NCBI GenBank assembly: GCA_963971535.1
Contig: OZ020589.1
Coordinates: forward strand, 88,397,183-88,461,182
Direction of reading: 5' to 3'
Source: Notolepis coatsorum
Lineage: Eukaryota; Chordata; Actinopteri; Aulopiformes; Paralepididae
Length of the DNA: 64,000 nt
Below the pieces are notes generated by a model, which saw only the letters and a program-made list of their open reading frames with translations, made no database searches and was not told the origin of the DNA. A program made the position numbers and the translations under genes. Of the stretch, positions 1-64,000 are shown piece by piece (position 1 is the first letter of the stretch; each line of letters starts with the position of its first letter).

Positions 1-3000
1 ACAGAAACCACACACAGAGGACAGAAACCACACAGAGGACAGAAACCATACAGAGAGGACAGAAACCACACAGAGAGGACAGAAACCACACAGAGAGGAC
101 AGAAACCACACAGAGAGGACAGAAACCACACAGAGAGGACAGAAACCATACAGCGAGGACAGAAACCATACAGAAGACAGAAACCATACAGAGAGGACAG
201 AAACCATACAGAGAGGACAGAAACCACACAGAGAGGACAGAAACCATACAGCGAGGACAGAAACCATACAGAGAGGACAGAAACCATACAGCGAGGACAG
301 AAACCACACAGAGAGGACAGAAACCATAGAGAGAGGACAGAAACCACACAGAGAGGACAGAAACCATACAGCGAGGAGAGAAACCATACAGCGAGGACAG
401 AAACCATACAGAGAGGACAGAAACCATACAGCGAGGACAGAAACCATACAGAGGACAGAAACCATACAGAGAGGACAGAAACCACACAGAGGACAGAAAC
501 CATACAGCGAGGACAGAAACCACACAGAGAGGACAGAAACCATACAGAGAGGACAGAAACCATACAAGAGACAGAAACCATACAAGAGACAGAAACCATA
601 CAGAGAGGACAGAAACCATACAGAGAGGACAGAAACCATACAGAGAGGACAGAAACCATACAAGAGACAGAAACCATACAGCGAGGACAGAAACCATACA
701 GCGAGGACAGAAACCATACAGAGAGGACAGAAACCATACAGCGAGGACAGAAACCATACAGAGGACAGAAACCATACAGAGAGGACAGAAACCACACAGA
801 GGACAGAAACCATACAGCGAGGACAGAAACCATACAGAGGACAGAAACCATACAGAGAGGACAGAAACCATACAGAGAGGACAGAAACCATACAGAGAGG
901 ACAGAAACCACCCAGAGAGGACAGAAACCATACAGAGAGGACAGAAACCACACAGAGAGGACAGAAACCATACAGCGAGGACAGAAACCATACAGAGAGG
1001 ACAGAAACCATACAGCGAGGACAGAAACCATACATAGAGGACAGAAACCACACAGAGAGGACAGAAACCACACAGAGAGGACAGAAACCATACAGCGAGG
1101 ACAGAAACCATACAGAGCGGACAGAAACCACACAGAGAGGACAGAAACCATACAGAGAGTACAGAAACCACACAGAGAGGACAGAAACCACACAGAGAGG
1201 ACAGAAACCATACAGCAAGGACAGAAACCACACACAGAGGACAGAAACCACACAGAGGACAGAAACCACACAGAGAGGACAGAAACCATACATAGAGGAC
1301 AGAAACCACACAGAGAGGACAGAAACCACACAGAGAGGACAGAAACCATACAGCGAGGACAGAAACCACACACAGAGGACAGAAACCACACAGAGGACAG
1401 AAACCATACAGAGAGGACAGAAACCACACAGAGAGGACACAAACCATACAGAGAGGACAGAAACCATACAGCGAGGACAGAAACCACCCAGAGAGGACAG
1501 AAACCACACACAGAGGACAGAAACCACACAGAGGACAGAAACCATACAGAGAGGACAGAAACCACACAGAGAGGACAGAAACCACACAGAGAGGACAGAA
1601 ACCACACAGAGAGGACAGAAACCACACAGAGAGGACAGAAACCATACAGCGAGGACAGAAACCATACAGAAGACAGAAACCATACAGAGAGGACAGAAAC
1701 CATACAGAGAGGACAGAAACCACACAGAGAGGATAGAAACCATACAGCGAGGACAGAAACCATACAGAGAGGACAGAAACCATACAGCGAGGACAGAAAC
1801 CACACAGAGAGGACAGAAACCATAGAGAGAGGACAGAAACCACACAGAGAGGACAGAAACCATACAGCGAGGAGAGAAACCATACAGCGAGGACAGAAAC
1901 CATACAGAGAGGACAGAAACCATACAGCGAGGACAGAAACCATACAGAGGACAGAAACCATACAGAGAGGACAGAAACCACACAGAGGACAGAAACCATA
2001 CAGCGAGGACAGAAACCACACAGAGAGGACAGAAACCATACAGAGAGGACAGAAACCATACAAGAGACAGAAACCATACAAGAGACAGAAACCATACAGA
2101 GAGGACAGAAACCATACAGAGAGGACAGAAACCATACAGAGAGGACAGAAACCATACAAGAGACAGAAACCATACAGCGAGGACAGAAACCATACAGCGA
2201 GGACAGAAACCATACAGAGAGGACAGAAACCATACAGCGAGGACAGAAACCATACAGAGGACAGAAACCATACAGAGAGGACAGAAACCACACAGAGGAC
2301 AGAAACCATACAGCGAGGACAGAAACCATACAGAGGACAGAAACCATACAGAGAGGACAGAAACCATACAGAGAGGACAGAAACCATACAGAGAGGACAG
2401 AAACCACCCAGAGAGGACAGAAACCATACAGAGAGGACAGAAACCACACAGAGAGGACAGAAACCATACAGCGAGGACAGAAACCATACAGAGAGGACAG
2501 AAACCATACAGCGAGGACAGAAACCACACAGAGAGGACAGAAACCATAGAGAGAGGACAGAAACCACACAGAGAGGACAGAAACCATACAGCGAGGAGAG
2601 AAACCATACAGCGAGGACAGAAACCATACAGAGAGGACAGAAACCATACAGCGAGGACAGAAACCATACAGAGGACAGAAACCATACAGAGAGGACAGAA
2701 ACCACACAGAGGACAGAAACCATACAGCGAGGACAGAAACCACACAGAGAGGACAGAAACCATACAGAGAGGACAGAAACCATACAAGAGACAGAAACCA
2801 TACAAGAGACAGAAACCATACAGAGAGGACAGAAACCATACAGAGAGGACAGAAACCATACAGAGAGGACAGAAACCATACAAGAGACAGAAACCATACA
2901 GCGAGGACAGAAACCATACAGTTTGGACAGAAACCATACAGAGAGGACAGAAACCATACAGCGAGGACAGAAACCATACAGAGGACAGAAACCATACAGA

Positions 3001-6000
3001 GAGGACAGAAACCACACAGAGGACAGAAACCATACAGCGAGGACAGAAACCACACAGAGAGGACAGAAACCACACAGAGGACAGAAACCATACAGCGAGG
3101 ACAGAAACCATACAGAGAGGACAGAAACCACACAGAGAGGACAGAAACCACACACAGAGAGGTCAGAAACCATACAGAGAGGACAGAAACCACACAGAGA
3201 GGACATAAACCATACAGCGAGGACAGAACCCATACAGAGAAGACAGAAACCATACAGAGAGGACAGAAACCATACAGAGAGGACAGAAACCACACAGAGA
3301 GGACAGAAACCACACAGATAGAACATAAACCACACACAGAGGACATAAACCACACAGAGAGGACATAAACCATACAGAGAGGACAGAAACCATACAAGAG
3401 ACAGAAACCACACAGAGGACAGAAACCATACAGCGAGGAAAGAAACCACACAGAGAGGACAGAAACCATACAGAGGACAGAAACCATACAGAGAGGACAG
3501 AAACCATACAGAGAGGACAGAGAGGACAGAAACCATACAGAGAGGACAGAAACCATACAGAGAGGACATAAACCATACAGAGGACAGAAACCACACAGAG
3601 AGGACAGAAACCATACAGAGGACAGAAACCACACAGAGAGGACAGAAACCATACAGAGAGGACAGAAACCATACAGAGAGGACAGAAACCACACAGAGGA
3701 CAGAAACCATACATAGGACAGAAACCACACAGAGAGGACAAAAACCACACAGAGGGGACAGAAACCATACAGCGAGGACAGAAACCACACAGAGGACAGA
3801 AACCATACAGAGAGGACAGAAACCACACAGAGGACAGAAACCATACAGAGAGGACAGAAACCATACAAGAGACAGAAACCATACAAGAGACAGAAACCAT
3901 ACAGAGAGGACAGAAACCATACAGAGAGGACAGAAACCATACAGAGAGGACAGAAACCATACAAGAGACAGAAACCATACAGCGAGGACAGAAACCATAC
4001 AGCGAGGACAGAAACCATACAGAGAGGACAGAAACCATACAGCGAGGACAGAAACCATTCAGAGGACAGAAACCATACAGAGAGGACAGAAACCACACAG
4101 AGGACAGAAACCATACAGCGAGGACAGAAACCATACAGAGGACAGAAACCATACAGAGAGGACAGAAACCATACAGAGAGGACAGAAACCATACAGAGAG
4201 GACAGAAACCACCCAGAGAGGACAGAAACCATACAGAGAGGACAGAAACCACACAGAGAGGACAGAAACCATACAGCGAGGACAGAAACCATACAGAGAG
4301 GACAGAAACCATACAGCGAGGACAGAAACCACACAGAGAGGACAGAAACCATAGAGAGAGGACAGAAACCACACAGAGAGGACAGAAACCATACAGCGAG
4401 GAGAGAAACCATACAGCGAGGACAGAAACCATACAGAGAGGACAGAAACCATACAGAGAGGACAGAAACCACACAGAGAGGACAGAAACCATACAGCGAG
4501 GACAGAAACCACACAGAGAGGACAGAAACCACACAGAGGACAGAAACCATACAGAGAGGACAGAAACCACACAGAGAGGACAGAAACCATACAGAGAGGA
4601 CAAAAACCACACAGAGAGGACAGAAACCATACAGAGAGGACAGAAACCATACAGAGCGGACAGAAACCACACAGAGAGGACAGAAACCATACAGAGAGGA
4701 CAGAAACCACACAGAGAGGACAGAAACCACACAGAGAGGACAGAAACCATACAGCAAGGACAGAAACCACACACAGAGGACAGAAACCACACAGAGGACA
4801 GAAACCACACAGAGAGGACAGAAACCATACATAGAGGACAGAAACCACACAGAGAGGACAGAAACCACACAGAGAGGACAGAAACCATACAGCGAGGACA
4901 GAAACCACACACAGAGGACAGAAACCACACAGAGGACAGAAACCATACAGAGAGGACAGAAACCACACAGAGAGGACACAAACCATACAGAGAGGACAGA
5001 AACCATACAGCGAGGACAGAAACCACCCAGAGAGGACAGAAACCACACACAGAGGACAGAAACCACACAGAGGACAGAAACCATACAGAGAGGACAGAAA
5101 CCACACAGAGAGGACAGAAACCACACAGAGAGGACAGAAACCACACAGAGAGGACAGAAACCACACAGAGAGGACAGAAACCATACAGCGAGGACAGAAA
5201 CCATACAGAAGACAGAAACCATACAGAGAGGACAGAAACCATACAGAGAGGACAGAAACCACACAGAGAGGACAGAAACCATACAGCGAGGACAGAAACC
5301 ATACAGAGAGGACAGAAACCATACAGCGAGGACAGAAACCACACAGAGAGGACAGAAACCATAGAGAGAGGACAGAAACCACACAGAGAGGACAGAAACC
5401 ATACAGCGAGGAGAGAAACCATACAGCGAGGACAGAAACCATACAGAGAGGACAGAAACCATACAGCGAGGACAGAAACCATACAGAGGACAGAAACCAT
5501 ACAGAGAGGACAGAAACCACACAGAGGACAGAAACCATACAGCGAGGACAGAAACCACACAGAGAGGACAGAAACCATACAGAGAGGACAGAAACCATAC
5601 AAGAGACAGAAACCATACAAGAGACAGAAACCATACAGAGAGGACAGAAACCATACAGAGAGGACAGAAACCATACAGAGAGGACAGAAACCATACAAGA
5701 GACAGAAACCATACAGCGAGGACAGAAACCATACAGCGAGGACAGAAACCATACAGAGAGGACAGAAACCATACAGCGAGGACAGAAACCATACAGAGGA
5801 CAGAAACCATACAGAGAGGACAGAAACCACACAGAGGACAGAAACCATACAGCGAGGACAGAAACCATACAGAGGACAGAAACCATACAGAGAGGACAGA
5901 AACCATACAGAGAGGACAGAAACCATACAGAGAGGACAGAAACCACCCAGAGAGGACAGAAACCATACAGAGAGGACAGAAACCACACAGAGAGGACAGA

Positions 6001-8725
6001 AACCATACAGCGAGGACAGAAACCATACAGAGAGGACAGAAACCATACAGCGAGGACAGAAACCATACATAGAGGACAGAAACCACACAGAGAGGACAGA
6101 AACCACACAGAGAGGACAGAAACCATACAGCGAGGACAGAAACCATACAGAGCGGACAGAAACCACACAGAGAGGACAGAAACCATACAGAGAGGACAGA
6201 AACCACACAGAGAGGACAGAAACCACACAGAGAGGACAGAAACCATACAGCAAGGACAGAAACCACACACAGAGGACAGAAACCACACAGAGGACAGAAA
6301 CCACACAGAGAGGACAGAAACCATACATAGAGGACAGAAACCACACAGAGAGGACAGAAACCACACAGAGAGGACAGAAACCATACAGCGAGGACAGAAA
6401 CCACACACAGAGGACAGAAACCACACAGAGGACAGAAACCATACAGAGAGGACAGAAACCACACAGAGAGGACACAAACCATACAGAGAGGACAGAAACC
6501 ATACAGCGAGGACAGAAACCACCCAGAGAGGACAGAAACCACACACAGAGGACAGAAACCACACAGAGGACAGAAACCATACAGAGAGGACAGAAACCAC
6601 ACAGAGAGGACAGAAACCACACAGAGAGGACAGAAACCACACAGAGAGGACAGAAACCACACAGAGAGGACAGAAACCATACAGCGAGGACAGAAACCAT
6701 ACAGAAGACAGAAACCATACAGAGAGGACAGAAACCATACAGAGAGGACAGAAACCACACAGAGAGGATAGAAACCATACAGCGAGGACAGAAACCATAC
6801 AGAGAGGACAGAAACCATACAGCGAGGACAGAAACCACACAGAGAGGACAGAAACCATAGAGAGAGGACAGAAACCACACAGAGAGGACAGAAACCATAC
6901 AGCGAGGAGAGAAACCATACAGCGAGGACAGAAACCATACAGAGAGGACAGAAACCATACAGCGAGGACAGAAACCATACAGAGGACAGAAACCATACAG
7001 AGAGGACAGAAACCACACAGAGGACAGAAACCATACAGCGAGGACAGAAACCACACAGAGAGGACAGAAACCATACAGAGAGGACAGAAACCATACAAGA
7101 GACAGAAACCATACAAGAGACAGAAACCATACAGAGAGGACAGAAACCATACAGAGAGGACAGAAACCATACAGAGAGGACAGAAACCATACAAGAGACA
7201 GAAACCATACAGCGAGGACAGAAACCATACAGCGAGGACAGAAACCATACAGAGAGGACAGAAACCATACAGCGAGGACAGAAACCATACAGAGGACAGA
7301 AACCATACAGAGAGGACAGAAACCACACAGAGGACAGAAACCATACAGCGAGGACAGAAACCATACAGAGGACAGAAACCATACAGAGAGGACAGAAACC
7401 ATACAGAGAGGACAGAAACCATACAGAGAGGACAGAAACCACCCAGAGAGGACAGAAACCATACAGAGAGGACAGAAACCACACAGAGAGGACAGAAACC
7501 ATACAGCGAGGACAGAAACCATACAGAGAGGACAGAAACCATACAGCGAGGACAGAAACCACACAGAGAGGACAGAAACCATAGAGAGAGGACAGAAACC
7601 ACACAGAGAGGACAGAAACCATACAGCGAGGAGAGAAACCATACAGCGAGGACAGAAACCATACAGAGAGGACAGAAACCATACAGCGAGGACAGAAACC
7701 ATACAGAGGACAGAAACCATACAGAGAGGACAGAAACCACACAGAGGACAGAAACCATACAGCGAGGACAGAAACCACACAGAGAGGACAGAAACCATAC
7801 AGAGAGGACAGAAACCATACAAGAGACAGAAACCATACAAGAGACAGAAACCATACAGAGAGGACAGAAACCATACAGAGAGGACAGAAACCATACAGAG
7901 AGGACAGAAACCATACAAGAGACAGAAACCATACAGCGAGGACAGAAACCATACAGTTTGGACAGAAACCATACAGAGAGGACAGAAACCATACAGCGAG
8001 GACAGAAACCATACAGAGGACAGAAACCATACAGAGAGGACAGAAACCACACAGAGGACAGAAACCATACAGCGAGGACAGAAACCACACAGAGAGGACA
8101 GAAACCACACAGAGGACAGAAACCATACAGCGAGGACAGAAACCATACAGAGAGGACAGAAACCACACAGAGAGGACAGAAACCACACACAGAGAGGTCA
8201 GAAACCATACAGAGAGGACAGAAACCACACAGAGAGGACATAAACCATACAGCGAGGACAGAACCCATACAGAGAAGACAGAAACCATACAGAGAGGACA
8301 GAAACCATACAGAGAGGACAGAAACCACACAGAGAGGACAGAAACCACACAGATAGAACATAAACCACACACAGAGGACATAAACCACACAGAGAGGACA
8401 TAAACCATACAGAGAGGACAGAAACCATACAAGAGACAGAAACCACACAGAGGACAGAAACCATACAGCGAGGAAAGAAACCACACAGAGAGGACAGAAA
8501 CCATACAGAGGACAGAAACCATACAGAGAGGACAGAAACCATACAGAGAGGACAGAGAGGACAGAAACCATACAGAGAGGACAGAAACCATACAGAGAGG
8601 ACATAAACCATACAGAGGACAGAAACCACACAGAGAGGACAGAAACCATACAGAGGACAGAAACCACACAGAGAGGACAGAAACCATACAGAGAGGACAG
8701 AAACCATACAGAGAGGACAGAAACC
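1..8725. repeat. 5035-bp higher-order duplication in the minisatellite (about 3.7 kb matched)
   Basis: The segment from 1 to about 3690 recurs at 5036 to about 8725. The offset is exactly 5035 bp at several rare variants, including the unusual CAGTTTGG junction at about 2930 and 7965. Within each copy a further 1496-bp periodicity is seen. The two copies part company shortly after 3690/8725. Confidence 0.85.
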
Positions 8726-9174
8726 ATACAAGAGACATAAACCACACAGAGGACAGAAACCATACAGCGGGGACAGAAACCACACAGAGAGGACAGAAAC
8801 CATACAGAGAGGACAGAAACCATACAGAGAGGACAGAAACCATACAGCGAGGACAGAAACCATACAATAGAGGACAGAAACCATACAGAGAGGACAGAAA
8901 CCATACAGAGAGGACAGAAACCATACAGAGAGGACAGAAACCATACAGAGGACAGAAACCACACAGATAGGACAGAAACCATACAGAGGACAGAAACCAC
9001 ACAGAGAGGACAGAAACCATACAGAGAGGACAGAAACCACACAGAGAGGACAGAAACCACACAGAGAGGACAGAAACCATACAGAGAGGACAGAAACCAC
9101 ACAGAGAGGACAGAAACCACACAGAGGACAGAAACCACACAGAGGCCAGAAACCATACAATAGGACAGACACCA

Positions 9175-12100
9175 CACAGAGAGGACAGAAACCACACAGA
9201 GGGGACAGAAACCATACAGCGAGGACAGAAACCACACAGAGGACAGAAACCATACAGAGAGGACAGAAACCACACAGAGGACAGAAACCATACAGAGAGG
9301 ACAGAAACCATACAAGAGAGGACAGAAACCATACAGAGAGGACATAAACCATACAGAGAGGACAGAAACCATACAGAGAGGACAGAAACCATAAAGAGGA
9401 CAGAAACCACACAGAGAGGACAGAAACCATACAGAGGACAGAAACCACACAGAGAGGACAGAAACCATACAGAGAGGACAGAAACCACACAAAGAGGACA
9501 GAAACCACACAGAGAGGACAGAAACCATACAGAGAGGACAGAAACCACACAGAGAGGACAGAAACCACACAGAGGACAGAAACCACACAGAGGACTGAAA
9601 CCATACATAGGACAGAAACCACACAGAGAGGACAAAAACCACACAGAGGGGACAGAAACCATACAGCGAGGACAGAAACCACACAGAGGACAGAAACCAC
9701 ACAGATAGGACAGAAACCATACAGAGGACAGAAACCACACAGAGAGGACAGAAACCATACAGAGAGGACAGAAACCACACAGAGAGGACAGAAACCACAC
9801 AGAGAGGACAGAAACCATACAGAGACGACAGAAACCACACAGAGAGGACAGAAACCACACAGAGGACAGAAACCACACAGAGGCCAGAAACCATACAATA
9901 GGACAGAAACCACACAGAGAGGACAGAAACCACACAGAGGGGACAGAAACCATACAGCGAGGACAGAAACCACACAGAGGACAGAAACCATACAGAGATG
10001 ACAGAAACCACACAGAGGACAGAAACCATACAGAGAGGACAGAAACCATACAAGAGAGGACAGAAACCATACAGAGAGGACAGAAACCATACAGAGAGGA
10101 CAGAAACCATACAGAGAGGACAGAAACCATATAGAGGACAGAAACCACACAGAGAGGACAGAAACCATACAGAGGACAGAAACCACACAGAGAGGACAGA
10201 AACCATACAGAGAGGACAGAAACCACACAGAGAGGACAGAAACCACACAGAGAGGACAGAAACCATACAGAGAGGACAGAAACCACACAGAGAGGACAGA
10301 AACCACACAGAGGACAGAAACCACACAGAGGACAGAAACCATACATAGGACAGAAACCACACAGAGAGGACAAAAACCACACAGAGGGGACAGAAACCAT
10401 ACAGCGAGGACAGAAACCACACAGAGGACAGAAACCATACAGAGAGGACAGAAACCACACAGAGGACAGAAACCATACAGAGAGGACAGAAACCATACAG
10501 AGAGGACAGAAACCATACAGAGAGGACAGAAACCACACAGAGAGGACAGAAACCACACAGAGAGGACAGAAACCACACAGTTGACAGAAACCATACAGAG
10601 AGGACAGAAACCATACAGAGAGGACAGAAACCACACAGAGAGGACAGAAACCACACAGAGGACAGAAACCATACAGCGAGGACAGAAACCATACAGAGAG
10701 GACAGAAACCATACAGAGAGGACAGAAACCATACAGAGAGGACAGAAACCACACAGAGAGGACAGAAACCACACAGAGAGGACAGAAACCATACAGAGAG
10801 GACAGCAACCACACAGAGAGGACAGACACCATACAGAGAGGACAGAAACCATACAGAGAGGACAGAAACCATACAAGAGACAGAAACCATACAGAGAGGA
10901 CAGAAACCATACAGAGAGGACAGAAACCACACAGAGAGGACAGAAACCACACAGAGGACAGAAACCACACAGAGAGGACAGAAACCACACAGAGGGGACA
11001 GAAACCATACAGCGAGGACAGAAACCACACAGAGGACAGAAACCATACAGAGAGGACAGAAACCACACAGAGGACAGAAACCATACAGAGAGGACAGAAA
11101 CCATACAAGAGAGGACAGAAACCATACAGAGAGGACATAAACCATACAGAGAGGACAGAAACCATACAGAGAGGACAGAAACCATAAAGAGGACAGAAAC
11201 CACACAGAGAGGACAGAAACCATACAGAGGACAGAAACCACACAGAGAGGACAGAAACCATACAGAGAGGACAGAAACCACACAAAGAGGACAGAAACCA
11301 CACAGAGAGGACAGAAACCATACAGAGAGGACAGAAACCACACAGAGAGGACAGAAACCACACAGAGGACAGAAACCACACAGAGGACAGAAACCATACA
11401 TAGGACAGAAACCACACAGAGAGGACAAAAACCACACAGAGGGGACAGAAACCATACAGCGAGGACAGAAACCACACAGAGGACAGAAACCACACAGATA
11501 GGACAGAAACCATACAGAGGACAGAAACCACACAGAGAGGACAGAAACCATACAGAGAGGACAGAAACCACACAGAGAGGACAGAAACCACACAGAGAGG
11601 ACAGAAACCATACAGAGAGGACAGAAACCACACAGAGAGGACAGAAACCACACAGAGGACAGAAACCACACAGAGGCCAGAAACCATACAATAGGACAGA
11701 AACCACACAGAGAGGACAGAAACCACACAGAGGGGACAGAAACCATACAGCGAGGACAGAAACCACACAGAGGACAGAAACCATACAGAGATGACAGAAA
11801 CCACACAGAGGACAGAAACCATACAGAGAGGACAGACACCATACAAGAGAGGACAGAAACCATACAGAGAGGACAGAAACCATACAGAGAGGACAGAAAC
11901 CATACAGAGAGGACAGAAACCATATAGAGGACAGAAACCACACAGAGAGGACAGAAACCATACAGAGGACAGAAACCACACAGAGAGGACAGAAACCATA
12001 CAGAGAGGACAGAAACCACACAGAGAGGACAGAAACCACACAGAGAGGACAGAAACCATACAGAGAGGACAGAAACCACACAGGGAGGACAGAAACCACA

Positions 12101-12760
12101 CAGAGGACAGAAACCACACAGAGGACAGAAACCATACATAGGACAGAAACCACACAGAGAGGACAAAAACCACACAGAGGGGACAGAAACCATACAGCGA
12201 GGACAGAAACCACACAGAGGACAGAAACCATACAGAGAGGACAGAAACCACACAGAGGACAGAAACCATACAGAGAGGACAGAAACCATACAGAGAGGAC
12301 AGAAACCATACAGAGAGGACAGAAACCACACAGAGAGGACAGAAACCACACAGAGAGGACAGAAACCACACAGTTGACAGAAACCATACAGAGAGGACAG
12401 AAACCATACAGAGAGGACAGAAACCACACAGAGAGGACAGAAACCACACAGAGGACAGAAACCATACAGCGAGGACAGAAACCATACAGAGAGGACAGAA
12501 ACCATACAGAGAGGACAGAAACCATACAGAGAGGACAGAAACCACACAGAGAGGACAGAAACCACACAGAGAGGACAGAAACCATACAGAGAGAACAGCA
12601 ACCACACAGAGAGGACAGACACCATACAGAGAGGACAGAAACCATACAGAGAGGACAGAAACCATACAAGAGACAGAAACCATACAGAGAGGACAGAAAC
12701 CATACAGAGAGGACAGAAACCATACAGAGAGGACAGAAACCATACAGAGAGGACAGAAAC
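9175..12760. repeat. 1793-bp tandem higher-order duplication in the minisatellite
   Basis: Rare variants recur exactly 1793 bp apart: the CAGTTGACAG junction near 10579 and 12372, the GAGATGACAG variant near 9996 and 11789, and the CAATAGGAC variant near 9898 and 11691. Matching sequence runs from about 9175 to 10920 and again from about 10968 to 12713, so two adjacent copies of one 1.8-kb block are present. Confidence 0.85.
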
Positions 12761-13409
12761 CACACAGAGAGGACAGAAACCATACAAGAGACAGAAACCA
12801 TACAGAGAGGACAGAAACCATACAGAGGGGACAGAAACCATACAGAGAGGACAGAAACCATACAGCGAGGACAGAAACCACACAGAGAGGACAGAAACCA
12901 CCCAGAGAGGACAGAAACCATACAGAGAGGACAGAAACCATACAAGAGACAGAAACCATACAGAGAGGACAGAAACCATACAGCGAGGACAGAAACAATA
13001 CAGAGAGGACAGAAACCATACAAGAGACAGAAACCATACAGAGAGGACAGAAACCATACAGCGAGGACAGAAACCATACAGAGAAGACAGAAACCACACA
13101 AGAGACAGAAACCATACAGAGAGGACAGAAACCACACAAGAGACAGAAACCACACAGAGAGGACAGAAACCATACAGCGAGGACAGAAACTACACACGAG
13201 ACAGAAACCACACAGAGAGGACAGAAACCATACAGAGAGGACAGAAACCATACAAGAGACAGAAACCATACAGAGAGGACAGAAACCATACAGAGGACAG
13301 AAACCACACAGAGAGGACAGAAACCATACAGAGAGGACAGAAACCATACAGAGAGGACAGAAACCATACAAGAGACAGAAACCATACAGAGAGGACAGAA
13401 ACCATACAG

Positions 13410-13628
13410 AAGCATGTAAACACAACTAAGAGAAACATGTAAACACAACAAAGAGAAGCATGTAAACACAACAAAGAGAAGCATGTAAACACAACAAAGA
13501 CAAACATGTAAACACAACAAAGAGAAACATGTAAACACAACAAAGAGAAGCATGTAAACACAACAAAGAGAAACATGTAAACACAACAAAGAGAAGCATA
13601 TAAACACAACAAAGAGAAGCATGTAAAC
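13410..13628. repeat. 23-bp minisatellite
   Basis: About nine to ten head-to-tail copies of a 23-bp unit containing GCATGTAAACACAACAAAGA, with a G/A variant at the second position of the unit. It directly abuts the 18/20-bp array and is unrelated to it in sequence. Confidence 0.95.
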
Positions 13629-13928
13629 TTTCAACTCAACGGTGAGCATTACTGTAAAATGACCAAAACCAGTACAAGGTTTTTTGTTTCAATATCAGAG
13701 ATACTGTCCAAGCCTGGAGGAAGGCGCAAAGCACGGTGCCACGGCAAGTATTTTCACACGACTTAGTCTTGTGAGTGTCTCTCCTCTCTGCTCCTTTTCT
13801 GATTCGCTTAATGATACGGCTGATGAAACATTAATAAGTGTCAATGGAGTAGCGTCTGCGTCGCCCCGCTGGTCTGAAATTTAACCCTGAGTGCAAGTAA
13901 CACACAGTCTGTCCCTAACAGCTGTCGG
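13629..13928. other. Unassigned spacer
   Basis: About 300 bp of apparently single-copy sequence between two minisatellites. A 66-codon open frame (13684-13884, plus) shows no motif I recognise and is probably chance. No promoter or splice structure can be argued for. Confidence 0.5.
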
Positions 13929-14258
13929 CTAGGAGGCCAGGCTAGGAGGGCAGGCTAGGAGGAGGCCAGGCTAGGAGGCCAGGCTAGGAGGCCAGGCTAG
14001 GAGGCCAGGCTAGGAGGCCAGGTTAGGAGGTCAGGCTAGGAGGCCAGGTTAGGAGGCCAGGCTAGGAGGCCAGGCTAGGAGGCCAGGCTAGGAGGCCAGG
14101 CTAGGAGGCCAGGTTAGGAGGCCAGGCTAGGAGGCCAGGCTAGAAGGCCAGGCTAGGAGGCCAGGTTAGGAGGCCAGGCTAGGAGGCCAGGCTAGGAGGC
14201 CAGGCTAGGAGGCCAGGTTAGGAGGCCAGGCTAGGAGGCCAGGCTAGGAGGCCAGGTT
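13929..14258. repeat. 13-bp GC-rich minisatellite
   Basis: About 25 copies of AGGAGGCCAGGCT with frequent C/T variation at the penultimate position. The same unit reappears for two copies at 15865-15892, so the foldback element between them was inserted into this array. Confidence 0.95.
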
Positions 14259-15864
14259 GCATGTATCACTTCCGCAACGGATTTAGTCGGATTTCGGTTT
14301 CCGGGTTCGCCTGATTGGCCGCGACGGCCACATGACACGCGTGGCACGCCCCCGCGGCAGCGGCAGCGTTGCCGCTGCGAATCAGTCAGAGCAATATTGT
14401 CGCGCCATCTTCTGAGTGCAGACGCGCTGCTGTTTAAAACTTTCCCACTTTTCCCACTTCAATGACAGAGCTGCTGTTTAATGCTCACTTTTCCCACTTC
14501 AATGACAGAGCTGCTGTTTAATAATATTGTCGCGTTGTGGAAAGCAGGATGAGAGAGCGTAGATTTCAGTGTGTATCATTTAATCATTTATCATTTAACA
14601 TTTGAAAGACAGAGCTGCTGTTTAATAATATTGTCGCGTTGTGGAAAGCAGGATGAGAGAGCGTAGATTTCAGTGTGTATCATTTAATCATTTATCATTT
14701 AACATTTGAAAGGCATACATTGTTGTCATACAGAAGTACAGAATACTTTTATCCAAAATGCTTAACAGTCTCTGGAGCGCGCCAGTAAGAAGCATTTGCA
14801 CTGCAACTCGTACACCTTACATTTCTGCTTTGCACTATAGCGTATTGTATATTAGTACATTGCATAGTATATTGTATATTGTATGGTACAGTAACAGTCT
14901 CTGGAGCGCAACAGTAAGAAGCATTTGCACTGCAACTCGTACACCTTACTGTAAATTGTACCTCATCCCATTTCTGCTTTGCACTATAGCGTATTGTATA
15001 TTAGTACATTGCATAGTATATTGTATATTGTATGGTAACAGTCTCTGGAGCGCAACAGTAAGAAGCATTTGCACTGCAACTCGTACACCTTACTGTAAAT
15101 TGTACCTCATCCCATTGCTGCTTTGCACTATAGCGTATTTTATATTAGTACATTGCATAGTATATTGTATATTGTATGGTAACAGTCTCTGGAGCGCAAC
15201 AGTAAGAAGCATTTGCATTGCAACTCGTACACCTTACTGTAAATTGTACCTCATCCCATTGCTGCTTTGCACTATAGCGTATTTTATATTAGTACATTGC
15301 ATAGTATATTGTATATTGTATGGTAACTCAGTTACTTCTATTCTGCATCGAACATTGTACATATGTCTATACTGAACAGCGTGACCTCTATTTTTACTTC
15401 TATTTTACATGCTATACTATTTTATTTCATACTTATCTTGTCTAGCACAGTCTCTAACAGTAACAGTAAGAAGCATTTTGGATAAAAGTATTCTGTACTT
15501 CTGTATGACAACAATGTATGCCTGTCAAATGTTAAATGATAAATGATTAAATGATACACACTGAAATCTACGCTCTCTCATCCTGCTTTCCACAACGCGA
15601 CAATATTATTAAACAGCAGCTCTGTCATTGAAGTGGGAAAAGTGAGCATTAAACAGCAGCTCTGTCATTGAAGTGGGAAAAGTGATTAAACAGCAGCGCG
15701 TCTGCACTCAGAAGATGGTGCGACAATATTGCTCTGACTGATTCGCAGCGGCAACGCTGCCGCTGCCGCGGGGGCATGCCACGCGTGTCACGTGGCCGTC
15801 GCGGCCAATCAGGCGAACCCGGAAACCGAAATCCGACTAAATCCGTTGCGGAAGTGATACACGC
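14259..15864. mobile_element. Foldback DNA transposon (MULE-like), non-autonomous
   Basis: The first ~490 bp and the last ~400 bp are long inverted repeats of each other, starting GCATGTATCACTTCCGC on the left and ending with its near-complement on the right. The arms carry CpG-rich sequence, a CAATAT/GTCGCGC motif and a cell of TTTAATCATTTATCATTTA type. The left arm has an extra 104-bp duplication (14505-14608 and 14609-14712) that the right arm lacks. The core is a tandem repeat. The element is flanked on both sides by GGCCAGGTT (14250-14258 and 15865-15873). Nine-base target duplications and long terminal inverted repeats fit Mutator-like elements, but because the flank is itself a minisatellite with this word, the duplication is not independent proof. 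It has no transposase. Confidence 0.75.
14764..15325 (+). repeat. ~144-bp tandem repeat in the foldback core
   Basis: Four copies start at 14764, 14893, 15037 and 15181, each beginning AACAGTCTCTGGAGCGC and ending TTGTATATTGTATGGT. The first is shorter (129 bp). A 205-codon open frame across them is a by-product of the repeat. Confidence 0.9.
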
Positions 15865-15892
15865 GGCCAGGTTAGGAGGCCAGGCTAGGAGC
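15865..15892. repeat. Continuation of 13-bp minisatellite after the foldback element
   Basis: Two further copies of the AGGAGGCCAGGCT unit follow the right end of the foldback element, which shows that the element interrupted the array. Confidence 0.85.
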
Positions 15893-16249
15893 TGCTTGCT
15901 TTTCTTCATGTCTGTTTGTGTCTTTGTCTGTTGCTGAGAAACTGTTAAATGAAAGAGGAACTATGCCCGATTTTAGAATGTTATTGCTGCAACAAAGATC
16001 TCAGAAAACGTACTTATCTCGACCACAGGAAAAAAGGTACATAATGTACGTCATGTTATAGCCATATTAAATATATTTACATATTGTATACGTAATATAT
16101 TTACGTTTTGTATCAGCGAAAGTATAAAAAAACGAACAATGCTTGTGATGGGGGGCGAATGCTCTCACCACTAGACCAAGCCACCCACCCTGATACAAAC
16201 ACAGCAATACTATGATGATAGTTCGTTTTAATGTTAAAATAGAAGGTTA
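15893..16249. other. Spacer with a possible short coding exon and a tRNA-like SINE scrap
   Basis: At 15949 an ATG opens a 29-codon stretch (to 16036) with a Cys-x-Cys-Cys cluster followed by basic residues and Asp-His-Arg, and it ends at AAAAAAG|GTACAT, a plausible splice donor. Without splicing it stops four codons later. This could be the first exon of a zinc-finger-like gene but nothing downstream supports it. At about 16150-16195 the minus strand reads like a tRNA-derived SINE head (TGGTCTAGTGGTGAGAGC). Nothing else is recognised. Confidence 0.25.
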
Positions 16250-16317
16250 GGGTTTGATTGATTGATTGAAAACTTTAATTAACAGATTGCAGAATGGGTA
16301 CAGTACAGTACAGCTCA
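16250..16317 (-). mobile_element. LINE 3'-tail fragment with (CAAT)n end
   Basis: Read on the minus strand this ends CTGTTAATTAAAGTTTTCAA followed by CAAT repeats. The same tail, with GAGCTGTACTGTACTGTACC upstream, occurs at 56278-56345, and its end alone at 46544-46574. It is the 3' end of a retroposon family present several times in the window. Confidence 0.6.
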
Positions 16318-16597
16318 ATACACACAATTGTTAAGTAAGTAAGTAAACTTTATTTGTATAGCACCTTTCTCAGATAAAATCACAAAGTGCTTCACAGAAG
16401 TAAAACATAGCAACATAGAGATGAACGCACTACACATAAAACAATTCTGACACATCGTAAGCATAGGCATAGTTACAATTAAATAACTAAATATGAGTGC
16501 AACTAAAAACAAAACAACAATTATAAATAAATAAACAACGTATACAACCAGGAATTATTTAAAAGCCTGTCTGAATAAAAACGTTTTCAACTGTTCC

Positions 16598-17770
16598 TTA
16601 AAAGTGGATAGGGAGTTCAAGTGAACGCATAGAAAGGGGGAGGGTGTTCCAAAGGGTAGGGGCCATAAATTGGAAGGACCGGTCACCTTTTGTTATTAAC
16701 CGGGTCCGTGGGACAACCAGGAGATTTTGGTGGGAGGACCTAAGTGCACGACTGGGGGAGTAGGGGCGCAGTAAATAAAAAATGTACACAGGGGATCTAC
16801 CTTGGAGGGCTTTAAAAGTTAAAACAAGAATTTTAAAATGGACACGATAATTAATGGGGAGCCAATGTAGAGTGGATAAAATATGGGTGATGTGGGCACG
16901 CCTACATGTCCCAGTTAAAAGCCTTGCCGCTGCATTTTGAATGATTTGCAAGCGGTTTAGCACAGATTTATCCAGACAGGTAAAAATTGAATTGCAATAG
17001 TCCAGGCGTGATGAAATAAAAGCATGGATGATCATTTCCATTTCAGCTCTAGAAACAACAAATCTTAATTTGGCAATGTTTCTGAGCTGATAAAAACATG
17101 ACCGTGTGAGCTGGTTGACATGGCTGTTAAAAGACAGAGAGTCATCAAAAATTACACCTAAGTTCCTCACATGAGGTTTGACACACTGACCTAAGGGTCC
17201 AATAGAATTTTTTATAATGGGGATGATGTGGTCGGGAGCAATAATGAGGGCTTCTGTCTTACTTGCATTAAGCTGAAGGAAATTATCAGCCATCCAGCTC
17301 TTGATGGCATCGATGCATTCATTAATAATGCAAAAACGATTACACTCACTGGACTTAAAAGAACAATACAATTGGATGTCATCCGCATAAAATTGATAAA
17401 ATATTCCATTAAAACGTTTAATAATCTGGCTTAGGGGAAACATATATAGGGAGAACAGCATTGGCCCTAGCACAGAACCCTGCGGAACCCCACAGGACAG
17501 TGGGGTAGAGTCCGACATGAACTGACCCACTGACACAGAAAAGCTTCTATCAGCTAGGTAAAATGAGAACCATCTCAGTGCTGACCCAGAGATCCCAAAC
17601 ACATCATTGAGCCTACGCACCATAACCACATGATCAACCGTGTCAAAGGCTGCGCTGAGGTCCAATAAAACTAATAGTGAGTGTTTACCATCATCTGCAG
17701 CCATTACAATGTCATTGGTAACCTTAAGAAGGGCTGTTTCGGTGGAATGAAATTTCCGAAAGCCTGATTG
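16598..17770 (-). CDS. LINE reverse transcriptase, palm and C-terminal part (fragment)
   Basis: This frame encodes the polymerase of a non-LTR retrotransposon, which copies the element's RNA at a nicked target. Read from the right edge it shows GFRKFHSTETALL, then motif A LLDLSAAFDTVDH, motif B GVPQGSVLGPMLF and the catalytic motif C FYADDIQLY, followed by the thumb region and the conserved LWNTLP end. The frame stops at 16598. The usual tail (TFKEQLKTFLFRQAFK) is present in another frame just beyond, to about 16560, so a small frameshift lies near 16610. The N-terminal part of the same protein is at 38831-40009, on the far side of the LTR array. Relatives of this domain are the L2, CR1 and Rex1 clades; I cannot separate them by eye. 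Confidence 0.9.
   Translation of the reverse strand, partial: QSGFRKFHSTETALLKVTNDIVMAADDGKHSLLVLLDLSAAFDTVDHVVMVRRLNDVFGISGSALRWFSFYLADRSFSVSVGQFMSDSTPLSCGVPQGSVLGPMLFSLYMFPLSQIIKRFNGIFYQFYADDIQLYCSFKSSECNRFCIINECIDAIKSWMADNFLQLNASKTEALIIAPDHIIPIIKNSIGPLGQCVKPHVRNLGVIFDDSLSFNSHVNQLTRSCFYQLRNIAKLRFVVSRAEMEMIIHAFISSRLDYCNSIFTCLDKSVLNRLQIIQNAAARLLTGTCRRAHITHILSTLHWLPINYRVHFKILVLTFKALQGRSPVYIFYLLRPYSPSRALRSSHQNLLVVPRTRLITKGDRSFQFMAPTLWNTLPLSMRSLELPIHF
17766..17770. repeat. Target-site duplication, left copy (GATTG)
   Basis: GATTG directly precedes the first LTR and recurs directly after the last LTR at 38826-38830. Removing the whole array with one copy restores an uninterrupted LINE coding sequence. 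Confidence 0.9.
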
Positions 17771-17965
17771 TGTGAGGTTTTGTCCGCTGCTCACCAACTT
17801 TCTCTGTTTTCTTTAAGCCTACTGTTAGAAATTCCCTTCTCACTCACTCTCTCTAGCCCCCACCCTCTCGTTCTTTACTCTCGTTTACTCTCAGTGGCCA
17901 CACCTGGACTATTATCAATTACCTCTCGCACCTGTGGTGGCAGGCTAATTAGTTCCCCTGTGGGC

Positions 17966-17973
17966 TTTAAATA
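17966..17973 (+). promoter_or_regulatory. TATA-like box of the LTR
   Basis: TTTAAATA lies about 200 bp into the LTR, followed 25-30 bp later by GC-rich sequence where transcription could start (the U3/R border). The same box recurs in every complete LTR copy of the array. Placement is typical for an LTR promoter, but activity is not shown. Confidence 0.5.
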
Positions 17974-18271
17974 CCAGGGCTCTTCCCCTCGTTTCGGCGT
18001 GGGGTCGTGTTGTATTCATGCTGAGTCATATTCTCTAACATCTAGACTCTTTCGGGAGATCCTCTGGTCTACCAATGCTGTATATGGATTTCTCCAGCCT
18101 TGAGATGTTTTTGCTCCAGCCTTCGTCTGCTGTCGCCGTAGCCTGTGGAGGAGACTGTTCTGCGCTCCCTGTACTTCCACGGGAGGCACCCCAGCGCTCC
18201 ACTGCAGACCCCAGCGCAGCTGTTCGTCCTGACGCACATCTAGACCAACGCGCATCTCCCGGACCCTCGGG

Positions 18272-18600
18272 CTTGGCACGCTCTCCAGTCACCAGCGCGC
18301 AACGCGCATCTGCAAGGGCTTGGCACGCTCTCCAGTCACCAGCGCGCAACGCGCATCTTCAAGGGCTTGGCACGCTCTCCAGTCTCCAGCGCGCAACGCG
18401 CATCTTCCAAGGATCCTCGTGCTTGGCACGCTCTCCAGTCACCAGCGCGCAATGCGCATCTGCAAGGGCTTGGCACGCTCTCCAGTCACCAGCGCGCAAC
18501 GCGCATCTTCAAGGGCTTGGCACGCTCTCCAGTCTCCAGCGCGCAACGCGCATCTTCCAAGGATCCTCGTGCTTGGCACACTCCTCCTCGCAGACGCACC
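18272..18600 (+). repeat. 47-bp tandem repeat in the LTR
   Basis: Seven copies begin CTTGGCACGCTCTCCAG at 18272, 18319, 18366, 18422, 18469, 18516 and 18572. Spacing is 47, 47, 56, 47, 47, 56, so two 150-bp three-unit blocks are present. The block is repeated in each LTR of the array. Confidence 0.95.
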
Positions 18601-18651
18601 CCGAGGCGTCTCTCGGTTCCGACGTGCACACCAAGGTGTGGCGCGCCACTC

Positions 18652-18923
18652 TGTTCCTCGGCTCCGACAGCGGCTACCCGGTGGACGACACCCTCGCCAC
18701 CGCCGCTGTTCCAGCACCCTGTTCCTCGGCTCCGACAGCGGCTACCCGGTGGACGACACCCTCGCCACCGCCGCTGTTCCAGCACTCTGTTCCTCGGCTC
18801 CGACAGCGGCTACCCGGTGGACGACACCCTCGCCACCGCCGCTGTTCCAGCACTCTGTTCCTCGGCTCGGACAGCCAGCTACCCGGTGGCGACACCCTCG
18901 CCGCCGCTGCTGTTCCTGCACCA
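18652..18923 (+). repeat. 68-bp tandem repeat in the LTR
   Basis: Four copies begin TGTTCCTCGGCTC at 18652, 18720, 18788 and 18856; the last is slightly diverged. GC content is much higher than in the surroundings. Confidence 0.95.
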
Positions 18924-19335
18924 TTACGCATACGCCTGGGTGAGTTTTGATTGTGATGTCACTCACCCAGCGTAATGCCTCTTGCCCCCGTCCCGCTGCG
19001 TTTCCTGTACCATTACGCATACGCCTGGGTGAGTTTTGATTGTGATGTCACTCACCCAGCGTAATGCCTCTTGCCCCCGTCCCGCTGCTGTTCCTGCACC
19101 ATTACGCATACGCCTGGGTGAGTTTTGATTGTGATGTCACTCACCCAGCGTAATGCCTCTTGCCCTCGTCCCGCTGCTGTCCCTGTACCATTACGCATAC
19201 GCCTGGGTGAGTTTTGATTGTGATGTCACTCACCCAGCGTAATGCCTCTTGCCCCCGTCCCGCTGCGTTCCTGTACCATTCCGCATACGCTTGGGTGAGT
19301 TTTGATTGTGATGTCACTCACCCAGCGTAATGCCT
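18922..19335 (+). repeat. 89-bp hairpin-forming tandem repeat in the LTR
   Basis: Five copies start with CATTACGC (one reads CATTCCGC) at 18922, 19011, 19100, 19189 and 19277. Within each copy CATTACGC and CTGGGTGAGT are mirrored by ACTCACCCAGCGTAATG about 20 bp later, so each repeat can fold into a stem with the TGATGTCA-containing loop. The LTR therefore carries five consecutive stem-loops. Confidence 0.9.
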
Positions 19336-19341
19336 CCTTTT

Positions 19342-19490
19342 CTTGTTCTCACTTAGTTAGTAGTTTGGACATTTCATCTCCCACTCTGTTTTTGTTCTCA
19401 CTTAGTTAGTAGTTTGGACATTTCATCTCCCACTCTGTTTTTGTTCTCACTTAGATAGTATTTTTGGACATTACATCTCCCCCTGTGTGT
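19342..19490 (+). repeat. ~50-bp tandem repeat in the LTR
   Basis: Three copies begin TTGTTCTCACTTAG at about 19342, 19392 and 19441, the last diverged. They lie between the stem-loop block and the pyrimidine-rich 3' part of the LTR. Confidence 0.85.
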
Positions 19491-20004
19491 TTGTCACACG
19501 AAGATATTATTACTTTGTTACTTTGTTTATTTGGACTGTTCTGCATCTGCTCTGTTTGTTCCCTTTTGAATATTAACCCTCTCCTCTGTTCTGCAGAGCG
19601 GCCCAGATGTTTTCCCACCAGTCCCCAGTTCCTCCCTGTCCCCAGCCCGCCTCCGCGGGCCTCAGTCCCCTCTGTCCCTAGTTCTCCCCTTCTAGTTCCA
19701 CCTAGTTCCTGGTCCCAAGTTCTCCCCTTCTAGTTCCACCTAGTTCCTTGTCCCTAGTTCTCCTAGTCCCCAGTTCTCCTGTTCCCTAGCTCTCCTTGTC
19801 CCGACATCTCCTAGTCTCTAGTTCCTCTGTTTCCTTAACCTTCCCCTAGCGTTCCTTTAATGTTTCCCCTAGCGTTCATTAACCTTCCCTTAGTGTACCC
19901 TTTTCCTGCCCGCCTCTTAAAGGCACCTAGTTTTTCCCCTCTGGTTATATTCCTGTATTTGTGTTCTCCCTTAAAGGGACAGTGCCCTTTTTTCCCTGTC
20001 TCTC

Positions 20005-20010
20005 AATAAA
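20005..20010 (+). promoter_or_regulatory. Poly(A) signal of the LTR
   Basis: AATAAA followed within about 40 bp by TGTCTTGTGTTGTG, a GT-rich downstream element. This marks the likely R/U5 border. The same signal recurs near the end of each LTR in the array. Confidence 0.65.
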
Positions 20011-20080
20011 TATCTGTTTCTTGGCAAACCATCATACCTGTCTTGTGTTGTGCGATTGGGGTCGGTTACAAACCATAACA

Positions 20081-21619
20081 GTACGACCCCACCCAATCGA
20101 CGACCCCAGCCAGCACAGACGGTGTATGTTGAGTTTGCCTTTTTTTTTCTTGTTCCCTCTAGCTCCCCTCTAGCTTCCTTGTTAGCCTGTTAGCTCCCCT
20201 GTTAGCTTGTTGGTCTCCCCGGTTAGCTCCCCTGTTAGCCTGTTGACTCCCCCATTTGCTTCCCTGTTAGCCCTGTTTGACCCCCCTGCAGCTTGTTAGG
20301 CCTCTACTACCAGCATGGCCCTGTCTGCTAGCTTTGCCTCGGCGGCTAGCACAGCCTCTATGTTAATGCAGCCCTTACTGCTGGCATAGGCCCTGTAGCT
20401 AGCCATGCCCTGGCAGCTAACCCAGTCCCTCAGCAGAGCCCCAGTCTGCTAGCTTAGCCCCGGCTGCTAGCACAGCCTCTATGTTTATGCAGCCCTTGCT
20501 GCTGGCATGGGCCCTGTAGCTAGCCATGCCCTGGCAGCTAACCCTGTCCCTCAGCAGAGCCCCAGTCTGCTAGCTTAGCCCCGGCTGCTAGCACAGCCTC
20601 TATGTTAATGCAGCCTTGCAGCTGGCATAGGCCCTGTAGCTAGCCAGGCCCAAGCAGCTAACCCGGTCCCTCTGCATGGCCTCCACTTTTTTGTGTAGTT
20701 TATCCCACTGCTAGGACTGCCCTTTCAGCTAGCAAGGTCAGTTTATCTCCCACTGCTAGGACTGCCTTTTCAGCTAGCAAGGTCAGTTTATCTCTCACTG
20801 CTAGGACTGCCTTTTCAGCTAGCAAGGTCAGTTTTTCTCCCACTGCTAGGACTGCCTTTTCAGCTAGCAAGGTCAGTTTATCTCACACTGCTAGGACTGC
20901 CCTTCAGCTAGCAAGGTCAGTTTATCTCACACAGCTAGGACTGTCCTTCCAGCTAGCTTGTTCTCTCATGCTGGTCCAGCCCTGTCTGCCAGCCTAGCTC
21001 CGGCAGCTAGCGCAGCCTCTATGTTAATGTAGCAGTACAGCTGGCATAGGCCCTGTAGCTATCAGTGCCTTGGCAGCTACCCTTTCCCCCTGCTAGCCTA
21101 GCTCGGCAGCTAGCGCAGCCTCTATGTTGATGTAGCAGTACAGCTAGCATAGGCCCTGTAGCTATCAGTGCCTTGGCAGCTACCCTTTCCCTCTGCTAGC
21201 CCTTTCCCGGTGCTACCATGGTTACCCCTTAGCTACCCTGCTTGCCCCTCAGTTCCTCTAGACCAGTTCCTCTAGACCAGTTCTCTAGACCAGTTCTCTA
21301 GGCCAGTTCTCTAAACCAGTTCTCTAGACCGGTTCTCTAGGCCAGTTCTCTTGGCCAGTTCTCTAGGCTAGTTCTCTGGACCCAGTTCCTCCTGACCCGG
21401 TTCCTCTAGGCCCGGTTTCCTCTAGGCCAGTTCCTCCTGTTGCCCCTCTGCTACCCTAGTTACCCCTCGGCGACCCTGTTTCTTTTGCTAGCCCCACTCT
21501 TGTGGTGGCTTCCCCTGCTGGCTTGGCCAGTACCTTTTGTTTTTGTCTTGTTTTGCCCCCTGCCACTCTGTCTGTATTTGTTTTGGGTCGCCAGGTGGCT
21601 CCCGTTGAGGGGGGGGTAC
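20081..21619 (+). mobile_element. Internal region, copy 1 (1539 bp, no coding capacity)
   Basis: It begins GTACGACCCCACCC after the LTR and ends at the polypurine tract. It is made largely of tandem repeats: about three copies of a ~120-bp unit rich in GCTAGC (20340-20690), six copies of a ~45-bp unit with CAGCTAGCAAGGTCAG (20700-20945), two further ~115-bp units (20990-21190), and many ~17-bp CCAGTTCTCTAGA units (21250-21430). No gag, protease, reverse transcriptase or integrase is recognisable. I could not assign the tRNA primer. Confidence 0.85.
21607..21619 (+). other. Polypurine tract
   Basis: GAGGGGGGGGTAC directly precedes the next LTR. A run of G after GA, just upstream of TG, is the usual plus-strand primer site of vertebrate Gypsy-type elements. 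It recurs before the LTRs at 25469, 32667 and 36516. Confidence 0.75.
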
Positions 21620-23929
21620 TGTGAGGTTTTGTCCGCTGCTCACCAACTTTCTCTGTTTTCTTTAAGCCTACTGTTAGAAATTCCCTTCTCACTCACTCTC
21701 TCTAGCCCCCACCCTCTCGTTCTTTACTCTCGTTTACTCTCAGTGGCCACACCTGGACTATTATCAATTACCTCTCGCACCTGTGGTGGCAGGCTAATTA
21801 GTTCCCCTGTGGGCTTTAAATACCAGGGCTCTTCCCCTCGTTTCGGCGTGGGGTCGTGTTGTATTCATGCTGAGTCATATTCTCTAACATCTAGACTCTT
21901 TCGGGAGATCCTCTGGTCTACCAATGCTGTATATGGATTTCTCCAGCCTTGAGATGTTTTTGCTCCAGCCTTCGTCTGCTGTCGCCGTAGCCTGTGGAGG
22001 AGACTGTTCTGCGCTCCCTGTACTTCCACGGGAGGCACCCCAGCGCTCCACTGCAGACCCCAGCGCAGCTGTTCGTCCTGACGCACATCTAGACCAACGC
22101 GCATCTCCCGGACCCTCGGGCTTGGCACGCTCTCCAGTCACCAGCGCGCAACGCGCATCTGCAAGGGCTTGGCACGCTCTCCAGTCACCAGCGCGCAACG
22201 CGCATCTTCAAGGGCTTGGCACGCTCTCCAGTCTCCAGCGCGCAACGCGCATCTTCCAAGGATCCTCGTGCTTGGCACGCTCTCCAGTCACCAGCGCGCA
22301 ATGCGCATCTGCAAGGGCTTGGCACGCTCTCCAGTCACCAGCGCGCAACGCGCATCTTCAAGGGCTTGGCACGCTCTCCAGTCTCCAGCGCGCAACGCGC
22401 ATCTTCCAAGGATCCTCGTGCTTGGCACACTCCTCCTCGCAGACGCACCCCGAGGCGTCTCTCGGTTCCGACGTGCACACCAAGGTGTGGCGCGCCACTC
22501 TGTTCCTCGGCTCCGACAGCGGCTACCCGGTGGACGACACCCTCGCCACCGCCGCTGTTCCAGCACCCTGTTCCTCGGCTCCGACAGCGGCTACCCGGTG
22601 GACGACACCCTCGCCACCGCCGCTGTTCCAGCACTCTGTTCCTCGGCTCCGACAGCGGCTACCCGGTGGACGACACCCTCGCCACCGCCGCTGTTCCAGC
22701 ACTCTGTTCCTCGGCTCGGACAGCCAGCTACCCGGTGGCGACACCCTCGCCGCCGCTGCTGTTCCTGCACCATTACGCATACGCCTGGGTGAGTTTTGAT
22801 TGTGATGTCACTCACCCAGCGTAATGCCTCTTGCCCCCGTCCCGCTGCGTTTCCTGTACCATTACGCATACGCCTGGGTGAGTTTTGATTGTGATGTCAC
22901 TCACCCAGCGTAATGCCTCTTGCCCCCGTCCCGCTGCTGTTCCTGCACCATTACGCATACGCCTGGGTGAGTTTTGATTGTGATGTCACTCACCCAGCGT
23001 AATGCCTCTTGCCCTCGTCCCGCTGCTGTCCCTGTACCATTACGCATACGCCTGGGTGAGTTTTGATTGTGATGTCACTCACCCAGCGTAATGCCTCTTG
23101 CCCCCGTCCCGCTGCGTTCCTGTACCATTCCGCATACGCTTGGGTGAGTTTTGATTGTGATGTCACTCACCCAGCGTAATGCCTCCTTTTCTTGTTCTCA
23201 CTTAGTTAGTAGTTTGGACATTTCATCTCCCACTCTGTTTTTGTTCTCACTTAGTTAGTAGTTTGGACATTTCATCTCCCACTCTGTTTTTGTTCTCACT
23301 TAGATAGTATTTTTGGACATTACATCTCCCCCTGTGTGTTTGTCACACGAAGATATTATTACTTTGTTACTTTGTTTATTTGGACTGTTCTGCATCTGCT
23401 CTGTTTGTTCCCTTTTGAATATTAACCCTCTCCTCTGTTCTGCAGAGCGGCCCAGATGTTTTCCCACCAGTCCCCAGTTCCTCCCTGTCCCCAGCCCGCC
23501 TCCGCGGGCCTCAGTCCCCTCTGTCCCTAGTTCTCCCCTTCTAGTTCCACCTAGTTCCTGGTCCCAAGTTCTCCCCTTCTAGTTCCACCTAGTTCCTTGT
23601 CCCTAGTTCTCCTAGTCCCCAGTTCTCCTGTTCCCTAGCTCTCCTTGTCCCGACATCTCCTAGTCTCTAGTTCCTCTGTTTCCTTAACCTTCCCCTAGCG
23701 TTCCTTTAATGTTTCCCCTAGCGTTCATTAACCTTCCCTTAGTGTACCCTTTTCCTGCCCGCCTCTTAAAGGCACCTAGTTTTTCCCCTCTGGTTATATT
23801 CCTGTATTTGTGTTCTCCCTTAAAGGGACAGTGCCCTTTTTTCCCTGTCTCTCAATAAATATCTGTTTCTTGGCAAACCATCATACCTGTCTTGTGTTGT
23901 GCGATTGGGGTCGGTTACAAACCATAACA
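21620..23929 (+). repeat. LTR copy 2
   Basis: 2310 bp and nearly identical to copy 1 throughout, including all four internal repeat blocks. Confidence 0.9.
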
Positions 23930-25468
23930 GTACGACCCCACCCAATCGACGACCCCAGCCAGCACAGACGGTGTATGTTGAGTTTGCCTTTTTTTTTCTT
24001 GTTCCCTCTAGCTCCCCTCTAGCTTCCTTGTTAGCCTGTTAGCTCCCCTGTTAGCTTGTTGGTCTCCCCGGTTAGCTCCCCTGTTAGCCTGTTGACTCCC
24101 CCATTTGCTTCCCTGTTAGCCCTGTTTGACCCCCCTGCAGCTTGTTAGGCCTCTACTACCAGCATGGCCCTGTCTGCTAGCTTTGCCTCGGCGGCTAGCA
24201 CAGCCTCTATGTTAATGCAGCCCTTACTGCTGGCATAGGCCCTGTAGCTAGCCATGCCCTGGCAGCTAACCCAGTCCCTCAGCAGAGCCCCAGTCTGCTA
24301 GCTTAGCCCCGGCTGCTAGCACAGCCTCTATGTTTATGCAGCCCTTGCTGCTGGCATGGGCCCTGTAGCTAGCCATGCCCTGGCAGCTAACCCTGTCCCT
24401 CAGCAGAGCCCCAGTCTGCTAGCTTAGCCCCGGCTGCTAGCACAGCCTCTATGTTAATGCAGCCTTGCAGCTGGCATAGGCCCTGTAGCTAGCCAGGCCC
24501 AAGCAGCTAACCCGGTCCCTCTGCATGGCCTCCACTTTTTTGTGTAGTTTATCCCACTGCTAGGACTGCCCTTTCAGCTAGCAAGGTCAGTTTATCTCCC
24601 ACTGCTAGGACTGCCTTTTCAGCTAGCAAGGTCAGTTTATCTCTCACTGCTAGGACTGCCTTTTCAGCTAGCAAGGTCAGTTTTTCTCCCACTGCTAGGA
24701 CTGCCTTTTCAGCTAGCAAGGTCAGTTTATCTCACACTGCTAGGACTGCCCTTCAGCTAGCAAGGTCAGTTTATCTCACACAGCTAGGACTGTCCTTCCA
24801 GCTAGCTTGTTCTCTCATGCTGGTCCAGCCCTGTCTGCCAGCCTAGCTCCGGCAGCTAGCGCAGCCTCTATGTTAATGTAGCAGTACAGCTGGCATAGGC
24901 CCTGTAGCTATCAGTGCCTTGGCAGCTACCCTTTCCCCCTGCTAGCCTAGCTCGGCAGCTAGCGCAGCCTCTATGTTGATGTAGCAGTACAGCTAGCATA
25001 GGCCCTGTAGCTATCAGTGCCTTGGCAGCTACCCTTTCCCTCTGCTAGCCCTTTCCCGGTGCTACCATGGTTACCCCTTAGCTACCCTGCTTGCCCCTCA
25101 GTTCCTCTAGACCAGTTCCTCTAGACCAGTTCTCTAGACCAGTTCTCTAGGCCAGTTCTCTAAACCAGTTCTCTAGACCGGTTCTCTAGGCCAGTTCTCT
25201 TGGCCAGTTCTCTAGGCTAGTTCTCTGGACCCAGTTCCTCCTGACCCGGTTCCTCTAGGCCCGGTTTCCTCTAGGCCAGTTCCTCCTGTTGCCCCTCTGC
25301 TACCCTAGTTACCCCTCGGCGACCCTGTTTCTTTTGCTAGCCCCACTCTTGTGGTGGCTTCCCCTGCTGGCTTGGCCAGTACCTTTTGTTTTTGTCTTGT
25401 TTTGCCCCCTGCCACTCTGTCTGTATTTGTTTTGGGTCGCCAGGTGGCTCCCGTTGAGGGGGGGGTAC
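23930..25468 (+). mobile_element. Internal region, copy 2
   Basis: 1539 bp, same repeat blocks and polypurine tract as copy 1; I saw no differences on reading. Confidence 0.85.
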
Positions 25469-27778
25469 TGTGAGGTTTTGTCCGCTGCTCACCAACTTTC
25501 TCTGTTTTCTTTAAGCCTACTGTTAGAAATTCCCTTCTCACTCACTCTCTCTAGCCCCCACCCTCTCGTTCTTTACTCTCGTTTACTCTCAGTGGCCACA
25601 CCTGGACTATTATCAATTACCTCTCGCACCTGTGGTGGCAGGCTAATTAGTTCCCCTGTGGGCTTTAAATACCAGGGCTCTTCCCCTCGTTTCGGCGTGG
25701 GGTCGTGTTGTATTCATGCTGAGTCATATTCTCTAACATCTAGACTCTTTCGGGAGATCCTCTGGTCTACCAATGCTGTATATGGATTTCTCCAGCCTTG
25801 AGATGTTTTTGCTCCAGCCTTCGTCTGCTGTCGCCGTAGCCTGTGGAGGAGACTGTTCTGCGCTCCCTGTACTTCCACGGGAGGCACCCCAGCGCTCCAC
25901 TGCAGACCCCAGCGCAGCTGTTCGTCCTGACGCACATCTAGACCAACGCGCATCTCCCGGACCCTCGGGCTTGGCACGCTCTCCAGTCACCAGCGCGCAA
26001 CGCGCATCTGCAAGGGCTTGGCACGCTCTCCAGTCACCAGCGCGCAACGCGCATCTTCAAGGGCTTGGCACGCTCTCCAGTCTCCAGCGCGCAACGCGCA
26101 TCTTCCAAGGATCCTCGTGCTTGGCACGCTCTCCAGTCACCAGCGCGCAACGCGCATCTGCAAGGGCTTGGCACGCTCTCCAGTCACCAGCGCGCAACGC
26201 GCATCTTCAAGGGCTTGGCACGCTCTCCAGTCTCCAGCGCGCAACGCGCATCTTCCAAGGATCCTCGTGCTTGGCACACTCCTCCTCGCAGACGCACCCC
26301 GAGGCGTCTCTCGGTTCCGACGTGCACACCAAGGTGTGGCGCGCCACTCTGTTCCTCGGCTCCGACAGCGGCTACCCGGTGGACGACACCCTCGCCACCG
26401 CCGCTGTTCCAGCACCCTGTTCCTCGGCTCCGACAGCGGCTACCCGGTGGACGACACCCTCGCCACCGCCGCTGTTCCAGCACTCTGTTCCTCGGCTCCG
26501 ACAGCGGCTACCCGGTGGACGACACCCTCGCCACCGCCGCTGTTCCAGCACTCTGTTCCTCGGCTCGGACAGCCAGCTACCCGGTGGCGACACCCTCGCC
26601 GCCGCTGCTGTTCCTGCACCATTACGCATACGCCTGGGTGAGTTTTGATTGTGATGTCACTCACCCAGCGTAATGCCTCTTGCCCCCGTCCCGCTGCGTT
26701 TCCTGTACCATTACGCATACGCCTGGGTGAGTTTTGATTGTGATGTCACTCACCCAGCGTAATGCCTCTTGCCCCCGTCCCGCTGCTGTTCCTGCACCAT
26801 TACGCATACGCCTGGGTGAGTTTTGATTGTGATGTCACTCACCCAGCGTAATGCCTCTTGCCCTCGTCCCGCTGCTGTCCCTGTACCATTACGCATACGC
26901 CTGGGTGAGTTTTGATTGTGATGTCACTCACCCAGCGTAATGCCTCTTGCCCCCGTCCCGCTGCGTTCCTGTACCATTCCGCATACGCTTGGGTGAGTTT
27001 TGATTGTGATGTCACTCACCCAGCGTAATGCCTCCTTTTCTTGTTCTCACTTAGTTAGTAGTTTGGACATTTCATCTCCCACTCTGTTTTTGTTCTCACT
27101 TAGTTAGTAGTTTGGACATTTCATCTCCCACTCTGTTTTTGTTCTCACTTAGATAGTATTTTTGGACATTACATCTCCCCCTGTGTGTTTGTCACACGAA
27201 GATATTATTACTTTGTTACTTTGTTTATTTGGACTGTTCTGCATCTGCTCTGTTTGTTCCCTTTTGAATATTAACCCTCTCCTCTGTTCTGCAGAGCGGC
27301 CCAGATGTTTTCCCACCAGTCCCCAGTTCCTCCCTGTCCCCAGCCCGCCTCCGCGGGCCTCAGTCCCCTCTGTCCCTAGTTCTCCCCTTCTAGTTCCACC
27401 TAGTTCCTGGTCCCAAGTTCTCCCCTTCTAGTTCCACCTAGTTCCTTGTCCCTAGTTCTCCTAGTCCCCAGTTCTCCTGTTCCCTAGCTCTCCTTGTCCC
27501 GACATCTCCTAGTCTCTAGTTCCTCTGTTTCCTTAACCTTCCCCTAGCGTTCCTTTAATGTTTCCCCTAGCGTTCATTAACCTTCCCTTAGTGTACCCTT
27601 TTCCTGCCCGCCTCTTAAAGGCACCTAGTTTTTCCCCTCTGGTTATATTCCTGTATTTGTGTTCTCCCTTAAAGGGACAGTGCCCTTTTTTCCCTGTCTC
27701 TCAATAAATATCTGTTTCTTGGCAAACCATCATACCTGTCTTGTGTTGTGCGATTGGGGTCGGTTACAAACCATAACA
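25469..27778 (+). repeat. LTR copy 3
   Basis: 2310 bp. It shares a single-base variant in the 47-bp repeat block with copies 4-6 but not with copies 1-2. Confidence 0.9.
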
Positions 27779-29278
27779 GTACGACCCCACCCAATCGACG
27801 ACCCCAGCCAGCACAGACGGTGTATGTTGAGTTTGCCTTTTTTTTTCTTGTTCCCTCTAGCTCCCCTCTAGCTTCCTTGTTAGCCTGTTAGCTCCCCTGT
27901 TAGCTTGTTGGTCTCCCCGGTTAGCTCCCCTGTTAGCCTGTTGACTCCCCCATTTGCTTCCCTGTTAGCCCTGTTTGACCCCCCTGCAGCTTGTTAGGCC
28001 TCTACTACCAGCATGGCCCTGTCTGCTAGCTTTGCCTCGGCGGCTAGCACAGCCTCTATGTTAATGCAGCCCTTACTGCTGGCATAGGCCCTGTAGCTAG
28101 CCATGCCCTGGCAGCTAACCCAGTCCCTCAGCAGAGCCCCAGTCTGCTAGCTTAGCCCCGGCTGCTAGCACAGCCTCTATGTTTATGCAGCCCTTGCTGC
28201 TGGCATGGGCCCTGTAGCTAGCCATGCCCTGGCAGCTAACCCTGTCCCTCAGCAGAGCCCCAGTCTGCTAGCTTAGCCCCGGCTGCTAGCACAGCCTCTA
28301 TGTTAATGCAGCCTTGCAGCTGGCATAGGCCCTGTAGCTAGCCAGGCCCAAGCAGCTAACCCGGTCCCTCTGCATGGCCTCCACTTTTTTGTGTAGTTTA
28401 TCCCACTGCTAGGACTGCCCTTTCAGCTAGCAAGGTCAGTTTATCTCCCACTGCTAGGACTGCCTTTTCAGCTAGCAAGGTCAGTTTATCTCTCACTGCT
28501 AGGACTGCCTTTTCAGCTAGCAAGGTCAGTTTTTCTCCCACTGCTAGGACTGCCTTTTCAGCTAGCAAGGTCAGTTTATCTCACACTGCTAGGACTGCCC
28601 TTCAGCTAGCAAGGTCAGTTTATCTCACACAGCTAGGACTGTCCTTCCAGCTAGCTTGTTCTCTCATGCTGGTCCAGCCCTGTCTGCCAGCCTAGCTCCG
28701 GCAGCTAGCGCAGCCTCTATGTTAATGTAGCAGTACAGCTGGCATAGGCCCTGTAGCTATCAGTGCCTTGGCAGCTACCCTTTCCCCCTGCTAGCCTAGC
28801 TCGGCAGCTAGCGCAGCCTCTATGTTGATGTAGCAGTACAGCTAGCATAGGCCCTGTAGCTATCAGTGCCTTGGCAGCTACCCTTTCCCTCTGCTAGCCC
28901 TTTCCCGGTGCTACCATGGTTACCCCTTAGCTACCCTGCTTGCCCCTCAGTTCCTCTAGACCAGTTCCTCTAGACCAGTTCTCTAGACCAGTTCTCTAGG
29001 CCAGTTCTCTAAACCAGTTCTCTAGACCGGTTCTCTAGGCCAGTTCTCTTGGCCAGTTCTCTAGGCTAGTTCTCTGGACCCAGTTCCTCCTGACCCGGTT
29101 CCTCTAGGCCCGGTTTCCTCTAGGCCAGTTCCTCCTGTTGCCCCTCTGCTACCCTAGTTACCCCTCGGCGACCCTGTTTCTTTTGCTAGCCCCACTCTTG
29201 TGGTGGCTTCCCCTGCTGGCTTGGCCAGTACCTTTTGTTTTTGTCTTGTTTTGCCCCCTGCCACTCTGTCTGTATTTG
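27779..29278 (+). mobile_element. Internal region, copy 3
   Basis: About 1.5 kb, the same repeat blocks as the other internal copies. It joins a partial LTR, so this unit of the array is about 500 bp shorter than the others. Confidence 0.85.
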
Positions 29279-31127
29279 ACGCACATCTAGACCAACGCGC
29301 ATCTCCCGGACCCTCGGGCTTGGCACGCTCTCCAGTCACCAGCGCGCAACGCGCATCTGCAAGGGCTTGGCACGCTCTCCAGTCACCAGCGCGCAACGCG
29401 CATCTTCAAGGGCTTGGCACGCTCTCCAGTCTCCAGCGCGCAACGCGCATCTTCCAAGGATCCTCGTGCTTGGCACGCTCTCCAGTCACCAGCGCGCAAC
29501 GCGCATCTGCAAGGGCTTGGCACGCTCTCCAGTCACCAGCGCGCAACGCGCATCTTCAAGGGCTTGGCACGCTCTCCAGTCTCCAGCGCGCAACGCGCAT
29601 CTTCCAAGGATCCTCGTGCTTGGCACACTCCTCCTCGCAGACGCACCCCGAGGCGTCTCTCGGTTCCGACGTGCACACCAAGGTGTGGCGCGCCACTCTG
29701 TTCCTCGGCTCCGACAGCGGCTACCCGGTGGACGACACCCTCGCCACCGCCGCTGTTCCAGCACCCTGTTCCTCGGCTCCGACAGCGGCTACCCGGTGGA
29801 CGACACCCTCGCCACCGCCGCTGTTCCAGCACTCTGTTCCTCGGCTCCGACAGCGGCTACCCGGTGGACGACACCCTCGCCACCGCCGCTGTTCCAGCAC
29901 TCTGTTCCTCGGCTCGGACAGCCAGCTACCCGGTGGCGACACCCTCGCCGCCGCTGCTGTTCCTGCACCATTACGCATACGCCTGGGTGAGTTTTGATTG
30001 TGATGTCACTCACCCAGCGTAATGCCTCTTGCCCCCGTCCCGCTGCGTTTCCTGTACCATTACGCATACGCCTGGGTGAGTTTTGATTGTGATGTCACTC
30101 ACCCAGCGTAATGCCTCTTGCCCCCGTCCCGCTGCTGTTCCTGCACCATTACGCATACGCCTGGGTGAGTTTTGATTGTGATGTCACTCACCCAGCGTAA
30201 TGCCTCTTGCCCTCGTCCCGCTGCTGTCCCTGTACCATTACGCATACGCCTGGGTGAGTTTTGATTGTGATGTCACTCACCCAGCGTAATGCCTCTTGCC
30301 CCCGTCCCGCTGCGTTCCTGTACCATTCCGCATACGCTTGGGTGAGTTTTGATTGTGATGTCACTCACCCAGCGTAATGCCTCCTTTTCTTGTTCTCACT
30401 TAGTTAGTAGTTTGGACATTTCATCTCCCACTCTGTTTTTGTTCTCACTTAGTTAGTAGTTTGGACATTTCATCTCCCACTCTGTTTTTGTTCTCACTTA
30501 GATAGTATTTTTGGACATTACATCTCCCCCTGTGTGTTTGTCACACGAAGATATTATTACTTTGTTACTTTGTTTATTTGGACTGTTCTGCATCTGCTCT
30601 GTTTGTTCCCTTTTGAATATTAACCCTCTCCTCTGTTCTGCAGAGCGGCCCAGATGTTTTCCCACCAGTCCCCAGTTCCTCCCTGTCCCCAGCCCGCCTC
30701 CGCGGGCCTCAGTCCCATCTGTCCCTAGTTCTCCCCTTCTAGTTCCACCTAGTTCCTGGTCCCAAGTTCTCCCCTTCTAGTTCCACCTAGTTCCTTGTCC
30801 CTAGTTCTCCTAGTCCCCAGTTCTCCTGTTCCCTAGCTCTCCTTGTCCCGACATCTCCTAGTCTCTAGTTCCTCTGTTTCCTTAACCTTCCCCTAGCGTT
30901 CCTTTAATGTTTCCCCTAGCGTTCATTAACCTTCCCTTAGTGTACCCTTTTCCTGCCCGCCTCTTAAAGGCACCTAGTTTTTCCCCTCTGGTTATATTCC
31001 TGTATTTGTGTTCTCCCTTAAAGGGACAGTGCCCTTTTTTCCCTGTCTCTCAATAAATATCTGTTTCTTGGCAAACCATCATACCTGTCTTGTGTTGTGC
31101 GATTGGGGTCGGTTACAAACCATAACA
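29279..31127 (+). repeat. LTR copy 4 (partial)
   Basis: It holds all four repeat blocks, the poly(A) signal and the CATAACA end. It shares a base variant near the 3' pyrimidine-rich part with copy 5 only. Confidence 0.88.
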
Positions 31128-32666
31128 GTACGACCCCACCCAATCGACGACCCCAGCCAGCACAGACGGTGTATGTTGAGTTTGCCTTTTTTTTTCTTGT
31201 TCCCTCTAGCTCCCCTCTAGCTTCCTTGTTAGCCTGTTAGCTCCCCTGTTAGCTTGTTGGTCTCCCCGGTTAGCTCCCCTGTTAGCCTGTTGACTCCCCC
31301 ATTTGCTTCCCTGTTAGCCCTGTTTGACCCCCCTGCAGCTTGTTAGGCCTCTACTACCAGCATGGCCCTGTCTGCTAGCTTTGCCTCGGCGGCTAGCACA
31401 GCCTCTATGTTAATGCAGCCCTTACTGCTGGCATAGGCCCTGTAGCTAGCCATGCCCTGGCAGCTAACCCAGTCCCTCAGCAGAGCCCCAGTCTGCTAGC
31501 TTAGCCCCGGCTGCTAGCACAGCCTCTATGTTTATGCAGCCCTTGCTGCTGGCATGGGCCCTGTAGCTAGCCATGCCCTGGCAGCTAACCCTGTCCCTCA
31601 GCAGAGCCCCAGTCTGCTAGCTTAGCCCCGGCTGCTAGCACAGCCTCTATGTTAATGCAGCCTTGCAGCTGGCATAGGCCCTGTAGCTAGCCAGGCCCAA
31701 GCAGCTAACCCGGTCCCTCTGCATGGCCTCCACTTTTTTGTGTAGTTTATCCCACTGCTAGGACTGCCCTTTCAGCTAGCAAGGTCAGTTTATCTCCCAC
31801 TGCTAGGACTGCCTTTTCAGCTAGCAAGGTCAGTTTATCTCTCACTGCTAGGACTGCCTTTTCAGCTAGCAAGGTCAGTTTTTCTCCCACTGCTAGGACT
31901 GCCTTTTCAGCTAGCAAGGTCAGTTTATCTCACACTGCTAGGACTGCCCTTCAGCTAGCAAGGTCAGTTTATCTCACACAGCTAGGACTGTCCTTCCAGC
32001 TAGCTTGTTCTCTCATGCTGGTCCAGCCCTGTCTGCCAGCCTAGCTCCGGCAGCTAGCGCAGCCTCTATGTTAATGTAGCAGTACAGCTGGCATAGGCCC
32101 TGTAGCTATCAGTGCCTTGGCAGCTACCCTTTCCCCCTGCTAGCCTAGCTCGGCAGCTAGCGCAGCCTCTATGTTGATGTAGCAGTACAGCTAGCATAGG
32201 CCCTGTAGCTATCAGTGCCTTGGCAGCTACCCTTTCCCTCTGCTAGCCCTTTCCCGGTGCTACCATGGTTACCCCTTAGCTACCCTGCTTGCCCCTCAGT
32301 TCCTCTAGACCAGTTCCTCTAGACCAGTTCTCTAGACCAGTTCTCTAGGCCAGTTCTCTAAACCAGTTCTCTAGACCGGTTCTCTAGGCCAGTTCTCTTG
32401 GCCAGTTCTCTAGGCTAGTTCTCTGGACCCAGTTCCTCCTGACCCGGTTCCTCTAGGCCCGGTTTCCTCTAGGCCAGTTCCTCCTGTTGCCCCTCTGCTA
32501 CCCTAGTTACCCCTCGGCGACCCTGTTTCTTTTGCTAGCCCCACTCTTGTGGTGGCTTCCCCTGCTGGCTTGGCCAGTACCTTTTGTTTTTGTCTTGTTT
32601 TGCCCCCTGCCACTCTGTCTGTATTTGTTTTGGGTCGCCAGGTGGCTCCCGTTGAGGGGGGGGTAC
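31128..32666 (+). mobile_element. Internal region, copy 4
   Basis: 1539 bp, same content as copy 1, ending in the polypurine tract. Confidence 0.85.
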
Positions 32667-34976
32667 TGTGAGGTTTTGTCCGCTGCTCACCAACTTTCTC
32701 TGTTTTCTTTAAGCCTACTGTTAGAAATTCCCTTCTCACTCACTCTCTCTAGCCCCCACCCTCTCGTTCTTTACTCTCGTTTACTCTCAGTGGCCACACC
32801 TGGACTATTATCAATTACCTCTCGCACCTGTGGTGGCAGGCTAATTAGTTCCCCTGTGGGCTTTAAATACCAGGGCTCTTCCCCTCGTTTCGGCGTGGGG
32901 TCGTGTTGTATTCATGCTGAGTCATATTCTCTAACATCTAGACTCTTTCGGGAGATCCTCTGGTCTACCAATGCTGTATATGGATTTCTCCAGCCTTGAG
33001 ATGTTTTTGCTCCAGCCTTCGTCTGCTGTCGCCGTAGCCTGTGGAGGAGACTGTTCTGCGCTCCCTGTACTTCCACGGGAGGCACCCCAGCGCTCCACTG
33101 CAGACCCCAGCGCAGCTGTTCGTCCTGACGCACATCTAGACCAACGCGCATCTCCCGGACCCTCGGGCTTGGCACGCTCTCCAGTCACCAGCGCGCAACG
33201 CGCATCTGCAAGGGCTTGGCACGCTCTCCAGTCACCAGCGCGCAACGCGCATCTTCAAGGGCTTGGCACGCTCTCCAGTCTCCAGCGCGCAACGCGCATC
33301 TTCCAAGGATCCTCGTGCTTGGCACGCTCTCCAGTCACCAGCGCGCAACGCGCATCTGCAAGGGCTTGGCACGCTCTCCAGTCACCAGCGCGCAACGCGC
33401 ATCTTCAAGGGCTTGGCACGCTCTCCAGTCTCCAGCGCGCAACGCGCATCTTCCAAGGATCCTCGTGCTTGGCACACTCCTCCTCGCAGACGCACCCCGA
33501 GGCGTCTCTCGGTTCCGACGTGCACACCAAGGTGTGGCGCGCCACTCTGTTCCTCGGCTCCGACAGCGGCTACCCGGTGGACGACACCCTCGCCACCGCC
33601 GCTGTTCCAGCACCCTGTTCCTCGGCTCCGACAGCGGCTACCCGGTGGACGACACCCTCGCCACCGCCGCTGTTCCAGCACTCTGTTCCTCGGCTCCGAC
33701 AGCGGCTACCCGGTGGACGACACCCTCGCCACCGCCGCTGTTCCAGCACTCTGTTCCTCGGCTCGGACAGCCAGCTACCCGGTGGCGACACCCTCGCCGC
33801 CGCTGCTGTTCCTGCACCATTACGCATACGCCTGGGTGAGTTTTGATTGTGATGTCACTCACCCAGCGTAATGCCTCTTGCCCCCGTCCCGCTGCGTTTC
33901 CTGTACCATTACGCATACGCCTGGGTGAGTTTTGATTGTGATGTCACTCACCCAGCGTAATGCCTCTTGCCCCCGTCCCGCTGCTGTTCCTGCACCATTA
34001 CGCATACGCCTGGGTGAGTTTTGATTGTGATGTCACTCACCCAGCGTAATGCCTCTTGCCCTCGTCCCGCTGCTGTCCCTGTACCATTACGCATACGCCT
34101 GGGTGAGTTTTGATTGTGATGTCACTCACCCAGCGTAATGCCTCTTGCCCCCGTCCCGCTGCGTTCCTGTACCATTCCGCATACGCTTGGGTGAGTTTTG
34201 ATTGTGATGTCACTCACCCAGCGTAATGCCTCCTTTTCTTGTTCTCACTTAGTTAGTAGTTTGGACATTTCATCTCCCACTCTGTTTTTGTTCTCACTTA
34301 GTTAGTAGTTTGGACATTTCATCTCCCACTCTGTTTTTGTTCTCACTTAGATAGTATTTTTGGACATTACATCTCCCCCTGTGTGTTTGTCACACGAAGA
34401 TATTATTACTTTGTTACTTTGTTTATTTGGACTGTTCTGCATCTGCTCTGTTTGTTCCCTTTTGAATATTAACCCTCTCCTCTGTTCTGCAGAGCGGCCC
34501 AGATGTTTTCCCACCAGTCCCCAGTTCCTCCCTGTCCCCAGCCCGCCTCCGCGGGCCTCAGTCCCATCTGTCCCTAGTTCTCCCCTTCTAGTTCCACCTA
34601 GTTCCTGGTCCCAAGTTCTCCCCTTCTAGTTCCACCTAGTTCCTTGTCCCTAGTTCTCCTAGTCCCCAGTTCTCCTGTTCCCTAGCTCTCCTTGTCCCGA
34701 CATCTCCTAGTCTCTAGTTCCTCTGTTTCCTTAACCTTCCCCTAGCGTTCCTTTAATGTTTCCCCTAGCGTTCATTAACCTTCCCTTAGTGTACCCTTTT
34801 CCTGCCCGCCTCTTAAAGGCACCTAGTTTTTCCCCTCTGGTTATATTCCTGTATTTGTGTTCTCCCTTAAAGGGACAGTGCCCTTTTTTCCCTGTCTCTC
34901 AATAAATATCTGTTTCTTGGCAAACCATCATACCTGTCTTGTGTTGTGCGATTGGGGTCGGTTACAAACCATAACA
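32667..34976 (+). repeat. LTR copy 5
   Basis: 2310 bp, complete. Confidence 0.9.
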
Positions 34977-36515
34977 GTACGACCCCACCCAATCGACGAC
35001 CCCAGCCAGCACAGACGGTGTATGTTGAGTTTGCCTTTTTTTTTCTTGTTCCCTCTAGCTCCCCTCTAGCTTCCTTGTTAGCCTGTTAGCTCCCCTGTTA
35101 GCTTGTTGGTCTCCCCGGTTAGCTCCCCTGTTAGCCTGTTGACTCCCCCATTTGCTTCCCTGTTAGCCCTGTTTGACCCCCCTGCAGCTTGTTAGGCCTC
35201 TACTACCAGCATGGCCCTGTCTGCTAGCTTTGCCTCGGCGGCTAGCACAGCCTCTATGTTAATGCAGCCCTTACTGCTGGCATAGGCCCTGTAGCTAGCC
35301 ATGCCCTGGCAGCTAACCCAGTCCCTCAGCAGAGCCCCAGTCTGCTAGCTTAGCCCCGGCTGCTAGCACAGCCTCTATGTTTATGCAGCCCTTGCTGCTG
35401 GCATGGGCCCTGTAGCTAGCCATGCCCTGGCAGCTAACCCTGTCCCTCAGCAGAGCCCCAGTCTGCTAGCTTAGCCCCGGCTGCTAGCACAGCCTCTATG
35501 TTAATGCAGCCTTGCAGCTGGCATAGGCCCTGTAGCTAGCCAGGCCCAAGCAGCTAACCCGGTCCCTCTGCATGGCCTCCACTTTTTTGTGTAGTTTATC
35601 CCACTGCTAGGACTGCCCTTTCAGCTAGCAAGGTCAGTTTATCTCCCACTGCTAGGACTGCCTTTTCAGCTAGCAAGGTCAGTTTATCTCTCACTGCTAG
35701 GACTGCCTTTTCAGCTAGCAAGGTCAGTTTTTCTCCCACTGCTAGGACTGCCTTTTCAGCTAGCAAGGTCAGTTTATCTCACACTGCTAGGACTGCCCTT
35801 CAGCTAGCAAGGTCAGTTTATCTCACACAGCTAGGACTGTCCTTCCAGCTAGCTTGTTCTCTCATGCTGGTCCAGCCCTGTCTGCCAGCCTAGCTCCGGC
35901 AGCTAGCGCAGCCTCTATGTTAATGTAGCAGTACAGCTGGCATAGGCCCTGTAGCTATCAGTGCCTTGGCAGCTACCCTTTCCCCCTGCTAGCCTAGCTC
36001 GGCAGCTAGCGCAGCCTCTATGTTGATGTAGCAGTACAGCTAGCATAGGCCCTGTAGCTATCAGTGCCTTGGCAGCTACCCTTTCCCTCTGCTAGCCCTT
36101 TCCCGGTGCTACCATGGTTACCCCTTAGCTACCCTGCTTGCCCCTCAGTTCCTCTAGACCAGTTCCTCTAGACCAGTTCTCTAGACCAGTTCTCTAGGCC
36201 AGTTCTCTAAACCAGTTCTCTAGACCGGTTCTCTAGGCCAGTTCTCTTGGCCAGTTCTCTAGGCTAGTTCTCTGGACCCAGTTCCTCCTGACCCGGTTCC
36301 TCTAGGCCCGGTTTCCTCTAGGCCAGTTCCTCCTGTTGCCCCTCTGCTACCCTAGTTACCCCTCGGCGACCCTGTTTCTTTTGCTAGCCCCACTCTTGTG
36401 GTGGCTTCCCCTGCTGGCTTGGCCAGTACCTTTTGTTTTTGTCTTGTTTTGCCCCCTGCCACTCTGTCTGTATTTGTTTTGGGTCGCCAGGTGGCTCCCG
36501 TTGAGGGGGGGGTAC
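34977..36515 (+). mobile_element. Internal region, copy 5
   Basis: 1539 bp, same content as copy 1, ending in the polypurine tract. Confidence 0.85.
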
Positions 36516-38825
36516 TGTGAGGTTTTGTCCGCTGCTCACCAACTTTCTCTGTTTTCTTTAAGCCTACTGTTAGAAATTCCCTTCTCACTCACTCTCTCTA
36601 GCCCCCACCCTCTTGTTCTTTACTCTCGTTTACTCTCAGTGGCCACACCTGGACTATTATCAATTACCTCTCGCACCTGTGGTGGCAGGCTAATTAGTTC
36701 CCCTGTGGGCTTTAAATACCAGGGCTCTTCCCCTCGTTTCGGCGTGGGGTCGTGTTGTATTCATGCTGAGTCATATTCTCTAACATCTAGACTCTTTCGG
36801 GAGATCCTCTGGTCTACCAATGCTGTATATGGATTTCTCCAGCCTTGAGATGTTTTTGCTCCAGCCTTCGTCTGCTGTCGCCGTAGCCTGTGGAGGAGAC
36901 TGTTCTGCGCTCCCTGTACTTCCACGGGAGGCACCCCAGCGCTCCACTGCAGACCCCAGCGCAGCTGTTCGTCCTGACGCACATCTAGACCAACGCGCAT
37001 CTCCCGGACCCTCGGGCTTGGCACGCTCTCCAGTCACCAGCGCGCAACGCGCATCTGCAAGGGCTTGGCACGCTCTCCAGTCACCAGCGCGCAACGCGCA
37101 TCTTCAAGGGCTTGGCACGCTCTCCAGTCTCCAGCGCGCAACGCGCATCTTCCAAGGATCCTCGTGCTTGGCACGCTCTCCAGTCACCAGCGCGCAACGC
37201 GCATCTGCAAGGGCTTGGCACGCTCTCCAGTCACCAGCGCGCAACGCGCATCTTCAAGGGCTTGGCACGCTCTCCAGTCTCCAGCGCGCAACGCGCATCT
37301 TCCAAGGATCCTCGTGCTTGGCACACTCCTCCTCGCAGACGCACCCCGAGGCGTCTCTCGGTTCCGACGTGCACACCAAGGTGTGGCGCGCCACTCTGTT
37401 CCTCGGCTCCGACAGCGGCTACCCGGTGGACGACACCCTCGCCACCGCCGCTGTTCCAGCACCCTGTTCCTCGGCTCCGACAGCGGCTACCCGGTGGACG
37501 ACACCCTCGCCACCGCCGCTGTTCCAGCACTCTGTTCCTCGGCTCCGACAGCGGCTACCCGGTGGACGACACCCTCGCCACCGCCGCTGTTCCAGCACTC
37601 TGTTCCTCGGCTCGGACAGCCAGCTACCCGGTGGCGACACCCTCGCCGCCGCTGCTGTTCCTGCACCATTACGCATACGCCTGGGTGAGTTTTGATTGTG
37701 ATGTCACTCACCCAGCGTAATGCCTCTTGCCCCCGTCCCGCTGCGTTTCCTGTACCATTACGCATACGCCTGGGTGAGTTTTGATTGTGATGTCACTCAC
37801 CCAGCGTAATGCCTCTTGCCCCCGTCCCGCTGCTGTTCCTGCACCATTACGCATACGCCTGGGTGAGTTTTGATTGTGATGTCACTCACCCAGCGTAATG
37901 CCTCTTGCCCTCGTCCCGCTGCTGTCCCTGTACCATTACGCATACGCCTGGGTGAGTTTTGATTGTGATGTCACTCACCCAGCGTAATGCCTCTTGCCCC
38001 CGTCCCGCTGCGTTCCTGTACCATTCCGCATACGCTTGGGTGAGTTTTGATTGTGATGTCACTCACCCAGCGTAATGCCTTCTTTTCTTGTTCTCACTTA
38101 GTTAGTAGTTTGGACATTTCATCTCCCACTCTGTTTTTGTTCTCACTTAGTTAGTAGTTTGGACATTTCATCTCCCACTCTGTTTTTGTTCTCACTTAGA
38201 TAGTATTTTTGGACATTACATCTCCCCCTGTGTGTTTGTCACACGAAGATATTATTACTTTGTTACTTTGTTTATTTGGACTGTTCTGCATCTGCTCTGT
38301 TTGTTCCCTTTTGAATATTAACCCTCTCCTCTGTTCTGCAGAGCGGCCCAGATGTTTTCCCACCAGTCCCCAGTTCCTCCCTGTCCCCAGCCCGCCTCCG
38401 CGGGCCTCAGTCCCCTCTGTCCCTAGTTCTCCCCTTCTAGTTCCACCTAGTTCCTGGTCCCAAGTTCTCCCCTTCTAGTTCCACCTAGTTCCTTGTCCCT
38501 AGTTCTCCTAGTCCCCAGTTCTCCTGTTCCCTAGCTCTCCTTGTCCCGACATCTCCTAGTCTCTAGTTCCTCTGTTTCCTTAACCTTCCCCTAGCGTTCC
38601 TTTAATGTTTCCCCTAGCGTTCATTAACCTTCCCTTAGTGTACCCTTTTCCTGCCCGCCTCTTAAAGGCACCTAGTTTTTCCCCTCTGGTTATATTCCTG
38701 TATTTGTGTTCTCCCTTAAAGGGACAGTGCCCTTTTTTCCCTGTCTCTCAATAAATATCTGTTTCTTGGCAAACCATCATACCTGTCTTGTGTTGTGCGA
38801 TTGGGGTCGGTTACAAACCATAACA
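36516..38825 (+). repeat. LTR copy 6, right end of the array
   Basis: 2310 bp, complete, followed directly by GATTG and the LINE. By eye it differs from copy 1 at about three positions only. Confidence 0.9.
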
Positions 38826-38830
38826 GATTG
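38826..38830. repeat. Target-site duplication, right copy (GATTG)
   Basis: Matches 17766-17770 and belongs to the interrupted LINE sequence. Confidence 0.9.
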
Positions 38831-40009
38831 GAATGGGTCATGCAGATTATGGGTTTCTAGAACCATGAGAAGCTGCTCAGCCACAATTTTCTCCAGCACC
38901 TTGGACAGCAGAGGTAGTTTGGAGATTGGTCTATAATTCTCAGGAAGAGAGGGGTCTAGGTTAGCCTTTTTTAAAAGAGGTTGAACTATGGCATGTTTAA
39001 AAAGGCTAGGGACAGAACCTGATGCCAGAGAGCGGTTAATTATTGACAGAATTGTGGGACCAATTGAGTCAAGGACCTCTAAAATCAGGGATGAGGGAAC
39101 AGCATCAAGGGGATTAAAAGAGGGTTTCGTTTTGTGCAGCACTATAGAAACCTGCTCTAAGGTGACTGGAGAGAACGAGTCTAGCAGCGCGAGAGGAGGA
39201 GAGACAGTGGTAGGAAGGCTGTCAGAAAGGGATGAGGGGCAGATGCCTGCTCTAACACCACTGACCTTATCCACAAAATAATTCAAAAAGTTATTACAGT
39301 CAATATAAGAATATACAGGTACACATGGAGGCACAGGAGCAACAATAGTATTGATTGTTTCAAACAAAACCCTTGAGTTTCCCTTGTTGGATGATATTAG
39401 ATTAGCAAAATATGCAGTTCTTGCATCCCTTATCATGTCATTAAACTGGATCAATAGCTCCTTGAGATGTAACCTGTGGACTTCAAGCTTGGAGGCTTTC
39501 CATAAACGCTCTGTCTTTCTACACTGACGTCTAAAACTGCGGATAGACTCATTGAACCAGGGAGTAGAATTGGTACGGGAGGCAGGTCTGGATTTAAAAG
39601 GAGCAACTATGTCCAAAATAGTGGAACATTGGTCATGAAAAGACTGCACAAGGGACTCTAACTCATTGCAATTGGACAGAACATCAGAGTCAAATAATGT
39701 TGAAAATGTATCTGCAGAGTTTTGCTTAATTATACGTCTGTGCGTCATCTGGTTATGAGGGAGCACATCAGAGTTAAAACAAACATCAAAAAGTATACAC
39801 TTATGGTCACTCAGATGGAAATCCTGGAGGTTGACATTCTTAATGTTTAACCCATGTGAGAAAACTAAATCTAAAGTATGCCCGGCTACATGAGTAGGAC
39901 CCGAAATATGCTGAAAAAAATTAAAAGAGTCAGTAATCGCGAGAAAATCTGATGCGGCCTTTGATGTGACGTCATCAACATGAAAATTAAAATCACCGGT
40001 GACCAGCAC
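38831..40009 (-). CDS. LINE ORF2, endonuclease C-terminus to reverse transcriptase N-terminus (fragment)
   Basis: Minus-strand frame of about 390 residues from the same LINE as 16331-17770. From the right it starts in the AP-endonuclease domain: VTGDFNFHVD carries the catalytic Asp/Asn pair, GHTLDLVFS follows, and LSDHKCILFDV carries the active-site Asp-His. A linker rich in Ser, Arg and Lys with RDARTAYFANLI leads to the start of reverse transcriptase, LPENYRPISKLPLLSKVLEKI. It ends at HDPFQ, which continues directly into SGFRKFHSTE at 17770, so the LTR array sits inside one reverse-transcriptase gene. The 5' side is cut at 40010 by another insertion. The frame is open throughout, so the LINE was fairly young when hit. 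Confidence 0.9.
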
Positions 40010-40199
40010 CAGTGGCGTCGTTAGCCCTGGGCTTCCGGGGCTTTAGCCCCGGATGTTTTTCTCCTAGCCCCGGATCTAAAAAATAAAAATAAAAAATTGT
40101 TACGTTTTTTTCTTTTTTTTTTACTTTTTACTTTTTACTTTTTCTTTTTTTATATGTCAGCATCCCCATTGTCTGTGCTGAATGTTTGTTAGTGTTTGG

Positions 40200-40334
40200 T
40201 ATTTTTTGTTGGTTTTTAGTACTTTTAAACATCCATTTTTAGTAAGTAGTTTTCATTTGATCCTATAATTCTTTCATTCACCGATTTGTGGACTTTTTTT
40301 TTAGTGTCCTGAAAGGCGCCTTATAAATCAAATG

Positions 40335-40335
<1 letters not shown>
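40200..40335 (+). mobile_element. L2-type LINE 3'-tail fragment
   Basis: CCTGAAAGGCGCCTTATAAA followed by an ATT microsatellite is the standard 3' end of L2-group LINEs and SINEs that borrow it. The 5' limit is unclear. Confidence 0.5.
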
Positions 40336-40422
<87 letters not shown>

Positions 40423-40428
40423 ATAATA

Positions 40429-40523
<95 letters not shown>
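40336..40523. repeat. (ATT)n microsatellite
   Basis: About 60 ATT units with one short phase change (AATAAT near 40421-40429). Runs of Asn, Ile or Tyr in predicted frames come from this tract. Confidence 0.98.
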
Positions 40524-40976
40524 CATCCAGGAGGGAAAAGACACTTTGGATAGTAGGGACTGCATCTCTGCCTGTCCTGACCAGGAAACTGTAATCTCCT
40601 CTGGCAATAGTTGGATATTGTAATGTGTGGCGAGGGGTTGCAGCAATTCCACTGAGAGAAACTGGTCTGAGGCTGGATAACATGCCTGTATGCCTCTCAT
40701 AAGTTGTTATCCAACTCATGAGAACCTGCTCTCAAGCTCTTGCAGCATTCTGTCGACGACTGGATAGAACAGTCTCTGTCTCAGCTGATCTCCTGAGCTG
40801 AGGTCTGAGCTTGTGCCACAAGATGACTCAACTACATACTCGTCCATCCTTTTCTGCTTCCTCCTTTGGCTGGTAGTATGTTCCTCAATCCAAAGGCCAT
40901 TACATATGGCCTTTGTCCTGTCATACATGTCCACTGCCATCTCTGAGGTGCGATAACCTTTGAGTGTGTCCTGCAC
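40524..40976 (-). pseudogene. hAT transposase remnant (ZMYM1-like)
   Basis: Minus strand. The part at 40716-40976 contains DTLKGYRTSEMAVDMYDRTK, then a basic stretch QRRKQKRMDE and LRQRLFYPVVDRMLQELESR. After two in-frame stops (near 40705-40715) the same frame continues MRGIQACYPASDQFLSVE and LQPLATHYNI down to the ATT tract. The order FYPxxDRMLxELxxRFS then GIQAxxPxS is that of the ZMYM1-like/hAT transposase core. The zinc finger and N-terminal catalytic part and the C-terminal dimerisation domain are missing, so it is a dead fragment. Confidence 0.7.
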
Positions 40977-40987
40977 TGTGCTTTTAA

Positions 40988-41937
40988 CACTTTAATCGCC
41001 ATGGGTTAAATTCTTAATATACCATCCTCCGCCAGCTCTATTTGTCTATGGAGAAGTTCCCCTTCTTTGCAGGGCTATAACTTTTTAAATTCTATTGCTA
41101 CATTGCCATTATTATGGCCCATTCAATGTCCTATATGTATTGTTCAGGGTGTAGCAACGTTAAACCTTTTCATTCACATATTCATACTAAAATATGGTCT
41201 AAAGTACAAGTATGTTTTTATCGTTTTCTGCAGCTTTCTTCAGAACGTGATTTATAGCCCTAAATGCATTATATTGATGATCAAATACAGTTTGGTAGGA
41301 ATCTGTGCGAGATAAAAAGTTTCAACTGGACGTACTTCTAGAAGTTCTACGCATCATCTGATGTTGACCGGATGGGCGGGGGATCGTTTATAATTCCGTG
41401 GGCAGCGTTAGATGATTCATCCAGAGTGGGTCATATGTTCATCAGATCAGTTCGTATAGAATACGTTAGAAAATAACGCTGAATCTTACCGTGGCTTCCT
41501 CGCGCCGCTGGCAGATGAGCGTGGAACAGATTTTCTTCTATTATGGGATGTAGAAATGCCCGATCCATTTCCAGGTTGTATAATAGTGTATATGTCCAAA
41601 TAACGTTGTTTATTGAGTTAGGGCGAGCAATCTATTATCCAGTGTTTCAAGATGGAGTCGCGGGAGCTATAGCGAGTGGCCGGACCACATTTGGATGAGT
41701 ACTACCGGTTCAAAGGTTAATATCCGGTTGGCGATCTGCCGATCGGCCACCAGATAGCGCTCTTGAACCGCTAGAGAGTTGAGAGGAGATCAGCACTGTG
41801 TCTCAGGGCTCCGGAAAGGAAATATGATTTCGATGACAGATTTTTGAAATATTGACATCAAAGACGAGTTACGGCGTCTTCGGCAGAATGAGCATGGCTC
41901 GGAATGACGTGAAAACTCGTTTTCGGCGACCATAGTG
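40988..41937. mobile_element. piggyBac-type MITE (950 bp)
   Basis: The segment is flanked by TTAA on both sides (40984-40987 and 41938-41941). Its ends are imperfect inverted repeats: CACTTTAATCGCC on the left and GGCGACCATAGTG on the right. TTAA duplication with a terminal CAC/GTG is characteristic of piggyBac transposons. There is no transposase; the longest open frame (82 codons) is unremarkable. It sits against the end of the hAT remnant. Confidence 0.6.
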
Positions 41938-41941
41938 TTAA

Positions 41942-42498
41942 ATAGTACAGATATTGAAGATGTGCACTTTAACGCAGCAGCACCTGGAGCCATCCATACC
42001 CATGTCCAGTGTCCTATAATAAGCTTTAATCGAACCCTGGTTCATTTCCTCGGATAGTCCGGTTGGTTTGGGGTGGTGTGAAAGCTCATTCACTCTTGCA
42101 AGTGAACCCTGCTGCGGTTCATTTGAGATGTGAATGCAAAGCGGACCAAAGGCAGGAAAAGACCCAAAAATCAAATCATTTTTTTATAAGACTGAAACAT
42201 ATGTATATAATGAAACACACAATACAGTTCTTTTTCGATTGCCTAAGCATGATTTTGAAAACGGGGCCCGGTGTTTCAAAACACACAATTAGCACAACCA
42301 CACACACAATTATCAGAACACATCAGATCCTTTGCTAAATTAAACACTTGTCAAAACCATACACTAATTTATAAAAACTACATTTTGTTACCATATGAAA
42401 CACACGTTTCATATGACTTAATTCTGTTTGAACCAGTTACACACACTGCTGTGCTTAAAATAAAACACATTTAGCAATTCTACTTCTCAGTGATTAGA
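41942..42498. other. Unassigned, MITE-like sequence
   Basis: The part 42020-42150 has paired words such as GAACCCTGGTTCATTT and GAACCCTGCTGCGGTTC, which recall subterminal repeats of small fish DNA elements, but termini and target duplication could not be placed. The rest (42170-42498) is rich in AAACACAC-type words that continue on the far side of the next element. No gene is seen. Confidence 0.3.
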
Positions 42499-43026
42499 GT
42501 ACTGTAAGTGAAGTACGCAGAGAATGTGCAAATATACAATACATTCACCAAACACTACACAAGACCAATGCTGTGATGAAAATATAATTTATTTATCTAC
42601 ATATACCCAAATCAATGATGCAGACTGATGAAAATATAAATGTTCTCTCCATATAACCAAATCAGTCAACATTTCAACATGGAGAATCACAACAATACAT
42701 GTCCCAGTTTTCATGCTACTATGTGCATAACACTGTAAGCTCAGCAAATATCAGACAAACATAAAATACTGTATCCAGTACAGGTTAAAATGACAGTAAA
42801 ACAATTTTTTTTTTTAAATGTAAACAGAAAATACTAGACATTATCTCTTTGCCTAGCTGGATCTGGCAAGATATTTTTTTGTTGTGATTCTCCATGTTGA
42901 CTGATTTGGGAAAATGGGAGAAAATGTATATTTTCATCAGTCTGCATCATTGGTTGTCTTGTGTAGTGTTTGGTGAATGTATTGTATATTTTCACGTTCT
43001 CTGTGTACAGTACTTCACTCTCCTTC
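42499..43026. mobile_element. Long-inverted-repeat element (Tc1/mariner-like or other MITE)
   Basis: The left arm 42499-42694 and right arm 42882-43026 are reverse complements over more than 140 bp, sharing for example TACAATACATTCACCAAACA and CAACATGGAGAATCACAAC. The left arm has an extra ~50 bp. Outer limits are unclear: similar but weaker matching may continue to about 42270 and 43330. No transposase. Confidence 0.65.
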
Positions 43027-43339
43027 CATTTTGGTTGAAGACAGGTGAACTCACCTGCTGCATTTTTATAGTGCTTAAACCTGATTGGTGTATCTACAAT
43101 TAAGCAATGGTGTGTTTGTGGATCTGATGGCTGTGTTTAACCATGTGTGGTAATTTGACATTCTGTGTCTAATGTAATGCAAGTGTGTTTAGTGTTTTGC
43201 AAATCACTGTGTGTATTGTTTTGCAAAAAGTGTGAGGCTGACATTGTAGGGGTGCAAATCTGGGCCTATATTTTGCTCCTTGAGTGTAAGGTTTTGATAA
43301 TTGTGTAATACTTTTGATTTGTAAACTGTAAAGACTAGA
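43027..43339. other. Unassigned, probable outer part of the inverted-repeat element
   Basis: GT-rich words (GTGTGTTT, TTTTGCAAA) mirror the AC-rich words left of 42499. No gene or clear terminus. Confidence 0.3.
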
Positions 43340-43565
43340 GATGAACTGTTTATTTCTTTTGTACATAGGCTGTGCATATGTTTGTTTGTTTGTTTGTTTG
43401 TTTGTTTGTTTGTTTGTTTATTTGCTTATGTGTATGATTCTTAACTGTGTTTTTATTTTGTTATTGGTGTATATGTGTGTATGTATGTATATTTGTACTC
43501 CTGTTGGGGCTTCTTGGACCAGATCAATGTTTTATCTGGCTAAATAAAGGTTAAATAAATAAATA
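43340..43565 (+). mobile_element. LINE 3'-tail fragment with (AAAT)n end
   Basis: A TTTG microsatellite (43380-43418) is followed by TTATCTGGCTAAATAAAGGT and AAAT repeats, the usual 3' end of several fish LINEs (L1-like). No coding part is present. Confidence 0.45.
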
Positions 43566-43756
43566 AGAAACTGATGATTTGGTCCTGTTAACTTTGAATT
43601 TTCTATGGGGACTGCCCAGATCCCTCTCATGGACCTGGACCTCACTTTGAGAACCTCTAATGATTCTAGTTATTCAGTATTCATCTCTAATTACTCTAAA
43701 ATTGCGTATTTCTATGTTTAAAAAAAAATAAAAAAAATAAAAATAAAGTGTGTAAA
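43566..43756. other. Unassigned A-rich spacer
   Basis: No gene seen. It ends in an A/T-rich stretch next to the broken edge of the LINE endonuclease fragment. Confidence 0.4.
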
Positions 43757-44341
43757 TTAAAATACAATAAAATGGATGCGCTCTGCCAACTATGGTGATT
43801 TGTAGTTCAAAGGATTGAAAGGACTCAGAATTCACTGTCCGACATGCAATACAAGTTTTATGAACCAACGCAAGGCCACCTCCACGACCAGATAGCCGTG
43901 GAGTGCTAATGGAGCTACAGTTCGGCGGACAGAGTTCATTGAGATGGGTCTGTTCCAGATCTCTTTGCCAAGTCTCTACAAGAAATAGACAGCTTAACTC
44001 TTCCCGGACAAAAAGGTCATTTATAATAAAAGACTTGTTGGTTATGGATCGAGGTTTGAGGAGGGCCATTTTAATAGTGGAGCTATTCTCTGGGTTAGCT
44101 GGAGTACCTATGGATAGTGCGTGCTGGTGACCCCCTCTACATCGCCTGCCCACCGGCGGCAGTTTACTTGGCCTGTAGCCCACAATTGTTGGAATGGGAG
44201 CGGGAGGCGGGGAGGAGAGGGCACAATGATAATTAATGTACATCAAATTGTCTCTTTGTAATGTATGTAGGCCTACAGGTAGCTGCGTAATAGGCTCTTC
44301 GTAAGTTACAGCTTGGAGGGGCTGCACTTGTGACATGTCAT
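43757..44341 (-). CDS. LINE ORF2 N-terminus, AP-endonuclease (fragment)
   Basis: Minus-strand frame. After a Pro-rich leader it reads IKMALLKPRSITNKSFIIND, FLVETWQRD and GRGGGLALVHK. These are the first conserved blocks of the AP-endonuclease of L2/CR1/Rex1 LINEs: the start strand, the Glu-Thr-Trp block with the catalytic Glu, and the Gly-rich strand. It ends at FYCILIY, a point that lies about 30-40 residues before VTGDFNFH in this family, which is where the fragment at 40009 begins. It therefore probably belongs to the same LINE copy, with about 3.7 kb of later insertions between them. The matching ORF1 part lies just to the right. Confidence 0.75.
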
Positions 44342-44532
44342 TGTTACGTCTGGTACTAGTGTTCTAACTATTGCGACAGTGTCGTGTTATTCTGTTGAGT
44401 TTCACGTTACGGCATATGGCCGAACGTGACGTTGACGTTGATGTTCTGGTGTACGTTACAATGCATGTGTCTGCAGTTCAGTAAATACCGACATGCTGAA
44501 ACTATGTGTTGTCTGATTCTTCCAACATAACA
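44342..44532 (+). mobile_element. Small solo LTR (191 bp)
   Basis: It starts TGTTACGTC and ends CCAACATAACA, giving TG...CA ends with a short inverted repeat (TGTTA/TAACA). It is flanked by GTCAT on both sides (44337-44341 and 44533-44537). It separates the ORF1 and ORF2 parts of the LINE. With no internal region it is a solo LTR of unknown family, moderately old. Confidence 0.7.
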
Positions 44533-44845
44533 GTCATGGTGGAGGGAGTGGTGCTGAGAAGACCTATAGTCCTGACATCACTTTGAGGCAGACCTGACAT
44601 AGCAGTGGAAATAGCTAGCTAGGACTTTTCTTCCCTTTGTGTTGGGATGTAATCTGTCACGGTACAGGCTAGGTTTTTTCCAAAATGAATCAAAGTTGCT
44701 GACGTAACCAAAACCACGAGCATCGCAAATGCCAGATAACCATCTATCAGCACTGTATGTCCGGCAAACATTTTCGGAGCCTCGGTCAAGAGTGGGGAGT
44801 AAACCAGAGAATATAAATTTTTTCCCCAGGCATTCTATAAGGATG
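44533..44845 (-). pseudogene. LINE ORF1 C-terminus, SGNH/esterase-like (fragment)
   Basis: On the minus strand the frame reads FSGLLPTLDRGSENVCR, then DARGFGYVSNFDSFW and YRDRLHPNTKGRKVL. The Phe/Trp block followed by D(R)LHPN and Gly is the C-terminal catalytic block (Asp-x-x-His) of the SGNH hydrolase/esterase domain found in ORF1 of several CR1/L2-like LINEs. It precedes the ORF2 start in the correct order and strand. Whatever its role, it acts in the element's RNA-protein particle. Only the last ~90 residues remain; the right edge fades into another repeat near 44850. Confidence 0.65.
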
Positions 44846-44849
44846 CAGC

Positions 44850-45100
44850 CATGCAGGAGATGCAGACAAGATAAATACTTTCGTCTTGTTTACATCAGGG
44901 TCCCCCATTTTCAATTCATGACATTTATGACATACACAACATACAGATATACAGATATAATAATCTAATCTAATGATCTAATCTAATCATGACATTTATG
45001 ACATACATGACATACAGATATACAGTACTGTTACATTTGTGACATACAAGATATGCAAATATACAGTACTGTTAAACAGATCCTAACAGTAAATATATAC
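44850..45100 (-). mobile_element. Retroposon fragment related to 56278-56680
   Basis: The words GATGCAGAC, TTTCGTCTTGTTTACATCAG and GGGTCCCCCATTTT recur in the same order at 56360-56410, and both copies continue into GACATA-rich sequence. The tail with CAAT repeats is missing here. Low-complexity ATCTAATCTA repeats lie inside at about 44960-44985. Confidence 0.6.
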
Positions 45101-46062
45101 ATACGAGGGGGAGGGAACTGTACATTAGGAGGGGGTGGGTGGTGGGACATTTACTGGGGCCAGTTTCGAATTGCAGACTCCCCCGAATTGCAGGGTTATG
45201 GTTAGGGTTAAGGTTATGGTTAGTTTAAGGTTACAGTGTGGTTAAGGTTAGGGTAGTCTTGAGCAGCCCTTTCTCGCATTGCTGTGTTTTAATCAGGGTG
45301 GGGCCCTTGTGGTGAGCCCCCCCTACAAGCATTGCATGCGCATGAGCCGCGACAAGCTCCTCTAGCCAGGAGTCAAAACTCTGTTAAGCTCCAGAGAGAG
45401 AGGCTGAAAACCCACAGTTCTTGCGCGACGGATGGGAGCCGAATCCCGGATCCGAGTTTTCTGATGAATAGCCCCAAAACATGGAGGTCGCAAACGCAAT
45501 TTATACGCATGGAAGTATTGATTACGCCATAACGAATCATTAAAAAAATATACCGTTAACTGGAATATGTTGTGTGTGCCTTTACACATATGTTGGATAG
45601 GCTTATGTAATTGGTTTGTCATTAAAAACCAATAATAATCGCTCGCCGGCTTCGCTGACCAGAGCTCTCTCAGATTCAAAGTTTTAATTGCAGCCTGGAA
45701 CATACATGTTTCGGAACCAATGTGTAACTAGACAGTTACAATATAACATTTATATTAATTAACCCAGTTAATGCCTTAAGAGAAAGAGTCTGGTGGTCAA
45801 TTGCTACGGAAATGTTGTGTCTTACTAATAATAACTAATTCCTTGGTCAATAGAAGTCTCTGTGATACTTTCTGAATATGATTTGGGAACATCAAATGGG
45901 CAGGCCGCGAAATAACATAACGTTACAATGTACAGTTTCTGACAGCTGGCTGTGTTGTGAAATGTGCATAACGTTATGAATAAACCGCGAAGTCACGCGA
46001 AATAACGTTATACGCGATTGATATGATAACATTACATCCGCCTTTTACTGCGTGACGAGCTA
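45101..46062. other. Unassigned intergenic sequence
   Basis: It includes a GGTTAGGGTTAAGG-type stretch (45190-45255), common in fish genomes and not a telomere array, and AT-rich sequence. Short open frames here show no recognisable motif. Confidence 0.5.
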
Positions 46063-46160
46063 AACCAATCAGAGAGGGGCTTCGCTCAACCAATCAGAGA
46101 GGGGTCTGCAGAAATGGAGTTCAACCAATCAGAGAGGGGTCTGCAGAAATGTGGCTACGA
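46063..46160 (+). repeat. Three CCAAT-containing direct repeats
   Basis: AACCAATCAGAGAGGGG occurs at 46063, 46088 and 46123, the last two with GTCTGCAGAAATG following. Three CCAAT boxes in 80 bp could be promoter-like, but no gene start is evident and the words may belong to a repeat. Confidence 0.7.
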
Positions 46161-46543
46161 AATGTAGAGACGCGTCTCGCATGGCAGATACGCTTTCACG
46201 TCACCACACACACATTACACACCTGTCCAGCTCATTATAATGCGATGGCAAAATTAGATCAGATTCAAATGTACAGCACACCATATACTGCTATAGTGGA
46301 ATATACTATTCATATACCATAATGTATACCATCTTGTTGCGCGCTCCTGGCCGCACACACAACACACTGCTGAATAATTCTGTTTTGCATCAATATATAT
46401 ATGTATACTGTGTATATTGAGGCAAAACAGAATTATATATACAGTATTGAGGCAAAACAGACGACGCATGTGTGTATGTGTGTGTGTATGTGTGTGTCTG
46501 ACAGCTTTAAGTTTATCATGATGATATGATGATAACGCATAAC
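46161..46543. other. Unassigned AT-rich sequence with short repeats
   Basis: TTGAGGCAAAACAGA occurs twice (about 46418 and 46449) around ATATATAC runs, and a (GT)n tract lies at 46468-46496. No gene seen. Confidence 0.45.
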
Positions 46544-46574
46544 ATAATAAAGTTTTCAATCAATCAATCAATCA
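46544..46574 (+). mobile_element. LINE 3'-tail scrap with (CAAT)n
   Basis: AATAAAGTTTTCAATCAATC followed by CAAT repeats is the same end as at 16250-16290 and 56278-56305, here on the plus strand. Confidence 0.55.
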
Positions 46575-46929
46575 AACGTCTCATAACTCCCTGGCTGTCA
46601 CGTGGCTGGTGACTGACAACTTTTCTGAGCCAATAGGCGCTTTGCGCGACCGTAGCAACTAATCGTTTCCGAGGCGGGAGGCGTGTAGCTTATTCCCAGC
46701 GGAAGAGAACCCTTCTAACCTTAACCAACTCCGAAACAATGCCTAACCTTAACCATAACCAACTCCGAAACAATGCTTAAAGTTAACATGCCTAAACTTA
46801 ACCGGCGAAAGAATGCATGTTAAAAAAAAAACTAAAAAAAAAATTGAAGGGAATCAAATTTGTCACCAACAGACTGCAGGATCCACAGCACGGCGGCATA
46901 CCAGTTGAGCTAAGCGTCGAATGTAAAAC
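46575..46929. other. Unassigned intergenic sequence
   Basis: Contains repeats of CCTTAACCAACTCCGAAACA near 46720-46780, common in fish intergenic DNA. No gene seen. Confidence 0.45.
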
Positions 46930-47178
46930 ATCGGGGATTGCGGCTACATAATGCCGCAAGCTCTGCCGCTCCGCTCTGCGGCTGCCGCGCTGCCGCGGGG
47001 CGTGTCGCAGCCAATCAGGGAAAACGCGGAAGCACTCGGCAGCACTCTTCCGCTGGGAATAAAGAATAGGCAGCCGGGAGCAGCCGGCTGAGAGGTACTG
47101 TGGAGCCTCGCTCTGAAGGCTGTGCGTGGCTCGCTCCCGCGAGAGTTCCGCGCCTCGTCTCGTCAGATTTTCAGAGCA
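46930..47178. promoter_or_regulatory. CpG-rich patch, possible CpG island
   Basis: About 250 bp dense in CpG, with GCCGCGCTGCCGCGG, a CCAAT box (CAGCCAATCAGGG near 47010) and CGCGAGAG. In a vertebrate such a patch often marks a promoter. I found no convincing first exon on either strand, and it may belong to a GC-rich repeat similar to the arms of the foldback element at 14.3 kb. Confidence 0.3.
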
Positions 47179-47225
47179 AGTCGAACCATAGATATATATA
47201 GAACATATATATCTATGAGTCGAAC
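47179..47225. mobile_element. 31-bp palindromic insert with 8-bp direct repeats
   Basis: The near-perfect palindrome 47187-47217 (CATAGATATATA ... TATATATCTATG) is bounded by AGTCGAAC at 47179-47186 and 47218-47225. Eight-base duplications are typical of hAT insertions, so this may be a hAT-derived mini-MITE reduced to its termini. Confidence 0.55.
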
Positions 47226-48050
47226 AACATTCTAACCGTCATGCAACGCGCTTGGCGAGGCCGTAGTAAAACCTGCGCAGATCTGCGTCCGCCTATCCCA
47301 TCTCGAACACGCCTATACAACGGGGCTCTATGGAGAAACCTTGACACTCCCCTGACTAAAAGTAATTTCAAACGAAAACATCTTGATGTCATTTTTCCAA
47401 AGCAGCATGGCTGTGAGCCTTTCATCTTTTACATATCTAGCTTTATCGCTAGCATGGCTAACAAATGCAAATATATTGTAGTCTGCCCCGTTGTTCTGAG
47501 CAGGATTACGTTATTTTTGCCTCCTTGATGCGCACGCACACAGAGTCTGACGTGGACAGCCAACAGGTCTATGGAGCAGCTCCAGACGGAATCTCTGATG
47601 ATGATGACATCACAAGTTTCTCTGATGACATCACAAGTTTGAATCTTACCTCTCTGGTTTCTGGTGCTCACATTGATTGAACTTTCCTAGGCCATGGTAA
47701 TAACATCTTAAAATGGTTCAAGTACTTACAACAGCATGTTCATAAATAAAATAATCTAATACTCTTATGTAACATATTTGACAGACAGCGTTATTTGTAC
47801 GTCAATAGTCATATATTGTCATAACCTTTCTTTGTGAAATTATTACTTTCATTAATCAATATCATATTCTATATTTAGTTCAGTTAGCCATTATCCGATA
47901 TTGGAATTCTTAATTTGGGTGGTGTTCCCCTTTAATGGACATCTTTTAACAAACGTAACAGTGACTGTCCAGCTTACTTTTAATGGAAGTCAATTGTAGT
48001 GGCTGGCAGTCTGAAAATAATCTGAAGAACTCTGATTATAAATTTAGAAA
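47226..48050. other. Unassigned sequence
   Basis: It has overlapping open frames of 70-95 codons on both strands (47213-47680) without recognisable motifs or splice context. A short direct repeat, GATGACATCACAAGTTT, occurs twice at about 47600-47640. I see no gene I can defend. Confidence 0.4.
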
Positions 48051-48250
48051 TCCTTTATTCAATCATGGATCAAAGCAACAACCCCTTTCAACTCTTCATC
48101 CTCTGGAGTCTTCATCAGGGGATAAGGCGTGCAGCATGGAAACAGGTGTAACATGACTAGGTCACATTCATTCAACCTTTATTTTGTCTAGAAAAAAATC
48201 AATCGAGAGTAAACTCTCATTTCCAAGGATGTCAAGAAAAATACAGCACA
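48051..48250 (-). mobile_element. Two LINE-like 3' ends, minus strand
   Basis: On the minus strand, CTGATGAAGACTCCAGAGGA is followed by GATTGAATAAAGGATTT, resembling the 3' ends of Penelope- or RTE-like elements. Next to it GACAAAATAAAGGTTGAATG resembles an L1-like tail. Only tails are present. Confidence 0.35.
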
Positions 48251-49195
48251 CGACAAATATAAAAATAAAAACAAGAAAGTAAATCGATAAAACAATTCAA
48301 AACAACTGCAAACTGGGGTGAATGGTCATTAAAGATTTAAACTAAAGATACTAAAGGAGTTTTAACGTACGTTGCAGGACGGGGGCACAGAAGCTAAAAT
48401 CAGATTTCCCAAGTTCAGTGCAAACTGTGATCACATGGCATATTAATTCTGCCCCTTAAAGAGACAACATACAAGAGATAACAGTGAGAACAACAAGACT
48501 AATTCACACACATACTACAACACCCTCACAAGTATAATGGCAGAAAGGCAAGAGATGAGTCAATATTCAATGACGACTGAGTAGAGTACAAGTTTACAAG
48601 GACAATCTAACAGTGATGTACACTAGTGGAGGTAAACAGCACTCTTACAAGTGCCCTACAATGCAAAAATACTCCTCAGTAGTACATGTTAAAAACACAT
48701 CTTCACAGCTCATAATTACAACAATAATATCCAGTATTAAGAGGAAGGAATAATGATAATATACAGAGACAGAGAGAAAACACTACCACCACTCAACCAC
48801 TAGCCTGATTTATCTTAAAATATGTGCACTCAGTGCTCCCTATTTTCTTATCTTCAAACTGTTTTCTTTTTCTTTTTTACTTGGTGTTTGAGAGAAACAA
48901 AAAACAATTACAAAAGATATACAGTACATATTATTGCTGAAGCAAGTTGTTACCATCGTTTTAGTTTCAAATGTTTCCAAACAAGCACATTTATAAGTTG
49001 TCTGTGAATTCAGTTTCTCAAAGGTTTTACAAAAACAAAGCAGTCAGTAGCAAAGACTAACCATATAAAACATTTACATACGACTTCAAGTCAAGTCTAA
49101 GTTATTTATTTCCTCTTTAATGACCAGTTAGGAAACTTACAAAAATACAAAATAGCCTATAAGAAATTGTGTCTAAACAATTGAGAGTAGTTATG
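48251..49195. other. Unassigned AT-rich sequence
   Basis: No gene, repeat array or clear element recognised. If the 3' untranslated region of the mal-like gene is long, it could extend into this stretch: AATAAA on the minus strand lies at 49105-49110. Confidence 0.35.
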
Positions 49196-49432
49196 GGGTG
49201 ACAGTGGCTCAGGAGGTACAGCGGTCATCTGGTAATCAGAAGATTCCTGGTTCAATTCCCACTCCTCCCGGGCAGCGTGTAGAAGTGTCCTTGAGCAAGA
49301 CACTTAACCCCTAATTGCTCCCGGTGAGCAGGTTGGCACCTTGCATGGTTGCCATGTGTGAGTGAATGGGTGAATGTGAGGAACAGAATTGTAAAGCGCT
49401 TTGGATAAAAGCACTATATAAATGCACCATTT
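49196..49432 (+). mobile_element. tRNA-derived SINE (V-SINE-like)
   Basis: The head has a pol III A box (TGGCTCAGGAGG) and a B box (GGTTCAATTCC) about 35 bp apart. It is followed by the conserved fish SINE body GTGTCCTTGAGCAAGACACT and an L2-like tail GTAAAGCGCTTTGGATAAAA ending near ATAAATGCACC. It lies outside coding sequence, near the 3' side of the mal-like gene. Target duplications were not clear. Confidence 0.85.
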
Positions 49433-49985
49433 TAGTGTGCTGTAAATGTGAACCAAGGCAATATAGCAATATAACCAATATAGCAAATATGCAACAATTT
49501 AAACTCAATATTTGGACATGCCAACATACAAACAATACAACACAACATCGTTACACCAATTATATTGGTTTATACGGTATAACAATGCTGTATAACATAA
49601 TGGATGCTACAGTATTAAGAGCAGCAGCTATATCAGTTTACAGATACTAGTTGGCTGGCATTACTCTTTCAGAATGTCTGAGTCCTGTCACTCCTTACTT
49701 TTCCAGGAAAGGTTCTGGGTTTTTATCCTATTGATCAATAATGAAGGTACTCAAAAACCACTCCTGCCAGTGTTTAAATGAGAAATGAGAAATTACCACC
49801 AAACTTGTGTTTGTGTTGTGACACTCTAGTGACTGCAAAAAACATGTTTTTTGGGAGAGGGGATCTTTAAGAGGCAACTTGATTAGTGGTCGATAGGTTG
49901 AACTTCTAAACTGCTGAACCTTCCCTTTACAGTAATTTCCAGACATGTCTGTGTGCCCCGTCTGCTTGCAACAGTGCCATGAAAA
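49433..49985. other. Unassigned sequence, 3' of the mal-like gene
   Basis: AT-rich, no recognisable element. It may be transcribed as 3' untranslated region of the minus-strand mal-like gene; this is inference. Confidence 0.35.
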
Positions 49986-50097
49986 AAGTTCTTGTTTACT
50001 TCCGTACATTCTGTTCTTGTTTACTTCTGTACATTCTGTTCTTGTTTACTTCTGTACATTCTGTTCTTGTTTACTTCTGTACATTTTGTTCTTGTTC
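49986..50097. repeat. 25-bp tandem repeat
   Basis: Four copies of TTCTTGTTTACTTCTGTACA plus five bases, the first and last slightly diverged. Confidence 0.9.
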
Positions 50098-50412
50098 AAA
50101 TTCTGTTCTCACCGTTGTTGTGTAGTGCTGTTGACAACAATGCAATCCCCCCCCTCGAGATAATAATCGTATCTTGTAATTGACATAGTATAACAGAGAT
50201 GTCCAAATGTTGCTGCGTGCAGGGCTTCCAGGCGGCTTGTCTTTTATGATGGTCTGACGTCGTTTGTTACCTTTTGAAGAAAATGTAATCCTCGTACTTC
50301 ACCTCCACTCACAGCGAAGGTAAAACACAACTGAGAAAACACATTCCATTGTGTCCTTCCATCAGGGCTACTGTGGCTCCTAAACTTGACTGCTGTGTGG
50401 GGTGGGAAGCGT
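50098..50412 (-). other. Probable 3' untranslated region of the mal-like gene
   Basis: It directly follows the stop codon of the last coding exon on the minus strand. A shifted frame stays open for 87 codons through exon and flank but has no protein similarity I recognise, so I treat it as a shadow. The polyadenylation site is not located. Confidence 0.5.
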
Positions 50413-50487
50413 TTAGAAGGACTTCCATCGAATGGCAGAGAAGATGGTGTGTATGAAGTAGAAGAAGGTTGCCACGTAGGAAAACAC
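50413..50487 (-). CDS. mal: MAL-like MARVEL-domain protein, last coding exon
   Basis: MAL-family proteins are small four-pass membrane proteolipids of lipid rafts and myelin, used in apical sorting. This exon encodes 24 residues and the stop: VFSYVATFFYFIHTIFSAIR, then WKSF. That matches the MAL C-terminus, the fourth transmembrane helix followed by the basic IRWKS tail. On the minus strand it is preceded by the acceptor TCTCTTCCAG and joins in frame to the exon at 54370-54495 through ...IAAV|VFSY, the exact junction of vertebrate MAL. The intron is 3882 bp and full of transposons. I cannot tell mal from close fish paralogues. Earlier exons are not in the window. Confidence 0.85.
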   Translation of the reverse strand: MFSYVATFFYFIHTIFSAIRWKSF

Positions 50488-50559
50488 CTGGAAGAGAGTG
50501 ACAACACAGTGATTCACCCTCAAAAGAGACTTTTTTTTACTCTGAACAATATCTTGTGT

Positions 50560-50655
50560 CATATCCTAAACAGTATTGTAGTGAATTCAAGGGGCAGCTT
50601 GGAATCAAACCCGGGTCGCCCGGACCACAAGCGACATCGCTAACTAGTCAACTAG
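50560..50655 (-). mobile_element. tRNA-like SINE scrap at the left edge of the hAT element
   Basis: The minus strand reads GTTAGCGATGTCGC then CGGGTTTGATTCC, resembling A and B boxes of a tRNA-derived SINE. The hAT element appears to have inserted into it, since TTAGC-containing words resume right of 53239. Confidence 0.4.
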
Positions 50656-51009
50656 CAGGGGTTCTCAACCTTTCTGCTGCCAAGGCACCCCTGTGTCCAA
50701 TAAAATATTCCAGGGCACCCCTATATACGATAAAGACTTTTCCGGTCCTGTCTTTTTTGCTACAATGATGACAAAAGTGCTTGCTTTCAAAATAAGGTCT
50801 AAATGGCTTAGTACTGTTGACATTACACTGCTTGTAGTAGTAAATCAAATAGCATTTTTATTTTTTTTATAAAATTACAGAAAATTATCACTAAAGTGCT
50901 ATCTGTTACAGCTGCACTGTTTTCCATTAAAATTGCATATTTGGATAAGTGTGACCATTTCTCAAAAACTGAAAATCAAGTATTTCTTTTAAATACAGAA
51001 AAGGATCAC

Positions 51010-52396
51010 TGTTGTGAAGGATCAGATTAAACCGAATATATATATTTATTTATGGATATATATTGAATAGTATTTGTATATCGTTTGATATCCCTTGTAT
51101 ATTCCTTGTACATATACACGGAATATCCCTTTAGTCTACTATAGCCCATAATAGTTCATTCTCTTATTGGACAAGGAACTGGCGCCAGGAGACAAGCCCC
51201 TTGGAGCCAAGTTCAATGGTACCGACGAGACATGTCTCGACTAACCCCGGCTCTGCGCAGGAATACGGCTACCGAAAAGAGAGTGGCACTATTTGTTCAC
51301 CGTGCATATAAATATGGCGCAAGTAAATGTAGAAGACCTCTTATCCCTTAGTCCTTTACCCTTCTACCCAACTAAGTAACAGAACGTGAAGCCTCACCCC
51401 ACGATACCGCGTGCGGTGTAGTATGGCCTGTTTGGCTTTAGAATAGCATTGAGACCTTGTGCGAATTAATAGCTGAATTGTCAGAGTTTGGCACCGTATT
51501 TCTATTAAGTAATAATAGTCTATTATGTATGGTGCATCGTGCGGTTAGAGTTCTAAAGTGAGCAGCATCCCCGTCGCTTCCTCGTGTTATCTAGAGTCTT
51601 AACCAGGTTGGGCAGACCACACGTGGTGCTTTCATCCGAGGAGTTCTAGGCGAGGACCGAGTGGACCTGTACATTGGATTACCTACCCGACGACTGCTGA
51701 GCCCTATGCGGCATGGAATATATATTTGCTTTGGTACTTTGATTTGTGGAGCGGATAATCGCCAACACCGGTGAGTGTTGGATTTACCCCGAGAGGAGTC
51801 AAGGTGAGACGGCGCTCAGACCAGACTGAGGTCGCCTCGCTTCTTCTTCATTGTGGACCTACAGCTACAGCTACAGCTACAGCCTACAAGAGAGCCAAGG
51901 TGTATTCATCTGTGGATCAAGATTCTACTGCACTGTCTTCTGTACTTGAAGTCTCCCTAGACATCGTTGACCAGACGGGATACTGCCGACGGCTCTCCTA
52001 CCCCCCCTACCGGCTTACAACCGGGAGGACCCCTACAGTATATCCAGCTATAATCATTAAGTGTGCCATCGTTATAATTCCCTAAGAGCCAGGTTGTATA
52101 CTTGCTTCCTGCGTAACCAGAGATTGGACATTCAGTGTTGATTTGCCTACGAGTACTCATTTGCCTTACAAGTGCATTCAAATCATAAATGTAATAGTAA
52201 CTATTATATGTACCTTTTGCTATATATTAAATATTTGATTATTACCTTTGTGTGGACCCGATTTCATTGTGGGAAAGTGTTCATCATATTTAGATATCGT
52301 GTACTGTATGGCCAGTAGTTAAAGTACATAAAGCGGTAGTGGTTTAATGATACCATACTTATCAATACAGTCAGGGAATTGTACCCCTCAGTTACA
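51010..52396 (+). mobile_element. Solo LTR (1387 bp), same family as the element at 59959
   Basis: It starts TGTTGTGAAGGATCAG and ends CCTCAGTTACA. It is flanked by ATCAC on both sides (51005-51009 and 52397-52401). It aligns along its length with the LTR at 59959-63015 once a LINE in the latter is set aside: both carry a TATAAATA promoter box (51307-51314 here) and the same 3' part. No internal region remains, so it formed by LTR-LTR recombination. It lies inside the hAT element and is younger than it. Confidence 0.85.
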
Positions 52397-52485
52397 ATCA
52401 CCAAGTTACCATTTCTCAAAAAATATAAATAAATACAGAAGATAAGCAGTGGAAATTTATAGCTCAATGCGAGGTCTGCTGCTGC

Positions 52486-52865
52486 TGGCTAATAATACTG
52501 TCGTGGGGAGATCTTTGACAAGGCAACACGCATGTCATCCTCAAGGCTCAACTTGGCCCTATATTTTGTTTTCAGAGCTGTCATGGATGAAAAGCCAGCT
52601 TCACACAGATATGTGGTGCTGAATGGTATCAACACCTTAACTGCTGCATCATGAGATACTTGGTACTCAGCTCCACACTCAGACCAACATGTTTCCAGGG
52701 GCACTTCACTGAAACCAGCTCTCCAGGTGGTATCAGATGAGATTTCAATTAGTTCTTCCAAGAGTTTGGATGGAGATGTGTCAGGAAGCTTTGTCTCAAT
52801 GTTGTCTGTAAAGGGGTTCTTTATCCAGAGTAACTTGGTGATCCCTTTCTGTGTTTTATTAAATA
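52486..52865 (-). pseudogene. hAT transposase C-terminus (ZBED5/Charlie-like dimerisation domain)
   Basis: The minus-strand frame reads KGITKLLWIKNPFTDN, LEELIEISSDTTWR, and then the dimerisation block VLIPFSTTYLCEAGFSSMTA followed by KTKYRAKL, DDMRVALSKISPR and a stop at 52489. The PFSTTYLCExGFS...KTKxRxxL pattern is the signature of the hAT C-terminal dimerisation domain in the Charlie/ZBED5 group. Upstream catalytic sequence is lost at the SINE junction (52866-53042); only about 125 residues remain, so it cannot encode a transposase. Confidence 0.85.
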
Positions 52866-52876
52866 ATGATTTTCAG

Positions 52877-53031
52877 GGTGCCAGGGTGGTGCACGGCCGT
52901 CCAGGGTTCGACTCCCGGACCCGGCGACCTTTGCTGAATTTCTTCCCCCATATCTCTCTCCCATCCTTCCTCTCTGCCGGACTTGTCCAATAAACAAATG
53001 AAAAGGCTACCAAAACATATTAAAAAAAAAT
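52877..53031 (+). mobile_element. SINE, 5'-truncated, with target duplications
   Basis: It carries a pol III B box GGTTCGACTCC (52905-52915), a body with CTTTGCTGAATTTCTTCCCC and TCTCTCTCCCATCC, GTCCAATAAA and a poly(A) tail. It is flanked by ATGATTTTCAG at 52866-52876 and 53032-53042, an 11-bp target duplication inside the hAT element. The A-box half looks degraded. Confidence 0.85.
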
Positions 53032-53242
53032 ATGATTTTCAGTTTTTGAGAAATGGTCAAACTTATCCAAATGTGGTATTTTCATGGACAACAGTGCAGC
53101 TGCAACAGATAGCACTTTAGTGATAATTTTCTTTAATCATATAAAAAAAAAATATATATATATATATATATATTTTTTTTTTTGAAATCTCAAGGCACCC
53201 CTGGCAGCTCTCTGAGGCACCCCTGTTGAGAACCGCTGAACT

Positions 53243-53460
53243 ATAGGGTCCTACCCGTTAGCCAAGGGCCGGTGAGTCTAGGGTCTGACCCATTAGCCAA
53301 GGGCCGGTGAGTCTAGGGTCTGACCCATTAGCCAAGGGCTAGCGAGTCTAGGGTCTGACCCGTTAGCCAAGGGCTAGGCTAGGGAGTCTAGGGTCCGACC
53401 TGTTAGCCAGGGGCTAGTGAGTCTAGGGTCTGACCCGTTAGCCAAGGGCTAGTGAGTGTT
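53243..53460 (+). repeat. ~35-bp tandem repeat
   Basis: About six copies of a unit containing CCCGTTAGCCAAGGGC and GAGTCTAGGGTCTGA, directly right of the hAT element. One copy has an extra GGCTAGG. Confidence 0.9.
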
Positions 53461-53749
53461 CTCCCAAATCACATCTATACTAAAAACCTGGCTTGGAGCA
53501 GCACATCGACTATTTACTGAAATCAGATGACCCCCACCAAAAACAAAAGTATATTTAAGTATATATTCTGAAAGTATACTTTGTATGTATTTGGAAAATA
53601 TAGTAAAGGTGTGTTAAATAGAAACCACTTGAGTTGTACTTAGTGTGTTAAAAGTTGTATTTCAGATGTACATATATAAAATTGTTTACTTTTGCTGTAT
53701 TTTTTATTACTTTCACTTACCAAAATAGTAAATTTGTACAGCTTTTACT
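53461..53749. other. Intronic sequence, nothing recognised
   Basis: Intron of the mal-like gene. AT-rich, no element or gene recognised. Confidence 0.5.
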
Positions 53750-53900
53750 GGTCACGCAGGACCAACAGAGGAGAGGGCGAACGGGAGGAGATGTGGGGAA
53801 GACATGCGACAAATATCGCCGGGAGCGGGGAGCGAGCCCGGGACGGCCGCGTAGGTGCGCGAGGCACTATGGTATGCGCCACGAGGGCGCCCCAATAGTA
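53750..53900 (-). mobile_element. CpG-rich SINE, minus strand
   Basis: Read on the minus strand it gives a tRNA-like GC-rich head (CGTGGCGCATACCATAGTGC, CCGTCCCGGGCTCGCTCC) and then TTGTCGCATGTCTTCCCC and CTCCCGTTCGCCC. This body matches the SINE at 52877 (TTTGCTGAATTTCTTCCCCC) and so belongs to the same or a sister family. The many CpGs suggest it is young or lightly methylated. Confidence 0.6.
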
Positions 53901-54369
53901 CACTTTTAATACATTTACTAAAGTACAAATTAGGTTTGGTAAACATCTCCTACTTACTTACTTACGTACATACTTAAGATTACACTTAAAGCGTATGAAT
54001 GACTATCATACTAAACATGTGCTTTGAAAAAACACAAGAAGTACCAAAAATACATTACAACAAGTAAAGGTACATGGGTAGAACCATACTTTCAACACAC
54101 TTAACTTACTATAAATATACTTTCAGTATGAAGAATTATAACCATTTTTGACTTGGGATACAATTCTTCTATTCACAATTCAACACTTTCATTAGTAAAC
54201 CAGGGCAAAAGCAGACGTCTAAAGGCCTTGTCACAAACAGACGACATGGGCAGGTTTGCTAAATCATATTCAAATTGGCAATACATATAAAATGTTGTTT
54301 TGCATAAAAAAAAATTTTTTTAAATAAAATCATTCATGGAAAACAAATACTAAACACTGAATCACTTAC
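53901..54369. other. Intronic sequence, nothing recognised
   Basis: Intron of the mal-like gene, between a SINE and the exon. AT-rich, with no recognised element. Confidence 0.5.
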
Positions 54370-54495
54370 CACTGCAGCGATGTCCAGTTTATAGTTTTTG
54401 GGATTACCAGCATCTTTCATTTCCAGTGTCACTTTGGCTAAAGCAACTGATGCACTGAGGTAGAAGAAGGCAGCCACGCCATGGAATGCAAAGTC
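54370..54495 (-). CDS. mal: MAL-like MARVEL-domain protein, penultimate coding exon
   Basis: This 126-bp exon encodes 42 residues: DFAFHGVAAFFYLSASVALA, then KVTLEMKDAG and NPKNYKLDIAAV. It corresponds to the third transmembrane segment and second loop of vertebrate MAL, with the family-typical FYLSASV and IAAV. The length equals that of the third exon of human MAL. On the minus strand it is bounded by acceptor TTTCCCCAG and donor GTAAGTG and begins at a codon boundary. It splices in frame to 50413-50487. Exons for the first two membrane segments were looked for to the right and not seen, so they lie outside the window and the next intron exceeds 9.5 kb. The open frame with good splice sites argues for a live gene. 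Confidence 0.88.
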
Positions 54496-54876
54496 CTGGG
54501 GAAATACATATTATTATTAAAGGTGCGATAGATAATATTCAGCCACCAGAGGTTGCACTAGAGAAGCATGTCATTCATCCAATCAGGTGCATTCTACAAT
54601 GGAAAATGGGAAGTAGGGAGGGGATACATGCAACATGTAAACAACAACATTCATTTTGGACCCTGTAAAACTTTAATAAATGATAAATAAATTATCATTA
54701 ATTATATCATTTATCATCGATAAATCAATTATTTTTGTGGTGGAAAAGCAATAATTTTATTCCACACCTTTCTAAAGAGCTCTGTGGATGTATATATATA
54801 TTTTTATTCTCTTACACACACATAACATTTTTGCATAGTTGTGAGTTATTAGGGCTGTCCTCAACTAAAGAACTCA
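54496..54876. other. Intronic sequence, nothing recognised
   Basis: Upstream intron of the mal-like gene. AT-rich; the stretch AATTATCATTAATTATATCA near 54690 is a local palindrome. No gene. Confidence 0.45.
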
Positions 54877-55179
54877 TTGGGTCTCATTCTCCAATGGACT
54901 TAAGACAAAAAATTTGCTCTTAGGGCCATTTAAGACATCTTAGATTTTGGGATTCCCCAACTGTGTTAAACATCTGTTTTATTCATTAATTATTCATTTG
55001 AAAGAATGCAGGTTATAGCTATATAAAATGACAAATGTCTGTCCCAATGGGATATATTGCATGTTGGCTATAACCTGCATTCTTTCAAATGTATAATTAA
55101 TCAATAAAACAGATATTTAACACGGTTGGGGAATCCCAAAATCTAAGATGTGTTAAGTCCGTTGGAGAATGAGACCCAA
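54877..55179. mobile_element. Near-palindromic MITE (303 bp)
   Basis: The ends are inverted copies over 27 bp with one mismatch: TTGGGTCTCATTCTCCAA... on the left and its complement ending GAGACCCAA on the right. The inside is also a hairpin, with CTGCATTCTTTCAAATG paired with its complement. It abuts, terminus to terminus, the next element of the same family at 55180. Superfamily not assigned; target duplications are unclear. Confidence 0.75.
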
Positions 55180-55545
55180 TGGGTCTCATTCCCCAATATT
55201 TTCCAAAGAGTTCTTTTGGAAGACTTATCTTGGAACCGACTGAGACAGAATCAATGACAAGTTCACTCTGAGTCCTCAACACGCTGGTAATATGTCTTAA
55301 GTGTCTCAAAAGTTCGCACCTGTGATATCTGCGTTGGGGAATGGCACCATGTCTCAGACGCGAATGCGTGTTCCCGTCTAAGTCATTTGCATACAAAACA
55401 ACGCCTCCAGAGCTCCTTATAAGGCAACTAATGATGCAGCCGTGTGAAAATGGACCCGGAAGCGTTTTGCGACCCATCGAAATTAGATTTGATTAATTGT
55501 ATTATCATCATATATAGTACAGCTCGGGCACCTGCCGCAGCGGCG

Positions 55546-55580
55546 TGCGCGCGCACACACACACACACGCGCGCGCAGTA
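55546..55580. repeat. Alternating purine-pyrimidine tract (CG/CA)n
   Basis: GCGTGCGCGCGC followed by (AC)n and CGCGCGCGC, about 33 bp of strict alternation. It is able to adopt Z-DNA. It lies in the left arm of the foldback element. Confidence 0.9.
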
Positions 55581-56277
55581 TTGAATGAACGCAGTATAGG
55601 CTTATTATTCCATTAATGACTTGTTTCATTATGATTTAGTAGATACTATATATATGCTCTGCCCTACGTACAGTATAAGTACAGACTGTACTTATACTGT
55701 ACGTAGGGCAGAGCATATATATAGTATCTACTAAATCCTAATGAAACAAGTATAAGCCTATATACTGTTCATTCATTAGACACGTAGGCTATACTGGCGC
55801 ACACAAGACTTATGGAATATTAATGCAGTCTATTTCCACACGATTAGCTTCAGTTCTTATTTATTTATTTATCCACTGTCATTTCAGTGTTGGTGTATAG
55901 GCTATAGGGCTGACCCCTATTAGTCGTTTAGTCGACTAATCGGTCGAAAGGAGCCGTAGTCGACTACGATAAGAAATTACGCATTTGATGTCGGAAAAAT
56001 AAATAATATGGATTCATCTGATCACACGGCAGCTGCTTAACCATATCTGAACCAGCTATTTTGGACAAATGTATAATTACTTTAATTACTCAGATATTCA
56101 AACACAATTATGCAATTATTGTGAAATGATTGGAAATAATAATAATTGAATGCCTTCTGTGGAATTTGTATTTCTTATTTGTTACACATCTGTTTTAATG
56201 ATTAATTATATACATTTGAAAGAATGCAGGTCAACATGCAATGTATCCCATTGATTGGTATACAATGGGACAGACCT

Positions 56278-56680
56278 TTGTTTGATTGATTGATTGAAAA
56301 CTTTATTAACAGATTGCAGAATGGGTACAGTACAGTACAGCTCAATTACATAAGGGGATGCAGACCAGAGAAAGAATTTCGTCTTGTTTACATCAGGGTC
56401 CCCCATTTTTAATTCATCATAACATATATGACACACACGACACAGATAGACAGTACTGCTACATCTATACATTTATGACATACCAGATTTGCAAATACAG
56501 TAGGCTACTGTTTGTGATACAAAAAGAGTCCAGAAAAGAGAGTACATTTGACGTAGAAACTGTTGGAGGAGGTTGGGTAGGAGGGGTGGGTGGGGGATAG
56601 ACTTACACTGTACAAGCAAAACTGTACATTGGAATATTGACAAAACCATACTTGGTCATTTACTGTACATTGGAGGGGGT
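56278..56680 (-). mobile_element. Retroposon 3' end nested in the foldback element
   Basis: On the minus strand it ends CTGTTAATAAAGTTTTCAAT plus CAAT repeats, with GAGCTGTACTGTACTGTACC upstream. The body matches 44850-45060 in the words AATTTCGTCTTGTTTACATC and GGGTCCCCCATTTT. The right edge is approximate. Confidence 0.6.
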
Positions 56681-56984
56681 TGATATAGCTATAAACCTGC
56701 ATTCCTTCGAATATATCATTAATCAATTAAACTTATATTGAAATACACTATATAGCCTATATATACACCAACACTGAAATGACAGTGGATAAATAAATAA
56801 GAACTAAAGCTAAACGTGGAAATAGACTGCATTAATATTCCATAACAAGTCTTGTGTGCGACTACGAATGAACAGTAGCCTATAGGCTTAATTATGGAAT
56901 AATAAGCCATACTGCGTTCATTCATTACGCCCGCCGTAGGCTATATATATTATATGTCATTCATTCATTCATATACAGTACTGC

Positions 56985-57024
56985 GCGCGCGCGTGCGTGT
57001 GTGTGTGTGTGTGTGCGCGCGCGC
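56985..57024. repeat. Alternating purine-pyrimidine tract (GC/GT)n
   Basis: GCGCGCGCG, TGCGTGTGTGTG and GCGCGCGCGC in a row, the inverted counterpart of 55546-55580. Z-DNA-prone. Confidence 0.9.
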
Positions 57025-57344
57025 TGCGGCAGGTGTGTACCGCGAGCTGTATATGATGCCAATACATTAATCTAATCTAGTTTTGATGGGCGCAAGCGTG
57101 ATTACGAAACCTAGCCGCATTTCTCGGAGACGCTCTCTGATTGGCACTGACTGACGCTAGGTTTCGTAATCACGCGGCTCGCAAGACTTGCAAAGCACTT
57201 CCGCCATTTCATTTCACACAGCTGCGTCACCAGTTGCCTTATAAGGAGCTATGGAGGCGTTGATTTGTATGCAAATGAGCTGAACGGGAACGCGCTTTTG
57301 AGTTTAAGACAGAATGCCATTCTCCAAGCAGATATCAGATAATA

Positions 57345-57534
57345 ATAATAATAATCGCTGGATATACACTGTATACGGTAAAATATTATTATAGACTTTT
57401 TTTTTGTCTTGTTTCTGTACTTGCATGTAATTTTAACCACCTTGACTGTTAGTTTCATTATGCATTATGTGTTGAGTACTGACTTTTAATAATTTCTGTT
57501 TTGCAATAATAAAAAAAAAAAAAAAAAAAAAAAA
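57345..57534 (+). mobile_element. Short poly(A)-tailed retroposed insert with 13-bp target duplication
   Basis: A ~165-bp sequence ends in a run of more than 20 A. It is flanked by ATATCAGATAATA at 57332-57344 and 57535-57547. A long target duplication plus poly(A) is the mark of LINE-machinery retroposition. The insert itself (with TTGTCTTGTTTCTGTACTTG and TTGCAATAATAAAA) is not a SINE I know; it may be the 3' end of a host mRNA. Confidence 0.7.
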
Positions 57535-57692
57535 ATATCAGATAATATAATTTGTGCGACCTTTTCAGCCACTTAAGACATATTACCAGCACGTTCAGGA
57601 CTCAGAGTGTACTTGTCATAGATTATGTCTCAGTGGTTCCAAGATAAGTCTTCCAGAATATATCTTTGAGAATTTTTCGAGAATGAGACCCA

Positions 57693-58847
57693 ATGACAAG
57701 TTCACTCTGAGTCCTCAACGCGCTGGGAACATGTCTTAATGACTCAAACTTGTCTCAGCTGAGATGCCGCGATGAGGAATTTCACCGCTCTGAAACATGA
57801 ACGCGCGTTTCCGTCCGAAGCTCCTTATAAGGCAGCCAATACGGAAGTGTGCAGATGAAATCGCAAAAAGTTAATAGTTAGACACACCTGTCCAGCTCAT
57901 TAGAATGCAACTGACGATGCAGCCGTGTGAAAATGGTTGCCGATAGGAGGCGTTTTGCAACCGATCAAAATTAGATTAGGTTAATTGTATTGTCATCATA
58001 TACGTAGTAGAGCTTGTGGTGCGTGCGCGCGCACACACACACACACACACACACATACACACACACGCAGTACTGTATAGCCTACGCGCGTAATGAATGA
58101 ACGCAGTATAGGCTTATATTATTCTAATCATTACTTGTTTTGTTAGGAGAGCAGCAAATATACTGCACTGCCCGCCCCGTAGACATAGTACAGTCCACCA
58201 TGCAGTCCGCTGGTACGCCCGACTCTGACGGCCTTATGTGTATACTGTACTTACTGTACGTAGGTAGGGCAGACCATAGTATCTACTAAATCCTAATGAA
58301 ACAAGTCATTAGAATAATATAAGCCTATATACTGTTCATTCATTAGACACGTATAGGCTATACTGGCGCACACAAGACTTATGGAATATTAATGCAGTCT
58401 ATTTCCACGCGATTAGCTTTAGTTCTTATTTATTTATTTATTTATCCACTGTCATTTCAGTGTTGGTGTATATGCTATATAGTGTATTTCAATATAAGTT
58501 TAATTGATTAAAGATATATTCGAAGGAATGCAGGTTTATAGCTATATCAAACAAAGGTCTGTCCCATTGTATACCAATCAATGGGATATATTGCATGTTG
58601 ACCTGCATTATTTCAAATGTATAATTAATCATTAAAACAGATATGTAACAAATAAGAAATACAAATTCCACAGAAGGCATTAAATAATAATTATTTTCAA
58701 TCATTTCATAATAATTGCATAATTGTGTTTGAATATCTGAGTAATTAAAGTAATTATACATTTATATGTACATAATATGTCTTAAATGGGCAGAAATCTG
58801 CCTAAGAGGAAATTTTTTGTCGTAAATCCGTTCGGGAATGAGACCCA
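57693..58847. mobile_element. Further copy of the foldback family, right-hand part
   Basis: It repeats, in direct orientation, sequence of 55253-56240: ATGACAAGTTCACTCTGAGT, GATGCAGCCGTGTGAAAATG, the CG/CA tract and the CTGTCATTTCAGTGTTGGTG arm. It ends GGGAATGAGACCCA at 58847, the family terminus. The copy at 55180-57692 seems to have inserted into this one, whose left part is not intact. Confidence 0.55.
58027..58077. repeat. (CG/CA)n tract
   Basis: GCGCGCGCACAC followed by a (CA)n run of about 40 bp, third copy of the Z-DNA-prone tract of this foldback family. Confidence 0.9.
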
Positions 58848-59229
58848 CTGTCCTGGATGTTTTTTAGCAGTCAATGTTGAAGAGGGAATATAGACCTATC
58901 CACGGAATCTAAATCTAAGCGCTCTGTACGTGGTAGCTGGTAGGTATGTTGTAATGACACCAAATAAAAAAACTGAGAAATGTGAGGCTCTCTAATTTGA
59001 CATACCGTTGAAAGCTAGTCTGTATCACAAATGACTCCCTTTTTATTTAATATTTAGTTAGACATGTCTTGAGTTGTGTGTCTTGAGGTGTTTGAGGGCT
59101 CAACAAATTGTGTTTTACCACATGCAGTCATGCAGAAGGATCTCTTTAAATCTTGCGAGAGGTGAGATTTTTGTTTCCCAGGGAACACACTTCAGTGTGA
59201 AAAAAGGATTAAACAAATCGATAAAATGT
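58848..59229. other. Intronic sequence, nothing recognised
   Basis: No gene or element recognised; short open frames only. Confidence 0.45.
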
Positions 59230-59958
59230 CTAAGACCCGGCGGCCGGGTAGCGCAACGGACTTAAGCGTCTGTGTCATAATCACAGCAAGAGCGTTCTTC
59301 ACTCCTCCTCATTCCCCCCTCACATTCACCACACGCCCTCCTCACTCCTCTTCATCCTCCCTTCCATCCACCACGGAAGCCTCATGCCCATATATGGTCA
59401 GCACCCCTTCACCCCCTGTCACTCAACTCAGCTGCACCTCATCCCCTGATTCGCACGCTGCCAGGCACCTCACTCCTCACAGCTGTATCCCATCCCCTGT
59501 TGATGAAGACCCTACTTCTACCGGACGACGCTGACCAGAAGTTGTCGTGGTGTTAGTATCATTACCTAGGTACGACGCCTCAGTCCGAAGACCTGCTAGA
59601 CATCCCTGTGTGATTATTCCCTGTTCTAACTTTCCTCTCTTGTGCCCAGGACCTCCGTGCCAGCGTGCCCCTGTCTGGACCCCCTGGAGCTTACCAAGGA
59701 GTTCCTGCTCACTCTATCGACACGGACCCGTGTCTTCCGTCCGCAGTAGCACTGGAGTGCACCTGCTCCCATTACCCCAAGAACATTTCCAATTCATATC
59801 TGTTGTACATTTCTGGATGTAACTCTTGCCTACTTGGGAATACTATTAAACAACCTGAAACGCTCCATTCTCTCTTCTCCTGTGTTCAGCGATTGGGCTC
59901 TACTTAAAACGTTAGGTTATGGCTATAACCAAGTTCTGTGAGTATTGGTGACGCTCGG
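59230..59958 (+). other. Unassigned; possible SINE head and LTR-like remnant
   Basis: GGGTAGCGCAACGGACTTAA at 59245 resembles a pol III A box. From 59273 (TGTCATAATCACAGC) the C-rich sequence runs to a late ATTAAA at about 59845, an outline like a degraded Gypsy-type LTR. No matching right end or target duplication could be placed, so this remains a guess. Open frames of 80-100 codons have no recognisable motif. Confidence 0.25.
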
Positions 59959-61204
59959 TGTTACAAAGGATCAGATTAACCCGAATATATATATTTATTG
60001 ATTGATATATATTGCATAGTATTTGTATATCGTTTGATATCCCTTGTATATTCCTTGTACATATACACGGAATATCCCTTTAGCCTATTACAGACCATAA
60101 TATTTCATTCTCCTATTGGACAGCGGTCCACAGGTGCCGGGGCCGTGCCTCCAGAGTCAGGTTCAAAGCCACCGTCAAGACATGTCTGTACATGCCCGGC
60201 CTTGCCCAGGGATACGAGACAGAAATGAGGTTGGCACTAGATTGTTCGCCGTGCATATAAATATGGCGCAGGTGAATACAGAAGTAGAGTTACCCAATAA
60301 GTTGAAGCCTCACCCACGATACTCCGTGCGGTGAAGTATGGCCTGTTTGGCCCCAAAATAGAGCATTGAGACCGCGTGCGAATTAATAACTGAATTGTCA
60401 GAGTTTGGCGCTATACCGTCGAGTGCGACATATTTCTATTAAGTCAGTAATAGTCTATTTGTGTATAGTGTATCGTGCGGCTAAAGTTCTACAGTGACCA
60501 GCATCACCAACGCTTCCTCGTATCAGCTAGAGTGCTTATCCAGGCTGGGCTGCTTTCATGGCGCTTTCACCCGAGGAGACCTAGACGAGAACCGTGTGGA
60601 CATGTACACTGGATTAATCTACCCGACGACTGCATAGCCCTTTGCGGCTGGATTATATTTGTTTTGGTCCTGTGATTTATGGAGCGGAGAATCGCCGACG
60701 CCTACACGTGTTGGATTTACCCTGTGAGGAGACCAGTCGAGTCTGCGCCTCAGAGAGCCTGAGGCCGGCTAGCTTTCTTCACTGTGGAGCTACAGTCTAC
60801 GGAGAACAGCTGTATTCGTCTGTGGATCAAGAGACTATTGCACTGTCTCCTGTACTTGGAGTCTCCTTAGTCATCGTTGACCAGACTCTCTACTACCGAC
60901 AGATCCTCTACCCCTGCTGGCTTACAACCGGGGGGACCCTTCCAGTATCTCCCGCTATATATTACTAGTGTACCATAGATATAATTCCCTAAGATTCAGG
61001 TTGTATAATTACCTCCTGCGTAACCAGAGAATGGACATTCATTATTGTTATTATTATCTATTCCCTACCTGTGGAACAAATTACCTGCCATCATCAGGGG
61101 CGCCTGCTCTGTCGAAGCTTTTAAATCCCTGCTTAAGACTCATCTTTTCTCTCTCTCCTTCAACCTACCTTGATCTCACCTGGTCGGGGACTGACCTTTA
61201 GATT

Positions 61205-61552
61205 AATCTGTGTAGTTTAGTTATGGTACAGGGTACTACATGGTACCACTGGGTAGTTTACTATAGGGTAGTTTAGTTAGGGTACAGGGTACTACATGGT
61301 ACCACAGAGTACTACATGGTACTGCATGGCATTACAGGGTACTACATGGCTTACATAGCTCTACATGGCACTACATGGAACTACATGGCACTACGGGGTA
61401 CTACATGGTACCACAAGGCACCACAGGGTACTACATGGCACTACAGGGTACTACAGGATACTATGGGGTACTACATGGCACTATGGGGTACTATAGGGTA
61501 CTACATGGCACTACGGGGTACTACATGGCACTACAGGGTACTACATGTCTGC
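61205..61552 (+). repeat. GGGTACTACATGGCACTACA minisatellite
   Basis: Irregular tandem repeats of GGTACTACATGG and GCACTACAGG blocks (11-13 bp) inside the LINE 3' untranslated region. Open frames through it are shadows. Confidence 0.9.
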
Positions 61553-61590
61553 TCCTTTGCAGCACCACAAACATGGGAACTCTCTAACTC

Positions 61591-61591
<1 letters not shown>

Positions 61592-61641
<50 letters not shown>
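61592..61641. repeat. Poly(C) run of 50 bases
   Basis: An uninterrupted C run followed by CTCCCTCCCCC. Its true length is uncertain because such runs are hard to sequence. Confidence 0.95.
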
Positions 61642-61644
<3 letters not shown>

Positions 61645-62004
61645 CTCCCCCTTCTCTCTGGGTACCCGTCTCCTGGCGCTGACTAAGGTGATGGATGCCT
61701 CGGGGTCTTGGCCAAGCTTGTAGTGACTGCTCTACATGCACCTCCGAGGCCTTGGATCAGTTATTCTCCGCCGTCTGTCCGTGGTCCTGTCAACTGATTA
61801 ACAGACTGTTAACAGATTAACAGTCAACGCGGTTTCATTGCTGGGTTAAGTACTTCTATTCTATTCACATAATACGCTTACTTCATATATCTACTCCATT
61901 CACATATATGCCTACCACTTGTATCTATTGCTATGTCCGCCTACTACAATCTCATGAGCTGTCTAACGCCTGTCCCGTCTCCCTGTCTTCCTATGACTTG
62001 CTGT

Positions 62005-62270
62005 CCTGGAGTGTTGTCCGGAGTGTTGGACGTCCCGTGACGAAGGCCGGGAGATTGCGACCCCCTCTGCGTGCCCCCCTGTCTCCGGAGGTCTCGTAGT
62101 GGTGACCGGAGTGCCGGATGTCCCGCGATGATGTCGGGGAGTTCGCGACCCTCTCTGCGCCACCCCCTATCTCCCTGTCTCCGGCTGTCCCTGAGCAACG
62201 ACCGGAGTGTTGAATGTCCCGTGACTAAGACGGGGAGGACGTGACCCTCTCTGCGCCGCCCCTGTGCCTC
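62005..62270 (+). repeat. ~90-bp tandem repeat in LINE 3' untranslated region
   Basis: Three diverged copies of a unit with GTGACCGGAGTGCCGGATGT, GATGTCGGGGAG and GACCCTCTCTGCGCC. A second pair of ~60-bp repeats (CTCTATCTTTAATCTTTCAA) follows at 62280-62365. Confidence 0.85.
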
Positions 62271-62370
62271 AAATAGATCCGCTATCAACTCTATCTTTAA
62301 TCTTTCAAAATGTTCAGTTGCTATCGCTATTAGCTCTATCTTTAATTTTTCAAAATGTACAGTTGCTATT

Positions 62371-62412
62371 GCATGCACTCATCTGTGTTTCACTACACAC
62401 ATGAGTGCATGC
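62371..62412. other. Perfect 12-bp stem-loop in LINE 3' untranslated region
   Basis: GCATGCACTCAT (62371-62382) and ATGAGTGCATGC (62401-62412) are exact reverse complements around an 18-base loop with further GTGT/ACAC pairing. It could be an RNA structure near the 3' end used by the LINE. Confidence 0.75.
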
Positions 62413-63015
62413 TTACCAACTGTCCGTCTGCAACACTACTATCACCAACATCTAAGAAGGGAGATCCCCCCTTGAACGGCCCTTCTAAGGTTTCTCTCCT
62501 CCACACTGCCTGTGGAGCTTTTTTCCCTATTGTTAGGTTTTAGTGAGTTTTTCCTTACCTTCGCGTGGGGTATGTCTGGGAGTGCTTGCATTCTTTCATT
62601 TATTTGCATTCATCTAAAAAAATTTTGGACCCTATGGTGTTCTTGTTCTGTTCTTGACTTATTGTTATGTTGTCTTCTTGACTTGTTTAAAGAAGACCTG
62701 TACGGCCCATGGGGACATTAACGTGTGTTGTCGGGCCCTATAAATAAATTTGATTTGATTTGATTTGATTTGCCTACGCACATTCCTTTGCCTTATAAGC
62801 GCATCCAAAGTAAAATACAGAGAAGTATATTATGTACCTTTTGCTGCAATAAATACTTGATTACACCTTTGTGTGGAACCGATTCATTGTGGGAAGTGTT
62901 CATCATATTTATATATCATGTACTGTATGGCCAGTAATTAAAGTACATAAAGCGGTAGTGGTTTAATGATACCATACTTATCAATACAGTCAGGGAATTG
63001 TACCCCTCAGTTACA

Positions 63016-63036
63016 ATTGGTCCTTCGAGCCGGAGG
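63016..63036 (+). other. Primer-binding-site-like sequence after the LTR
   Basis: TTGGTCCTTCGAGCCGG begins two bases after the LTR end. A TGG-initial word at this position is where a tRNA 3' end (CCA) would pair to prime minus-strand synthesis. I cannot name the tRNA with certainty. Confidence 0.6.
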
Positions 63037-63083
63037 GTAACTAGTGTAATATTAATATAGTGGTATTAATATTGACATGGCCT

Positions 63084-64000
63084 ATGATGAACACTCCACA
63101 AAACGGTTCTCCTAAAGTAGATCGCCCGCAGCGTAGACGGCAGACACCTCAGTACTTAGAGGATTACGTTGCCAATATACTACCTAGCTTTCTACAGACG
63201 GTAAACGCGGAAAAAGTAGATAGTAAAATTATGTCCGACCCTATCGACCAGGCTACCCCGCCAATAGAGGCCCTAGTGGGTTCTAACGTAACTGACCAAG
63301 CTCACGGTAGGGACCAGGAGGGACCCGACATGACTTTACCCCCCGCCAAGACCGAAGAAGTAGTCCCCGGAGAGCTCCAGGATAAAGACAGCCCTCCAGG
63401 GATGGAACTCTACCCGCTACAAGAAGAGGAGAGCACCCCGGAGATGGATCTCCAGGACTCGCCACAGGAGAACAGATCTCCAACGAGTACTGCCAGGAGC
63501 GGATCACCTCAACCAGCGTCTTCCCCCAGCGAGGCGGACAAGATGCTGGCACAGGCATTCCTCGCCAGCCTAGCAGCCTCAACAGAGCGCGATCGACTCC
63601 AAGCACAGACGCTTAGTGAGCGCGAACATTCTTCCATGGAAAGAGAACGCCTTCAGGCGCAGCAACGGAGCGACGAAGATCGTATACGTCTAGAGATTAG
63701 ACGCCTTCAGACGGAAGAGAATATGGTAAGGGACCGGGCCGAAGCCCAGCGCGCCGCCGCCGAAGCCCAGCGCGCCGCTGCCGGTGCCCAAAGAGAAGCA
63801 GAGCGCGACCTCGCTCTCACCAAGCGCGAAGCCGAGCGCGACCGATTACAAGCGCAGATAATGGAGCAGCTGATCACCAGGGCAACACCCCCTCCCTCCG
63901 CACGGGGTTCCAGGGCCTCGTCAAGACAAGGGTCAAGGGCACCCTCCCCTACCCGATCAAGCGACCCTGAGCCCGACCACCAGAGAGAGCCTATACCCCC
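63084..64000 (+). CDS. Gag-like protein of the LTR retrotransposon (runs off the window)
   Basis: An open frame of at least 305 codons starts at the first ATG pair after the primer site (MMNTPQNGSPKVDRPQRRRQ) and is still open at the edge. It reads PQYLEDYVANILPSF near the start, then an acidic, Pro/Ser-rich region, then a long coiled coil of Arg/Glu/Ala/Gln heptads (from about residue 160 to 255, for example ERERLQAQQRSDEDRIRLE), then a basic Ser/Arg tail (SARGSRASSRQGSRAPSP). Position, charge pattern and lack of enzymatic motifs fit the gag (capsid precursor) N-terminus of a BEL/Pao or Gypsy element. The part seen looks whole. Pol and the 3' LTR would lie to the right. Confidence 0.65.
   Translation, partial: MMNTPQNGSPKVDRPQRRRQTPQYLEDYVANILPSFLQTVNAEKVDSKIMSDPIDQATPPIEALVGSNVTDQAHGRDQEGPDMTLPPAKTEEVVPGELQDKDSPPGMELYPLQEEESTPEMDLQDSPQENRSPTSTARSGSPQPASSPSEADKMLAQAFLASLAASTERDRLQAQTLSEREHSSMERERLQAQQRSDEDRIRLEIRRLQTEENMVRDRAEAQRAAAEAQRAAAGAQREAERDLALTKREAERDRLQAQIMEQLITRATPPPSARGSRASSRQGSRAPSPTRSSDPEPDHQREPIP

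What the first reader, a model, noticed from the sequence alone, without database searches (positions are those of the whole stretch)
17771..38825. A 21-kb head-to-tail array of one LTR retrotransposon inside a single target duplication
Six LTRs alternate with five internal regions at a 3849-bp period, and only the outermost edges have the GATTG duplication, inside a LINE gene that reads straight through when the array is set aside. One insertion therefore seems to have been amplified in place by repeated unequal LTR-LTR exchange. The usual result of such exchange is loss to a solo LTR; stable gain to this size is unusual. Arrays of this kind are one known way that satellites are born from LTR elements.
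Basis: partly seen in the sequence, partly recalled or inferred. Interest (0 to 1): 0.85.

Follow-up and report, generated by a model that had tools for sequence, protein, structure and literature searches.

The report
Tandem LTR retrotransposon array, one insertion
One insertion of a non-coding LTR retrotransposon seems to have multiplied in place into five head-to-tail units, and the same genome holds more, smaller arrays of this family, so the process can be studied there although such arrays are already known from plants and other animals.

Summary
Confirmed, with one correction. Window 17771-38825 holds six LTRs and five internal regions (INT) of one element, period 3849, inside one 5-bp duplication (GATTG), in a LINE frame that reads through when the array is set aside. 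The element is non-coding; longer relatives carry chromovirus genes. Its primer site covaries with the putative RNA start in three sequence types, as in Tf1/sushi self-priming. It is not a lone oddity: 7 of 88 and 7 of 90 listed junction clusters are multi-unit (two loci in both lists; one of the 88 is an ordinary duplication; two are copies of each other). Periods differ between loci while units within an array match, so arrays grow from one insertion. In-place LTR-LTR exchange is favoured here: two SNPs are each shared by neighbouring LTRs. The family-wide age test is weakened by CpG content (P=0.0005; 0.067 without CpG), and middle LTRs are not short of private variants. Such arrays are published. 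No reads were available.

The parts
17766..17770 (+). left copy of the 5-bp target duplication GATTG
   Evidence: junction found once in the genome
17771..20080 (+). LTR1, 2310 bp, TG...CA
17966..17973 (+). TATA-like TTTAAATA in LTR1
17999..18008 (+). putative start of R, GTGGGGTCGT, complementary to the primer site (candidate self-primer)
20005..20010 (+). AATAAA polyadenylation signal in LTR1
20081..21619 (+). INT1, 1539 bp, short tandem repeats, no coding domain found
20083..20092 (+). candidate primer-binding site ACGACCCCAC
21607..21619 (+). polypurine tract GAGGGGGGGG plus TAC before the next LTR
21620..23929 (+). LTR2 (identical to LTR1)
23930..25468 (+). INT2
25469..27778 (+). LTR3
27779..29276 (+). 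INT3, lacking its last 41 bp with the polypurine tract
29277..29278 (+). breakpoint of the 500-bp deletion, 2-bp overlap TG
29277..31127 (+). LTR4, first 459 bp (promoter part) deleted
31128..32666 (+). INT4
32667..34976 (+). LTR5 (shares 1900A with LTR4)
34977..36515 (+). INT5
36516..38825 (+). LTR6 (private T at positions 99 and 1566)
38826..38830 (+). right copy of the target duplication GATTG
16601..17770 (-). 3' part of the LINE frame (reverse transcriptase), the interrupted target
38831..40042 (-). 5' part of the LINE frame (endonuclease-like end)

Best explanation
A single copy of a non-coding LTR element, probably moved by the proteins of a related chromovirus, inserted into a LINE and made the 5-bp GATTG duplication. 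Later, misaligned homologous exchange between LTRs of sister chromatids or homologues added whole LTR-INT units step by step, to five units. A separate 500-bp deletion truncated the fourth LTR. Shown: single insertion site, unit structure, near-identity, SNPs shared by neighbouring LTRs, deletion. Inferred: the exchange itself, the number of steps (four in the simplest expansion-only model), and the self-primed life cycle.
For: Duplication at the outer edges only and site found once in the genome. Five INTs with 0 substitutions, while LTR1 and LTR6 differ by 3 of 2310. 683T (TpG where the others have CpG, so probably derived) is shared only by LTR1-LTR2, and 1900A (rarer state) only by LTR4-LTR5, which independent mutation in a ready-made concatemer would not readily give. 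Nine further independent loci with the same LTRn-INT(n-1) layout, each with its own first period (3221 to 3910 bp) and INTs that differ by 0-1 substitution in 8 of the 9 (C4:43.48 Mb: 5); INT lengths agree to 0-2 bp in 8 of the 9 (C1:292.34 Mb: 1631 and 3277). A 4-LTR array (C32) has its 5 LTR differences all on the last LTR (P=0.004 if the four were equally old). Over ten arrays: 51 LTR substitutions in 74711 bp against 7 INT substitutions in 34726 bp, P=0.0005 for equal age. Solo LTRs, the reciprocal product, exist: of 8 single-LTR loci fetched (chosen from 28 for having no INT-LTR junction hit) 5 have perfect 5-bp duplications.
Against: LTRs have about four times the CpG density of INT; without CpG sites the age test drops to 19 against 4, P=0.067. 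For the window array alone it is not significant (P=0.16). Middle LTRs of the eight 3-LTR arrays carry as many private variants (13 of 42) as first and last LTRs, which simple recent exchange does not predict. Array C4:43.48 Mb has 5 INT against 4 LTR substitutions, as if doubled at or before insertion. C1:292.34 Mb shows no single crossover order. 188 of 360 LTR reorderings also fit the exchange model.
Confidence: 0.75

Rival explanations
1. A concatemer formed before integration (template switching, or read-through of a one-LTR circle or of an existing array) and was inserted as one piece with one target duplication.
For: It also gives one outer duplication. Array C4:43.48 Mb has INT and LTR divergence of similar size; private variants of middle LTRs are not depleted. 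The rice study leaves this route open (PMC11899658 Discussion).
Against: SNPs shared by neighbouring LTRs in the window array; all differences on one LTR in C32; fewer INT than LTR substitutions overall (weaker without CpG). The ten independent arrays have ten different first periods, so no compound element is seen to spread.
Confidence: 0.15
2. cDNA or circular DNA of other family members was inserted by homologous recombination into the resident LTR.
For: The 2025 rice paper cites yeast work on such integration into existing elements. The first 600 bp of the window LTR has near-identical matches (identity printed as 100%) at 35 other places among the 40 full-length matches scored, so this part alone cannot tell units of the array from other copies.
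Against: LTR pairs elsewhere have very different spacings (2849-5529 bp in 28 pairs). First units of other arrays differ from the window's unit in length and over the whole LTR (C7 64/2309, C8 126/2246), though their aligned INT parts can be close (C7 4/1231, with 331 gap bases). The window units agree in length and in every aligned INT base.
Confidence: 0.06
3. Assembly artefact: one or two units were multiplied by the assembler.
For: Units 1 and 2 are identical over 3849 bp; no reads can be examined here.
Against: The longest exact repeat is 4531 bp, shorter than usual long reads (general knowledge). LTR3, LTR4, LTR5 and LTR6 differ in their combination of marks (683C alone; the 500-bp deletion; 1900A without the deletion; 99T and 1566T). 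Two- and three-unit arrays at other loci look the same, though they come from the same assembly.
Confidence: 0.04

Closest known systems
Tandem LTR-retrotransposons sharing internal LTRs in rice and other plants (TLI1, TLI2; PMC11899658, 2025; abstract, Background, Discussion and search passages read)
   Same: Alternating LTR and INT in one target duplication, high identity of units, 82% of 28 selected rice tandems gypsy-related.
   Different: Plants; the selected rice tandems encode protein domains; the authors could not decide between exchange and compound insertion. Here: non-coding element, five units, ten arrays of one family compared.
Cassandra TRIM arrays in plants (PMC7215508; abstract and Discussion read)
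   Same: Non-autonomous element, alternating LTR/INT, up to 12 repeats; both mechanisms discussed.
   Different: Very short element with 5S sequences in its LTRs; here 2.3-kb LTRs with a TATA-like promoter.
biv-TRIM in bivalves (PMC6934838; search passages read)
   Same: Animal TRIM with TDRx_I(x-1) arrays, longest TDR58_I57.
   Different: Miniature element; no clear priming mechanism could be proposed there.
Tf1/sushi chromoviruses (PMC6317226, search passages read; Butler et al. 2001 seen only in its reference list)
   Same: A coding relative (L042) has gag, RT, RNase H, integrase and chromodomain matches; the primer site is complementary to the putative RNA start.
   Different: The window element has no coding capacity and has long LTRs full of short tandem repeats.
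Kangaroo centromeric arrays with shared LTRs (seen only as cited in PMC11899658)
   Same: Tandem LTR elements with shared internal LTRs in a vertebrate.
   Different: Centromeric; this array lies at 88.4 Mb of contig C13, and no centromere test was done.

Membership tests
Tandem LTR-retrotransposon array (shared LTRs) | Alternating LTR and INT, starting and ending with an LTR | tested here: met
   (one LTR truncated)
Tandem LTR-retrotransposon array (shared LTRs) | Target duplication only at the outer edges | tested here: met
Tandem LTR-retrotransposon array (shared LTRs) | Units derived from one insertion | tested here: met
   no INT substitution within the window array; first units of other arrays differ
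Tandem LTR-retrotransposon array (shared LTRs) | Copy number polymorphic between individuals | not testable with these tools
   one assembly only
Ty3/gypsy chromovirus (coding relative L042) | gag, protease, RT, RNase H, integrase and chromodomain | tested here: met
   on four pieces of L042: Retrotrans_gag, RVT_1, RT_RNaseH, Integrase_H2C2, rve, SH3_Tf2-1 and Chromo above cut-off; the two protease models below cut-off. L043 and L044 were not scanned
Ty3/gypsy chromovirus, Tf1/sushi group (coding relatives) | Placed within Tf1/sushi by an RT-IN tree | not tested
   no tree built
Ty3/gypsy chromovirus, Tf1/sushi group (window element) | Encodes the chromovirus proteins | tested here: not met
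   0 Pfam matches (E<=0.001) in the 10 stop-free stretches of 100 aa or more of the unit; filed only as a non-autonomous relative
Tf1-type self-priming | Primer site complementary to the 5' end of the RNA | tested here: met
   9-12 nt within each sequence type, 4-7 across types; the first INT of C32 keeps only 7 nt (private change). The RNA end itself is only inferred from a TATA-like box
Tf1-type self-priming | RNA start mapped at the complement; primer cleaved from the RNA | not testable with these tools
   no RNA data
TRIM | Miniature size | tested here: not met
   LTR 2310 bp, INT 1539 bp; the TRIM size limit is recalled
LARD | Large non-coding internal domain between LTRs | tested here: inconclusive
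   non-coding with large LTRs, but INT only 1.5 kb; LARD size is recalled

The most novel reading that the evidence does not exclude
This chromovirus-derived family is unusually prone to in-place tandem growth because its LTRs are long (2.3 kb or more in the window's subfamily) and consist largely of short tandem repeats, which promote LTR-LTR misalignment. With many small arrays on many chromosomes, its genome is a natural experiment that can decide the open question of exchange against compound insertion, array by array, from LTR and INT mutation patterns.
Probability: 0.35. Interest if true: 0.65.

Novelty: new member of a known kind. Interest (0 to 1): 0.45.

Why it matters
Tandem LTR arrays are one route from dispersed elements to satellite-like DNA, and the 2025 plant study says the mechanism is unresolved (PMC11899658). 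Here is a family with 1830 INT-LTR junction hits in one genome, with 7 of 88 and 7 of 90 listed clusters multi-unit, so exchange and compound insertion make different, countable predictions. The window array shows growth to five units and the start of decay (the 500-bp deletion).

Tried and rejected
Nested or neighbouring independent insertions: rejected, no inner target duplications. Order of LTR haplotypes as proof of exchange: rejected as proof, 188 of 360 reorderings fit. LTR-versus-INT age test: first looked strong and was supported by seven segmentally duplicated copies (INT 3 substitutions in 1660 columns, LTRs 6 in 4677), but CpG density differs four-fold and the CpG-free test is only suggestive. 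Middle-LTR hybrid order (left like last LTR, right like first): met in three of the four arrays that have both kinds of site, not in C1:292.34; too few to decide. Rfam, tRNA and one viral-contig pattern scan: 0 hits each. The C1:8.88-Mb array (8 LTRs) was dropped from the counts of the ten because its unit contains about 448 bp of target flank and 1127 bp of INT, an ordinary tandem duplication. C1:85.49 was dropped as a segmental duplicate of C1:85.43 (same duplication and edge flanks, first unit identical). A search in another subfamily gave 22 hits, with only the two arrays already known; two further subfamily patterns and the LTR-to-INT junction pattern did not complete.

Full report
OBSERVATION. 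The array is real and its edges are as given. Self-comparison of the window finds the 3849-bp unit at 17771, 21620, 25469, 32667 and 36516 (the last as LTR only), plus a truncated unit starting at 29277. The LTR is 2310 bp with TG...CA ends, INT is 1539 bp, a G-rich tract precedes each full inner LTR, and GATTG lies only at the two outer edges. Only four single-base differences exist in the array, all in LTRs. The LINE frame runs 794 codons without a stop across the joined flanks and has an RVT_1 match at E=1.2e-26 in one half and a sub-threshold endonuclease match in the other. A 30-mer across the left junction occurs once in the genome.

WHAT THE ELEMENT IS. The unit is full of short tandem repeats, and none of its 10 stop-free stretches of 100 aa or more has a Pfam match. 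The window lies in a 3.42-Gb genome (C13:88397183-88461182). A 25-mer of the LTR start, up to one mismatch, has 3649 hits, and its reversed control 0. Three loci with LTR spacing near 5.5 kb were fetched. Their LTRs are 1013-1097 bp and their 5-bp target duplications match. The one scanned with Pfam, L042, has Retrotrans_gag, RVT_1, RNase H, integrase (zinc-binding and core), a Tf2-1-like SH3 domain and a chromodomain above cut-off; protease models stay below it. These loci share the first 15 and last 10 bases of the LTR and the primer arrangement with the window element, so I infer that they are coding chromovirus relatives; that they move the window element is inference.

PRIMING. The first bases of INT pair perfectly over 10 nt with LTR 229-238, 33 nt after the start of a TATA-like box. 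Of 20000 shuffles 39 reach this; of 16600 20-mers from the right flank of the window, both strands, 4 reach it; a weaker complement also lies near the LTR end. The pairing covaries. ACGACCCCAC faces GTGGGGTCGT, ACGACCCGAC faces GTCGGGTCGT, and in the coding relatives ACGATCCAAC faces GTTGGATCGT, each about 30 nt after a TATA-like or TTTAAGTA stretch. In a 16 by 16 comparison INT starts match LTRs of their own type over 9-12 nt and other types over 4-7 nt; the exception is the first INT of C32, which has a private change and reaches at most 7 nt. This is the Tf1/sushi self-priming arrangement, which is described for vertebrate elements (PMC6317226 passages).

THE ARRAY IS ONE OF MANY. The first 100 LTR-start hits (C1, 1-184 Mb) form 60 clusters: 28 singles, 28 pairs, 3 triples and one of seven. 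The first 100 of 1830 INT-to-LTR junction hits (C1 and part of C4) form 88 clusters: 81 single, 6 double, one of seven. An exact 100-mer for the window's own subfamily has 127 hits; the 100 listed form 90 clusters, 7 of them multi-unit, the largest being the window's. The lists overlap: C1:85.43 and C1:85.49 are in all three, and they are copies of each other. I fetched the 11 other arrays in these lists. One (C1:8.88 Mb) is an ordinary tandem duplication that includes target flank, and C1:85.49 repeats C1:85.43. The remaining nine, with the window, make ten independent arrays: eight of 3 LTRs, one of 4 and the window's six. Outer duplications match at 5 bp in eight of ten; C32 has one mismatch (CTGTG/CTCTG) and C35 reads as 6 bp (CAAAAC). 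Of eight single-LTR loci fetched (chosen from the 28 because they lack a junction hit), five are solo LTRs with perfect duplications; three were not confirmed.

MECHANISM. First periods range from 3221 to 3910 bp and differ between all ten arrays. INT substitutions within an array are 0 in seven arrays, 1 in two and 5 in one; INT lengths agree to 0-2 bp except in C1:292.34 (1631 and 3277) and next to the window's deletion. First units of different arrays differ by large gaps and mostly by many bases, though some aligned INT parts are close (window against C7 4/1231, against C1:85.43 5/1146), and the first 600 bp of the LTR is near-identical at 35 other scored places. The equal lengths within arrays therefore carry most of the argument that each array grew from one insertion. 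Whether growth was after integration is a separate question. For: in the window, 683T is shared by LTR1-2 and 1900A by LTR4-5; in C32 all five LTR differences sit on the last LTR; overall there are 51 LTR against 7 INT substitutions, P=0.0005, and seven segmentally duplicated copies (3 INT and 6 LTR substitutions) give no sign that INT is protected from mutation. Against: LTRs are CpG-rich, and the CpG-free count is 19 against 4, P=0.067; private variants of middle LTRs are not depleted, 13 of 42 in the eight 3-LTR arrays; C4:43.48 Mb has as much INT as LTR divergence. Both routes may operate in the family. For the window array, in-place exchange is the better account. The simplest expansion-only history needs four exchanges, but the same model also fits 188 of 360 reorderings, so the order of events is not established.

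ARTEFACT. The longest exact repeat in the array is 4531 bp, and LTR3 to LTR6 differ in their combination of marks. Mainly the count of the identical units 1 and 2 could be wrong. No reads were available.

COMPARISON. Tandem LTR elements with shared LTRs are known in rice and other plants (PMC11899658), in Cassandra (PMC7215508) and in bivalve TRIMs up to TDR58_I57 (PMC6934838); kangaroo centromeres are cited in the first. My literature searches listed no paper whose title or opening abstract lines describe such arrays of a vertebrate chromovirus, but the library holds open-licence papers only and I read parts of five papers. The kind is known; the open mechanism question and the size of this family make it useful.

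Noticed in passing
window 1-13410: A 13.4-kb array of a 20-bp repeat (about 686 copies) lies 4 kb upstream of the retrotransposon array, followed by 23-bp and 13-bp tandem repeats.
   Followed up: no
window 14259-15864: A probable long inverted-repeat element: arms at about 14259-14763 and 15471-15864 match inversely at about 97%, with a 144-bp tandem repeat inside; a 13-bp repeat array lies on its left.
   Followed up: partly
G000:C1:7070247-7962553 (L026-L032): Seven copies of one retrotransposon insertion with the same target duplication; six lie about 135 kb apart in the same orientation, which suggests a large tandem segmental duplication.
   Followed up: partly
G000:C1:8876900-8906600 (L009-L011): An eight-LTR array of another kind: the repeated unit holds the LTR, about 448 bp of right target flank and 1127 bp of the internal region.
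   Followed up: yes
L042, L043, L044: Relatives with LTRs of about 1.0-1.1 kb and matching target duplications; long coding frames were listed in L042 and L044, and in L042 and L043 the two LTRs have equal length (1097 bp).
   Followed up: partly
L045-L046 (C32:6.74 Mb): The four-LTR array is inserted near the 3' end of another LTR of the same family: the right flank continues with the LTR-end sequence about 150 bp further on.
   Followed up: no
L022-L023 (C1:292.34 Mb): A 3-LTR array whose second internal region is 1646 bp longer than the first (3277 against 1631 bp), although the aligned parts differ by one base.
   Followed up: no
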